A stretch of 64,000 nucleotides of DNA. Origin: Acholoe squamosa. Taxonomy: Eukaryota; Annelida; Polychaeta; Phyllodocida; Polynoidae. Both the position numbers and the translations under genes were made by a program. Numbering within the stretch: the stretch's first letter is position 1; each line of letters begins with the position of its first letter. Of this stretch, positions 1 through 64,000 are shown piece by piece. The stretch is taken from the NCBI GenBank assembly GCA_949317995.1, contig OX439035.1, forward strand, positions 3,586,181 through 3,650,180, given 5' to 3'. Under the pieces are notes generated by a model. The model was not told where the DNA came from. It saw only the letters and a list, made by a program, of their open reading frames with translations, and did no database searches.

Positions 1-700
1 CCCTATCTATACATGCCCTTGGGGCATTGTCCTCAGTGTTAATAGTCTGGGAGCATCTATGATAAATAGAATGCCCCCAGGGCATCTAGGGGATGATCTA
101 GGGGATGATTATCATTTAATAGTGTGACATGTGTCATGGGTGGATGATGCCCTGGGGCATACACCGACAGCCTTACATGTTGAGTTTCAAAGCCCCCAGG
201 GCATCTGTGGTATAGACTATGCCTCAAGGGCATACAGTTAAAGGTTTATATGAGTTGAGACAGTTGGTCAATGCCCCCGGGGAATACACCAATAGACACA
301 CAAGTTAAGATGGTTGGTCAATGCCCCCAGGGCATCCAGGTTACGGAAGATACTCCCGGGGACATACACTGCCATTTTGTTGGTCAACATCAGTGATGCC
401 CCCGGGGCATGTCATGGTCGTATATAGCCTAGAGGAGCAGGGAGAAGGCCCCGGGGGCATTGACGGCATCGGGAATGCCCCTGGGGCATGTGGTACCATA
501 GTGATATCTAACTTGGAGTTAGCAGAGTGTAGGAATATGCCCCGGGGGCATTGACGGCATTGGGAATGCCCCTGGGGCATGTGGTACCATAGTGATATCT
601 AACTTGGAGTGAGCAGAGTGTAGGAATATGCCCCGGGGGCATTGACAGCATCGGGAATGCCCTCGGGGCATGATGCAGTTGTGTCATAGAGTAGAGGTTG
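1..700. repeat. Island of ATGCCCCNGGGGCAT palindromes
   Basis: About fifteen perfect or near-perfect copies of a 15-bp palindrome with an odd central base (ATGCCCC-N-GGGGCAT) are spread through mostly non-repetitive sequence, for example near 13, 71, 149, 321, 395, 474, 538, 566, 629 and 658. Spacing is irregular. The window edge cuts the island, so its left border is unknown. One more copy lies at 838-852. No coding function is evident here. The geometry matches the TAGTCC palindromes at 9.4-11.4 kb. Confidence 0.9.
456..675 (+). repeat. Tandem ~92-bp repeat inside the palindrome island
   Basis: A unit starting GGGGGCATTGACGGCAT and running through GTGGTACCATAGTG to GCAGAGTGTAGGAAT occurs about two and a third times (near 456, 548 and 640). 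Each unit carries two of the 15-bp palindromes, so the duplication multiplied palindromes together with their spacer. Confidence 0.85.
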
Positions 701-805
701 CTCAGTGTGCAAAGTGCAAAACATCTGCTTGGAAAGTAGTCTCTAGCTCTATCCTATGTTGGGAGAGTGATGCGGAATTTACGCGTCAGGCCGCGTCGGG
801 TAGTA

Positions 806-1675
806 CTACTTTATAATCCATACGCACAACATGCGGTATGCCCCGGGGGCATAGTCCAAGTACACAAGTTGTATCCTGCACTTATTTTGGACGTCTACTA
901 ACTCGGCTTCGGTTATGTAATAACCGTCATCCCACTGTTCAAAATTAGCAGCGGCTTCGCAGAACTCCTTCATGGTCCGGTACTGGGGCCGGGTAGCACA
1001 AGGACGTGGGTAAGTCTGTCCCTCGGATTCCGAGACGCAGCCTACCCAATCTATGTTGGTCTGTGTAACATTCCACAGAGACCTGTCCGGCTTCGGATAA
1101 GCTCCTAGCAGGAAGGCTCTGTTTGCCTCGTACACTACCTGTCGGAAGGCAATGTCCACCATGAGTCCTCGTTGGAACCAAGGCCAGTCTCAGAGCCATT
1201 CGGGTGGCGTCCTCTCCAGCTGATCGGGGACCATGACGCCCTCGATAGCCATCCTCACCTTCGGGTCCAACTTGATAGGAGTACCGTCCGGGTTTGTCAC
1301 CTGTGCATGTAAGTCCGGATGGACATACAGGTACCGACCGTCGTAGACCGCTGGGAACAGGTCGGCCATTGCTGGCTTCCATTGGTCCTTCGATCCGTCG
1401 ACTTGTGCAGTCTCGGACCCAGTTGCTGCTGCTTCAGGATTCGCAGCGTCTCCAGATCCTTCGGTTGGAAGTGGTGACAACATCTTCTCTGGCTCATTCA
1501 GCAAGAATGAAGCCAGCTTTTCCTCGAAAGAGCAATCCGTGGGTTCCTCCACTTCCATCATCTCACTCTCCGCCTGTGTAAAAGGTGACAAAGCTTCCGG
1601 AAAAGCTTCTGCGGACGGAGTCAGCTTATCTGGGTCACCGGATAGCTTGGCTGCAGCTATGGATTCCTCAGCCAT
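806..1675 (-). pseudogene. Unidentified retroelement-associated ORF, interrupted by one TGA
   Basis: Two ORFs (1675-1190 and 1162-806) share one frame and are separated by a TGA that reads as a mutated CGA (...PPEWL, stop, DWPWFQRGL). The first half is acidic and Glu/Pro-rich. The second half is more globular, with several Trp and Cys residues (WNVTQTNIDWVGC, FEQWDDGYYITE). No family was recognised. It lies downstream of the protease where pol should be, so it may be an accessory protein or part of a different element. Its last residues (YAPGAY) are encoded by a 15-bp palindrome at 838-852. Confidence 0.5.
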
Positions 1676-2094
1676 GACTGGGGAATCGCCTTGGGAGTCT
1701 AGATACTCCTTTTTCCAGCTTTTACGGCGCCGGGGCCGACACAGACGGAGTCTGTCTGCTGAGAGGCCGACTCTGAGGGCGCACCAGGGCTTGTTAGATG
1801 GTAGAAATTCAAGAAGAAGAGATCACCCGTCCATCTCGAATTCTACCGAAAAACAATATGGCGACAAGCCAGCTTTCGTCATTTCCCCGCGTACTCGCGG
1901 GGTCACAAGAGGTCAGCCGAGACTGGACATGGTGACGTCATGCGGAAACGCATGTGCTACAAGCGGAACATCAACAAACTGATTGTTTTTAGGTAATTAT
2001 CGCTCACGCCGATGACTCGTCTGGGGATTTAAGTGGAGTTTATGGAAAGCTTAAGCAAATCCACCGGATTATCCGTCCACTACCCACTGGTACA
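1676..2094. other. No recognisable gene
   Basis: This interval lies between the protease ORF and the unidentified ORF. I see no reverse-transcriptase motif, RNA gene or clear repeat here. Confidence 0.5.
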
Positions 2095-3186
2095 TCATAC
2101 GGCGGCGACAAATAAGCCTTTCAGATCTTCTAATGAAGTTTCTTCATACAACTTAAGTAAGTCATCCGAAATTTCATCGTCTTCTGTTACCTTCTGTAAG
2201 TTTAACTTACTATCCGTTACAGTTTCCGAAAGAGTCACGTTTCCAAAAACTTGTCCCTTTTTCAGGTAGATAGTAGTGTTTCCAGTATTAGAAACAGGTA
2301 CTACCGACCAGGATGCATTTGCTACTATAGTGTCTACAGAGGTTAATCCGATATTTGACAAAGCAATTACATCCGGTTCTATCACTGCAGGCTTATTGCG
2401 CATTGAAGGATCGCTTCTTACGAGCACATCACAGGCTACACCTGTGGGAATTCGCACAGTGTGTGCTACACTAGCCATACTGCTTACTTGTCTCAGTACA
2501 CACCTAACCTTTACAGGATACGGGTATTTCACACTCAACTCTCCTGATTGTGGTTCTAAAACCACCCCATACAGGGATGCGAAATCCAACCCGAGTATCC
2601 CCTCATCCGCTATATCCGCAACGGTGGCACCCATGACATAGTCATGCATTCCATTCAATTGCAACTTCACACAAGTTCTACCATACATTTGCATAGTACT
2701 GCCATTGGCCGTTTGAGCACTTCCTCCCGATCTGAGAGTATCGTGTTCATTCGGAATAAAATCATAGAACCTCTTGGAGATACAGGAGTGGCTAGCACCC
2801 ATATCCATAAGAAATTCGGCAGATCTTCCATTAACAGTGAGGCAAACATACAACCGCCTTCCGTTGAGAACAGAGGGCGTGTTCGTGACGATTGGAACGT
2901 CATTATTCACACCTGGAGTCGATCCACATCCTTTCAGGTATTCCAGACAAGGATGACCCGGGGGTAGGTGGGCACTACCAACCCTGGCTAACTCGTAGCC
3001 GCCTACCTCGTTACTGATATTGGGTTTCCCCTGTGCTCCCTGGGCACCTGTCATATCAGCTTCCCTATCCTTCCGGGTGTCTACAACCACCTCGGTGTTA
3101 GGCGAGTTTGCTACTTCATGCAAACTATCGTTACGGATGGTGATATTATGGCAAGATTTGTCACTGGGATCCCCTTCTCTGCCCAT
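2095..3186 (-). CDS. Retrotransposon aspartic protease (pepsin-like retropepsin)
   Basis: The protein is 363 residues. The retropepsin core is visible from about residue 110: NGRSAEFLMDMGASHSCIS (active-site loop, residues 128-132) and, further on, GILGLDFASLYG, the hydrophobic ILG-D motif that follows the flap. Retropepsins normally carry D-T/S-G; here the triplet reads D-M-G, which a single ACG to ATG change would produce, so this copy is probably inactive. The N-terminal 100 residues are a low-complexity linker. The frame differs from the upstream knuckle ORF, which ends 14 nt before, consistent with a gag-to-pro frameshift. The product would cleave the element's polyprotein. Confidence 0.85.
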   Translation of the reverse strand: MGREGDPSDKSCHNITIRNDSLHEVANSPNTEVVVDTRKDREADMTGAQGAQGKPNISNEVGGYELARVGSAHLPPGHPCLEYLKGCGSTPGVNNDVPIVTNTPSVLNGRRLYVCLTVNGRSAEFLMDMGASHSCISKRFYDFIPNEHDTLRSGGSAQTANGSTMQMYGRTCVKLQLNGMHDYVMGATVADIADEGILGLDFASLYGVVLEPQSGELSVKYPYPVKVRCVLRQVSSMASVAHTVRIPTGVACDVLVRSDPSMRNKPAVIEPDVIALSNIGLTSVDTIVANASWSVVPVSNTGNTTIYLKKGQVFGNVTLSETVTDSKLNLQKVTEDDEISDDLLKLYEETSLEDLKGLFVAAV

Positions 3187-3200
3187 AGGGGGACCCCTCC

Positions 3201-3461
3201 TTAGTTTTCCTCTGCTATTATACCAGAGACACCTTCCTGTCTACGGGGGACAGGCTTCTCAGCCATACATTCGGACGCGTAGTGTCCTAATTTCTGGCAT
3301 CTGAAACATCTCCTTTGAGATTTATCAACTCTAGGTCTTTTCAAAGCTTCTGTCAATCCGGCTATCAATGTCTCCATCATATTAGTCAGAGCAGCAGCGG
3401 CTGCTATGGTTGGCGTGGCTGTAGGTGTCACGTTACCACCTTGAATTGGTCCGGAAGCCAT
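3201..3461 (-). CDS. Gag nucleocapsid segment with CCHC zinc knuckle
   Basis: The ORF of 86 residues contains one canonical retroviral zinc knuckle, CFRCQKLGHYASEC (C-x2-C-x4-H-x4-C), after the basic stretch KRPRVDKSQRR. It is in the same frame as the capsid ORF upstream (4814-3519). The only break between them is one TGA at about 3519 followed by open sequence, so both are pieces of a single gag. Role: RNA packaging. It ends AEEN-stop just before the protease frame opens. Confidence 0.85.
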   Translation of the reverse strand: MASGPIQGGNVTPTATPTIAAAAALTNMMETLIAGLTEALKRPRVDKSQRRCFRCQKLGHYASECMAEKPVPRRQEGVSGIIAEEN

Positions 3462-3518
3462 TTTATTAACAGCGGACCCTCCCCTTCCTTTCGGATGTAC
3501 TTTTCTATACCGTTTCTG

Positions 3519-4814
3519 TCAGTAATACTTTCCAGCTACCTGGACTGACCCAATATACTCTCCATTTTCATCAGAGACATATTCCTCTTCCTGATCAGCC
3601 TCCTGTAAGTCAACCGGAGCTAATTGGGAAGTTTCATATACCTGAGCAGGGGAGCCCACATATTGCAATGGAGCTGCTCGTACCGGGTTAGGTCCTAGAC
3701 TCACCAATCTTTTCTTCATATCATGTCCGTCGATTGATATTAAGAGGTCACTGAAGGATGTGTCATCCTTCCAAGAATCCCAAACTACTTGTTTGTGATC
3801 CGGATCCCGCAATCCACAGTAGAACAATTCCTGCAGATAGCAGTCGTCATCATGAGCCCAGTTTGGACGTGCTTTCGATAGCAAGTCCTGTAGCTCCAAA
3901 CCAAAGACTTTATGAGATTCTTTAGGTTTCTGTGTCCTCTTCTTAAAGCTTACCCATGGGTCTTCTCTAATGATCGAACCAAACAGGTACGCGGCACACT
4001 CGACCAGTTGATCATAGGTGCTGTATATTCCATATGCTGCTCTCCATTGATTGAGGGCTACTTTTCCATCTTTATTAAACCAACAGATCAGATAAGGCAG
4101 AGCTTCTTCTTTTGTCCAACCACTACAGTTGACTTCATCGACAAAAGCCTGATACCTATCCTTCCATGGATCATTCGAATCATATGGAGGCGGTATCCTT
4201 GCTTGCCTACGTGCCGGATTATTACATCCTCGTAGTCTATCTGCTTCTCGCATGCTCCAGTTCATGACTTCCATGCCGTCTGCTCCCTTCCGGTAGCAGT
4301 CAATGCCCAGATTTTGGATACATTGGCTTCTCTCAAAGATGGTTTGCATCCCTGCAGGCATGGAAGTTCTCCTGTTGGGCTTCCTGCCATCTCCTCCCAA
4401 TCCTGATCCTCCGGATCCGGATCCTCCAGGGCCACTCGGGGGATTACCTCCAGGGGGGGCCACCATTAGGGTAGTTCCCGGAAGCACCGTTAGGGTATCC
4501 ACCTCCATAACTTGCATTTCCAGTTGTTCCCGAAGATGTATACCTGGGGTAGGAATTATTTTGATTCCATCCCTGGTTATATGTATCACCATATTGGTAA
4601 TTACTTCCTCCTGCCGGATTATAGTTATACCTATATCCATAGGGCGTGTTCTTGGTAGAAACGTACCACCTGTCACATTAGGTTGTGGGGGGTTCGGTCT
4701 AGGGAAGCGTCCATCATTAGGAACATTGCTCTGACCTGAAGGCGGGTTAGGCAATCTTGGACCTGCTGGTGTACTATGACCGGGTTGAGAAAAATACGAT
4801 GGTGGAGTTAGCAT
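3519..4814 (-). CDS. Gag, central and capsid part
   Basis: The segment of 431 residues starts with a Pro/Gly-rich linker (two PPGG/GGSGSGG stretches around residue 120). From about residue 160 a globular region resembles Ty3/gypsy-type capsid, with ...DPWKDRYQAFVDEVN, WTKEEALPYLICWF and, near residue 290, KESHKVFGLELQDLL. The apparent Met start is an artefact: the frame continues from the coiled-coil ORF on the other side of the 634-bp MITE. It ends at a TGA, after which the same frame stays open into the knuckle. Confidence 0.75.
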   Translation of the reverse strand: MLTPPSYFSQPGHSTPAGPRLPNPPSGQSNVPNDGRFPRPNPPQPNVTGGTFLPRTRPMDIGITIIRQEEVITNMVIHITRDGIKIIPTPGIHLREQLEMQVMEVDTLTVLPGTTLMVAPPGGNPPSGPGGSGSGGSGLGGDGRKPNRRTSMPAGMQTIFERSQCIQNLGIDCYRKGADGMEVMNWSMREADRLRGCNNPARRQARIPPPYDSNDPWKDRYQAFVDEVNCSGWTKEEALPYLICWFNKDGKVALNQWRAAYGIYSTYDQLVECAAYLFGSIIREDPWVSFKKRTQKPKESHKVFGLELQDLLSKARPNWAHDDDCYLQELFYCGLRDPDHKQVVWDSWKDDTSFSDLLISIDGHDMKKRLVSLGPNPVRAAPLQYVGSPAQVYETSQLAPVDLQEADQEEEYVSDENGEYIGSVQVAGKYY

Positions 4815-4815
4815 A

Positions 4816-5449
4816 TGTGATGCATCCTAACCAAATCAGGCAGATCTTGCCCCTCATAGACCAGAGATAATGAGGTCAAAAGGTGAAAAATGCTAGTTAT
4901 AGTCATTTGGAGCTTTTTGGATGTTTGCTTCCATTATTATGTTCACTTTTATGTGCTAAGAGGATAAATACACAAAATTAATAGAAATGATTGAAATTGG
5001 CCAAATTGATAATCGTCGCTGATTTTCACCCTGACAATTTTAATTGATATATCTACAATATAATCTTAATGAATCTTTTGAAATAAGGTATCAAATAAAG
5101 ATAGACTACATATATTGATATCCACATGTAGCTTAACATTTTTTCTTTACATTGGTACTAGCTTTACTTGGCAAATAGTTTGTACATACAGACTAGACAA
5201 TGATACAATAGTTCCTCCCCACATTGTGTATGAGTATACAATGCTGGAAAGGCCTATGTTTGGAGCTCTATTTCTTGGAACGAATGATGGCCAATTTATA
5301 ATTTTGAAAATTCAGCAAAAATTGACAAATAAAGATATTTTGTTGAAACAAAAAGTACCCTGAAGCTCTTGATGTACTCTCTGTGAATACAGAATAACCC
5401 TGAAATCCATTTTCCCGACATGTGCCTGGTAAGGTATGGATGCATCACA
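4816..5449. mobile_element. 634-bp TA-flanked MITE splitting gag
   Basis: Terminal inverted repeats begin TGTGATGCATCC at both ends (left 4816, right ending 5449). They are flanked by TA dinucleotides (4814-4815 and 5450-5451), the target duplication of Tc1/mariner elements. Removing the insert puts the two gag ORFs (frame of 6314 and frame of 4814) into one frame. The interior is AT-rich and has no transposase ORF. Confidence 0.85.
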
Positions 5450-6314
5450 TATTTCTCGGTGGTCCCGGTACTTGCAGTTGAGCTACTGGTGTAGTGTTAT
5501 GTACACTATTTGCACTGACGTGAGTCGCTTTAATCTTATGACTCAAATCCGGTATCGGTGGTGCAGGGCCTACAGTATCGAGCACAGGAGCTTGGGGTGT
5601 AGATGCACCGTTCGTAGATCCTTTATCAGTAGTCCCTTGTGGGCAATTACTAGTTATGATACCCGTTCCGCTGGCTGCGCTGTTATCCGGTTTCTTATAG
5701 ATTCCGGATACTACATTTTTATCAGCCCCATCCGCAACAAATGGGTTAAATCTGGTGGGAGTTACATCTTCGGATGATTTTGCCAACATTGTAGATACCA
5801 CATTAGGATCTATAGTACCTATAGTCAATTGTGCGGCTTCTACATATTTATCTAGGGTTATAGCAGTAGTTTGCAATTCCTGAAGCTCATTCGTGAGTTT
5901 CTGTCTATCCTCTTCCAGTTGTTTATTATAAGCTATAATGCCCACCCGGATAGTTTCATTGTCTTCAGCTTGTTTGCTGCACTGGAGTTTCAATTCCTCC
6001 AATTCGCTTTGATATCGGCTTATTTCGGATTCGTAATTTGCCTTATCAAGACTTAATTGATCGTTCATATCTATGTATGTCTGGATACGAGTGTGTCTAT
6101 TGTCATATTCTTTATTAAATGACTTTCTCATTTCCTGAAGTTTTATTGCTTCACTTTCTAATTCTTTCATGTATTCACTCTTTCTGGCTTTGAATTCATT
6201 TCGCATGCCGATTAAGTCTTCTTCTAGATGTAGTTTTTCATTAATTACTTCATCTTTTGCTTTGATCAAGGTATTCAGATTCTCGTTCAAAGTAACATAG
6301 GTTTCGTTTAACAA
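5450..6314 (-). CDS. Gag N-terminal coiled-coil segment
   Basis: The ORF of about 288 residues is disrupted at its 3' end by the MITE at 5449. Residues 1-165 are Glu/Lys/Leu-rich with heptad character (LNENLNTLIKAKDEV, RYQSELEELKLQCSKQ, QKLTNELQELQ), a long coiled coil, probably for oligomerisation. The C-terminal third is disordered and Pro/Thr/Ser-rich. It is in frame with the capsid ORF once the insert is removed. Confidence 0.7.
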
Positions 6315-6339
6315 CAGGACATCTGGTTGTTTAAATTCC

Positions 6340-6807
6340 TCACCCTCTGGTATCGCAGGTTACGTCGCCGTCTATGGCGCTGTAATCTAATATCGGTAGT
6401 CCGGGTCTGGGTATACTGTAAGGTAGTTTTCCAAACGTAACCCTCTTTGGCATAGGTGCCGGATGTTCCGGGTTAGTGCTACCACCAACTTCGAACATCG
6501 AATTACTTAATTCGTCAACAAGTGATTGTTGACTCATCAAATTACCCTGTCTCTGTATGGATTGTTCCCTCCGTACAGAGTCTGGTATGTTCTCCTCACT
6601 ATCCATTTTATAGTGAGGTTCAGGATCTCTCCAAGATGCAGAATCTGCATCTCTGGAGGACGAATGGGTATGGATCAACAATGACCCATTGCCATTCTCC
6701 TGGGCAACCGATTGCCCTTCAGGGTTAGCTTCCGCGAGGCTATCTAACCCATGTACTAGCCGTTCGGACGTTATAACGTCCGGGCTATACACCAGAATTA
6801 CGGTCAC
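6340..6807 (-). CDS. First ORF of the LTR element (gag leader region)
   Basis: The open frame runs from the primer-binding site. The most likely start is the ATG at 6606 (MDSEENIPDSVRRE), because the upstream part overlaps the primer-binding site. The product of about 88 residues is hydrophilic and has no recognised domain. The following coiled-coil ORF is in a different frame 26 nt on, so either a frameshift mutation separates them or this is a small separate protein. Confidence 0.45.
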   Translation of the reverse strand: MTVILVYSPDVITSERLVHGLDSLAEANPEGQSVAQENGNGSLLIHTHSSSRDADSASWRDPEPHYKMDSEENIPDSVRREQSIQRQGNLMSQQSLVDELSNSMFEVGGSTNPEHPAPMPKRVTFGKLPYSIPRPGLPILDYSAIDGDVTCDTRG

Positions 6808-6815
6808 GGCACCAG
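6802..6815 (-). other. Primer-binding site of the LTR element
   Basis: On the minus strand, immediately inside the LTR end (…TTACA), the sequence reads CTGGTGCCGTGACC. It starts with TGG after one base, as expected for annealing to a tRNA 3' CCA end. The tRNA was not assigned. Confidence 0.7.
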
Positions 6816-7189
6816 TGTAATGGTTTTAGTCTTACGGACCTGGTGGCTCGGGCCTTACTATTCGGGAAAGAAGGAGTAAGACGGTGATTCAAGTGTATGC
6901 CAACGGATAGTTTATTATATACACACTCACGGCTACCCGGTAGTTGGTGATAGGGCAGCTATTAGCTATTAGAAAATGGTCTTACATGATCGGAGGCCAG
7001 AAGGGCCTCTGACGTAGCGACTGAGCCCTGGTCTTTATATAAGAACCTAGGTGTTCGCCGTCAGATGTCCCCACAGGCCCGGATCGGTGCTGCCACCTAT
7101 CCGGAACCTGAGGAACATCCGACGACTCGACTCACCCGCCACGCCAGACGGTACCCAACGCTATGGTTATGTATAAATGTACCTCTACA
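6816..7189 (-). repeat. 5' LTR, 374 bp
   Basis: The LTR runs on the minus strand from TGTAGAGGTAC (7189) to ACCATTACA (6816), giving TG...CA ends with a short TGTA/TACA inverted terminus. It contains a TATA box. The left boundary adjoins the primer-binding site. The right boundary adjoins reverse-transcriptase coding sequence of the interrupted non-LTR element. The matching 3' LTR is not in the window. Confidence 0.75.
7033..7043 (-). promoter_or_regulatory. TATA box of the LTR
   Basis: Minus-strand CTTATATAAAG lies inside the 5' LTR, about 220 bp upstream of the LTR's downstream end, where a Pol II core promoter is expected. Confidence 0.6.
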
Positions 7190-7747
7190 CAAGTAGCAAC
7201 AGTAATCAAAGTGGGGCAGGATCGTCTGCTTATACGCAGAAACAGCAGCATGCTCCACGAGGAGATGTCTTAATTCACATAGTTTGAAAATCTTCCCAGA
7301 AACCTTGGAGGTGGTCTCGTTTATATGCTTATCAAAGGCTAGGTCTGAGTCAAGGGTGACCCCGAGGTATTTACATTGGGTTACTGATTTCAGGGGGTGG
7401 CCATTAATTTTCAAGTTTGGGGGGGGAGTGGGAAGTTTGTTTTTAGCGGCAAACCACATGGTTTGGGTTTTTTCCTCATTGATTGTCACACAATTGTGCA
7501 GACACGAGTCCTCTGTAGCTCCATGATCCACCTGTAGGTTTCTGAGGGCCATTTTAGGATTGATATCCGCGCTTATCAGTATAATATCATCAACGTACAT
7601 TTGCACTTTAGAAAACTTTATCCCAGATGTGAGGTCATTTATGTAAATTATAAAAAGCAGGGGACCTAAGACAGATCCCTGGGGTACACCAAAAGGGACG
7701 TCCAGGGGGTCAGAGACATTGGAAAGTACTTTGGGCTTTTTTTGCAC
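7190..7747 (-). pseudogene. Non-LTR reverse transcriptase, catalytic part
   Basis: The core GVPQGSVLGPLLFIIYINDL and the catalytic YVDDIILIS (Y-V-D-D box) are intact, followed by KCKYLGV...LDSDLAF and KVSGKIFKLCELRHLL. The reading frame stops being RT-like after HFDYCCYLC, exactly where the LTR at 7189 begins. The extension of the open frame to 7097 is therefore LTR sequence, not protein. Confidence 0.85.
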
Positions 7748-7901
7748 CCTGTGGCTGAGGTAGCTCTCAGGCCAGTTCAGGAAGGTATAGGGTAGTCCAA
7801 GTGTGGTCAGCTTTTTTTATGAGAATACCATGATCTATAGAATCAAAGGCTTTCCTCATATTGGTATATGTAACCACAGTGGGTGTACCAAGGTCTGTGT
7901 T

Positions 7902-8198
7902 TCAACTAGGCCAAAGACAGCTCCCCCTGTACTGGAGTTTTTTGCAGAAGCCGTATCGGAAGTTGGCCAATAATGCGGCATCCTCGAGAAATTTATGTGC
8001 TAACTTCTCCTGTAGTTTGCCAATTACTGGCAGTATGCTGATGGGTCTAAGGTTGGTGACCTGCGTCGGGTCTCCTTGCTTAGGGATGGGTGTAACTACA
8101 GCTTTGGCCCATTCTCTGGGAAACTGACTGACATTGAAGGAACACTGGAGAAGGTGAGCTATTTGGCCACGGATAAACAATAATACATCTTTCAGCAC
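7902..8198 (-). pseudogene. Non-LTR reverse transcriptase, N-terminal part
   Basis: The sequence FPREWAKAVVTPIPKQGD, followed by LRPISILPVIGKLQEK, is the RT-0/RT-1/2 region of non-LTR elements (P-x-x-K-x-G-x-x...R-P-I-S-I-L). It is followed by a frameshift into the next segment. Confidence 0.85.
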
Positions 8199-8843
8199 TC
8201 TGGAGCTAACATGTGAGATACCAGAAGCCTTATGTACATTTATGCTTGATATTACCTTTCCAACTACAGGTGTGCTTACAACTATGTTGTGTACATGTGA
8301 TACATAGACTCATCTGGGCTCATATAGACACTAGAAGCACTGCTAACCCCTTCTGCGACCTTAGGCCATTTAATTCTAATAAATTGGATTACAAATCTTT
8401 TCAATCAACTCTGTGGTCGGCCATTGGCAAAAAAAATAAAATAAAAGTTGCCCCAAGCCCCCATCTAAGACCCAATATATCCTACCGGCCAGAGCAAAAA
8501 AAAAATAAAAAGTCATGGAAAAGCCATTTTTATGTCATCTAAAGTGTAAATATCGATAATTTGTTCACATGGAAAGGCAGAAATCAAAGGTTCATTGATT
8601 ACAATATATACTTTTTTTCCAAAGAATAATATTTTTTTGGTCAAATTCTCCAAAAATCTCGTCGCCGGATCCATAATCCAAGTTATGAGAATAAAATGGC
8701 CTTATTATCAAATAACTTCTTGCCTGGGGTAAAGAATGTCATTCATGGCTCTCCAGAATTTAACTGGGTCTTTGCCTATTGAGTCAGTTTACCCGAGACT
8801 AATCCTTCCTTTGCAACCCTTATCGCAGTGTTTAAATTGTCTC
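8199..8843. other. Eroded stretch of the non-LTR element
   Basis: AT-rich sequence lies between the linker and the RT. I see no intact motifs; two short poly-A tracts (near 8430 and 8500) interrupt it. Confidence 0.4.
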
Positions 8844-9390
8844 TTAATGTACTGGTTTCCCTAAAATAACGGGGTCTCCAGTTTCATTGAACTGCTCCAT
8901 GGCAGCTTTCTTATCCCTTATGAGCTCTAGGATGTGTATGTTAAACCATTCTTTACCATGATCTTTACACGTGAACTCTTTAATAGGACATGCTACATCT
9001 AGATAGTCCAGTATTTTCTTCAAAATGAAACTCCATTTTTCTGAAGGGCTAGCAAGGTTATAGAAAGTGCCCCAATCTAGGTCAGTCAGTATTCCTTCCA
9101 AATCAGATTTTGAGTAGTTTCTATAGGATCGTCTAGACATAACAACCATAGCGTAGGCCCCTTTAATTTTTTCTGCATACAGTGTAACCCCTGCTAGCAC
9201 TACTCATCCAAATGATGTGTTTTTTACGTAAATAACATGAGTTTTCACGTAAGAATGATGTAAATTGCATGAGTTGTGCTAGCTGGGACGGTAGATGATC
9301 ACTGGAAACCGTTTCACCATGTTTAATTAAATAAACACGGACGTCCATAATTTACGTCCTACTGCCCCCTACCCCCTCCATATCCCTAAT
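8844..9390 (-). pseudogene. Non-LTR linker between endonuclease and reverse transcriptase
   Basis: DLEGILTDLDWGTFYNL, ACPIKEF and WFNIHILELIRDKKAAMEQF are typical of the region between endonuclease and RT in CR1/L2/Jockey-clade ORF2 proteins. The upstream portion (from 9348) is broken by the small fold-back at 9193-9283. Its 5' border is the 9-bp target duplication of the TIR element. Confidence 0.7.
9193..9283. mobile_element. 91-bp fold-back element
   Basis: Ends read GCTAGCACTACTCAT and, on the opposite strand, GCTAGCACAACTCAT, and imperfect pairing continues about 27 bp inward. It lies inside the non-LTR coding region and breaks its frame. No target duplication was identified. Confidence 0.6.
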
Positions 9391-9392
9391 AC

Positions 9393-11425
9393 GCAGGATA
9401 CCGATGATGGCGGTCTAGCTAGTCCTGAGGACTAAGGTGTCTGCCGCGTCCACGCTGCCCCTGTTTGCCGCGTACGCAGCAGCGGCCAGCAGCAGCCACG
9501 CGCCGACATCTAGTCCTGGGGACTAGAACGCGCCTTTCCTATGCGTTCTACAGTTTAGTCCTCAGGACTAAACAGGTGGTCCCTGGGACTATGAATCTCA
9601 TCCCCAGGGCACCATGACTATTCTCTACTCTTGGATAATTATGAGCCAGGGTCTCAGTCCCAAGGACTATAATCTAGTCCCTAGGACTGTATCTTTAGTC
9701 CCTGGGACTACTGTGTAGTCCCAGGGACTATAGGCTTTGAATCTAAGTAACAATGCTGAAACTGCTAGGAACTAGATGCATGCTCATGGGGAGTCAAGGT
9801 TTAGTCCTGGGGACTAGAATTTTTGTCCCCAGGACTTGACTTGTAGCTTCAAAGCCTGTCTGTCTAGTCCCAAGGACTAAACATATAGTTCTAGGGACTA
9901 GAACATAATCCTTGGGACTAAGATACAATCCTTGGGACTAAGGCCATACGTTTTATTTTTACGACCACATGGGTTATTGGGTATGCGGAACAGCCCTCGG
10001 TGCTAAAAAAGACATAGTCCCTGGGACTAAAAACTTAGTCCTGAGGACTAAAGATTATAGTCCTCAGGATGATATTTTAGCCCTGAGGACTACACATCTA
10101 GTGCTAGTGACCTAGTGCTAGTGACTAGAGACATTCCTGGTGATTGGACGTTAGTCCTGAGGCCTACAACTTTAGTCCTAGGGACTTAAAGTGTAGTCCT
10201 CGGGCTAGAAGAATGGTCCTGAAGGCTAGAAATTGATCAACGCAGCCTTTTCAATATTTATACCCTGGTACAAGGTTTAGTCCCAGGGACTAACTGTTAA
10301 GTCCTGAGGGCTAAAGACGTAGCTGCCTGGTCCTCAGGACTAAAGATGTAGTCCTGGGGACTAGAAACATAGTCCCAGGGACTACTATTTCAGTCCAGCC
10401 CGTACTGAGGACTAGGTCTTAGTCCCGAGGACTATCTATATCTGCCAAGTCTCAAGGGGTAGGTGGGATGTAGGGTCTTAGTCCCAAGGACTATGCTCTA
10501 GGACCATAGGCCTACCTTCAGTCCTTTAGTCACCATAGGGAGGTGAAGTCACGTCACGTGCAGGCGGATTCTGAGCTCAGCATATTATCGCCCACAAGCT
10601 TGAAGGATAGGGGAAAATTTTAGGCCTGGCATAACTTTTTTAAGAATGAGAGTTGAGCCTTAAAATTTCATATATGGTGGGCCTTTGGGTCAATTCAAAT
10701 ATTGGTTATTTTAGTTCCAAATCAGAATTTTTTTTACAACATAGTTTATTGCGAGACTTAGGCTCCCTATTGGACTACTTGTAGTCCCAGTGACTACTGT
10801 GCAGTCCCAGGGAGCAAAGATACAGTCCTGGGGACTGCAACATTGTCCTTGGGACTAGAGACACAGTCCTTGGTCCCCAGGACTGTATCTTTAGTCCCTG
10901 GGACTACACAGAGCAGTCCTGGGGACTAAGAAGTAGTCCTCAGGACTAAATTTGAAGTCCTAGGGACTACATCCTAGTCACAACTACATTAGACATCAAT
11001 CAATGAATTAGTTCTCAGAACCACATGCATTAGTCCTGAGGACTAGGCAGATGTTTTTGTAGTCCTCAGGACTAAACAAGTAGGCCCTGAGTCTACGAAT
11101 TAGTCCCCAGGGCTAAAAGCTTAGTCCTGGAGACTAACAGCACAGTCTTATACAAAGTCATGCGGTCTGCAGGGTAATTCATGGGAATGTACAATTAGTC
11201 CCTAGGACAATATCCTCATATTCTTAGTCCTGGGGACTAGGCTTTAGTCCTTAGGACTTAAGCATCACATTTTTATTAGCTATAGTCCTGAGGACTACCA
11301 CTACGCCCGCGCACCTATGCGCACCGCGGGAGGCTCCGTGTAGAGTCCGCATATTTAGGTCAGCGCAGACGCGCCAGTCACCTTAGTCCTCAGGACTAGC
11401 TAGACCGCCGTCATCAGTATCCTGC
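9393..11425. mobile_element. 2,033-bp TIR DNA element packed with 15-bp palindromes
   Basis: The terminal inverted repeats are 47 bp with 45 matches (9393-9439 and 11379-11425; outer end GCAGGATAC, inner part with CGGTCTAGCTAG and the palindrome TAGTCCTGAGGACTA). The direct repeat CCCTAATAC lies immediately outside both ends (9384-9392 and 11426-11434), a 9-bp target duplication. Nine bp fits Mutator-like or Merlin-like transposases best. There is no transposase ORF, so it is non-autonomous. GC-rich subterminal segments (GCGCC-rich) lie at both ends. The interior is described in the next entry. Confidence 0.93.
9420..11396. repeat. Array of about 45 TAGTCCYNRGGACTA palindromes
   Basis: By eye roughly 45 perfect or slightly mismatched copies occur, for example at 9420, 9511, 9692, 9715, 9865, 10036, 10276, 10370, 10417, 10890, 11031, 11226, 11281 and 11382. 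The outer six bases of each half-site are nearly invariant. The central three bases vary as pyrimidine-N-purine. The spacers are different from one another, so this is not an ordinary tandem array. Palindromes thin out between about 10510 and 10770. Confidence 0.9.
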
Positions 11426-11930
11426 CCCTAATACAGACCCTAAAACTGAGACCCGGATGTCCGTCTTTGCAAAGACGGATATCAATGTTGCAAAGACAAA
11501 TGTCTGTATTTGATTGATGAACACAGTGAAACAGCCTGCTGACTAGCTGATAAAAAATGCCTGACATGGCTACAAACGGGCAGTTTGTAAATATGTTATC
11601 AATACGTGAACCACTACCATTTTCCTTTAGTCTAGTATTCTTATTTATATGGGGAGTCCAATTAAAAGTTCTACATTTCGCAAGGATCTTCCTGTAGCAA
11701 GGGGGGTCAGTTTTCTTAAAGTCAATATTGTAATCGCCACATAACCATATCTCATATTTATAGGATTCTCCAATAAGCTGCAGATGCTCGCAAAACAGAT
11801 CAATGTCTGCTCCAGGGGGTCTATAAATAGAATATACCAGTAACCTCTTATTGTCAGGTTTATTGATGTTTACCGCTAGACACTGAATGTAGTCAGATTT
11901 CAATGATAGGGTCTTATTTACACTACAATA
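11426..11930 (-). pseudogene. Non-LTR endonuclease, C-terminal fragment
   Basis: The frame encodes LLVYSIYRPPGADIDLF, then WLCGDYNIDF (the catalytic G-D-x-N motif) and SGSRIDNIFTN (the S-x-I-D motif before the last catalytic residue). It is bounded by MITE insertion at 11932 and by the 2-kb TIR element at 11425. The residues beyond are frameshifted. Confidence 0.85.
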
Positions 11931-11931
11931 A

Positions 11932-12250
11932 TGGAGTGATCATTTTTTAACAACAGGGGGGGCTGGTGGGTTTGAGGGGGGTCAGAATATTTTCAACCCC
12001 TTGACCAGGGGGGTCAGAATTTTTCCAATACCTCTGATGGGGGGGTCAAAATAATTTCACCTGTTTTCAGTGGAATACCCTGCGCGTTACTATAGGCTAA
12101 AAGGGGACGTTCGCGCGCGATTTTTGTCCCTTATGGGGGTTGTCGAAAAAATTTTACCCCCTCAAGAGGGGAGGGTCGAAATTATTTTTGCGCATCCGCG
12201 TGCAAACCCACCAGCACCCCCCCCCCCGTTGTTAAAAAATGATCACTCCC
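11932..12250 (+). mobile_element. 319-bp TAA-flanked MITE, copy 1
   Basis: The ends are TGGAGTGATCATTTTTTAAC and its complement GATCACTCCC; TAA lies on both sides (11929-11931, 12251-12253). A TAA duplication is typical of PIF/Harbinger elements. The interior has alternating G-runs and T-runs and the marker GCTAAAAGGGGACGTTCGCG. It is inserted in the endonuclease. Confidence 0.9.
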
Positions 12251-12253
12251 TAA

Positions 12254-12344
12254 GCAGCAAGCTCGGTGGGTAGGTAGCAGGCTACCCCTCCTCCTTTCTT
12301 TCTGGTTCTGTCCAGCCGAAAGTAGTACCCGCCAGGCCAGTAAG
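12254..12344 (-). pseudogene. Non-LTR endonuclease, middle fragment between two MITEs
   Basis: This island of about 90 bp encodes GGYYFRLDRTRKKGGGVACYL, the conserved G-Y-x-x-x-R-x-R...GGGV strand of the EEP endonuclease. Both edges are TAA target duplications of the neighbouring MITEs. Confidence 0.85.
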
Positions 12345-12347
12345 TAA

Positions 12348-12666
12348 GGGAGTGATCATTTTTTAACAACAGGGGGGGCTGGTGGGTTTGCCCGCGGACG
12401 CGCGAAAAAAATTTCGACCCCCCCCTCTTGAGGGGGTAAAATTTTTTCGACCCCCCCATAAGGGACAAAAATCGCGCGCGAACGTCCCCTTTTAGCCTAT
12501 AGTAATGCGCGGGGTTTTCCACTGAAAACAGGTGAAATTATTTTGACCCCCCCCATCAGAGGTATTGAAAAAATTCTGACCCCCCCCCCGGTCAAGGGGT
12601 TGAAAAAATTCTGACCCCCCCTCAAACCCACCGGCCCCCCCCTGTTGTTAAAAAATTATCACTCCC
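12348..12666 (-). mobile_element. 319-bp TAA-flanked MITE, copy 2 (opposite orientation)
   Basis: Same family and same length as copy 1 but inverted. TAA lies at 12345-12347 and 12667-12669. It is inserted 91 bp from copy 1 in the same endonuclease. Confidence 0.9.
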
Positions 12667-12945
12667 TAAGAGCTCTGTCATGTTTGGAGGAGAACTATGT
12701 CTCTGAAAAGGTGACTCCCACTCTCTGATGAGATAGAAGATTTCATCTTTTTTACCGGTAAGGCTTCTGCAGTTTAAGTGGATGACACCTAGTCCTTTAG
12801 TAGGTTGGAAAGAACCATAGTGCACAATATTTACAGCACAATTCAATACAAGAAGAAAACACAGATATATATATACAACAGGCTGTCTGCCTCTAAACTC
12901 TACTTCAGTGACAAGACAAAGTGCATACAAGGGTACCTGATACAA
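12667..12945 (-). pseudogene. Non-LTR endonuclease, N-terminal fragment
   Basis: The readable stretch GLGVIHLNCRSLTGKKDEI matches the opening of the exonuclease-endonuclease-phosphatase domain of CR1/L2-type elements (I-x-N-x-R-S-L...K-x-E). It breaks off at the TAA-flanked MITE at 12666. The endonuclease nicks target DNA for target-primed reverse transcription. Confidence 0.75.
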
Positions 12946-13520
12946 GGGTACCTGAGGTAAAATGTACTAAATGCACCGATGTACAAACCGTGGATATTAT
13001 ATTGGCCACTAGCTGGTCTGGAGCTGGTTCCCACCACACACACTGATAAGAACTGATAAGATGGGACCAGCATGTCCCTGGAAGTGGGTGTTAACCAGGG
13101 ACAAGGTACCCATCATGGTATATGGCTTATTAGTGGGGTTTACCTCAACCAGCGAAATTCAAGATGGCGGATCCACTAGGCCTCCATACTGAGTCCTATA
13201 CAGCGGGGGACGGCACTTGAAGAAGTGCAGTGGGGGATTAAAGCACTGAACAACGCAGGAGGTAGTGACAGCTGTGGAATCCCTATAGGTGTAGGATATG
13301 TGTGGGGATACATTGGTGTGATGGGGGGGGGGAGGTTTGGGATGAGCGGACCCTTAACACTAATGTATATATGTGGGTCTATTGAGGAGACAGAGGTCTC
13401 ACATTTGATGGAACATTCCAGTTTATCTCGTTCTGTGCATTTGTTCACTTCCTTGGTGCTGGCACATTAAATTTTAGTCTATTTTGTTTTTTCAGTGCAT
13501 GGAAACTTTACATAGTGAAC

Positions 13521-13647
13521 AAGTAATTAATGGATAATTGATGACTTGTGTGTGTTAGCAAAGGATAATTACACTTGGGCTGCTGCCCCCGAGTGTAATT
13601 ATCCTTTGCTAACACACACAAGTCATCAATTATCCATTAACTACTTA
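13521..13647. repeat. Long near-perfect hairpin
   Basis: Arms of about 55 nt (13521-13575 and 13592-13647) flank a 16-nt loop. The inner 48 bp pair perfectly from TAATGGATAATTGATGACTT inward. It is either a fold-back MITE or, if transcribed, a strong double-stranded RNA stem. Confidence 0.9.
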
Positions 13648-13699
13648 CTTTAGTACACGATATCAATAGATAATCAATAGAATATCAATAAATTCAAGT

Positions 13700-13976
13700 T
13701 GAAAACAAAAATTGTTCCCATTCCCTGGGGCTCGAAGCCTGCCATAGTGTGTGTACACACACTACACTATTGGTTTGGTCTGAACACGTCCCGCAGTTGT
13801 CACAGTTATGGGAGCAGCAGCAGTAGTGCTGGGGAGGGGTTGGCATTCTAACACCATCGGTACACACACCTCGGCACCCGGCAGCCGTTGATTTGGTATG
13901 AACACGAAAAAAAAGGTTGCATGGATCGGGACTCATCCCGCCTACCTCTACAAGCTGAGCGCAATGCACTACCCAC
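13700..13976 (-). mobile_element. SINE-like repeat with tRNA-type promoter, interrupted
   Basis: On the minus strand the sequence from 13976 reads TAGTGGGTAGTGCA and then GGATGAGTCCCGATCC, resembling A and B boxes of a tRNA-derived Pol III promoter. GGTACACACACCTCGG near 13858 recurs at 14304, on the other side of the MITE, with the same GGTTTG-GAACGC-GCAGCAGCAG neighbourhood. The MITE at 13980-14296 interrupts the repeat. Confidence 0.5.
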
Positions 13977-13979
13977 TAA

Positions 13980-14296
13980 GGGAGTGATCATTTTTTAACA
14001 ACAGGGGGGGGCGGTGGGTTTGAGGGGGGGTCAGAAATTTTTCAACCCCTTGACCGGGGGGAGTCAGAATTTTTTCAATAGCTCTTATGGGGCAGGTCAA
14101 AATAATTTCACCTGTTTTCAGTGGAAAACCCCGCGCGTTACTATAGGCTAAAAGGGGACGTTCGCGCACGATTTTGTCCCTTATGGGGGGGTCGAAAAAA
14201 TTTTACCCCCTCCAGAGGGGGGTCGAAATTTTTTTCACGCGTCCGCGCGAAAACCCACCAACCCCCCCCCCCTGTTGTTAAAAAATGATCACTCCC
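13980..14296 (+). mobile_element. 317-bp TAA-flanked MITE, copy 3
   Basis: Same family and orientation as copy 1; TAA at 13977-13979 and 14297-14299. It is inserted in SINE-like sequence. Confidence 0.9.
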
Positions 14297-14511
14297 TAAA
14301 CCACTGGTACACACACCTCGGTGCCCGGCTCGTCTTGGTTTGGTTTGAACGCATCGGCGTGGTTATGGCAGCAGCAGCGACAAAGATGGGGGGGGTCACA
14401 ACCCAGACTGCAGGATATTTTCACACATTGAATGTATACTAGTTATATGTGAGTGACCTCCCCGGGCTTTGTATCATATCAAGACCTGGTTCTAACCAAG
14501 CATTTCTTGTC

Positions 14512-14700
14512 AGTCCCTGTGGCGCAATGCATAGGGAGTTGGATTTGGGATCAGGAGACTGCAGGTTCGACTGCTACCCTGGCAATGAAAATTTTGTAGG
14601 TTTTAACATGTGACATATGACATGTAATGAGGCATGTTATCCATGGATAACAGCACCGGGTGCCTGTTATCTTTGGATAACCACACATCTTACAAAAGTC
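14512..14700 (+). mobile_element. tRNA-derived SINE
   Basis: TGGCGCAATGCATAGG (A-box-like) and GGTTCGACTGC (B-box-like) are spaced as in a tRNA. The acceptor arms do not pair, so this is a SINE head, not a functional tRNA. A short palindromic tail follows (GTTATCCATGGATAAC, repeated with one change at about 14678). Confidence 0.6.
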
Positions 14701-14879
14701 ATGATGCATGCATCATGCCATGCAATATCGACAGGTATGTGCATGGGAATATCCGGGAAAAGCACCCAAAATCATAGAAGTCATGTAATAACATAGTGTA
14801 ATAGATGGTGCTTGGTGACTGTCCATACGAAGGATACGAATATTTATATTAATAAGGGTTCAGGTGCTCCAGCTGCTCA

Positions 14880-15525
14880 GTGGGGTTTATCTCATAGAGT
14901 CTACCCCACTGAAAAAAAGAATTAGGGGGGGGCATGGTTTATTCTCAGTGAGTCCACCATGTTGGAAGTGGCGCATCAAGGTTTGCCTCAAAGAGCCTAC
15001 CATATAAGGAGGGAGGTTTTCCTCAGAGAGTCCACCTCACAGTTAGCCAAAAAAAAAAGTGGAGGGGAGGCTTATCTCAAGGAGTCCACCTCAGGATCAA
15101 AGGGGTTGGTAAGGGGGAAGGCTTATCTCAAGGATTTCGCCTCAGGATCAAAGGGGTTGGTAAGAGGGGGAGGCTTATCTCAAAGAGTCTGCCTCAGGAT
15201 CAAAGGGGTTGGTAAGGGGGAGAGGCTTATCTCGAGGAGTCAGCCTCAGGATCAAAGGGGTTGGTAAGGGGGGTAGGCTTATCTCAAAGAGTCTGCCTCA
15301 GGATCAAAGGGGTTGGTAAGGGGGGTAGGCTTATCTCAAAGAGTCTGCCTCAGGATCAAAAGGGTTGGTAAGGGGGAGAGGCTTATCTCGAGGAGTCAGC
15401 CTCAGGATCAAAGGGGTTGGTAAGGGGGGTAGGCTTATCTCGAGGAGTCAGCCTCAGGATCAAAGGGGTTGGTCAGGGGGGTAGGCTTATCTCGAGGAGT
15501 CCGCCTCAGGATCAAAGGGGTTATT
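14880..15525 (+). repeat. 52-bp minisatellite
   Basis: Units of about 52 bp (core GGCTTATCTC, GAGTC, GCCTCAGGATCAAAGGGG, TTGGTAAGGGGG) repeat about nine times from 15060 to 15520. More diverged units extend upstream to about 14880. An open frame runs through part of it but is repeat-driven, not a gene. Confidence 0.9.
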
Positions 15526-16300
15526 TGAATGTCTAATGTATGAGGGGGTGAAGTAGAGAAAATTGAAGCACGACTCCTAGAGAGTGAGAAAGAAAGATAT
15601 TTCAATTACCACTAATATGAGCTCAGTGAAGTCATTTCTGGTAGATTTCATGTTTGCTTAGTTCCCATGCCACTCACACGATGTCTCCACTGTGCCATAC
15701 TTTGACCATTTCCTTGCCTTCTAGCTCTGTCAGACATGGTCATACTCTAGTCTGCTACAAGGTGGCGCCAAAGCACTGGGCTCTCTCCCTGGCCATGCTT
15801 AATTGAGGCAGGGTTGAGGGGCCTATGGTTAGGAGTTTTAGAGGGACGGGGAGTGCCTAGCAGAGTGGGGGTAGAGGGAGGGTCTACCTTGGCTGAGCTA
15901 GTAAAGGACTTCTGTGGGGCCGCTTGTAGCCTTCTCATGTCTTCCTCCAGTAGTCTGGTTTTAGACATGTAGTCCTCTAAGTCCTGCTTTTGACGAAGAA
16001 GGTTTGTTTCATGGGTAGCAACTGACTGCCTGAGATTGGTATATTTTCCTTTAATAGTGTTAAGGTTGGTGTTTAGAGTGTCACAAGCACGTTCAGCTTC
16101 TACCTTTACTGAAGGAAGCCGATAATTTGATTTCTAACCTCTGTTCCAAGGTGTCTAGGTCACTGGTTTGCTGGCAACGGCTTTCATAAAATCTCGTGTT
16201 CATGATACTGTGTAAGCCCACTATCTGTTGGGCTATAAACTGTAAAGAGCATTCACCTTGGCCAGTAGGGGCGGGCAGGAAAGTCAATACCATTGGTTGT
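15526..16300. other. No recognisable gene
   Basis: This is mixed sequence. Minus-strand open frames at 15968-15747 and 16293-16093 have coiled-coil-like fragments (LLEEDMRRLQ, LDTLEQRLEIKL) and could be a remnant of a retroelement ORF1, but no motif supports this. Confidence 0.35.
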
Positions 16301-16360
16301 CATGATGCACCAAGGAAGTGCTGGCGAGACTGCTAGCCAGCACTTTGTTGGTGCATCATG
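16301..16360. repeat. Hairpin repeat, family A
   Basis: Arms CATGATGCACCAAGG...CTGGC (16301-16325) and its complement (16336-16360) flank a 10-nt loop. A related copy with the same TGTCATGACGACA and GATGCAT neighbours lies near 37010-37075. Confidence 0.75.
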
Positions 16361-16682
16361 ACGACAAATGGGTATGATGCATCAGCAACAACTTCTGTCT
16401 TTACTCCACTGTGTCCATTTGATATTTGAACCTGTGATCAGTGGAGGCTGAGGTAGTGACTCCCCCTGATGAGTAATACAGGCAACACTACTACCCTTCG
16501 TAAATATAAGCCATAAAAAACAAACCTCCATAACTCGTGTCAGTATCAGAATCTCTGGTTGTGTATAATTTCAATCGCTGAGGAGGGATGTCAGCTAGGC
16601 GCAGTTTCCTGCCTCTACTCACTACATACATACATAAATACACACATGTACATTCATGCATACATAATTTTTTTCAATACAG

Positions 16683-16793
16683 TCCTAATTACTCCCTGCG
16701 GTGAACCATGCCAAAATGGCGGAACATGCATCCAGAGACCTCAAGGTTACAAGTGTCAATGTCTGGATGGTTTCAAAGGCCAATCATGTGAAG
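16683..16793 (+). CDS. Exon: EGF domain
   Basis: The exon is 37 codons, phase 1 at both ends, the classic symmetrical EGF exon. Its acceptor is TTTTTTTCAATACAG and its donor is GTAAGT. All six cysteines are present: TPCGEPCQNGGTCIQ, then YKCQCLDGFKGQSC. It lacks the D-x-D/N-E N-terminal calcium-binding consensus. The extracellular module would form three disulfides. Confidence 0.93.
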
Positions 16794-17393
16794 GTAAGTA
16801 AACATGTTACAGAACTTCATGCAACTTATTCAGTTAAAACATTTAAACATAAAGATTTAACATTTCTGGCCCTTAAGATGGCTGTGGACCACTAAAATTT
16901 ACATGGAGACATGGGCTATTTTAGGCTTAGTGACATGGAACATGGACAATTTTTTTTTTAAATCGACATAGTGACATGACCATTTCTTAAAATCGACATG
17001 GGGACATGGCCATTTTTTAAATCAATATGTGAAATGGGGGACCTTCTATCCACACCCCACCTAAGGGCACATGCAGTTCATGTACAATCAAGCATGTCAC
17101 TGACTGGTTACCATACTGCATTGACCTCCCTCTTAAAATAACTGACCAATCAAATGTTCTTGTGGACCAATTGATTCTCCATGAATTACAAGTCATTGCA
17201 GGATTCCATGTATTGAGTTATTACATTGTATAACAATCACAAGTCAAAACATGAGTCCATTACTCTTATTATCTATTGATCATACATTAGATCGCTGTGA
17301 CAGGGGACTCTGCCTCCTGGGAGCTTCTTCCTGCCTCCGAGGTACGATTGATACATTCTTATTGTATAAAGGTAATATAGTTGGGGAGTGGTC

Positions 17394-17555
17394 ATTTTTA
17401 AGGGTTTGGGAGGGTCAAAAGTTTCCAGACCCCTCTAAAGGGGTTTTTGGTGAAAAAGCCCAGGTGTTACTTTAGAATAAAAGGAGGCATCTGACAAATG
17501 CAGGCACATTCACACGTAAATCCACCACCCTCGTTTTTAAGGAATGACCACTCCC
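17394..17555 (+). mobile_element. Short relative of the TAA MITE family
   Basis: Ends GGGAGTGGTCATTTTTAA and TTAAGGAATGACCACTCCC match the family termini with changes; the interior keeps AATAAAAGGAGGC, related to the marker of copies 1-3. It is 162 bp, and no clear TAA duplication remains. It lies in intron 1 of the host gene. Confidence 0.7.
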
Positions 17556-18088
17556 TCATTATATACTAATATTTCTCGATATAAAATGATACAAATGAAT
17601 TATTTTTTGCTAACTGGGTAACAGTGTGGGATACCTATATATTTGGCTGCCACCATCACCACACCTAAAGCTGGGTGCACCTCATAATGTATCATCTGGA
17701 GGTTAATTCAAAACGGCCCACCACAACCCCCCCCCCATGTGATGGTCGCAAAATCAATGCCTATCACTTTAGAAGATAGTCGTCTGTGACTTGCGGGTAT
17801 TAGAATACCGCACTAATCATTTACCCAGTGGTAGTGGGAGCACAGCACATACAAACACAAGTGACATACTTACTGCATAGAAACAGACCTAAATCAGTTT
17901 AGGGCAGAGTTATTTTATTACGATTACTCTCAGTCGTAGTAGTGAATATAGTGAGAAAACAATAGCAGTTGATATTTCTGAGTGGGTCACTACGGGTTAA
18001 GGTGATAATGGACTATGACAAGGTCTTAGAAAATTGGCCAACATTTTACAATCGCAGCAGAAGTAACCTTTCTACCTTTTCCAAATAG
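17556..18088. other. Intron 1 remainder
   Basis: AT-rich intronic sequence with no repeat or gene that I can support. Confidence 0.5.
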
Positions 18089-18225
18089 AAGATGTTCCTG
18101 TTCCTCCGAGCGACAATGTCATCATACTCACCACCATGTTGATACGGAACAGACAGCTTGATATCAATCTGCTGGACATTACATCAATTGCATATGAAGA
18201 GATGGAAGCCACCCTGAAAACACAA
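18089..18225 (+). CDS. Exon: extracellular module, part 1
   Basis: The acceptor is TTTTCCAAATAG and the donor GTATGG, entering in phase 1 and leaving in phase 0. It encodes a Pro-rich link (DVPVPPSDN) followed by VIILTTMLIRNRQLDINLLD and an amphipathic helix (AYEEMEATLKTQ). The strand-helix order and position before the membrane fit a SEA-like domain, but identity is uncertain. Confidence 0.8.
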
Positions 18226-19270
18226 GTATGGCTAAGCACTCAATTGACATGAAAAGCTTAATTATGTTCCTAAGTCTGCATAATATTTGTTTTGAATGTA
18301 AAAAAAAACATCAAAACATGTACTTAAAAACGGTTTTGGGCGTTATAAAATAAATTAAAACATTTTTATTTTAGGTTAAAAAGGGTAATTGTAATATAGA
18401 AATACTATAAATTAAAAACGTTAGTAGTATATAGGTGCAAACCCAGAGCATAGGAACAGCTACTGAAATCGGTTTGACCTACTTACAAACTAGAATTTTT
18501 GCATGTTTTGAAGGCGAGAAATTTGAAATCTCAAGCTTTGATTGGCTGAGAAATGGTTGCTATGGCAACAGCAAAATATAAACAAATGTGTTGTTGTTAT
18601 GGCAACGTTAAAATATAAACAATGATGTGACATTGACCTTGACAACGCCATTGACACCTAGCGGATATTATTGAAACTGCTTTTAGCCCCCTAGTGGAGC
18701 CCCCTTGTGGTTAAAAAAAAACTATTGGCGTCTTTATGCCTGACACCTAGTGGATATTATTGAAATTGCTTATAGCTGGGTTTAGTGGAGCCCCCTTGTG
18801 GTAAAAAAAAAAACTATTGGCGTCTTTACGCCATTGACACCTAGCGGATATTATTGCATTGACTTTAAGCTTTTATTTCAGGTATTAAAATAACATGTGC
18901 CATTGATTCTAGCTATGTTTGCAATAGCAGCTTCAAACAATGCCTAAGCCAGAGAGTAGACACCAATCCTTTGTCTGTAATGTATCATTTTCTAAACAAA
19001 CTATAGATTTTAAAAGTTGCCATCATAAGTTTCCTTGAAAGAAGAGTTTTTTTCAGGCGCAAAAAGTGAATTTTGTCAATTTTTTAGGCACGAAATAAGT
19101 AAATTTTGTCATTTTTCATCATGCATGCTACACTATAGTTTCTTTGCCTTAAGATGATACACTTTGAGAATTGTAACACATTAGCACCAGTTGTTGAAAA
19201 GGTACATATACAACGCTACAATGCTATGAAACACATTTAATTTTGACACGAGAGGAGTTGTTCACGAGAT

Positions 19271-20478
19271 TTAGAAAAAGAAGCTGTTGACCACTGACAT
19301 TTTTTCACTGGTAGAAACTCTTGTAGTCTTGTTCCAGAAGTGTCTGAAGAGTTTCCAGCACTTCAGGCATAATTGTGAGCCCAAAGTGTGAGGGACAGAT
19401 GGGGTGGCGTATGGCATAAGGCAGAGAAAGTTTCTCCCTGGTAGGCTTGGTGTAAAATATCTTGGTAGTGCTTTTGGAGAGTTGGGCATGTGCTGATGAG
19501 GCATTTGACCTGGGAAGGTGAAAGGTTAACACACCTTTCAAAGGGTCTATCTATGTAGGAGAGAATGGCCAGCCCTTTCACGTTAGACTACTTGTACACC
19601 TCTATGCATGTGTTCTTGTCACCTTCGGGGTAGAAAATTTGGTTAGGAGCGGGTGTAATATTTTGCCCGCTCACTTTTTCCACAGGCCATTTCTTGGAAG
19701 TTAATTTGAGGCTCTCATTTCCGCCTACAGACCAAAGGTGTAGCGGTCTTGGCACCGGTCCCTGGCCCTGTCCCTGACCCTGTCCCTTTCTTCTTTCTCG
19801 AGTTGGTGAAAGAAGTTTTCTCATCAGTCAATAGCAGGGGTGAAGCATCAAAAGGGTGGTTAAGACCTGCCACCACCACCACTGCCTTCTTTTCACCCCC
19901 CTTCCTCTCCTCCTCCTCCTCCTCTTTGGTCGAGTCAATGACCTCAGGTTGAGTCATGACAGGGTAAGTGTGCGGGTTGCCAACGATGTCTCCAGGTGAT
20001 GGTGGTGGTGATGATGGTGCCATGGCTGCGCTGTTGGCACAACTTCAGTTTGCTCAATGATGTTTGTGGGGGCTGTAAGGTCGTTGAAGTAGTCTGTACA
20101 CATTGCAGGATTAATAAAATCACATATGCCAAACTTAGACTCGCCATTTTCTCCACTGCCCCATTCACTGTGCTAGTCGTGCATCAAGGTTTCCACCTCT
20201 GGAGTTTTATCCGGGGTCAGTGGTGAGTAAAATGATGGTGGTGCTTCCTGGGCATTGCAATCGTCCACTACTACATTATAACAAGGTGCAGAGGGAGAGT
20301 TCTCTGTAGAAGAGCGCTGCAGTTTAATGGGTGGTAGCCTCTTAGCTCTTGTTTTGGGTTTGCTTGGCATGACTGTGGAAATGCTGGTGGCGGTGTAGTG
20401 AAGCTGTGGTAGGTATGGTTGCAGCAGCAGCGGTAGCAGTAAAAGTGCCTCTGTGATTGTCAGTGAGCCGCTTACCAC
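19271..20478 (-). pseudogene. Decayed unidentified gene inside the TIR element
   Basis: A chain of minus-strand open frames switches frame several times. The first (20478-20173) contains PSKPKTRAKRLPPIKLQ and stays open past one TAG to about 19950. The next (20023-19715) has an acidic Glu run, VVVVAGLNHPFD and SRKKKGTGSG. Then LTSKKWPVEKVSGQN (19824-19588) and PSQVKCLISTCPTLQKHY (near 19500) follow. It looks like one basic, partly disordered protein broken by small indels. No family recognised. Confidence 0.4.
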
Positions 20479-21779
20479 TCCTATTAAACCCTACTTCCCC
20501 CCTCCCTTCAGTAGCAGCCTAATGAGCCTGTATATGCAACCCTGTTTTGTTTATGTTAGACAGCCCGCCAAGTTGCCACCATGTGCAGTGCGTTGAGCAG
20601 CTTTTTTCCTCCCACCCCCTTTTCCCCAGTATGTATTACCCCCACTTCAACTGACCACCGAGTTGCCACTGTGAGCATTGATGGTGCAAGGTTCACTCAC
20701 TGCTCAGCTGATCATGACTCCTGCTTCACTATCTCTGAGCTTATCCACTTCTCACAAAAGAGAAACAGAAGTTTTTTAATATTTCAGACATAAGGGGTGG
20801 TGTAGAACAAGGTAAGCTGTTTCAACTGTGGCGGTATTGTCCTGAACATCATCCTTCAGACGCATTTATTCCTCCCAATTTAAATTTTAGGGAGTGTTTC
20901 CTTTCAAAACAACACTGCACCTTTGATAAAGAACGGCAAACACCCCTTTTGTCCATCCATAAAAAAAAATGATCACAAAAAGTAAAAACTGACAGGTAGC
21001 AGGGATTGAGCTTACTCATAATGTTGTAATGCACATTATGAGATGTCACGCCATACCCTGCATGTCCTCAATCTCTTTCACTTGTGAAAGGCAGAAAACT
21101 TTGTTTCTGAAAAAAAAGTCCAAAGTGTGGAAATTAAGTTTTTATTGATCCCACTTTGGTAGAAGCGTTGATAATAACAACGCTATTTCAAGCGGACAAA
21201 ATTACATTATCCCCCCTTGTCTCAAACAGAATCATTTACGAAAGGGTGTTCAGAACTGAAATTGGCCTCTCCTCACTAGGCTATTGTCATATAGTGAGGG
21301 TGGTAACTCAAATATTTGCTGAAGGTTGCAAAGTTGTCACAGCTTATCCTGTTAACCATTTTACCCCTTACTCATAAAAAACAAAAAAGTCTTTGGTTTT
21401 TTTTTTACCTGTTGGTAAAAAGTAAAAAAAAGAACACCAGTTTAACAAAGAATAAGTTTTATTTAAATTTTTGTTTCAAAAAGCGAGTTTAACAGCGCAG
21501 TTGTTTTTTTAAAAAAAACATCTCATGGGGTTCTAAACAGTAAGTTTCCACATGCTCCATGGCTTTTTTTTTTAAATGGCTATTTTCCATGTCACTGTAA
21601 AGTACTTTCCGCAGATTAAATTTACATTTTTTTCGCTCACCATTTTTTGAATTAAGAACATGTGCTTGTCACTGAACATCATTTTACATGGCACACAATG
21701 AAAAAAAAAGGTTCTCATCAGCTTGTTGAAAACTAGTAGTTTACACCCCACCCTGTTTGCATGCTACACCACTGCCATT

Positions 21780-24130
21780 GCCATCTGTCCTACAGGATCA
21801 AAAGACAAGTGTGGACTTCATCCTTACCTCTAGTCCCACTCATCATAACATTCCCCACAACAAGAACAACCACTGCACACTGGTCCGTGCTTGTATAATA
21901 AATCAGTTTTGCTTTTATGTTTGAGCTGAGGGGTGGTAAAAACATGAAGGGTGGTAAAAGCAGGCATGTGCCTGACCAGGCATGACACAGGATCAAAAGA
22001 AAAAAAAAAATGTGTTAGATTTTACTCGCTCATGATAACACTTTTTTTCACCCCATCTTTAAAAAATAAATGCCCCATATCACCATGTACAATTTTCACA
22101 TTTACCATTTCACATGCTGTTTACATGTCACACCCTGTTCACAACCATCTGTGCTACATGCTCTAGAAATTAAAAAAAGACCACAGCATTCCCAGTGATA
22201 GCTTTTAGCCCCACTCATCATCATCATCATTAGTCATGAACAAAAAAAATTCAGGAATGGATCCACTGACATTACCATTTGTGCTCCAGGATCAAAAGAC
22301 GAGTGTGGATTTCATTCTTACCTCTAGTCCCACTCATCATAACATTCCTTTACCACAACCCCCCTTCTTTTCCCTCAACCAACCATGTGTCTGACCAAGC
22401 ATAAATGTGTTGGATTTCACTCTCTTTACCACACCGTTAAAAAAAATAAACCCCTGCATTTTGCATATCACCATGTACAAATTAGCAGTTTACACGCAAT
22501 TTACATGTTCTACCCATCACAAATGGGATATTACAATATTACCTGTGATGCTATCTGGTTAAATCATTCCTGCCACAAATTTGTATTCACACAGACATTC
22601 AATATTGATTCCTGATTTTGAGACTTAAAAGTGCCTCCTAGTCAGTTTAAACCTAGTTGATTCCTCTATGTCAGAAATCCCTATCTAGAACTTAAAATTG
22701 TGCAGAAAGCCCTCCTAGAACCAGAGATATGGCAAATATTTTTTCTGTGATCTTTGACCTAATTAAGTGGGTCAAGGCTTAATAACCTAATTAGGTCATG
22801 CCTGCTTTACTCCTCACCCACCATCTAACTGATTTATGTTGTAAAGTGGATAATTGGGGGTTTAATTCATGTTTTACTGATTTTTGATATTTTCATATAT
22901 TTTTCAATAATATTTTTATTTTTAAATCCCATTTTTTGGGTATTTCTAATATACTCACACCAATATATCAATTATATTTGAAATCAGCATGATTTTCTGG
23001 TTTAGAATAAACCATAATACCCTCATCTAGCCTTTCAGCCTAGTCCACAGAGAACATACAATTAATTACTGGGTTTTAATTTTTACCAGGCTACAAGCAT
23101 AAAAAAAGTGATGGCTTTTACCACCTACTCCCTGACTCACTCATTAGCATAATATTTTCCCACTACACTGTTAAGCCCCCATATTGTCATGTTCAAATTA
23201 GCAGTTTTACACCCTGTTTACATGTTACACAATGTACACACCATCTGTGCTACATGCTCCAGCATCAAAAGCAGAAGTAGCAGCAGTAGCAGCCGCATGC
23301 ACCACCAGCATGCAGTAGCAGCAGCAACAGCACCACCACCTCCATTAAGCATGCCGCAGCAGCAGCACCACCCCCACCACCACCACCGCTGCCACCACCA
23401 CCGCCACCATGGAGCAGCAGCAGCAGCAGCAGAAGCAGCAAAAGCAGCATTCCATTAATACTTGTGCTCCAGGATAAAAGCCAAACGTTGGATTTTACCT
23501 TCTCCCCTACACCTCCAATCCCACTCATCATAACATTCTCTGCCATTGACGCTTGTGCTACAGGATAAAAAGATAAAAAACAGGTTTGACCATGAAGGGT
23601 GGTTAGCTTTTACCTCCTCCCGGCTTACTCATCATTATTGACGTGTTCAAATTTATGTATTACACCCTCTTTGTATAATAAACAATTTCATGTATAAACT
23701 GAAAAAAAATATCTGGCAAGCCACGCCTATGCAACATGCTCCACGATCAAATAGAAAAAAAGGTGTTGCATTTTACCTCCTGGATCATTTATCATAACAT
23801 TCTCCATGAATAAACCTATCAACATGTTCCAATTAGCCTTTTACATGGTACAACCTGCCATGGCATGCATGCCATATGTTTTAGGATCAAAGGGAATCCT
23901 CCAGTCCCACTCATCATAACATTCTCCTGCCACAACTCGCCAGTATCAAGCACTGGACCCTGCTCCATATCTGTATAATAATAAACGAATTTTGCTTTCA
24001 GGTGTAAGGATCAAAAGAAGAGGCAACAAAGTTTACCCCCTCCCCTACACCATAACATTCTCACCACCACAAGGTTACAAACATAAATGACCCTATCAAG
24101 ATGTTCCAATTAACATTTTACATGCTGCAC
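21780..24130. repeat. Degenerate long repeats inside the TIR element
   Basis: The motif CCCACTCATCATAACATTC, with neighbours AGGATCAAAAG and TACATGCT(A/C)CACC, recurs many times (near 21835, 22331, 23517, 23908, 24146) in units of a few hundred bp that have diverged. Poly-A runs and CCACC/GCAGCA microsatellites are mixed in. Open frames here are composition artefacts. Confidence 0.65.
23265..23460. repeat. CAG/CCA trinucleotide-rich tract
   Basis: Interrupted AGCAGC and CCACCACC runs give apparent poly-Ser/His/Ala or poly-Leu/Gly frames on both strands; low complexity only. Confidence 0.85.
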
Positions 24131-24299
24131 CCTACCATGACACATGCACCCCTCATCATAACATTTTCCACACCACCACCGCCGCCGCCACCACCACCAC
24201 TACCACCACTACCACCACCGCGACCCCACACACCCATTGCTGCTCTCTGGTTCATGGTTGAATAACAAACAATTTTTTTTTTATGTTTAAGCTAGAATA

Positions 24300-24540
24300 A
24301 AGGAGGTAGAAAAAATTAGGTAGAGTAGGTAGGTGTAAAATGGGTAGGGTAGGGTAGGGTAGGGTTGGGTAGGATAAAGTATCGGGTGGGGGGGCACCCC
24401 TTAAGTAATAGGGGGGGGGAACCGCCCTACACGCGCATATGTATAACATACACACACCCCCTACCCTACCCTACTTTACCCTATACAACCCCTACCTACC
24501 TCTCCCTGCCTACTCACTCTATCTACCTACCTACCACCAC
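24300..24540. repeat. GGGTA / TACCC inverted repeat upstream of the death-fold gene
   Basis: GTAGGGTAGGGTAGGG on the plus strand (about 24340-24375) faces CCCTACCCTACC (about 24460-24483) and CTACCTACC (about 24525), so the two sides can pair. It lies immediately upstream of the ATG at 24545 and may be its promoter or leader region. Confidence 0.6.
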
Positions 24541-24544
24541 ATCA

Positions 24545-25107
24545 ATGGCAAAAACAAAATATCCTACAGATTTCTCACTGTTTAAAATCAGTGAAATGAT
24601 TGGAGACGATTCTTTGAAGGAGCTAGCACACGCTTTAGGAATTCACATGGACGCACTACATTATCTTACATGTGAAGACAGTCCCCCCAAGCAATACGGA
24701 AGGCTCATGCTGTGGAAATACTTGGACACAATGCGCCCTTTCAGATATGAAAAACTAAGGTCTGCTTTAAAAAAACATTGGTCTAGGTGGAAAATTTTAC
24801 GATTTCGACTTAGTGGTGAACACCAGAGAGGAAAAGGATTTCATCAGCGTGACAGCTGCTCGCATAAGACCACAATGGAAGGTATTGGGAAAGCAGCTTT
24901 CATTGACCAACGCGGAACTTACCAACCTTTTGAAGTATTGAGGATATGGAAATACAAAAAAAAATATCACCGCTGTCCGTTTTAGTGGACATCCTACTTG
25001 GACTCAACTTCAAAAAGGCAAGCTATTATGCGGAGGAATCATTGGAAGCAGTGAAAAAGGTTGCGCACGAAAAAAGAATGGAGGATGCCGTAGTCGATTT
25101 GCTTTAA
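24545..25107 (+). pseudogene. Two-module death-fold protein gene carried by the TIR element, frameshifted
   Basis: Starting at ATG 24545, the first module reads FKISEMIGDDSLKELAHALGI, then MLWKYLDTM and LRSALKK. This is the six-helix pattern of death-fold domains (L-x-x-L-A-x-x-L-G-I ... M-L-x-x-W ... L-x-x-A-L). At an A7 run (24769-24775) the coding signal moves by one frame. A second module follows with IRPQWKVLGKQLSLTNAEL in the shifted frame, then after another slip near 24940 KASYYAEESLEAVKKV to a TAA at 25105-25107. The total is about 187 codons, the size of a two-domain adaptor of the FADD/DED type. Family assignment is by pattern only. Two slips suggest decay, or one sequencing error plus decay. 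Confidence 0.6.
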
Positions 25108-26009
25108 AAAAATACTGTCGCTGCTGCTGCTGCCGCTGGTTAAAAAAGGTTAAAAGAGGAGGTCAATTGGCACCCATTTGTGTTAACATTTGCAGCACAG
25201 GAATGGAAGGACTGACTGACTGAGGAGGCTAGGAACACGACACCAGGAATGCCACCTGTGGGGGACATCCTTAACCAACGACGTTAAGCCATGAGTCACC
25301 AAGTGAAGGGAGAAGTGAACTTAGTGACATAGTGAGTCAGGATTGCTTCTCAGTGTGACGAGTGAGAGACAGACAGACAGACAGACAGAGAAATGCACTG
25401 TATATCTTTCCTGATACCATGTCTGACTCTGACGACGGTGGTGAACCGACACAGTGACAGAACCTGGAGCAGATGTGGCCTCATGACGACACAGGCAGCA
25501 ACAGCTGACAGCTTATGTCTCTAGTCACTCCTAAGGAGATCGTAAGGCACCAGTGGGACAGGCACAAGGTGCACGCATAAGAGGTTGAATGGTTCTCAAC
25601 TGCAAATAAAAAGTAATCTAAACCATCTGTTATGTTTTTGTCAAAATTTATTCTATTGCTACAAATTTAAAGAGTTGTGACTTTCATTTTCAAACCGAAA
25701 ATAGGGTCTGTGAGGCACTTTTTTCAGGTTTTAAAGAAGAAAAAAGTAGCGACGCTATGTGCTTAGGCAGTCGGCGTCTCTAACAAGGCCACCTGGTGAA
25801 AAGCAGGCACACAGGCGGCGGCGACAGAGGCAACAGTCTACAGAACGCTGGGTTGCTACATCGTTGTTCCAGTGCAAAATCCTTGCGTCACATTGCAAAA
25901 CAGCTGAAATTCATTACTCTGCCACCGATTACACATGGTTAAAGCCCAATTCACAAACAGCACTGCACAAATTTGAGAAAAGATGGTAAGGCCATCGCTA
26001 CTAGTTTTC
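25108..26009. other. TIR element, 3' of the death-fold gene
   Basis: It contains a (GACA)n run at about 25370-25390, but no supported gene. An AATAAA is present at about 25604 (CAAATAAAAAG), a plausible poly(A) signal for the upstream gene. Confidence 0.45.
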
Positions 26010-27290
26010 TTTTTAACCACAAATGGGTTCACTAAGTCCAGCTGTAAGCAGTTCCAATAATATCCACTAGGTGTCAGGTGTGAAAAAAAACACTAGTTTT
26101 ATTAAACTGCAAAGAAACTCCACTAAAACCCAGCTATAAGTAGTTCCAATAATTTCCACTAGGTGTCAGGTCAAAATAGCATTGTCAAGGTCAAGGTGAC
26201 ATCATTGTTTATATTTTAACGTTGCCATGACAACAACACATTTGTTTATGTTTTGCTGTTGCCATGACAACCATCTCTCATGCCTTTAAAACTAGGTCAA
26301 TTGCAAAATTTCAAATTTCCCACCTTTTAAAACTAGACCATCTTTCAGCCAATCAAGTAACTAGGTCATGACGTCACTCCCGGTCTTTCAACCAATCAAA
26401 GCTCGGGATTTCAAATTTCCCACCTTCAAAACTAGTCATTTCCGGTTTGTAAGTAGGTCAAACCGATTTCAGTAGCTGTTCCTATGTGCTGAGTTTGCAC
26501 CTATATACTACTAATGTTTTCACAAAAATTGAGAAAAACGTTGAAAAACGATTGAAATGTTTATTGTAACGTTCAAAGGGTTTTCATAAAAGAAATCAAA
26601 GATATTCAGTTTTTAAAAAAATTATAAATGTTCAATCAGATCATCTGATTATTTGATTTAGTCATACAATGAAATTTTCAGTTTGTTTAAGTAAATATGA
26701 GTTAGTTAATGTAAGTGAATTCATATTCTAGCTTTTATTTGGGCCCATTTTCCCTCTGTAGGTTTAATTTTAAATAGGTGGTTAATCTAGTGACATTATA
26801 ATCAAACCGTATTGGTCATGCAGTGCCCGTAGCACTACGACTGCCCTAACAAACTCTATGTGATTGCTACCTAAGTGCTGACCATACGGAGAAGTCATTG
26901 GGCTTTGCCTATCATCACTGACACATATTTCCACTTACACTAACTTTTAGGGTGTCAAACCGCAGTGACTGTGTACCTTACAAAATGACCCTGAGTACCC
27001 ATGATTTCACATAGACTGCCTACATTAAGCTAGGGATTGTCTGGCGCAAATTTTCTAGTGCTTTGCATCCATGCGTGTGTTCTCGCAGAAAATATTCCAG
27101 CAGTCGATCAGCTGCTGCAACTGCGTTCATGTGACAGCCGAGCGGCATGCGACAACATTTGCAAAAAAAAATCAAAATATTTTGGTATTTGCCACTGCTC
27201 TGCGAGAACACACGCACTGGTGCAAGTAGCAAGAAATTTGTGGTAGTGGATCCCTGGCTTTAGCCACATAGCTGATATCTATAATTTCAG

Positions 27291-27355
27291 ATTGACAAGG
27301 AGTTCAGGAATATTTATGGAGACCTTTTCATCACCACTTTGAATTATCGATTTGG
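27291..27355 (+). CDS. Exon: extracellular module, part 2
   Basis: The exon is 65 bp, entering in phase 0 after ATAATTTCAG and leaving in phase 2 at GTAGGT. It encodes IDKEFRNIYGDLFITTLNYRF. The frame is fixed by both neighbours. The preceding intron is 9,065 bp, nearly all of it one inserted TIR element. Confidence 0.8.
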
Positions 27356-27514
27356 GTAGGTGGTTACAATGTACAATATTATAAGCATTCTTTTAATTTG
27401 GTTCAGTTTAAGTGATTTGCAAAATTAGTAGGCAAACAAGCATGAATGTATTATTATGAGGGTTTAGAATATTGATAAAATATGTGAATTGAGTTTAAAT
27501 TCATTGTGTTTTTA

Positions 27515-27930
27515 TTTTGGAGTTGCTTGCTGCATAGCGGCCGGGAGCGCAGCGACCATAGCAACTCCATTATGTTTTCGGTTTGTTAGTGATGTCACGG
27601 TCACCTTGTGACGCAATTTGTGATGTCTTACGTTGGCCGTGACTTCCGCCGCAGAGTGGCAACGAAGTGGGGAAATATGGCAGAAGTTGTAATATTTATT
27701 GCCAATTACAATGAAAATGAAGTGGGGAAATATGGCAGAAGTTGTAACATTTATTGCCAGCGGCTTTGCGATTTTTTGGAGTTGCTTGCTGCGTAGCGGC
27801 CAGGAGCGTAGCGGCCGGGAGCGCAGCGACCGTAGCAACTCCATTATGTTTTCGGTTTGTCAGTGACATCACGGTCACCTTGTGACACAATTTGTGACGT
27901 CACACTCCTGCCGCAGAGTGGCAACTCCTA
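27515..27930. repeat. Duplicated GAGTTGCTTGCTGC unit
   Basis: A block with TTGGAGTTGCTTGCTGC, TAGCGGCC, AGCAACTCCATTATG, GGTCACCTTGTGACRCAATTTG and CGCAGAGTGGCAAC occurs at about 27519 and again at about 27776, separated by a short duplicated segment. Each unit ends with the inverse of its start (GGAGTTGCT/AGCAACTCC). It lies in intron 3. Confidence 0.75.
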
Positions 27931-28308
27931 TCCGTAGCCCTTGCCACATTTTTCTTTTTTATTGGTGGTGGACCTCAACCTCAAACCGTCTCATTCAATA
28001 ATCATACATGGTAGACAATCGCTGAGTGTTCAGAATATGAATAGTTTTGGTCATTTTCTTAACCACATAGACTTACTAAAGAATTTATAAGAATCAATTT
28101 AGAACATACTTTTCAGCTTTGTCAATGTTAGTTGACCTGATCAAAACTCATAGTATAAATATCATTTTAGTTTGTGGTTGAATAAGTCATTCGAATTCTG
28201 ATGGCTGTATTATTTTCCTTATGCAAGTTCTCCCTGTGAATGATATACTATATAAGGACTATGTATTTGAGTACTTTCCTCAATGCCTTTTAATATTTCC
28301 CCATATAG

Positions 28309-28445
28309 ATGTTTGCTCACTCACATTACGGGAAGTTTTCACCTGGTGCTGGGACCGGATGTAGGACCATTTAATTACACAAACACTCCAAGATCTGTTT
28401 TTGTACTCAAACAAAATGTTTTATTTGGAAGGCGGATGGAAGATG
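28309..28445 (+). CDS. Exon: extracellular module, part 3
   Basis: The acceptor is TTTCCCCATATAG and the donor GTAAGC; it enters in phase 2 and leaves in phase 1. It encodes CLLTHITGSFHLVLG and a likely N-glycosylation site (FNYTNT), then RSVFVLKQNVLFG. The SEA autoproteolysis signature (G-S-V-V-V) is absent. Confidence 0.8.
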
Positions 28446-30549
28446 GTAAGCAATCACAGATTTTTAATCTGTTCTATATTAAACCAGACAGCCATGGCTT
28501 AATAAATAAATCTGCCACATTTTGAGAAATATCTCCCATTGTCAATTAAAGTAGGTAAAGAAATTTAGGATGAATCTAAATACAGAGTTTACAATTTTGA
28601 TTACACATAAGGTATTTTCTATGCTGCCTACCAATTACCAAGGTAGACTTATGTTACATTATCTTTTTTTTAAATCATTTACATCAACAAGTTCAAAGTT
28701 TATATGTACCAGATTATCCAATTAAGTAGATATCAATGATGTCTCACCTCATTTTTACCAGTTGTGCACTGTAAAAAGAAATAACTTTTGAGTCTACCAG
28801 GGATCCTTGTGAACATGAAGAGTGATGCACTGTACTTTTTACAAGAAGCCCCAGGTGGCAGTACAGTGGTACACAAATGTACAAGAAAGTCAAAACAACA
28901 ACAGATCTCTGGCATCTTTTTTTTACAGTGTGGCCACATAACACATCATTAATACCATCAATACCTTGTTTTTTTAGTGACTGCGCATAAACCGACTCTT
29001 TGGTACCCGTTCTTTTCAGGGGAAAAAAGTTTGCCAAAATTAACCTTGGGCAAGTGCCTCAAATTCACCATGGCCGCCTTCAGATCAAGTATCCATGTCA
29101 AATAGGGCTTTCCCCTTCTAGGGGCCACTCTTTGAGTGAGGGGTTGCAGCTGAGCAGTCACTCACTATAGAACAGTATGGACTCAGGGCTGACCCATTTA
29201 GATAAAATCTCCCTACCACTGATAAATATAGTAATTACTTTTATTGATGGCACCAATGTAGATACCAAGAATATGACCTATCACTTTGTCCAGACATAAT
29301 TATACAAAAATGCATATTTTGGTCAAAAATCACTGACAAGTGGAAATGGGGTCACTGTTTCTATGCTCTCCATAGGAGTGTTTGTACCCCCTACTCCCAG
29401 ACAGCCATGACTGGGCGGCGCTGGAAGGGGAATGCTCTATTGCATTAACTTTGAATCTAATCGAGATAGTCACTGTTGTAATACATCAATTAACATCAGC
29501 ATGAAAAGTTACACTCATTTCTACCATGTCCCAAGGTCAAGGTCATCTGGATATGGAAATATTTGCCCATAATCAGTGACAAACACTCAATCTCTAGAGA
29601 CGTTGATGAATAATCTATGCAGAGCCAGAGATCTCATTGAAGATGCCCTAAGGCAGTTTCCAGCCATAAATCCTACCATTTCTTAAAATACCTTTGACTA
29701 AAATCAACCTTGGAGAAGTACCTCAAATCCAACATGGCTGCCTTCAGCTGAGGACATCGGTGTCAAATGGCATTAACTTTGGATCTAATGACGACAACCA
29801 CTATTGTGATATATCGATCAACCTCAGCGTGAAAGGTTACATGCACTTCCATCATGTCCCAAGGTCAAGGTCATCTAGATATGGAAATATGTGCTACTAG
29901 TAAAAAACATACAATTTCTACAAAATTGTAAAAAATAATCTATGCAAAACCAGAGATCTCATTAAAGATGCCCAAAGGTAGTTTTCATCTTTTGAATAGG
30001 TCCTACCATGTCTTAAGCTAAGACCACACCCCCACCTGAAGGGTTCCTGCAATTGAAGATGGCTGCCTTTGTAGTAAGGAATGCCATATAGGTAGATATT
30101 ATTCATTATTTGTGATAAAATGTGGTTCATGCATGTAATAAAACATGCTCAGTTGATTCTCAAAGATCATGCTTTCTTCTTGATACCGTAATTACTTGTT
30201 TGAGCACACCTGCTCATAAATACCTGATTCCAACTGTGTAGAGTAGAAGCTGTTCCCATTTGAAGGCCTTTAAAGAGGGAATTTTGGTTCTAGGAGGATC
30301 CTACACTTGTGCTCATAGGAAACTTGCACTCAATTGTGAGCCTTGTGGTTAAACAAGTAACTACAATATCTTATTTTTTAGAAGATACCTATGCATTATA
30401 GGAAAATTGGGTAGAGCAGTCTTAAAAGTGTTAGATATACATTAATCTATATACACTTGTATCCTGATATTCTATGCTAGTGTTTGTGGGGGGTAAGAAC
30501 CATTAATTAACCACCATATTGCCCTGCGTAAGAACCCAGGGATCAACTA

Positions 30550-30794
30550 CACTGAAAACATGGAAGATCTGAAACTAGTCAGCGGTGACCACTTTAGGTC
30601 ATCATCCTGACGACCTAAGTCGTCAGTATGATGACTCTCTACTGTCAGTATTGTCATACTTATGACTCAGGTCGTCAGGATGACAACCTAAAGTCGTCAT
30701 TTTGACTACCTCAAGTTGTAGTTTTAGGTATCGTCAACTTGAGGACCTAAAGTGGTCACTGCTGACTAGTTTCGGATCTTCCATGTTTTCAGTG
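30550..30794. mobile_element. 245-bp TA-flanked MITE
   Basis: TIRs of about 50 bp begin CACTGAAAACATGGAAGATC, with only two or three differences between the ends. TA lies on both sides (30548-30549 and 30795-30796). The interior is made of repeated GTCATCMTGACGACCTAA-type palindromic motifs. It is probably a Tc1/mariner-type non-autonomous element. Confidence 0.88.
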
Positions 30795-31468
30795 TACCAT
30801 ACAGGGATAGGACTTAACTTCCTGAGTCATGGGCCACCTGGATGCATAACTTTAGAAATCTATGGGCCCAGAGCTAAAACTAAGGGCCCAGACCAACTTG
30901 TTACATGGTCTTAAAGAGAAAATGATATGTATCCTCATCAAACTCAGTATAACTTAGTAAATTAGAATGGCGAAATCCTTGCTGATTATTTCTTTCCAAT
31001 GATATATAACATGCCTATACTCATATAAATCAAATTAGACATCCTGGGTCCACCAAGAGTCAAATGTTGAAAATGCTATGGGCCAACACCCAAAACTATG
31101 GGCCATTGGCCTTCGGACCAGCTATAGTGTCTACCCCTGCCATATATCCCTGTGTATAGGCCTGGGTCTATATTGACAATAACTGGTAGATTGACCAGTC
31201 CTTTTCACAGGGCAGGCTAATTCATGGGGCAGGCTTCTATACATGAGGAAACACTCTTGCACCAGCTTGAATTCTTCTTTATCTGTATGCATTTGCTTGA
31301 ACATTTTCAATAAAATACTTCTTCCTGATTAATGCTTGGATACTCTGATTTTATATACAGAGATTTAATAGGTGTAAAAGTAATGTTTTCATTTGTTAAA
31401 ATAACCAAAAGGGGTATGTCGATGCATATAGCCCAGATTGACTTATGATAATAAGTGCTAATATAGAC

Positions 31469-32925
31469 CAGGAGGGTGTTTCACCACATAACATACGGCC
31501 CCCATATGTCATATACGGCCCCCATATGTCACATACGGCCCTTTATCTGTTTCTGTTCAAATTTCCACATCCTAGAATCATGGATAAGGCCCTCCACATG
31601 TGGATACAGACTTTTACCTGTTTCTGTTCAAGATATGGAAATTGAAAATTCCACATAGAGGCCACATATATCCTTCTGAATGTGGAGGGGTAAGGGGGTA
31701 CCCTGTATGTCGTATATGGGGGAAAATCAGCTATGTGGAGATATTTTATGCCCACATGTCAGAAATACAAGGTATATTGGGAATGAAGGGGGGGGGGGTT
31801 GGGATGATTTACATGGTGTCAAGAAGACCCCCCCCCCCCCATGAACTTCTCATTCACGAGCCTCTCCCCATTTCTGCCTATAGGAGAGTGTACACTTGGC
31901 TGAATGTTACCATGATACCCCATGTAAAGTGTGTGCCCTAAAGTCTAAAGAGTCTATTAGAATCGCAGGCCCTATATCTCAACTCCCCCCCCCACTACTT
32001 TTTCTTGAGGGGGGGGAATGGTTTTGTAGTATGCTACAGAAGTGTTTTATCATCTCTATTTTATGTGGCCATTACTGTTGGTATAATCCTCCTTTATTGC
32101 ATTGTCATGCCTCAAAAGTATATTTGGCCCTTTCTTTGGGGCTTGCCTTTCATATAATCCCACCCACTACCATTTCCATTATACAGCCCAGGAGGGTGTT
32201 GCTCCTATAGTAAAAGGAAGAGCTGGCTAAAAATGCCCTCATTTCCAGTCCTTTCTTTTCATGTAGCTATAGCTTGATCCTTTTGTTGCTCACAAGTGGT
32301 CAATCAAGTACGGTGCTGAAAAAGGGGGATTTGAGTAGGTACCTAGTTGGGAGAAGTCAGTCAGTATAATAAACTATAGAGCGTGTGACATGAGAAGGTA
32401 CCTGGTAGTGCAGCTCTCTCTATTTTAAACAAGCCAGGTTACTTTTCAGACTAATGTGGTGAGTGCAAGTACTTAGGTGAAGCAGTGCACGACTTGTTTA
32501 GAAAAGAGGGCACATACTCACAGCTCTTTTTATAATAGGAGCAACACCCTCCTGAATGTGCCCCCACTCCCACTTGTGCCTATATACACTTACCCTCCCC
32601 CCCCTTCACTCTTTCTACCAACATACGGCACTTTTTTAAGATTATTTCCACATAGATCACATGACCCCGCATGTGTGATATCATATAGGGAATTCCCAGG
32701 GGGTTTCCTGGAATTTGACTGGAATTTGCCCATGTTTACCTTTAAGACAACAAAAAAATCTGTATGTGGAATTCAAGATACAAAAATTCCATTATAACAT
32801 ACGGACAGGACACGGCCACCTATCTGAAACACTTTTTTAAATAATATTTTCTTTTTCCACATAAGGGCCATATCTTATGGCCGTATGTGTGTATATATAT
32901 AGCTATGTGGTGAAACATCCTCCAG
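31469..32925. mobile_element. 1.46-kb element with CAGGAGGGTGTTTCACC ends
   Basis: The left end CAGGAGGGTGTTTCACCACA and the right end on the minus strand CTGGAGGATGTTTCACCACA match at 18 of 20. Internal repeats of CATACGGCCC and CCACATA occur near both ends. It contains the related 366-bp element at 32189. No ORF was recognised. Confidence 0.65.
32189..32554. mobile_element. 366-bp element with perfect 20-bp TIRs, nested
   Basis: Both ends read CAGGAGGGTGTTGCTCCTAT perfectly. The first eleven bases are the same as the outer element at 31469, so the two are related families or one is a satellite of the other. No target duplication is obvious. Confidence 0.8.
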
Positions 32926-33232
32926 ATGATATTTAAATTGTAAAAAGTGTTGAATAGAGATGAAAACAACCAGCATAGGTAATTCATTATCTTCCCAGTT
33001 GGCACAGACAATTCAATATCAATATTGACCTTTCAAACCGTAAACAATTGCATAATATATACTGCTTTATGTCTGTGTAATTTCACCGATTTTGGCCAAA
33101 AAACAGCCCTTTCCACCCTTCACCTCACTTTAAACTTTTGTCAAATAGTTTCTAAATCTCACGATAACAAATTATGTAAAGAGGATGTAGGAGATGCATT
33201 CATACACAATTTGAGGTTGTAAGAGTATAGAT

Positions 33233-33440
33233 GACTGTAAATCGTCTGGTATAAACTGTGGCTTATACTAGAACCCAAATAAAAATGTGGCTTATGGGGA
33301 CAGCCCAAAATCTGGGTGTGGCTTATACCAGGGTATTTTATACAATATTAACAGTATTGAATTGCCAATTTTCAAACCATGGCTGTGGCTTATAGCTTCT
33401 CCCAAGGTATGGCAAATATGAGAGAATTTATGGTATTCTA
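33233..33440. repeat. GTGGCTTAT repeat, possible MITE
   Basis: GTGGCTTATAC/GG recurs four to five times. The flanks (CTGTAAATCG ... and ...AATTTATGGTA) weakly resemble the ends of the TA-flanked MITE at 62585. Weak support. Confidence 0.35.
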
Positions 33441-34911
33441 AATCTAACAGAATTCACATTGTTCACCCCCCATGATACACCTCCATTGCCACCTTCCAGC
33501 AATTTACTTGTATAGTACAGATTGCTCAATAATTACTAGAGGTACCACAGAAAAAGAAATGATTCTAATAACATTGATGTTTGTGAATCAATACATTGGT
33601 GTCTGTTGTATTCCAGGTACCAATTAATCACTCTATTAATTAATCATGATATTTTGTAGCAAATCATTTGATCATATATTATTACCTCCTTCTATGAAAC
33701 CTTCCCCACTTCCGACAGCCGTGGGTCCAGTGTCTGTCTGTTCATCTGCTATTTTCATGCACTGACGTGATGTTTTACCTCTGACTTTGCCCCAAATTTA
33801 TGTTACTTTTTCATTTTTGAATATTCTATCCTTCTTTTCTCCTCATCTAACTCCCTTGCTATTTGGTACAATAACCTAACCAGAAGAGTATAGCAATAGA
33901 TTTTTTTTCAGATAATGCTTTGGTTTTTGGTTAAGGCAGTCCCAGTATGCATCATTATCAGGCATATGATGCAACTGAGGCTTCGCCAAAATCAAACTTC
34001 GCTGTAGACACTGGCTGCACTTTCCCGTGGCAGAGCACCATTTTCCCAACACTAAAGGTGCTGGTGTAGATGTAATATGCATAAACTATGCTTTAATCTA
34101 AAGGCAGTCAGATTGAACTGCTGGAACCATTTGTGTGTGGTGTGGGCTTAGCTTAAGACATAACAAAGCTGGAGACTGCCTTGGGGCATCTTCAATGATG
34201 TCTCTGGTTGTGCATAGATTATTTATACACTTCTGTAGAAATTGTGTTTTTCACTTATTGCGGCACATATTTCCATATTCAGATGACCTTGACCTAAGGA
34301 TATGGTGGAAATACATGTAACTTTTCATGCAGTTGTTGATTGATGTATTATAATAGTGGTTATCTTGATGGTGCATCCAAAGTTAATGCAATTCAACACT
34401 GAGTCCTCAGCTGAAGGCAGCCATGTTGGATTTGAGGGAGTTCTCCAAGGTTGATTTTAGTCACATTTCTTTTATGAATCGGTAGGATTTATGGCTGGAA
34501 ACTGCCTTAGTGCATCTTTAATGAGATCTCTGGCTCTGCATAGATTATTCATCAACTTCTCAAGAGATTGAGTGTTTGTCACTGATTATGGGTAACTATT
34601 TCCATATCCAGATGACCTTGACCTTGGGACATGGTAGAAATGAGTGTAACTCTTCATGCTGATGTTAATTGATGTATTACAATAGTGAATATCTTGATTA
34701 GATCCAAAGTAAGTGCAACTTGACACCGAACCTTGGTCTGAAGGCGGCCATGTTGGATTTGAGGCACTTGCCCAAGGTTGATTCTGGCAAACTTTTTCTC
34801 TGTGAAAAGAACAGGTATCAAAGAGTTGAAAATCATCAAGAAACCTTTTGTTACAATTTTATTGAACCTAATGCCTTTTTTTACCTTCGGGTACTGGACT
34901 ATATAAACTAG

Positions 34912-35095
34912 CCTTGACAGAACTAGGACTTACAACAGAGAATCTGGATGCACGGGTTGATGCAGCTTTTAGTCCGCTCATCATCACACTCATTGTTGGA
35001 GTGCCTGTGCTTCTGTTGGCTGGTTTTTCACTCTTTGTGTACATTATACCAAGATTGAAAAGTGCTGCTATCACCAGGGCCACCCCCATTAAAAT
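34912..35095 (+). CDS. Exon: juxtamembrane segment and transmembrane helix
   Basis: The acceptor is ACTATATAAACTAG, entered in phase 1; the donor GTGAGT is in phase 2. About 22 juxtamembrane residues (ELGLTTENLDARVDAAF) precede a strongly hydrophobic run of about 25 residues (PLIITLIVGV...FVYII). A basic stop-transfer sequence (PRLKSAAITR) follows, giving type I topology. The TGA visible after AAAATG is inside the intron donor, not the end of the protein. Confidence 0.88.
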
Positions 35096-35301
35096 GTGAG
35101 TATACTTCTTTCAGTTATCTTCTAGTGAACCCCAACCAACAAGTTATCTTCTAGTGAACCCCAACCAACAAAAATACATCATTTTCTTTTCCACTAAGAG
35201 TAGTGGCATGCAATGCTTGGCTTTAAAATTTTAGATGAGAGACTTTTAGGATTGTTATCGCCAACTGATCTAATAATATAATTGACATTTACTTAGATTT
35301 T

Positions 35302-35392
35302 GGTAGTGGTCATATTTTAACAACAGGCATGGGGTCGACTTTTGTGTGGGTGCACCAAAAAAGTTTCCTCCCTCCTCAGAGGGGTCTGAAGC
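35302..35392 (+). mobile_element. Truncated copy of the TAA MITE family in intron 5
   Basis: GGTAGTGGTCATATTTTAACAACAGG is a diverged family end, followed by GGGGTCGACTTT and CCTCAGAGGGGTCTGAAG. The other end is missing. Confidence 0.65.
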
Positions 35393-35481
35393 ATGTGATT
35401 CCTGCCATCCAGGGGAAGAGGTTTAAGCCAACAAGCCATCCTTCTGGTCGTAATGGTTACTTTATTGATTATTTTCTTCAG

Positions 35482-35671
35482 ATTTAGAAGATATAGATCA
35501 TCACCATTTATCCCACTGAACATACCAATACAGAGGCATGTGTGGCGTAGAGCTCCGCCTAGTCTGCCCAATCAACAAACTATCTTCTCATGGAGGGACA
35601 ACATGGAGCAAATTGGTGCAGTCAGCCCCTCACAGAATAACCAGGACTTCTCATGGCAACTGGTGTCATAA
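35482..35671 (+). CDS. Last coding exon: cytoplasmic tail
   Basis: The acceptor is GATTATTTTCTTCAG. One base completes the split codon, then FRRYRSSPFIPLNIP and onward to a TAA at 35669-35671. The tail is about 63 residues, basic and Pro-containing at first. It has two Phe-Ser-Trp repeats (TIFSWRDN and QDFSWQLV), the second next to the C-terminus, which may be a short linear interaction motif. Confidence 0.85.
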
Positions 35672-37215
35672 TATGGACAGTTTCATGACTAAATGTTCAT
35701 AATCCAGTCCCTCTGTTCAAACCTGAGAAGTGCCACCTGGTGTGGCGTAACAGTACTACCTGACTCAGGGTCCATCTTGTAGGAAAATTTACCCCTATAT
35801 ATCCACAGTTCCTTCACACATAAAGTAATTAGCTATTTCTACCATCTTATTATCTTAAGATGAAAACGATGTTCTAACCAAACTAGGCCCAGATACATTT
35901 CAACCCCAAATGATAAAATAAGCAAAAGTAAAGAAATATTATAATTTCAGTTTAGGCCTTTTTTCCTACGATATATCAATCTCACCATAAATCACCCACT
36001 TCTCAGAGAGCTATTTATACATTTGATTGAGTAGAAACCATTGATTATGTAGCATTACACATTCTTTACGTAAAGAATTTCCCCTCATGGGCCATTCGGT
36101 CCTTGAGTTTTTATCATTCTGCAGACCAAGATTGGTTTTGGTGGGACCGAATACCTAAAGATTATTATTGCCAGGAAAGAAATTAAAACACCATTTTAAT
36201 CATTTTACTCTTTAAACCTTAACAAACAGTAATGTCTTTTGTTCTAGGCTGTACAAACCTTAATAATGATCCGTTCGCTACCTTTAAAAACCGAAATATT
36301 GCCCAAGGTCCCAAAATTACAGCCAGACAACATTCGGCAATCCTGTAGTCTGGCAATTCCCATAGGCCCTGCGGTTATTTTGCTGGCAAAACCCTGTGTC
36401 CTGCGAGTTTTCGTATTGACTGATTACTTCATCAAGATTCATGGCCACAATAGTTTAGGATCAGGCGGTGATGTATGTTAACCATTGCTGTCCTATGTCC
36501 ATAATAATTATGATATCTAATTAGCTGAAAGGTCATGAAAACCTCACCCTGTTGGTCAATCTTGCTGCCGAAGGGATTCTAGGGAATACGTCTCTCGCAT
36601 TTAGGCATTATGGGTCCTCATTTAGTGGGGAACATTACTACGCACAGTACCTGCCTACACCACTACAGCAACCAGTGACTATAGAACTACTTTTAACCAA
36701 ATTCCCAGGCTGTCAGAGACGACTGACGGTAGTGGTCGAGGTGGGGCCAGATTGCCTGTTGGTTTGAATTAGTTTCATGTGTACACACTATGGATACCAT
36801 CATTTATATGTCACGGAATGCATAATGCAGCCCCATTTTTGCACATCATGTCACATATTATGTTAATTTATATGTCGGTAAATGCATTCTGGGAAATCCT
36901 AAAGGTGTAAACTGTGCTATAAAGGCTGCTGATGCAGCATGCCTATTGGAGCATCATGCTGACCCTCCAGGGTTGATACATGTACTCCTGGAGGGTCAGC
37001 ATGATACTCGTGCTGGTGAGCGGTCTCGCCGGCACTTGGTTGGTGTGTCATGACGACATGATGCATTAATGCACCAGCGGCCTTTAAAGGGTAAAGGGTT
37101 CAATGCTGTATGCTGAATATTGCTCCACAATACCTTTGATTGATGGCCCAATGTTAGTGTGCAATATTTTGCCATTGTTAATTTGTTTCAATAAACTTAG
37201 ATCTACTATACACTA
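35672..37215 (+). other. Probable 3' UTR and downstream flank of the host gene
   Basis: No coding sequence is supported. AATAAA at 37190-37195 is followed by a GT-rich stretch (GGTGGGTTTGTGTC), a plausible poly(A) site. A nearer ATTAAA is at about 36183. The interval also carries the second family A hairpin. Confidence 0.4.
36930..37078. repeat. Hairpin repeat, family A copy 2, with an inner palindrome
   Basis: ATCATGCTGACCCTCCAG (36953-36970) pairs with its complement at 36988-37005. Beyond it, GTGCTGGTGAG...CCGGCAC and TGTCATGACGACATGATGC match the element at 16301-16390. It lies in the probable 3' UTR of the host gene. Confidence 0.7.
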
Positions 37216-37538
37216 CATGGTGGGTTTGTGTCAAATTATTGTGGCTATGCCCTGACATAAGGCACACGTTCTCAGGCTGAAAACGTTTTTTCAAACTTCC
37301 TAAAAATGTTATAACATGCACATAAAAGCATTCTACGTTCTATAAACGTTTTGTTTGTTTGAATAAATGTTGAAAAAAAAACCTTTTTATTTGGTTGAAA
37401 CTTGGTTAATAAAAAGTTTTTGAATACATGTAACGTTTTACCCAAACCTACAAACCTTTGCAAACATTGAAAATACGTTCACAAATGGGGCTATTTAATG
37501 AGACAGGGCTAAATAGCAGGAGTTACAGTTACTGATGG

Positions 37539-37704
37539 CAGTGGCAGATTTAGAGGGGGCGCGAGGGCACGCACCCCCTTGTTTCCAGTACTTAAGAGTT
37601 TAATTCAATATTTTGGACCCCAAAATTTTCTTTAAAGATAAGGGGTGCACCCCATCCTTTTGGGCCGCGCCCCCTCCTTTTCCAAATCCTGGATGCACCA
37701 CTGG
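37539..37704. mobile_element. 166-bp hAT-like MITE
   Basis: It starts CAGTGGCAGATTTAG and ends with the complement of CAGTGGTGCATCCAGG, the common hAT end type. Flanks ACTGATGG (37531) and ACTGATTG (37705) are an imperfect 8-bp duplication. The GGGGTGCACCCC centre and inner G/C-runs are inverted. Confidence 0.7.
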
Positions 37705-37926
37705 ACTGATTGTTACTATTGGGTCTCTTTGGACAAACAAACCAATGTTCTGAATTGACCTTTGGGTGTTTTGTCAGTTAAGATGCCCCTTAAATATAAG
37801 GCAATCCTATTTCTAGTAGCCCAGTCGTTTTAGCCATTATACCCATCACAAATTGCAACAGAATTTATTTTACCACCAAATGGCTCAGACAGGTCTACAG
37901 AATCACCAAAAAAAGTCCCTACAAAT

Positions 37927-38559
37927 TTGAGCAGTGGAACATTGTCAAATATGCATAAATCCAAAATGGCCTCCAAATCACCAAATTCCCCCTCTCAGTG
38001 TACAGATATTGCCCAAGATTTAATCTATCCTATCCCCATAAATCTGACCCATGAAATCTATTGGGACACTCTGTTCTTTCCTAGGATGAATGGTTGCTTA
38101 GCAACAGTTACTCTACATGTCAATTTCCCTAGGAACAAAGGTTTATCTGATACCCGGCTCAATTCTTGCAGTACCAAAGTGCAGTCAAGTGAGCGGAAGG
38201 TTATTTATGATGTAATGCACTTCTTTATGACTTGGTCCCTAGCAACAGAGGTTTATCTGGTTGAACACTCAATCTTAATGATACCAAACACTTGCCAACC
38301 AATTTCCCTCTTTCAGTGCACATATATTGCCCAAGAAATCTATTCTATCCCCATAAATTCTACCCATAGAATAGTTTGGGACACTTGGTGTGTTGCTAGG
38401 ATAAATGCTTGCTTAGCAACCGTTACTCTACATGTCCATTTCCCTAGTAACACAGGTTTATCAAATACCCAGGTCAATTCTTGCAATACAATGCATTCAA
38501 GTAAGCCTAAGGATATTTATGATGCAATTAAGAGATACATAACAAAACTGAGTATTTAG
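37927..38559 (+). repeat. About 318-bp tandem duplication with an open frame
   Basis: Two units share CAGTGYACANATATTGCCCAAGA, CTTAGCAACNGTTACTCTACATG and TTATGATG. A 210-residue open frame runs through both and so is itself internally repeated. With no domain, start context or splice evidence, I treat it as a repeat, not a gene. Confidence 0.6.
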
Positions 38560-38646
38560 AAAAAAGACATAATTGATGAGATTGTCCTATCCATCAAACA
38601 ATGATATATACTTGCCTCTAGCATGGTACATGTGCTCCTCTGGGTC

Positions 38647-38818
38647 TTGCAACAGGGCTTTTGACAGGGCTGTGCAGTGCGTAATACACGCATTTAATTC
38701 TTAAATGTCGCATTAAAATGGCTAGAATGGCCATTCATTTACAGAATGGCGCATTGTATTTGCTAAAAAGTGTGCAATTGGCGCATTGCAAAAAATCCTG
38801 TCAAAAGCCCTGTTGCAA
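38647..38818. mobile_element. 172-bp MITE with perfect 22-bp inverted ends
   Basis: Ends TTGCAACAGGGCTTTTGACA and complement match over 22 bp. The outer TTGCAA is itself palindromic and may be a 6-bp target duplication around CAGGGC-type TIRs. The interior carries inverted GGCGCATTG/AATGCGCC-type motifs. Confidence 0.85.
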
Positions 38819-39435
38819 TGATAATATTTAAGATTGTGATCACACCTATCATATACTGCTGAGAGTGTATAGTCTTGCAATGATCACAATCTAGTTTTCA
38901 TCTTCTTCCCCAAGGTCGGTTGTCGAGTTACTACATATTCCTCTGCTCTGTCCACATGCAGTTGAACACTCCAGGTAATTGTTTAGTACAGGTAAAGTAT
39001 TTTTACACAACCCATCCTGCAGTTGCATTTCACAATTTCAAGGAAGCTGGTGAAGCTTCTTGCCAAACAGCATTGGAAGATATTGTGCACCTTCAATGTA
39101 CCAGCCCCAGTCTGCTGGCTTCATGTTTTGTTGTTGTCCCATCTATTGAGGTGCTTGTAAGTACACCCAAAGGCTGTACAGCTGTTGTAAGTGGGAGCAG
39201 CTTTGGATCCAGAAGTGATTTGCTGCTGCTGACCTTTTAATGGAACTGCTCTAAATCCTAGATATTTCTGGCATGTAACTGGAAACACAGGATCATTTTT
39301 TTGCCTTATATGATCTGTTGGAGGTATTGTTCCAATAAGTCAGCCTCGCCTGTGCTCACTCTGTCTCTGCGCAGGCCCAACCGGCTTTCTTTGTCCCTGT
39401 TCAGGATTAATAAAACAATGAATATGAGATGTTCC
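38819..39435. other. No supported gene
   Basis: One open frame (38920-39240, +) lacks any recognised motif. A possible acceptor (CTTCTTCCCCAAG) precedes it, but nothing else supports an exon. Confidence 0.4.
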
Positions 39436-39439
39436 GACT

Positions 39440-40117
39440 TGTCAACGAGTCCGTAAATGATGAATAAGGATGAATACAGACGAATCAGGAATCCAGTTTG
39501 ATATCCACTTTATTCATAGAAGTCCACGAGGTATAGATGGTGATACAGTATAAAGGTGCCCAACAGTGTCCAAGCCTAGCCCTTGAGCCAAGGGCCTTGA
39601 TCTCACGTGAGTGTGTGAGGTATGAAGTATGAAGGTGGAAAGATGAGTGAGCTGCTCCCTCCACAGGTATTTGTAGTAGGAGCTGCTCACCCAGCTCATC
39701 CTAAAAATAGTATCAGGTGAGCTAAATATAGTAACTGGGGAACTCCAGTGCAGGTATGTAGGGGAGATCCCAAACATAGCACTGGGGTTCGCAGAGTTCA
39801 GTGTGGTTCTAAATATAGCTGCTGGGAACTCCCGGTATGCTGTGAGCTGCTCATGATCAATGGGCATGTCATCCAGCATGGGGAGTTGTTTCTAAACATT
39901 GTCTGCTAGGAATTTCCAGCATGCAGTGGGCTGCTTGTGATTGACGCCGTATCCTCCAGTGGGAGGAGGCGGGGTCACTGAGTGCAGTTGACACCGCCAG
40001 CCTTTGGTCTATGGGTATGGCTTGGCTTGTGGGTAGACTCGGACACTGGGTTACATGGTAGAGTCAAAGGTGAAAAATAAATATGATAAGTACAATACCT
40101 ATAACGGTCTACTGACA
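39440..40117 (-). repeat. 3' LTR, 678 bp
   Basis: On the minus strand it runs TGTCAGTAGACC to ACTCGTTGACA (TG...CA). Compared with the 5' copy I see two substitutions (CCCAACAG/CCCAAAAG near 39560, GACGCCG/GACGGCG near 39946). The poly(A) signal AATAAA (minus) is at 39509-39514. The adjoining internal sequence GGAATGTGGGGATT is a short polypurine-type tract. Confidence 0.95.
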
Positions 40118-41316
40118 AATCCCCACATTCCTACTCGATTCCACGCGAGGTTTTAAGGAGGAAGATCGTGAGAAAAGGTCTACTGACAATATGTTTGATG
40201 TCTAATAATAGGTATTACATCTTATCATTTAAGTTGAAAGTATACAGTATTAAGGAGATATTTAATATTGGTTTTTGGTTGAGCATGAATAATTTATAAA
40301 CAGTACAAAACGAAACTATGCCAAAGAGGTGTTGTTTGTAATTTTGGCAAGAAGAATATGAAAAATTCAGGTCGTGGTAGGATACAAAGGCTGGATTATT
40401 ATCTAGCACTAAAGTTCACACAAAGATAAAGGAAATAAAAACTATCCTAAAACATGCAGTTATTGGCTTTAAGGCAGACCTTGAGGTAGATAAGTTAATA
40501 CTGAAGTTTGTTTCAGTACCGGTAGGCGCTTATTATTTAGGTCTTGAGCCAATGTACAATACAATATAATAAATAAAAACAGAGGTAAGGTAATTGATGA
40601 CTGGCAAGTCGATCAATCATTCCTTATAATACTGGTAAGGCTTAGGGAGTCTGAAGGCTTTTAGGTGATATGTTTAAGGAGTTTTCTAAAAAAAAAAATT
40701 GGATTTTTGGTCCTTTATTTATTTGTAGAAGTTTTCTGTTAATTTTCGTAGAAGGTTTGTCTTAGTCAATGGAAAGTTTAGCATGTTTAGCCTTCAGTCT
40801 ACCTGGGGTTATGATTGGCTGAAAAAGGGGACAAGGTTAATACAAAAATAAATGGTGGCTCTGGCTGATATTTGGATTGGATCTCAGTTGATCCTGCAAA
40901 AATACTGGTTGCCAGCGCTTCCTTGTAAAATTTTTAGAAAAAAAAAAAAATATAAACTAGCTAAAACCCATAAATATTTGACATGGTTGGGTTTGAAAAG
41001 GTACAGTGTGAAAAGGAAAAAGAACTTTATGGCATCTTAAGATCACAAAAACCTGCTGCCTGGCTTGTGTTCTTCATAATGTTCTTATAAAGGAAAATAA
41101 ATGTAAAAATGCAGCGTGTTTTCATGGTTATGTATCATAGCCTTATACAAACAAGAAGAACTGGCTTTAAAAATCAGTTGACTAGGCTGACTGAGTCAGT
41201 GTTCATAGTGTCCATGGGCGGTCGGTGAGTGAAGTGTGTCTCTACACTTTTAGTCCATAATATTAAATACAGTTTTTTTAAAAATAAATAAAATAAATAG
41301 AGGATGGTTAATGAAA
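40118..41316. other. Provirus 3' non-coding region
   Basis: AT-rich sequence lies between the last accessory ORF and the 3' LTR. No coding motif or internal promoter was seen. Confidence 0.45.
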
Positions 41317-42045
41317 TTATTTTCTCCTTCTATGGCGACTCTGGTTTGCAAGACCCTTTGGTGGTGGGTCTTGGTGGTTAAAGACATGTGGGTTGAGGGA
41401 GCGACCTAGTGAGGGTCTTCTCCTGGATCTGGATTTTTTGGTGTTGGGGACAAAGTTTACAATTTTGCTGAAATGCATTCTGCTAGGCTTGCTTGAGTCA
41501 GGCTGCAAATTTAGATCGGAACTGTATGCAGGGTCCATGTCTATTTGTTCTGCTGAGAGGGAGGTGTCAGAGTCACTGTTCTCCTCAGATGAAGCTTGGT
41601 ATGTTTTGGGTAGGGGTCTCCAGACCTGGGTCGAGCCAATTGTTTTGAAAGTTTCTGGTCTATTGTCTTTGTTCATGCTGCATGGGCAGCTGTAGCTATA
41701 CATTAGGTGGGGACAATTTCTTCCCAGGGTGGCGAATCTAGTAGGTGGCCCTATTGGAGAGCAGACTCGTGTGCTCCAATGGGGCAGGCCGGTTGGTATG
41801 GGCGTGCCTGGTCTGCCACTATCTCCTGTTGGCCTGTCAATGCGGTCTCCGCCTCCTCGATTAGGTCGTTGGCCTCTGTATTGAAAAAACAGAACAAGAG
41901 AAGGGGTATTTTTAGTTGTGGGGTCGATAACAGTGCATGGATTACAAGGCGACCAACAAAAATACCAAATTGACAGGTAAGGCAGTGAATCAGGCAGTGC
42001 ATATTGATGAGCAGTGTCATTGGGCCGGTGTAGACTCATGGCCAA
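41317..42045 (-). CDS. 3' accessory ORF with arginine-rich C-terminus
   Basis: The open frame is 242 residues, but a strong minus-strand acceptor (TTCTGTTTTTTCAATACAG, about 41873-41891) suggests that only the part after it is coding, about 185 residues. The second half is acidic/Ser-rich (ASSEENSDSDTSLSAEQ) and then highly basic (NTKKSRSRRRPSLGRS and RHRRRK at the end). Arginine-rich tails of this kind bind RNA or act as nuclear signals in retroviral regulators and capsid proteins; the role here is inferred only. It lies downstream of env. Confidence 0.5.
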   Translation of the reverse strand: MAMSLHRPNDTAHQYALPDSLPYLSIWYFCWSPCNPCTVIDPTTKNTPSLVLFFQYRGQRPNRGGGDRIDRPTGDSGRPGTPIPTGLPHWSTRVCSPIGPPTRFATLGRNCPHLMYSYSCPCSMNKDNRPETFKTIGSTQVWRPLPKTYQASSEENSDSDTSLSAEQIDMDPAYSSDLNLQPDSSKPSRMHFSKIVNFVPNTKKSRSRRRPSLGRSLNPHVFNHQDPPPKGLANQSRHRRRK

Positions 42046-42279
42046 ATGTGAGCGGGAAACTGGAATATCCAGGGTCCAGGTTAGTTCTGCTGCGCGGCAC
42101 GGGTAGCGCCACTGTATGGGGATCTGTTATTATTTAGTTCAAGCGACAAACATTGGCTGGCGCCACTGAGCTGGCGTTTGTCCGGCGTTCGTGAAATGGT
42201 ATGGGAAAATGGTATGGTGAATGGTGTAGACTTGCCATGACCTTGTTGGGTCATGTGTAAGGGTTGTCTCAACTTTGGG

Positions 42280-42735
42280 TTAGGTGATCTTGGGTCCCAA
42301 AGGTGGGTTTGGTTGGCTGGAATTTTGAATTTTGATGATGCGCTTTTTCGGAAAAATAGGTCCAAAAATTAACTTTATGCTCCCGTTTTGGATCCTGATA
42401 TAAAAGAGGGCGGAGGCTATTTTGGGATCAGAAGGCGACTTATGACCGGCAAGGAGAGCTATAACTTTTGGATTTACCTGCGGCTCGAAAAACCACGGAG
42501 AAACCATGATTGTACGAGCGCAGTTCGTGGTGATGCCTTCAGGAATGCTCTTCCTGCTGTTGGTGCTGGTGGGCACATTCGGGTAAGTGCTGGTACAGGA
42601 TATCGATTTTTGGGTGGTTTTGTGTATTTGGGTGTGGTGCCGGTGGTCTGACGCCGTGTTTTTTTGGTTTGTTTCAGGATTGTCCTGGTGTGGGTCCATA
42701 TCGGGGAGGTACCGGTACTTTGTCACCGGGTCCAT
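42280..42735 (-). CDS. 3' accessory ORF (151 residues), unidentified
   Basis: A hydrophilic ORF, rich in Asn/Thr/Pro/His (DMDPHQDNPETNQKN, HHTQIHKTTQ), overlaps nothing larger in the provirus 3' region. No domain. Moderate to low likelihood of being real. Confidence 0.3.
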   Translation of the reverse strand: MDPVTKYRYLPDMDPHQDNPETNQKNTASDHRHHTQIHKTTQKSISCTSTYPNVPTSTNSRKSIPEGITTNCARTIMVSPWFFEPQVNPKVIALLAGHKSPSDPKIASALFYIRIQNGSIKLIFGPIFPKKRIIKIQNSSQPNPPLGPKIT

Positions 42736-43736
42736 GGGCCACCCGATGGCCCAGAGGGAGGGGCCAGTGGGCCCTGTGTCGTATTCTGATGACTTGGCCG
42801 GTACGTGTAATTTTGATTAAGTCGGTTGTTAGCCTGAATGTGTTTGAAAACTTTATTCACAGATTTGAATCTTGTTTTTGAATTTTGAATTTTGAATCGG
42901 AATTGGAATTTGTTAGAATTGTGGGTTTTTACAGTGGGGGTTTTGGATTGCTTTTTGCAGAGGTAGATGCGGGAGCGATTTGGTGTGGCTTGTCTGTGCC
43001 GAAAAACTGAAAAATGAGGACGGCTTAAGAAAACAGAAAGGAAAAAGGACTAGCTGCGGAAGGTGGCAGGCCAGATGCGATTGACTGTGATTTGATGATG
43101 ATTTTACAATGAAAAACTGTGATGACGAATAACTCGTTTGCCAGGAGCTTGATCTGTGATAATTTGATAATATATAAGAAGTCCACCACCAGTTAGAAGT
43201 TATGTTGTTTATTCTGGGATTCTAAATTGGCATGGGCGGGCTTTCAATTGTCATGCGGTTGGTATTGTTAACCTGGGTCGAAAACAAGTCTAGTGATATT
43301 GCTAACACGTGCTTATGTTATTGTTTTGACGCAGATATTGAGTGCGGTTGTCCTGACTGACGTTAAGTTGTCATGCCAACGTGGGAAAAATGAAAGAGAT
43401 TTGACGTTGGGGAGGCCGACGGCAGTGGTGAGACGCTGCGCCGGCGTTCTGACGCAGCGTTTGGCGGGGAACCAGACGCGACGTCAGAAACAAGATGGCG
43501 ACGTCTCATCGTGCGGTGGGCCTTCACAGTGAGTCGAAATAACTGTGTTATTGTGGGTCGAAACTGTGCTATGGTACTGGAGATGTTGTTAAAAAGGGTT
43601 TTATTTGTGGGTGGGGTCGGATTTAGAGCTATCAAGGATGGGGATGATCCCCACATGAAGGTGTTAGATTGGGCTATCCGGTGGATTGGGCGACCGGGAG
43701 AGTCCATTACCAGGTTATATGGGGGGTGGTCGGCGG
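42736..43736. other. Provirus 3' region, env-proximal
   Basis: No supported ORF. A 114-residue minus-strand frame (43707-43363) overlaps a plus-strand frame, and neither has a motif. Confidence 0.4.
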
Positions 43737-46426
43737 TTAATTGATCCCCACATGAGGATCAAAGTAGGTTTCTGATGAAAACTTACCGCTGGTTGATGTT
43801 GAGGGTGGTGTGAGCATCATCTCCGGTTGCTTGTAAATGTATTTGTCTTTCTTTGGCTGATGCCGGAGTGGGGTGTACTTTGTGAGCTCAGCCGGGGAGT
43901 CATGGCGATCAGCCGGCCAGGACTCACAAGGTAGTTGTATGGCGGGGTCAGTGTCACTAGAGGCAAGTTGAAAATCGGGTTGTCCTTCTGAGGAGATGAC
44001 CACTGTCATGTGGTGAGCTCCTTTTAAGACCCTGTACAGCGGTATTCTCCATAGAAGTGGTACCGGAGGATAGCGCTGCAGCGGGATCTGCCGGACTTGT
44101 CCCCCGATTATTGTCCTGATGTCAGACTTCCAATGGAGATCCAGGTGTCTGCCCAGGGGTGCCGTAAGGCGAGCTGGGGAGACCTTAGGGGCTGTGATGG
44201 TGGGGGCCCAGAGATTCTGTCCATAGATCATTTTGCCAACGGTGAAATCAAAGGTTTGACCATTAGCATGGATCTTGGCCACAATCGAAGGTGTCCTGTG
44301 GCTGTCCTGTTTGCAGTAGGGCCAGTGTCGCAGGCACCTCTTGGCGGTACTCCATGTGATGTACAGGAGGGTTGCTATTAAGATCCAGGTGAACATGTCC
44401 TGGTAGCGGTCAGGCGATTGTACAAAATCCAGATCTGTGTTTGGGGTCGTTTGTGGAGCTGGCCAGTTTTTGTTAGCCTGGCGTATCAGATCTTTAAAAC
44501 GATCCCAACTCTCCGCATTAGCCATCTTGGGTGTTCGGGTTGCTGAGACTAGTGTGATAAAGCGCGCCAATTGATTGACACGAAGATGGTTCTTAAGGGT
44601 TAATGCGCAGCAAAGTAGTGCCAGGAGGGGTGATACCAAGTGTATCCAGGGTGAGAACTGGAGGTGGTATCCTAGATGCATCAGGGAGTTAGTGGATAGG
44701 AGGGCTGATTGGTCTTTAAGTCCCTGTGCGGCTCTTTTAAGGGTTAGGGTGTTTTGGAAGAGGGGTGCTATTTTTTGATTGTGTAGGTGTTTTAATTTTT
44801 CAAAATTGGGCAGGTGAAGGGTCTGGGTAGTGGTTGCCATGGTGATGCCGGAAACATTGGCTGGAGGTTGACCAAAATGTCGCCACAGTGGTAAATTGAA
44901 GTAGGCCTTTGATATGGGTTCTAAGGTGAAATTTTGGGTGCAAGATAAATCAGAATTGGTTAAAATCATGCCGGCATTTTTAATGGAGCACAGACATGGG
45001 ACTGAGATGACTGAGTATGCTCTATTCTTAATTTCGACTTGGCCTGAATCTGTGCATTGGAGCATGGAAGTGGGATGGTCGGTTATTAATAGGAAAGTGC
45101 TGTGAGATAGGGGTTGGATAAGATTTGGTATGGGTGCTGCCATGTGTGCTTTAAAACTGCAGGTATGGTGCACCGCCTCTGGTAGGTCTAAAAATAGGGA
45201 TAGAGTGCATGTGGGGTGTGTGGCCGACAACAGAGGTAGGGGTAGGTTACAGCTGATAAGGTGGCCGAGGTCACACATATCCAGGTCAGCTTGTGTAAAC
45301 TGTATATAGTGTGAGTGGGTCTTGGACATAGCCAAGTAGCCGGGAAGTGGCTCCACCTGGGTGTGACCTACTGACTTAGTGTCGGAGGTGTCGAAAGGCA
45401 CGGGGAAGGTTTCTATTCTAAATATAGAAAAGGTGCTTCCCCCTCTGGTTATGGGTACTGGTATGGTTATTAACAGGCTCGAGTTATGGCTCCAGTGCAC
45501 ATGTACTCGGCGCTGATAATAATAACTTATGGGTAGGCCTTCTAAAATAATGCCGTGGTGTGCCTCGTGCAGGAGGCTGGATAAATTGTTTAAACCTAAA
45601 CTGAGGTCGTCTTGTGTGATGATGGATTGGGGTAGGGTGCCCTCAAGTAGATTATTAATGGTTAAGAGCAGATTTTCCAAGTCGCTTTGGAGGTCAATTA
45701 AAGACTCTATTTGAGAATTTGCTGCTGTGAATAACATTGAATAGAAGGTGTCCTGTCTGGATTGGAGTTCTAATTTTAATAATATTGATGAGATGTTAGA
45801 ATTTAAATGCTCTAATTTTCCGGAAATAAAAGATAGAGCATCATCAGTGTCGTTTTGGAATTTTGAGAAGATGTTGACAGAATTGTAATTAAATTCCGAA
45901 ATATTTAACAAGAAATGTGTGGCTAATTCTACCACGTGCATTTTGGTGGCTAACTTTTTATCCAGGTCAGACATCTCAGAATTCAAAATATCAATTTCTG
46001 GTTGAGTCCCGAGGCCTATTGAAGCTCTTAAAATGTCACCAATGACTTGGCCGGGGGCATTTCTGGCTTTTCTGATGTTTGGAGGTGAAATCAATTTTGA
46101 CAAAGTTTTTAGTGTTGTTTTTGACTTGGAGAATAGGCTCTGTATCATGTTATCTAGGGCATGGGCTGTGTGCTTAATGTATTGGGGTGCATCAGTGCTG
46201 ATGAGAGGGCTGAGTAGTTTTGGCTGACTTAGGTTCTGATCAAAGGTCAAGTTAAGGCTAAAGGTCAATGGATAGTCCATGTAATTGGCTAGTAATGTTT
46301 GGGGTAACTTGGTAAACAGTGCGCCATAGTTGGGTCTGAAGATGGTGTTCAGATTGTTGTCTGATGTTGAGGTGCAGCCGAGGAGCAGATGTAGGAATAT
46401 ACAGACTGCTAGGATGGCTGCTGCTC
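43737..46426 (-). CDS. env: Envelope glycoprotein, F-like (errantivirus/baculovirus-F class)
   Basis: The ATG-based ORF (46280-43737, 847 residues) is preceded in frame by a signal-peptide-like hydrophobic stretch (AAAILAVCIFLHLLLGC) with no ATG. This begins right at a minus-strand splice acceptor (CTCATTTTTCTAG, about 46426), so the true start probably comes from an upstream exon. A basic cleavage-type motif (RKAR, residues 70-73) is followed by a Gly/Ala-rich fusion-peptide-like segment (about 74-100). That arrangement is the hallmark of F proteins. A long helical region, many cysteines between 335 and 450, and two hydrophobic segments (about 545-563 and 629-647) follow, then a tail of about 200 residues. 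It would mediate membrane fusion if functional. Confidence 0.7.
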
Positions 46427-46593
46427 TAGAAAAATGAGAAAAAATTGAAAATTTTGAGGATTTTGAAAATTTAGATGGTGGGGTTCACTTTAAAATAACA
46501 TTAGCTCAGTCACAAATGGGATGTTAGTATGGTCAAGTATTTACAAGGGTCGGGGAATCTGTGGGTGGTAGGGTTGTTGTCACATGAAAGGTT

Positions 46594-47130
46594 TTATGCA
46601 GATGGACTGGTGCCTGTTGTCACCGTCAGGGGCGGCACACGAGCTTGAGCATGGAATCTGTTTATCTCGAAGACAGCAAACTGGAATACTATGCTGGCCG
46701 TATTCCTTATGGCCAGTTCACGTCCAATTCTGGAGTATTGGCGGGGTAAGTCCCTGAGGGGCTGTTCCGACGCTATGAGCGTGCGAGCACATAAAAGTGC
46801 TATGTATGATGCAGATCTATGATTAAACCTGCCCCATGGAGGCCGGCGGGGATTATCCCCAGCTACAGCGACCATGAAGGCTTTGATGGTTGCTGCTGTG
46901 GAGTGATTGCTCAAGTCCAGCTCCTGTCTTAGCACAGGGCTGCTGAGGTAATGTTTAATATCTTCCTGGGCGAGGAAGGTGATGAGGTGTTGCTGTTCCA
47001 TGATTATGCTCCTAATTTCAAAAGGATCCATGAGATCACTCCTGATCCCATGTGGTCCAAGGAGGCTGTGTATGGTCCATGTAGCATTTGGGCCGTGCTT
47101 ATTTGCCGGTGGGTCCAGGCTGTAAGTCAT
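46594..47130 (-). CDS. Accessory ORF B (178 residues) upstream of env
   Basis: The ORF starts with ATG (MTYSLDPPANKHGP) and reads like a globular, helix-rich protein (FEIRSIIMEQQHLITFLAQE, ATIKAFMVAVAGDNPRRPPW, SYIALLCARTLIAS). No family recognised. It has no hydrophobic signal or membrane segment. It ends about 150 nt before the env splice acceptor. Confidence 0.5.
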   Translation of the reverse strand: MTYSLDPPANKHGPNATWTIHSLLGPHGIRSDLMDPFEIRSIIMEQQHLITFLAQEDIKHYLSSPVLRQELDLSNHSTAATIKAFMVAVAGDNPRRPPWGRFNHRSASYIALLCARTLIASEQPLRDLPRQYSRIGRELAIRNTASIVFQFAVFEINRFHAQARVPPLTVTTGTSPSA

Positions 47131-48315
47131 AAAAGGAAAAAGGGGTCTAAGTGGGCTGTGAATGGGGGAGAGGTAAAGGTGGGGAATTTGCTTGGCTGAA
47201 GAGGTTTAGTAAATTGGATTATCGATGTTAAAAATTATAGGGTAGTGGAGAAGTTCTTCCACATTTTACACACACTTAAGGCTCACACCGCCATTGGTTA
47301 ATAGGGGTACCTGGGCACCATGATAATAAAGTGCTATCATGTACAATGCTAGAACGACTGTTAAAAATCCTAAATGCTAAAATAGACCCATAAGATAATC
47401 CTACCTGGGCTGGTTGCATGATGGGTCTGCCATGGTCCCTTCCCAGACACTTGTTGCCGTGCTTAAGGTGTGGTGGTATTGGTTGTGGGTTGTGTTGTGA
47501 TCAGATGTGGGTGGGCAAGCGCTTATAAACCTGAGATTGAGTTTGGCTATTTCTCAGTCTGAGATCTCCCATAGGTGGTATGTCTTGCCCTGAAAGAGGC
47601 GTAGGCCAAATATTATTGGTGGATGCAAGTGGGGTTGACGGTCCCATATGCAAATTAGGGTTATCCTGGCCTGGATTGGTTGGTGGTGAGATATTGTCTA
47701 AGGATAGCATATTGGGAAGCTTGGCGGGGGGTGTTTTATCCCTGGCCAAGGTGATATGGTTGCTATGGCGTCCCTGTAGCTTTTAAAGACCTTGAGGGCA
47801 GTGTGTTATTGATTTGTATATGTGCCACCACAGCACTTAAGGGTTGGCGGAGACAGCGGTGTAAACATGGGGTGTGGGTGTCAGAGGTCCATCTTCCTAC
47901 AATAGGTTTATCATTGGAAATAGTGGTCTTGAAGTGGTAACAAGCCGTCGCATGTGTGTATTAAAGTTTATACACAAACCGAGGATACAGCGCTGCCTTG
48001 GGCGGTCGGTATGTGGCGTGTGTAACCTAACCTAATTATTTGATAATCCATTTGCCAGTGTTTGGCGTTCCACTTAGAAGGGGTAGGTGTGTGTATATAC
48101 AGTTAATCAAGGCGGTGTTGATTTTGGATGCATAGGAATTTTTATGGCTGTTAGTATAAATAGGTTGGGCGTTGGTCTGTGACTGTTGCTGTCAGTGTGT
48201 TTAAGTGGTTGGTGTATTAATGGTTGATTAATTTGGTTGGGGCGCGTGGCGCCTGTAGGGAATGAAGGAGGGTTGTTTATATGGATGTTTGGTGTTTGAC
48301 ACAGCGACTTATGGC
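47131..48315. other. Provirus segment between pol and the accessory ORF
   Basis: Apart from the small ORF at 47501-47749, I see no coding sequence. It is probably an intergenic or intronic region of the provirus used for env or accessory splicing. Confidence 0.4.
47501..47749 (-). CDS. Accessory ORF A (82 residues), unidentified
   Basis: A Pro/Asn/Leu-rich small ORF lies between pol and env (AKLPNMLSLDNISPPTNP, LSGQDIPPMGDL). No domain. It might be an exon of a spliced accessory product. Confidence 0.35.
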   Translation of the reverse strand: MARDKTPPAKLPNMLSLDNISPPTNPGQDNPNLHMGPSTPLASTNNIWPTPLSGQDIPPMGDLRLRNSQTQSQVYKRLPTHI

Positions 48316-51300
48316 CTATAATGGACGCTTAGAAATTTTTCTTGATTTTCTGGAGGGCATGGGGCTGAAGGAGATTGTTCCCTTTTTGGCTGGCCTTCCT
48401 CTCTTTTTCTTTGTTTTGGGAGTGGTAAGACTCACATTGGAGGGGTCGTCCTGGTCGGGGTCGTGAAGTGAGCTTGTGGGCCCTGATTGCAGCCTTTTTA
48501 TAATGGCTTTGGCGCTAGCTCTTGTGATTGGTCTCCTTAGCCTTGATACATGTACTGATTTCTTCAGTATTTTTCCATCTTGTAGCCTTTTTAGAATAGC
48601 TGTGACTGGTGAAGTCATCCTCATTATGATGTAGGGGCCTGAGTATGTGGGTTGCAACTTTTTTGATGTGCATTTGACCAGCAGGGTGGGTATATGTAAA
48701 TATACCAATTGGCCTGTGTTATATGAGCTCAGTTCTGCTGAAGTGTCATGTCTGGCTTTCATCTTTTTGTGAGCAGAGATCATGTTTTCTGCAGCTCTCA
48801 TCTGAATATCATCCCTAAACTGTAGTAGGCTGGTCATAATTTTCTCCCTGGTGCTTGAGTCTTTTTCAGCTTTAATCAAGGACAAAGCTGCTTCAGTTGG
48901 TAGGTGTGTCTGCTTGCCAAAGACTAACAAATTTGGTGAGTAGCCTAAGGCGCTGCTTATAGTATTATTAATACTGAAGACTACAGCCTGTAGGAAGGTT
49001 GACCAATGCTTTTGTGATTTTGATACAAAAGCCCTGAGGGATGATTCAATGGTTTGATGTTGGCGCTCACAGAGACCTTGAGACCTAGACCAATGTGCAC
49101 TTCCTGTCACATGTTTAATGCCGAATTTTTCACAAAAATATTTGAATAGTTTTGAGACGTATTGTTGGGCATTATCTGTGTTTAGTACTGAGGGAGTGCC
49201 ATGGATACATATGACTTTTTGGAAGAAACCAAGTGCTACAACTGCAGCAGTATTTTCTTCACTTGTCCAGGCAGTCACATGCCTGGTGGCATGGTCGGTC
49301 ACCACATGTATGTAGTGGGAGCCATCAGCGGCCTTGGAAAAAGGGCCTATTGTGTCCATGGTGACATGAGAGTATGCTGTAAGCACTGGGTCACGTAGTT
49401 TCATTGGAGTTTTCAGGTTTTTGGGTCTCTTTTTGGTGGTCAGGCATGTGTGGCAAGTACCGCAGAAGTCAAAAACTTCTTTAAACATTGATCTCCAGTA
49501 ATACCTAGCCCTTATGGCTGTATAGGTTTTGACTGGACCTAGGTGTCCACCTAGGGGAGAGCAATGGGTTGCTTCCACTAAAGATTCTGTCCACTTTTCT
49601 GGAATTACAATTTGCAGTGTGGGCTCTAAAGTCTTACCCAAATTGGTATCAGTAATTCTGAAGAGGACTTCATCCAGTAAGATGAATTGGTCGTGGTTAC
49701 GTAGTATTTGATTCATTAATCCTGAGTCGTGTGGCAGGCTACCTTTTTCAATGTAGTTTGCCATGGAGGATGCAAAAAGGTCTTCCTTTTGGCTTTTAAT
49801 CAGTGTTTCTCTAGAAGGTGTCAGGGATTGGTGTTTACAGATTTCCTGAATTGCCCTTTCAGCTAGAGGTAGCACACGGCGGGAGAGCTTAGCTCTCTTG
49901 GCGTTTGCAGCTTTGATGGAGACCCTAGGTGACCTAGATTTGGCGGGCCTGCCTCTGGGGCGAGGACTGCTGCACTTAGGCTTGAGTGGGCGGGTCTTTT
50001 CACTGGGTGCTGATTGGCTGGCTGCTGGAGGTGTGTCGTCCTGAGACTGGGACTGTGCTCGAGTGAGTACACACAGGTCAGGGTTCACACTTTGCTGCCT
50101 CTCTGGGGTGCCTTTCCTTGCTATGACGCCTTTTGGTGGTTTATTTGTGCTTCCCCAAATTTTGCCTCCTTTTAATATTGATCTAGGAGGTCCCAAACAG
50201 ATGGGATTATTGGGAATTGGGTCGTCTGATTTGAAAACCTTTGTCATGGATATATCTGAAAATTGTACCCTTTTTGGTGGGAGGATAATTTTTCCTTGTG
50301 ATCTAATTGGTATTGGATCATCAGAGCCAGGGGGATATTTTCTTCTGGACAGGCAATCTGCCACTAGATTAGCTCTGCCTTGTAGGTATTTCACTTCAAA
50401 ATCATAAGACATAACAGTATCTACCCATCTTGCCAATCTGCCATTGGTGATATTTTCCTTCTTGTTGAAGAGGGAGACTAGGGCTGTATGATCTGAATAT
50501 ACCTTGAAGTGAGTGCCGTCTACATAATGGTGGAACTTTTTGACAGCGAAGATTATCCCAAGTAACTCTTTGTCAGTTATTCCATATCTGGTTTCCTGAG
50601 GTGTTAGACCTCTCCCAGAGAATTCAATGGGCCTATAAAAACCATGTTCATCTACCTGTGTGATAACTGCTCCTAAGCTGAAATTGCTGGAGTCTGTGAA
50701 GATGATGAAGGGTTTGTTATAGTCTGGGAATTTTAGGATTGCCTCAGTGCAAATTGATGCTTTGATTTTCTCAAAGGCTGTTTGACACTGAGTGGTCCAT
50801 TTGAAAGTACCCTTTGTGGCTTCATATAGGGGTTTCATTATATGGGCGAAGCCTCTAATGAACCTCTTATAAAATTGTGCCATTCCATTGAAACACCTAA
50901 GGTCGTGGATGTTTTTAGGTGCTGGGAAGGTTTTGACTGGTGAGATTTTGTCTGGGGAAGGTGAGATGCCGTGTTGATCTAGGGTAAAACCTAAGAATTC
51001 CATTTTGGTGGTGCCAAATTCACATTTTTCTGACTTTAATTTGATGTTTCCTTTGATAAAAAGTTTTAGCACTTCATCTAGGTCTTGCAGGTGTCTTTCC
51101 CATGTGGGGCTGTATATGGCCACATCATCCACATAGGCTACTGCATTTCTGTATTTGCATTTCATGAGCAATTGTTCCATTACATTCATGAACGACAAAC
51201 CAGAGGTTTTTAAACCCATGGGTAATACTTTGGCCATATACCTTGTGCCATTGGCAGAGAAAGTTGTTAAGGGCCTTGATTCTTTAGCTAGAGGAATCTG

Positions 51301-52800
51301 ATGGTAGGCGCTGTATACATCCAATTTGGAAAAATATTTAGCACCTGTTCTGCCAACTTGTTGCATGAGGTCGTCTGCTCTGGGGAAGGAGTAGGAAAAA
51401 GATTTTAGGTTTTGGTTAACCCATCTATAATCCACGACTATTCTCCATCCTGAGGCTACAGACCTGTCTCCCTGGGGTTTGGGTACTAAGAAAGCTGGGG
51501 AGTTCCACTCACAGGGTTTGGTGCATTCTTCAATGACACCTTGCTGTAAATGTTTATCTAACAGCTCTCTTTGGAAAATCTCTTTTTTGGGTGACATTCT
51601 ATAGGATGGTCTGTTGCAGGGTTTGAAATCAGGGATTAATTCTAATTTGACCTCATTTTCAACGTTTAATCCTATAGCACTCTCATTTAACACAAAGGCC
51701 TCTCTATTTGATTCAACAATGTTTTTGATTTGTTGTTTTTGGGCCTCAGAGAGCTTGTCACATATTGTATATTTCAGAGGGTCGTCCCCTTTGGGTAGCT
51801 GATCTAGGGGATCATCTCCACAATTGATGGGGAGCATTTCTTTGTCAGAGATTATGCTGCTGAGGGAGTGTTGGCTGTTCAGTTTTCCAATGGGAATGGC
51901 TTTGTCTAGATTGTTAAGTGCGAAGATGCCTAGGTTCATGTGCTTTTTGATATTGATGGAAAAATCGTTTGGGTTGGCCACTGTTACCGGTATGATCTTT
52001 CTTGTTGACCTTGGTTCAACAAGGGCGTGTTTGATTAGTACCGGTAATGTTGTGTCAACATTTTCTGTGATGCCTGTTTTACCTATTAAGGAATCAGGTC
52101 CTATGACGATTGCATTGAATGTGGATTCAGAATTTGGTGGCATGGTTAGGCCTTTGGCTGCTCTTATGAAGTGTGGTGAAGGGGACTTGGCCCCAAAGGA
52201 AATTTTGGCCCTATATTTGGTCATAAAATTTACGCCAAGAATTATGGGGTGATTTAGCTTTGGAACAACATGTAGTCTTGTTTTAAACTCTGTGTTATTG
52301 ATTAGGAAAGTTATAGTGATGGAATTGTTGACCTGAACTGAGGATTTATCAGCTAGTAGGATAACCATGCGAGATCTCCTACCATGTCTGAAATTGGGAG
52401 TTGATATGATTTTATCTGCCATTTTCTGGCTGATAAAGGAAAGGGAGGCTCCAGAGTCTACAAGGGCTCTGTAAGAACTGCCATTGATATCAACATTAAC
52501 TGCGCCTTTAGTCAATTCAGTATTAATGTAAGAGGTCTTACCTTGCTGCCCATACTTACTGGTCTCGACTTTTAATTGGAGGGTGGAGATTCTCTTGTTC
52601 TGGTTCTCATAGAGGTCCTCACTGTCTGATGAGGAGTCTTCGTCACAATTCACAGGCTGGGGGTCGTGGTTCTGTTGTTCTGCCGAATTTAATTCTGCTC
52701 CATCATTTGTGTGTGAAATATGGCATGTGGGGGACGTTCCAGTTTTGTTGTCCAAGGTGGGGGCGGGGCTGTAAGATGCTTGGTGGCCCTCCCCTGTGTC
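48316..52800 (-). CDS. pol: Pol: protease, reverse transcriptase, RNase H, integrase
   Basis: The frame is open from directly after the gag UAG (52801-52803). Counting residues from codon 52755: protease LVDSGAS at 98-104. RT has LDVYSAYHQI at 478 and catalytic YVDD at 541-544. RNase H has TDSS at 687, TDKE at 727, SDH at 754 and VADCLSR at 798. A basic linker with the AT-hook-like PRGRPAK lies at about 932. The integrase zinc finger has His 1064, His 1071 and a C-x2-C-x2-C cluster at 1098-1104; the DDE core is Asp 1134, Asp 1194, Glu 1230. The C-terminal tail ends with a second RGRPAK motif and basic clusters. All catalytic residues are present. It makes and integrates the cDNA. Expression as Gag-Pol would need UAG readthrough. 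Confidence 0.95.
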   Translation of the reverse strand, partial: DTGEGHQASYSPAPTLDNKTGTSPTCHISHTNDGAELNSAEQQNHDPQPVNCDEDSSSDSEDLYENQNKRISTLQLKVETSKYGQQGKTSYINTELTKGAVNVDINGSSYRALVDSGASLSFISQKMADKIISTPNFRHGRRSRMVILLADKSSVQVNNSITITFLINNTEFKTRLHVVPKLNHPIILGVNFMTKYRAKISFGAKSPSPHFIRAAKGLTMPPNSESTFNAIVIGPDSLIGKTGITENVDTTLPVLIKHALVEPRSTRKIIPVTVANPNDFSINIKKHMNLGIFALNNLDKAIPIGKLNSQHSLSSIISDKEMLPINCGDDPLDQLPKGDDPLKYTICDKLSEAQKQQIKNIVESNREAFVLNESAIGLNVENEVKLELIPDFKPCNRPSYRMSPKKEIFQRELLDKHLQQGVIEECTKPCEWNSPAFLVPKPQGDRSVASGWRIVVDYRWVNQNLKSFSYSFPRADDLMQQVGRTGAKYFSKLDVYSAYHQIPLAKESRPLTTFSANGTRYMAKVLPMGLKTSGLSFMNVMEQLLMKCKYRNAVAYVDDVAIYSPTWERHLQDLDEVLKLFIKGNIKLKSEKCEFGTTKMEFLGFTLDQHGISPSPDKISPVKTFPAPKNIHDLRCFNGMAQFYKRFIRGFAHIMKPLYEATKGTFKWTTQCQTAFEKIKASICTEAILKFPDYNKPFIIFTDSSNFSLGAVITQVDEHGFYRPIEFSGRGLTPQETRYGITDKELLGIIFAVKKFHHYVDGTHFKVYSDHTALVSLFNKKENITNGRLARWVDTVMSYDFEVKYLQGRANLVADCLSRRKYPPGSDDPIPIRSQGKIILPPKRVQFSDISMTKVFKSDDPIPNNPICLGPPRSILKGGKIWGSTNKPPKGVIARKGTPERQQSVNPDLCVLTRAQSQSQDDTPPAASQSAPSEKTRPLKPKCSSPRPRGRPAKSRSPRVSIKAANAKRAKLSRRVLPLAERAIQEICKHQSLTPSRETLIKSQKEDLFASSMANYIEKGSLPHDSGLMNQILRNHDQFILLDEVLFRITDTNLGKTLEPTLQIVIPEKWTESLVEATHCSPLGGHLGPVKTYTAIRARYYWRSMFKEVFDFCGTCHTCLTTKKRPKNLKTPMKLRDPVLTAYSHVTMDTIGPFSKAADGSHYIHVVTDHATRHVTAWTSEENTAAVVALGFFQKVICIHGTPSVLNTDNAQQYVSKLFKYFCEKFGIKHVTGSAHWSRSQGLCERQHQTIESSLRAFVSKSQKHWSTFLQAVVFSINNTISSALGYSPNLLVFGKQTHLPTEAALSLIKAEKDSSTREKIMTSLLQFRDDIQMRAAENMISAHKKMKARHDTSAELSSYNTGQLVYLHIPTLLVKCTSKKLQPTYSGPYIIMRMTSPVTAILKRLQDGKILKKSVHVSRLRRPITRASAKAIIKRLQSGPTSSLHDPDQDDPSNVSLTTPKTKKKRGRPAKKGTISFSPMPSRKSRKISKRPL

Positions 52801-52803
52801 CTA
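52801..52803 (-). promoter_or_regulatory. In-frame UAG between gag and pol (candidate readthrough site)
   Basis: Gag (end 52801) and pol share one frame, and pol is open from the next codon (GAC ACA GGG GAG GGC). A single amber codon followed by G and a G-rich stretch is the arrangement used by gammaretroviruses to make Gag-Pol. In most gypsy elements a frameshift does this job. Confidence 0.7.
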
Positions 52804-55800
52804 TTCAATGTTGTCATTGTAGTGTTCTCCTTGTCCAGAATCAGGAGGTTGGTTGTCATGATGGTTGTCTTCTGTCTTTTTGTTGTCAATTTTGCCTGGT
52901 GTTGGGTCCCTGGATTTCTTTTGTTGCTGGGTCCAATCATCAGGGATTGGGAAATCTGCTGGGACCAGTAGTTTCTGGAAGGACACCTGGCGGGTGTTGG
53001 TGGGGGTGGAGGCAACAGGGATGAAAACAAAGTTGTTTCTTGTGTCGCTGGATTTGGACCTGCTTCTGTTTCCCTCCTGAGATTTGCTTCTGCCTGGTGA
53101 TTGATACCTGTTCTTGGAGCCTGATCTGCTGTTTGAGCCGGGTCTGGGGTTGTTATAACCTTGTTGATTTTGGTTGTATCCTGATTTAGGTTTATCGTCA
53201 TACTGCTTAATATTGCCATTTCCAGGGGGCTTGTTGTTATAATTGTTGTTATTGTACTGGTCCTTCCTGGATCTGTTATTGTTGTTGTTGTTATTGTTCC
53301 TTTGCCCATTGTAGTTATTATAGTTCATGGCGCACAAGTCTGAAGTTCGATTTGAGGCATGGGCTGCTTTGGCTGCTTCCATGACCAATTCTTGTTTTAA
53401 TGCTGCAGTCTCGGCTTCTCTAATGCTTTTGGGGCTGTCTGAGAGTACGACATTTTTTATTTCATCTTTGAGGCCATTTATGAGATAGTCCACTTGTACA
53501 GATTCATCCAGGTTGCTGTTGGATAGCAATAAGGTCATATCTGCTATGTATTCCTCCACAGTCTCCTTGGGTTGCTGCTTTCTGTTTCTATATCCTTTGA
53601 TTATTGTGGCAGGGTCAGGCTGGTTGAATCTGCTGAGAAAGGCGGCATAGACTGCCTCAGTGTCATACATGATTGGTTTGTCGAAAATGTTTGTGAAAAA
53701 CCATTGTGCTGCTCTGCCCTTTAAAAAGGTATACATACAGGATGCATGCATTGTTGGGCTGCGGGGGTATGCATTTCTTATATAGAATTTGAATTCTGCC
53801 AGGAATCTGGCTGCAGATCTGTAGGGCGAGGGTTTGTCAAAGGGTTCTGGCTTGTTAAAACAGCTTAATTGAGCAGATGTGAGTCGCTCAGGTTCAAAAC
53901 TCCTATATCCAGTAGGAGCGGAGAAATTGGATTGTCCTAGATTTGGTATCATTGGTGTGGACTGCGCTGCAGGCTGGTGGGCAGCTGCTTGGGCAGGTGG
54001 AGTGTTTGTAAACAAGCTATACATTGGTATAGGGTTGTTGTAGGGCGTGTGTGCCTGGTGGGGTATGTATACATTGTTGTAAACACTGCCTGAAAGTGAT
54101 GTGGCGGCTACCGGTGATGGACGAGTGGTAGAGGGCGCCATCTGGTGGGTTGTGGCTGAATTACCAAGACCTGCGTGTGTCGCGCCTTGTTGGGTGGGCG
54201 TGGCACCTGTCGCTACCATTCGGGTTGTATTTTGGAAAAGGCTTGGGGGGCTGAGCCTGTATCCTACCGGTACAGATGTCGGCATCCTGGTAGAGGTGCC
54301 CATAACATGTGAAGATTGGCCTGAAGGGGGTAGCCTAGTGTTGGTGGGTGAGAAAAGGCTGTTTTGGCCTTGGCTGGTAGGTGTTCTTGTCCTATCAATG
54401 GCCCTGAATATTTCAGATCTCATTCCATCAATATTTCTGTTGATTCTGTCAGACAGATTGGCTGACGCTATTTCAGACCTTCTCAGTACATCAGCGTTGT
54501 CCTGAGCTGCTTTTCTATGTATTTGGCCAATGTCATTCTCCAGGTGCGACTTCCAAGTGTCCATGTCATTTAACCTGTCATTTATTCTTGACAGTTGGCA
54601 GGAGGAGTCGTCTCCAATCCTTTTTATTTCAGCGGACAATAAGTTCATTTGTCCTGTTAATAGGTTGGAGAGGGAGTCATTGACTGCCTGGGTGCACTCT
54701 CTGACTATGTTCCTCGTCATGTCGTCCTGGTTGTACTCTGGAGGTGGAGCTGCAGTGGCCATGTTTGGGTAGGCAGGTGCTCTGTGCAGGTGGGGGAAGG
54801 TTACTTCTGTGTCTTCTTCAGAGGTGGATTCTGTCTGTAAATGGGCGGGGAAGTGACTGTTTCTGTGTAGTATGGGAGTAGTGGCCACAAGGTCGCCTCT
54901 TCTAGCTGCAGAGTCTAAGCTTCTTTGAAGTCTGTAAAATACAGGTGTATTTGGCCTTTGAGGGGAGGATGATTGCACTCTTCTCCTGGGCCTATGGGTG
55001 GGGTATGGCCTTTCAAAGGATCTGGCTCTTGGAGGCGTGCTCAGGGATGAATTTGGTGCTGGAGGTGTCGCCCTGTCTTCCTCAGAGGTAGAGTAGGGGT
55101 AGTAAGGCCTAGGGTTTCCTCCAGGTGGATTGCTATCAGGCTGTGGGTTTTGGTGCGGCCTTAGCAAATTGATGGGATTGGAGTTGTCTTGCCACTGCTC
55201 TTCTAGAATACGGTTTATCCTGTCTAGAAAAACAGAGGGACTCTCACCACACTGGTAGCTTGGTGTAGCTCCGGTTGGTATCAGTTGTACACGTCCTGTG
55301 TTGAGTCTGTTTTCTCTCCACCTGTGGATTGCTGAGTCTAGCCTGCTCCTCCAGTAATTGTCTGCTACTGATGGGTGGGCTTGGATGTCCGGTACAGTAA
55401 GGTTGTCCCAACTTAGGTCAGGTGTACACTGTGGGTCAGAATCACTGCTGGATGAGGGTGACCGTCCGGCAGCTTCCAGGGCTTCCTGCAGGCTATTGGA
55501 TCTTTCCTCTAGATGGCTATCTAGGTGGAGGTAACCAGGTGATTGATTTTCAGGCGTGCTGTATGTGGTACTTTGAAGACCACCTAATCTTAGGGGTGGT
55601 GATTCTGAGGGTGAATAGCCAGGTAGGGTGAGGTTTAAACCTGGTGGTGGGGCTCCTGCTGGTGTACTGGTAGGTGCACCTGTGTTGGTGTCCACTATGG
55701 TAGATGAGAAATGTAAGGTGTTTGAACTCACAGGTGTCTGTTTATGTGTGCGTCTATGGGCTGGTAGCACTGGGTCCAGCTGGAGCGCGTCTGGCGAGGA

Positions 55801-55911
55801 GTCTATCGGGGCGGCGTACTGTGTACTAGTGGCTTCTTGCTGGTCTCTGTCTTGAGATGTAGGGATACGTTGTGGGGCTGGCTCCTTTGGTAGGGTCTCA
55901 CTGTTGTCCAT
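52801..55911 (-). CDS. gag: Gag polyprotein
   Basis: The protein has 1,036 residues and starts at the first ATG after the primer-binding site (MDNSETLPKEPAPQR). The first ~400 residues are disordered, rich in Pro/Ser/Thr. A coiled-coil-like stretch follows (SDRINRNIDGMRSEIFRAID), then the retrotransposon gag homology region at about 690-850 (AQWFFTNIFDKP, FLSRFNQPD, ETVEEYIADMTLLL, YLINGLKDEIKNVVL). There is no CCHC knuckle. Nucleic-acid binding is probably by an Asn-rich and Arg/Ser-rich C-terminal region (RSRK, GRSKSQEGNRSRSKSS). It ends ...DNIE at UAG, after which pol continues in the same frame. It forms the capsid. Confidence 0.92.
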   Translation of the reverse strand: MDNSETLPKEPAPQRIPTSQDRDQQEATSTQYAAPIDSSPDALQLDPVLPAHRRTHKQTPVSSNTLHFSSTIVDTNTGAPTSTPAGAPPPGLNLTLPGYSPSESPPLRLGGLQSTTYSTPENQSPGYLHLDSHLEERSNSLQEALEAAGRSPSSSSDSDPQCTPDLSWDNLTVPDIQAHPSVADNYWRSRLDSAIHRWRENRLNTGRVQLIPTGATPSYQCGESPSVFLDRINRILEEQWQDNSNPINLLRPHQNPQPDSNPPGGNPRPYYPYSTSEEDRATPPAPNSSLSTPPRARSFERPYPTHRPRRRVQSSSPQRPNTPVFYRLQRSLDSAARRGDLVATTPILHRNSHFPAHLQTESTSEEDTEVTFPHLHRAPAYPNMATAAPPPEYNQDDMTRNIVRECTQAVNDSLSNLLTGQMNLLSAEIKRIGDDSSCQLSRINDRLNDMDTWKSHLENDIGQIHRKAAQDNADVLRRSEIASANLSDRINRNIDGMRSEIFRAIDRTRTPTSQGQNSLFSPTNTRLPPSGQSSHVMGTSTRMPTSVPVGYRLSPPSLFQNTTRMVATGATPTQQGATHAGLGNSATTHQMAPSTTRPSPVAATSLSGSVYNNVYIPHQAHTPYNNPIPMYSLFTNTPPAQAAAHQPAAQSTPMIPNLGQSNFSAPTGYRSFEPERLTSAQLSCFNKPEPFDKPSPYRSAARFLAEFKFYIRNAYPRSPTMHASCMYTFLKGRAAQWFFTNIFDKPIMYDTEAVYAAFLSRFNQPDPATIIKGYRNRKQQPKETVEEYIADMTLLLSNSNLDESVQVDYLINGLKDEIKNVVLSDSPKSIREAETAALKQELVMEAAKAAHASNRTSDLCAMNYNNYNGQRNNNNNNNNRSRKDQYNNNNYNNKPPGNGNIKQYDDKPKSGYNQNQQGYNNPRPGSNSRSGSKNRYQSPGRSKSQEGNRSRSKSSDTRNNFVFIPVASTPTNTRQVSFQKLLVPADFPIPDDWTQQQKKSRDPTPGKIDNKKTEDNHHDNQPPDSGQGEHYNDNIE

Positions 55912-55943
55912 GGCTCATGAGAGGTGGTAACTGTGGGATGATA

Positions 55944-55961
55944 CGTGAGGGTTTTCCACCA
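55944..55961 (-). other. Primer-binding site of the provirus
   Basis: One base inside the 5' LTR, the minus strand reads TGGTGGAAAACCCTCACG, beginning with the TGG that pairs with tRNA CCA. The tRNA was not assigned. Only about 50 nt separate the LTR from the gag ATG, an unusually short leader. Confidence 0.65.
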
Positions 55962-55962
55962 T

Positions 55963-56640
55963 TGTCAACGAGTCCGTAAATGATGAATAAGGATGAATAC
56001 AGACGAATCAGGAATCCAGTTTGATATCCACTTTATTCATAGAAGTCCACGAGGTATAGATGGTGATACAGTATAAAGGTGCCCAAAAGTGTCCAAGCCT
56101 AGCCCTTGAGCCAAGGGCCTTGATCTCACGTGAGTGTGTGAGGTATGAAGTATGAAGGTGGAAAGATGAGTGAGCTGCTCCCTCCACAGGTATTTGTAGT
56201 AGGAGCTGCTCACCCAGCTCATCCTAAAAATAGTATCAGGTGAGCTAAATATAGTAACTGGGGAACTCCAGTGCAGGTATGTAGGGGAGATCCCAAACAT
56301 AGCACTGGGGTTCGCAGAGTTCAGTGTGGTTCTAAATATAGCTGCTGGGAACTCCCGGTATGCTGTGAGCTGCTCATGATCAATGGGCATGTCATCCAGC
56401 ATGGGGAGTTGTTTCTAAACATTGTCTGCTAGGAATTTCCAGCATGCAGTGGGCTGCTTGTGATTGACGGCGTATCCTCCAGTGGGAGGAGGCGGGGTCA
56501 CTGAGTGCAGTTGACACCGCCAGCCTTTGGTCTATGGGTATGGCTTGGCTTGTGGGTAGACTCGGACACTGGGTTACATGGTAGAGTCAAAGGTGAAAAA
56601 TAAATATGATAAGTACAATACCTATAACGGTCTACTGACA
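55963..56640 (-). repeat. 5' LTR, 678 bp
   Basis: Same length and ends as the 3' copy; it drives transcription of the provirus on the minus strand. AATAAA (minus) is at about 56032-56037. Confidence 0.95.
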
Positions 56641-56644
56641 GACT

Positions 56645-57562
56645 CATGGTATATCTACCTAACCGTGTGCTGGCAATGTTTGTCCGCCATGTCACGTAGC
56701 AGGGGGCTAAATGTAACTCACGCTTAAAGATGTTGTCTCCTTGCATTTATCTCATAGTTTTAGAATCTTAAAACAATGAAATTCTACTGAACTGCGGTTT
56801 GTTTACATGATCAGAATGTCACGTGACCTAGCCATGGAATACGGGAATGCTGTATTCCATTGCCCCTTGTGTTATGAATGTCCTTGGTTAAACCTATGAG
56901 ACTGTCGTAATTACCATGAAATAAAGAAATAATATAAATAGCTACATATACCTATAAATTAGTAGTTCGTTCATACTACTTGGATGTGCCTATATATTAC
57001 TTAGGAGTATGAGATGAAAAAAGAAATTTTTAAAACGAAGAAATGCAGCAAACCACGTAATGTATATCGGGCATATACCATGAGGTAACCCTGGCAACGT
57101 TCTATGAGGAAGTATTTTATGTATACTAACCCGGGAAGGGGGGGGGGGCATTGTGCAGTCAGTCGTTTCTGAGACCTCCCCAGCTGGGAGAGTTATGTGG
57201 GCAGGGAGAGTGGGGCTCTAAACATCTGGGCCAAAGTCACAAAATCATTGAAATGTTGGAAGAAAAATGAACAGAAATTCGAAAATAAATCAGAAGAATT
57301 TTTAAACGTGAGGATACATAGAAAGAATACAGCCAATTTAGTAAAAGAAATAACTCCTTTAAGAAAATAGAGAGATTTGTAAACCAGGGGTCAAAATTAT
57401 GGGGCCTCAAATGACCCTTTAATATCTTATTTCTTATCTCCGATCTTCTCAAAACTACTCCTGACTGACCACTAACTGTTTGAGGGTCTCCAGTGAGTAC
57501 CAACTGCCGCTCTACCACCCATGTTATCTGTGACAGCTGGGGTTTAACCACCCCATGCTTAA
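56645..57562. other. No supported gene
   Basis: Right flank of the provirus. A G-run lies at about 57139-57150. Open frames are short and unremarkable. Confidence 0.5.
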
Positions 57563-57965
57563 CTCCCCGGGGGGGGGGGCACTCCACATGATTTGGTACA
57601 CCATGTGTGCGGCTGGCAAGGCCACTTTTTGGGACAAAATCTCCCTAACAAGGGTCCTATTTCTTTAGAAAAATCCCCCCAACAAGGGTCTATTTTAAGG
57701 AAATCTCCATAACAAGGGTCTACTTTTGAGCAAAAAGCCTATGGTTCAGGCAAATTTTGCTGTTCTTTCGAGACACTTCCCAACAAATTGACATTTTTGA
57801 GTCAATTTTCATAATGTGATTTCATTGATCAGACTTTCCTTCCAAAACATGGAGATTTTGGCTAAAAATGCCCTGGCAAGGGTGGACTTTCGAGGGTAAA
57901 ATCTGTCAGAGGCCCTGCCACACACCCCCTTCAAAATAAATTCAAGTGCCCCCCCCCCCTGGGAG
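57563..57965. mobile_element. 403-bp MITE with G-run ends
   Basis: Left end CTCCCCGGGGGGGGGGGCACT; the right end on the minus strand is CTCCCAGG plus a G-run and GCACT. Inside, AACAAGGGTC and variants recur four times with TCTCCATAACAAGG-like spacing. No target duplication was resolved. Confidence 0.65.
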
Positions 57966-58244
57966 CTGATATGTTGGACTTGTTAAAAAAAAAAGTATAA
58001 ATTCTGGAGTGGCATAAATTTTGTATTTGCAAAATTCAAGAAGCCTAGGCATGTGTGACTATTTTAGGGAGCAGAACTCTGGTTGCTAGGACCTGGAGGG
58101 GGGCAGATTACATAGGCAATGTACTAGAAAAAGACACCTTTTTGCTGATTTCTTTTCTAATACTTAGGGGGTTAAGACTGATAAGGGCCGCACTGGTTGC
58201 AATGGCGCCAGTGCTGCTCCCAAGAATATTTAGCTTAGAATTCT

Positions 58245-58298
58245 GAACTCTCATCTCTGTACCAATGTGAGAGTCACGGTGGTACAGAGATGAGAGTT
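58245..58298. repeat. Perfect 19-bp-arm hairpin
   Basis: AACTCTCATCTCTGTACCA (58245-58263) and its complement (58280-58298) flank a 16-nt loop that itself contains GAGAGT. Confidence 0.85.
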
Positions 58299-59154
58299 TA
58301 GGTTCCTAAGCTACAGAATATTATGACTCCACACCAACAAATATTGAAAAATGTCAGTCGCCATTATGAACATATGTTGAACTCGCCAGTGTTATGTACG
58401 GATGCATGGACGGGCTTGGCAATGGTGTTTAGTTGTCTCTGTTACCCTTAATGAATGGAAACCCGGTCACTCCCGGGCGGTGCGAAGTGAAGTTCTTGAG
58501 ATGAATGGTCCTGTTTAATTCTGCCCACAAATACAAAGCAAAGGCATAACATGGCATCAGAAGTGTGTGGTATGATTGGATCCATCTAAGTGATGATAAT
58601 GTGAAAATACGGTAGAGTGAGTACATATAGTTTGAGGATGCAAGCCATCTGAACTGAACCTTGACTGAACAGACAAAGTGACAGGTATTTCTAGTTGTTA
58701 TTCACAGTACTGAGTGAGAAAAAATGCTAACCGTCAAACCACCAAGCAGATTTAGCCCTCAGGCTGAGGAGAACATAGCTCAGGCCTGGAAGGATTGGCA
58801 GCAGGAGTTTAGGTTATATCTAGTGGCAGATGAAAAGACAGCAGTGGGAGGGGAAACTAAAGTTGTCATGCTGCTGTGCAGTATGGGATCCCGCTTGATA
58901 AAGGTGTTTAACAAGTTTGTTTTTGCCACTGCTGGGGATGAAAAGAAACTGGACTTGGTCCTTGGAAAATTTGATAAATATTTTGAACCTAAAAATCTGA
59001 TGAAAGGCTACATAACAAGGTTTGGACAGTGCACACAGGGGACAAATAAATCAGAGGCAGAATACATTGCAACTGTTAGAGAGCTGGCAAGCTAGTGTGA
59101 GTTTGAAAACTCAGAAGAGTGGCAGGTTTGTGTGCAAATATCAAATGGAGTTAG

Positions 59155-59731
59155 AGACAAGAAATTAAAGGACAGGTTGTGGGAGGATGATCTTGAATTA
59201 CTGGTGCTACTCCTAGTGCAGGTACTGGGTCAAATGTGAATACTGTTGGCTTCTACTCAGCCCGAGGCTGTGGCCGTAGGCGAGGTTGGGGTGCAGATCA
59301 CTATCTGGCTCAAGGCCATCACCAGAATCAAGGTCAAGGCCATCACCAGAATCAAGGTCAAGGACAGCACCAGAATCAAGGTCAAGGACACCAACAGAGC
59401 CATGGTCATGACAACATTCGCGGTCGTGGAGGTCGTGGGGTTAACAGAGGTTATGGTTACAATGAGAATGGACAGTTATGTGGGAACTGTGGTTATGTCC
59501 ACAGACCTAGGCATTGTCAAGCCTATAACCAGTCGTGTAATTACTGCTACAAACTTGGACGTTTTGCTCGTGATAGGTTGCCAATCACAGAAAAATGTAC
59601 ATTTTGCTTCAAATGACTATGACAATCAGATGCATGGGTATGAAGAATATGGTGCAGTGGGTGGTGCTGAGTATGAACATGAGCCAGATAATATTGACAA
59701 AAACAGACAAAAGAGCATGTCGTCAGTAGAC
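59155..59731 (+). repeat. Gag segment, left arm of an inverted duplication
   Basis: It matches 60595-61117 in reverse orientation, from AGACA(A/G)AAATTAAAGGACA to AAAAGAGCATGT. The repeat number of the short minisatellite differs. Confidence 0.85.
59306..59420 (+). repeat. Short tandem repeat in gag (CACCAGAATCAAGGTCAAGG)
   Basis: Four near-copies encode HHQNQGQG-type repeats, an in-frame minisatellite within the Gag C-terminal region. The inverted copy at about 60940 has fewer units. Confidence 0.85.
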
Positions 59732-60447
59732 CTGAGTACAAAGTGTGATGGGTTTATTTTATTTAAGATAGATACAGGTGCAGAGTGTTCTCTAATATCA
59801 AGGAAGACATATGAGTCAATGTGTAGCAGGCCAAAACTCTTTCACTCAAACATAGCGGTACCCATCGAAATCACTCGGAATGGTACAACTGCCAGTAGAG
59901 TATAAAGGGGTACAGTATAATATAAAGTGTGAAGTTCTGGATGGCCCAAACATGCCAAACATATTGTCTGAAATGGATAGTGTACCTATGAACTTGGTAA
60001 ACAAAGTTTATTTTGTTGATTCAGTTCCAAAAGCTGCAAAGGATATTCATGCTCAGTTTAAAGATGTGTTTCAGGGCATTGGTAAAATTCCTGGCAAATA
60101 TGATTTGTTGTGTGACCCAAATGTTACGCCCGTTGCCCACCCACCCTGCCCCATACCAGCAGCTTTGCGCGAGCCTGCAAGAGAGAAACTGAATCAGCTG
60201 GAGTCAATGGGTATCATTAGAAAGGTAGCTGTGGGTGAGTCGACTGCCTGGTGCAGTGCTCTACATGTTGTCAACAAAAAGACATCAGGTCCTAGTAAAG
60301 ATGTCCAGAATGTCCATGATTCCAAAGCGTATCAGGGCCCATAACTTGTGGAAATCTTTAATGTGGAGCAATCTTGAAGTTACACAACGACAACATTCTC
60401 GGACATCAACTAAGTAGAGTGTTGGCTGTTGGGCACTTCGCTGGACA

Positions 60448-61117
60448 TCAATGATTCCTTCTGCTGCTGTCTATGACTGGCTTGGCATATGGCACAATCT
60501 GGGAATTCATGCCTGGCCAGGACAGAATATCTCGGGCCAGCTGTTTGGGATGGACCATGCCTAAATGTCCTTCGTCTACTGACCACATGCTCTTTTGTCT
60601 GTTTTTGTCAATATTATCTGGCTCATGATCATACTCAGCACCACCCACTGCACCATATTCTTCATACCCATGCATCTGATTGTCATAGTCATTTGAAGCA
60701 AAATGTACATTTTTCTGTGATTGGCAACGTATCACGAGCAAAACGTCCAAGTTTGTAGCAGTAATTACACGACTGGTTATAGGCTTGACACTGCCTAGGT
60801 CTGTGGACATAACCACAGTTCCCACATAACTGTCCATTCTCATTGTAACCATAACCTCCATAATCTCAACAACCTCTGTTAACCCCACGACCTCCACGAC
60901 CGCGAATGTTGTCATGGCCATGGCTCTGTTGGTGTCCTTGACCTTGATTCTGGTGATGGCCTTGAGCCAGATAGTGATCTGCACCCCAACCTCGCCCGCG
61001 GCCACAGCCTCGGGCTGAGTAGAAGCCAACAGTATTCACATTTGACCCAGTACCTGCACTAGGAGTAGCACCAGTAATTCAAGATCATCCTGCCACAACT
61101 TGTCCTTTAATTTCTGT
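60448..61117 (-). pseudogene. Inverted gag copy fused to an integrase zinc-finger fragment
   Basis: On the minus strand this reads through the same gag knuckle region as 59236-59720. It then switches at about 60595 directly into integrase-like sequence (DEGHLGMVHPKQLARDILSWPG), the H-x-G-H...R...W-P-G part of the HHCC finger. Protease, RT and RNase H are missing between them. It ends at a C-run that belongs to a MITE fragment. Confidence 0.7.
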
Positions 61118-61166
61118 CTCCCCCCCCCCAAACCCACCAACCCTCCCCCCCCGTTATTAAAAATCC
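61118..61166 (-). mobile_element. Fragment of the TAA MITE family
   Basis: CCCCCAAACCCACCAACCC, a C-run and GTTATTAAAAA match the right end of copies 1-3; the element is truncated and adjoins the inverted gag copy. Confidence 0.6.
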
Positions 61167-61305
61167 CAGCAAATCTTCCTGAAGTTGAGTCAAAGTGTGT
61201 GAGCCTTCATGCAGTGTGCTCCTGGAAATTTTATTTGCGTCAACCATTGCCAGGGCTGACTCAGCTTCACATAGACTGACACATGCGTTATGACTCATCT
61301 TCACA

Positions 61306-61425
61306 TACAATGACGCATTGGGTTATGACGCAGTATGATGCACAATGACATATGGGTTATGACATAGTATGACACATAATGACGCATGGGTTATGATGCA
61401 GTATCACGCATGATGACGCACTGAC
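61306..61425 (+). repeat. 34-35-bp tandem repeat
   Basis: Unit AATGACGCATGGGTTATGA, YGCAGTATGAYGCAC, about three and a half copies. Confidence 0.85.
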
Positions 61426-62050
61426 CAATTTTTGCTTGTGGGGGGCTAGGAATGGGGGGGATTGTGGATTTTTATTTTTGGCTTTATTGTGAACATCAAT
61501 TCATCTGATTATCCTGTTTCCATGTGAAGATATCTTTCCTCACAACATCATGTTTTACCCATTCTCCTTGGAAATGGATGGTTGTGGTGTTGATAGATGA
61601 TTCCTTGTAGTTTTCCTGGGAATACCTGTTCAAATCAAAACAAATAATCATAAACACAAAACAGAAACAGTCTAAATCTAGACCACCCCAGTCCCACCCA
61701 TATTGACAATGAATGGTCATTCACTTAGTCCCCAGATACCAGAACTTATAACTTAGCATTCTGAATCCCCTAAATTTCCATAGGCTTTACTCATAGTTCT
61801 AAATCTACTACTATCTTGGGGTATTGCCACTTAATCTTGGAATTAACAGTAAGGCATGTTCAGACATAATCAGTAATAACAATATATTACTGTAGAAATA
61901 CCTATCAACTGGGATTTGAAGAACAAATTAATCTAGAACTGTGTGACCACCTACCAGCACATCTGTCCTCCTTGGCTCTCTCTACTTGTCTGTTTGAACT
62001 CAGGAGGAAAGGGAGGGAAATTTAAAATGGACCAATCAGAACACAGAATA
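61426..62050. other. No supported gene
   Basis: AT-rich sequence; open frames are short and without motifs. Confidence 0.5.
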
Positions 62051-62084
62051 CTATGTAGTGTGTCACCTTGCGTGAAGTTGTGTC

Positions 62085-63260
62085 ATAATGAGTGAGAGTT
62101 GACAGAAGTTGACACAGGTTGATGCATGCTGACAGAGTCTGTTATACCCATATTGGATACATCTACCTACTCAATACAGACCATTTTTACCATCATATTA
62201 AAAAGTCCTATTTATTTCCCCTAATCATATGTGACCTAGCTGATCACTAGACATCAAACTTTTTATATTCTGCTAAACCAGGCCCAACAGATGCATAGAT
62301 CACATGTAAAATGCAGATAAGTCCAACTCAGTGCTAAGTCCCATAGACAAAACAAATCATCTTTTTTGTCTTATATATGCACCGAATTCCATATTCTTCA
62401 GTATCATTATGTTCCTGATTTATGTATATTTCATATCATGTAAGAAAGAAAACGGCTATATGCAACATAATCTATCATATTGACATTCAATCAATTGGCC
62501 CATTCTGTAAAGTACAAGCAGTTAGAATTTGTACAGATTCCATAGTCTCTCATTGTGAATTTGAGTCATGCTGAGTGAGAGCTACTGTAATCTCCCGCGT
62601 ATAAGGCGCAGCCCGCGTATAAGGCGCACCTAGAGTTTTGGAAAATTCACAAAAAAACTGAAAAATTCATAACTTTGGTTCTACTGAATGAATTTTCAAA
62701 ATTCAAAAAACTATGTGTAGCTTGGACCACCCTGGACCCTCCTGGGCCCCCTTATGTTCTTTTATGACCAAGAGGGCATGTAAGATATCAAAAGAAAGGT
62801 CTTGGTGCCCCCCTTGTGGATCCAATGAGAACTATACGCGGGAGATTACGGTAGCAATTATTGATGCATGCTGACAATTGTTCAGCAAGTCGTCCCTCAC
62901 ATCTTTATGGAAGTGAGTGATTATTTGTCAAGCTGTGTGGGAGTGGGTGACTATTGACACATGTTGGCGTATGCTTTAAGAATAATAATACCCAATCTTC
63001 CCCCACATCTTTATCACAGTGAGTGATTGTTCGTCAAACTGAGTGAAAGTTGACAAGTTTAGACACTTGCAGACGCATGCTCACGTAGTCTCCCCTACCA
63101 TCTGTATCAAAGTGAGTGTTCGTTCGTCAAGCTCAGTGAGACTTGACCAGTATTGACACATGCTGACGAACATTCACCAAAACTTTCCTACCACCATTAT
63201 TGAAGTAAGTGATGGTTTGTCAAGCTGAGTGAGAGTTGACTCAGTATGACACAAGACAAC
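62085..63260 (+). repeat. About 115-bp satellite units with AGTGAGAGTTGACA
   Basis: Units with GTGAGTGATTGTTCGTCAAAC, TGAGTGARAGTTGACA and CATGCTGACG recur near 62090, 62565, 62900, 63015, 63115 and 63205. The MITE at 62585 interrupts one of them. Confidence 0.75.
62585..62851. mobile_element. 267-bp TA-flanked MITE (ATAAGGCGC type)
   Basis: Ends CTGTAATCTCCCGCGTATA and CCGTAATCTCCCGCGTATA (right end, minus strand), with TA on both sides (62583-62584, 62852-62853). GCGTATAAGGCGCA is doubled at the left end. Tc1/mariner-type non-autonomous element. Confidence 0.9.
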
Positions 63261-63487
63261 ACAGTTGGTTGTCACACAAAAGTTATCGCACATCATCACT
63301 CACCATGACTCATCTTCACTCAGATTTACTGGGATATGACCACTCCCTTAGCGGGAATCCGGAATTTGGCGCGCATTTGGCGCCACCGCATAAAGGAATC
63401 CCACGTGACGTCACACCGCGTCACGGCGGCCATATTGGAAATACAGGGACTCCCCCCCCACCCACATGAAAGCACTGTTTACTGTAG

Positions 63488-63570
63488 CAGGGCTGTCAAG
63501 TCTCACGCCCTGGGCGTGAGACTCACGCATTTTGACACTTTCTCACGTTCTCACGCATAGACAAAGCATT
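63488..63570. repeat. TCTCACGC-rich repeat
   Basis: GTCTCACGCCC and its inverse GGGCGTGAGAC form a small palindrome at about 63501-63525, followed by several TCTCACGCAT copies. Probably one end of a dispersed element; its other end was not found. Confidence 0.45.
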
Positions 63571-63985
63571 CTCACGCATTCCTGGCATTTTGAGCTTTCC
63601 AAAACTGAAAGAATTTTTCAAATATTCCAACTAGAAGCAAAGTTATGAGTAGTTGGATCGGCGCCATGTTGGAAATACCAAACGTAAACAATGCCACTCC
63701 CCCTCACTGCACTGCAGTTAAGCAGCCTGAAATGGCTCAACATTTTTGCAAATAACTTCTGAACAAAATGTCTCCCATACTATCCAGGGGTATGCTTAGA
63801 AAGCCCAGACATTGGGGAATCTGCGGATATCCAAACATCTGATTTCTGATGAGTATGATGGATGTAGGAATAGTTTTTCTCAGGTTTTCCATTTTTCGGA
63901 AATGCCTGTCACTGTCACTAGTGTCAGTGCATGGGTAAATGAGAAAGTTAATTTCCCTTGGCCACATTCTTAGCCCCATAACTTA

Positions 63986-64000
63986 GGGAGTGATCATTTT
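63986..64000 (+). mobile_element. Start of another TAA/TTA MITE copy, cut by the window edge
   Basis: GGGAGTGATCATTTT preceded by TTA; identical to the start of copies 1-3. Confidence 0.75.

Follow-up and report, generated by a model that had tools for sequence, protein, structure and literature searches.

A non-autonomous transposon of Acholoe squamosa with a body largely of one YNR-centred palindrome: a candidate array of dimer-binding sites

What kind of element carries one and the same 15-bp palindrome in both of its ends and tens of times between them, and what may the palindrome be for? The question is raised by a transposon of 2033 bp at positions 9393-11425 of the window, that is, of the whole stretch of 64,000 nucleotides analysed here (C1:3586181-3650180) from the genome of the polynoid annelid Acholoe squamosa (1.48 Gb, 63 contigs). 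The transposon lies between two copies of CCCTAATAC, the 9-bp target site duplications at 9384-9392 on the left and 11426-11434 on the right, which are identical, and it is bounded by a left terminal inverted repeat (TIR) at 9393-9439 (plus strand) and a right one at 11379-11425 (minus strand), which agree at 45 of 47 positions, with a weaker match between the ends extending to 68 bp. The TIRs, the direct repeat and the lack of an open reading frame, all reported by a first-pass annotation made from the letters alone, are thus as described, the longest stop-free stretch in any frame being 62 codons; Rfam returned nothing at the gathering threshold. The TIR of the family starts with GCAGGATAC, the termini being GCAGG, and has the terminal palindrome at a fixed spot, 28-42 bp from the end (9420-9434 on the left and 11384-11398 on the right). 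The array of palindromes runs in a left part from the terminal palindrome onward (9420-10493, 30 sites) and in a right part up to the other terminal palindrome (10782-11398, 20 sites), both counted at up to three mismatches. Nested between the parts is an insert of some 230 bp (approximately 10537-10768), which contains no palindrome sites and is absent from another copy, L042, uninterrupted there; this insert was not in the first-pass annotation. Its imperfect inverted ends are AGGGAG and CTCCCT, with AT on both flanks.

The sites were defined by the pattern TAGTCC-NNN-GGACTA (TAGTCCNNNGGACTA) and accepted at up to three mismatches. In the window element 21 exact sites, 17 with one mismatch, seven with two and five with three were counted, 50 altogether, or cumulatively 38 at up to one mismatch and 45 at up to two, the latter being the figure of about 45 given before. 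The remainder of the window has no site at up to one mismatch, one at two and 15 at three (16 in all). All 21 exact sites of the window fall inside the element, while 100 shuffles of the window produced none, and 500 dinucleotide shuffles of the element itself gave no exact site and, on average, 0.012 sites with one mismatch, by which a chance origin of the array is ruled out. Constancy at the twelve outer positions is 84-100% in the window element and is partly built in, because the sites were picked at up to three mismatches; the spacers between the sites are A+T-rich and variable.

The genome contains many relatives of the element. The TIR 21-mer was found, at up to two mismatches, at 493 + 476 = 969 ends (reversed control, 3 + 0), and a longer form of the TIR that includes the first half-site gave 337 + 353 matches with none in the control, in a set overlapping that of the 21-mer. 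Exact palindromes number 7138 genome-wide against 64 for the reversed-pattern control. The copy number is about 490 by either count, since 7138 exact sites at 14.4 per element correspond to 496 elements and 969 ends to 485. The 28 two-ended elements that were scored measure 823-4008 bp and carry 19-79 sites (mean 42); their target duplications match at 9/9 in 12, at no less than 7/9 in 22 and at fewer positions in six, and an additional copy, split by a nested element, has a 9/9 duplication. Consequently, the further copies with the same TIRs and 9-bp duplications, for which the first-pass annotation had proposed to search, exist in number. Two TIR types, A and B, were seen; of type B, L005 and L006 share 98.4% identity along 1520 bp, the copies compared with L042 are 88.8-98.8% identical to it over the aligned pieces, and in L007 the match to the window element is confined to both ends of the latter, as in a deletion derivative. 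With multi-copy TIRs, 9-bp target duplications and no transposase, the family is one of non-autonomous cut-and-paste DNA transposons, as its first description as a TIR transposon had implied. No match to the two exact patterns was obtained in viral contigs, from which records of the source genome are possibly excluded.

Apparent long members of the family were resolved otherwise. The ends C1:65370029 and C1:65433740, which seemed to delimit an element of 63.7 kb, are a single end present twice through an inverted segmental duplication; in this interval (L058/L059, C1:65369850-65433950) the outer ends are 99.2% identical over 2766 bp with reverse-complementary flanks, and 95 bp of transposon end with a single palindrome stand on each side. 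The supposed 35-kb element at C3:7294874-7330258 turned out to be an ordinary copy into which another element is nested. In that region (L060/L061, C3:7294700-7330450), the palindrome element with its 9/9 duplication is interrupted by an insert of about 34 kb, which has inverted 233-bp ends starting with AGTAGTATAATAG, a 6-bp duplication AATGTC and two frames that we take by eye to be dUTPase-like, and which is possibly a Polinton/Maverick-type element. A common coding remnant in the long copies was rejected as well, the interiors of L047-L051, L057 and L062 sharing only pieces of the family or other repeats.

The superfamily and the autonomous partner were sought both in the copies and in the genome. 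No transposase-like or otherwise convincing coding frame, judged by length and by eye, was found in the copies of up to 4 kb. The genome search gave 36 MULE-domain matches, of which the six loci read had no TIR within 9 of 27 mismatches and no site within two, 46 Merlin-type (IS1595-type transposase) matches, none near a TIR place among the first 100 or so listed, 20 P-type matches and 14 KDZ matches. On C1-C3, where the exact-TIR lists are nearly complete, one of 31 MULE, Merlin, P and KDZ matches lay, by eye, within 20 kb of a listed TIR end, namely a P-type frame of 511 aa at C3:49137349, 18.7 kb from the TIR end C3:49118640; since the rough chance estimate is 0.5, this one near match is no evidence of a link. 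The searches for MULE, Merlin-type, P and KDZ proteins have yielded neither a transposase nor another binder convincingly linked to the family. At C3:49118609-49118660 a pair of outward-facing element ends is separated by 10 bp, which gives the look of two copies inserted next to each other. One MULE of the genome has rotifers, a mollusc and moths among the named relatives in a protein search. The target duplication of MULEs is given as 8-11 bp in the part of the source used here (PMC6446971), and that of 9 bp in the present family fits Mutator-like elements, although it is not unique to them. From the other side, the P superfamily duplicates 7-8 bp of target, so that 9 bp speaks against it. 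Membership in the CACTA group was rejected, the ends being GCAGG rather than CACTA and the duplication 9 bp rather than 3 bp, and so was that in the Foldback elements, since instead of long TIRs built of tandem repeats there is a TIR of 47 bp (weakly, 68 bp) and a body filled with the repeats.

As to the palindrome, one suggestion of the first-pass annotation was that it is itself a tiny mobile hairpin; as such, or as a cruciform or single-stranded hairpin, it would have spread within the element. Every site is indeed a near-perfect inverted repeat of 6 bp around a loop of three bases, and in the window element both arms were changed jointly three times against 1.76 expected, two of the changes being compensatory. 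However, in copy L005 the arms were changed together once, without compensation, against 2.84 expected, and in a set of 154 distinct sites, drawn from 21 elements of the 28, ten joint changes, five of them compensatory, stand against 17.9 expected, a test in which the picking of sites at up to three mismatches trims double changes. None of the 455 exact sites in 245,019 bases of 41 loci is isolated from an element; as most of these loci were chosen around elements, the genome-wide claim rests on the balance of the counts, in which 496 elements estimated from the sites and 485 from the ends leave no pool of free hairpins. The palindrome is, therefore, not independently mobile and appears to belong to this transposon family, its presence in unrelated DNA, which had been proposed as a check, being nil in these loci. 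Independent insertions of the kind made by GC clusters or double-hairpin elements were not seen, and that class was rejected. Considering also that the rule governing the centre of the site, described below, is no rule of pairing, the hairpin reading was abandoned as highly improbable.

The three central bases follow a pyrimidine-N-purine (YNR) rule, as the first-pass annotation had noted, in 50 of 50 sites of the window element, in 1146 of 1174 sites of the 28 elements and, genome-wide, in 7005 of the 7138 exact sites, compared with 21 of 64 in the reversed-pattern control. Positions 7 and 9 vary independently of each other: complementary pairs number 27 against 25.2 expected in the window element and 24 against 26.3 in L005. 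This independence, with no overall excess of joint change in the arms, speaks for a protein dimer rather than a hairpin. The possibility of a mutation bias was checked in 15 of 22 two-ended copies compared with a majority reference, where the private changes outside the sites comprise 91 transitions and 85 transversions, and those at positions 7 and 9 four of each, so that the YNR rule is not being kept by the decaying copies. In the reference array, on the other hand, position 7 of the 98 folded half-sites (49 sites) is T in 55, C in 43 and a purine in none. With the sites treated as independent events, 43 transitions and no transversion would arise with a computed probability of 5e-13, but as the sites descend from one another, the number of events is overstated and the real strength lies below this figure. 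We read the YNR rule as a functional constraint that probably acted in the copies that transposed. Between copies, no significant selection on the sites was detected, whether in the changes that are shared (per column, 0.039 against 0.057; p 0.14) or in those that are private (0.089 against 0.096; p 0.71), and a lower rate of change in the site cores (CpG excluded, 1.46% against 2.31%) did not stand once private and shared changes had been separated.

The spacing of the sites was likewise not in the first-pass annotation. Intervals of 20-22 bp between neighbours make up 28 of 49 in the window element, where 5000 random placements gave 4.5 on average and 13 at most, 26 of 45 in L005 (random mean 5.2, maximum 13) and 610 of 1146 across the 28 elements. 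Two helical turns of DNA take about 21 bp, so that neighbouring sites at such a distance stand on one face of the DNA. The regularity is local, no clear single period or common helical phase being found across the whole window element, and a second spacing class of 28-31 bp, 17 pairs in four elements, does not correspond to a whole number of turns. That second class, the 20-22 bp period with self-similarity inside the element and the lack of a significant excess of conservation of the sites between copies would all be accommodated by a neutral minisatellite, i.e., a unit of 20-21 bp duplicated in the transposon and decaying, with function limited to the two terminal sites. This we regard as rather improbable, because the half-sites have drifted less than the spacers, and position 7 of the reference array has no purine although half of the neutral changes are transversions; decay at equal speed would not leave position 7 free of purines, unless most of the T/C differences predate the duplications.

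The YNR rule, the spacing and the independence of the half-sites are compatible, in turn, with the binding of a host protein, where the element would have multiplied the site of a transcription or chromatin factor, for the sake of transcription or opening, or for the titration of a host repressor. The AP-2 consensus is GCCYNRGGC and the inverted repeats of nuclear receptors have a 6+3+6 layout; the core CCYNRGG resembles the former, including its YNR centre, and the layout of the site the latter. Nevertheless, the base beside the core is T here and G in the AP-2 site, the transposition machinery is suggested by the site that every TIR of the copies has at a fixed place, and the exact sites are, by the balance of counts, rare outside the family, while a host factor would be expected to have sites of its own elsewhere, possibly inexact ones. 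We consider a host protein unlikely.

The reading preferred here, and held with moderate confidence, is that of a non-autonomous cut-and-paste transposon with a body made of a degenerate array of 40-50 sites for a homodimeric protein that reads TAGTCCY and is most likely encoded by a transposon. The multiplied binding site, which the first-pass annotation had also put forward, thus turns out to be the best explanation, in view of the YNR rule, the independent half-sites and the regular spacing. Each subunit of the dimer would read one half-site TAGTCCY with the central base pair between them left free, the predicted recognition sequence being TAGTCCYNRGGACTA, and neighbouring dimers 20-22 bp apart could align on one face of the DNA. 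An autonomous partner, either lost or unseen, would most likely supply the bound protein, as its transposase or as an accessory protein; the fixed site in each TIR would help to position the cleavage, whereas the remaining sites would load the protein, raising its local dose, and aid the pairing of the two ends, with a possible gain in mobility. The period and the self-similarity inside the element suggest that the array grew through duplication of a 20-21 bp unit, the half-sites probably under selection and the spacers drifting.

Internal arrays resembling recognition sites are already known from Foldback, Muta1 and CACTA elements, and an element mostly of one YNR-centred palindrome represents an extreme variant of them. 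Muta1, a MULE of Aedes aegypti classed as a type-2 Foldback element, is described as carrying, in each TIR of 145 bp, a 12-bp repeat nine times over with spacers of 3-4 bp (PMC5225508). According to the part of that description used here, it shares with other MULEs of the mosquito and with the present element duplications of 8-9 bp, many non-autonomous copies and short spaced repeats near the ends, but its repeats lie within long TIRs of coding elements and only its 10-bp terminal motif is called palindromic (PMC5225508), while in the present family, which has no known coding copy, the TIRs are short and the body between them is filled with 19-79 palindromic sites. The soybean CACTA elements Tgmt* and Tgm1 likewise have subterminal repeats forming palindromes, in Tgmt* 12 at the right border and two at the left, regarded as possible binding sites in the excerpted account (PMC2613891). 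They differ in CACTA ends, a 3-bp duplication, a coding element of 20.5 kb and unequal borders (PMC2613891), as opposed to the 9-bp duplication, the lack of CACTA and the array spanning the whole element here. In Galileo of the P superfamily, a THAP domain binds repeated sites of the TIR; several sites in repeated DNA are common to both, the binding being experimental in Galileo and predicted in the present element, and the portion of the Galileo report cited here gives three sites in TIRs of 1.2 kb rather than tens of palindromes (PMC3688188). MULEs with tandem TIRs have still been amplified (PMC3310237), as has the Foldback element Tetris, apparently non-autonomous and with 220-bp repeats (PMC4079207). 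Multiplied terminal or internal repeats are thus compatible with continued amplification in both, as far as these partial accounts go, but it is whole TIRs or 220-bp repeats that are duplicated in them and not a 15-bp site tens of times. No description of an element like the present one was found in open-licence papers, a scope that leaves subscription journals and repeat databases aside, nor do the motif or TIR strings occur in print in such papers.

A further idea, which we offer tentatively and think doubtful, is that of a transposon consisting wholly of binding sites, a parasite of the transposase, whose cleavage ends and 40-50 dimer sites spaced by two turns would recruit a cooperative assembly and out-compete the autonomous copy, perhaps to extinction. 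If so, about 490 copies, each having some 42 sites of which 14 are exact, would constitute a genome-wide sink for the binding protein and a concrete route by which a non-autonomous element may silence its own source. The role of the repeats near transposon ends is hard to test where these are low in number and belong to coding elements. In the present family, natural copies differ in the number of sites (19-79) but hardly in their ends, which makes the question of a gain in mobility versus the soaking up of transposase directly testable, and from the YNR rule it can be sharply predicted which bases the protein reads.

The window holds several other repeats. At 11926-14299, repeats in direct and inverted orientation are clustered around ATCACTCCCTTA/GTTGTTAAAAAATGATCACTCC, together with runs of G or C, and pieces related to this cluster were found inside or beside other copies of the palindrome element. 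The cluster is followed by a tandem array with a period of 52 bp at 15047-15566. An LTR retroelement of about 17 kb at 39439-56469 has identical 508-bp repeats (39439-39946 and 55962-56469) and, on the minus strand, a gag-like frame at 52801-55911 and a Ty3-type pol frame at 48316-52755, along with a further frame of 847 aa at 43737-46280 that has no Pfam match. Finally, a Foldback-like inverted repeat extends over 59160-61115, its arms being 59160-59360 with 60915-61115 (95%) and 59429-59731 with 60574-60876 (96%).
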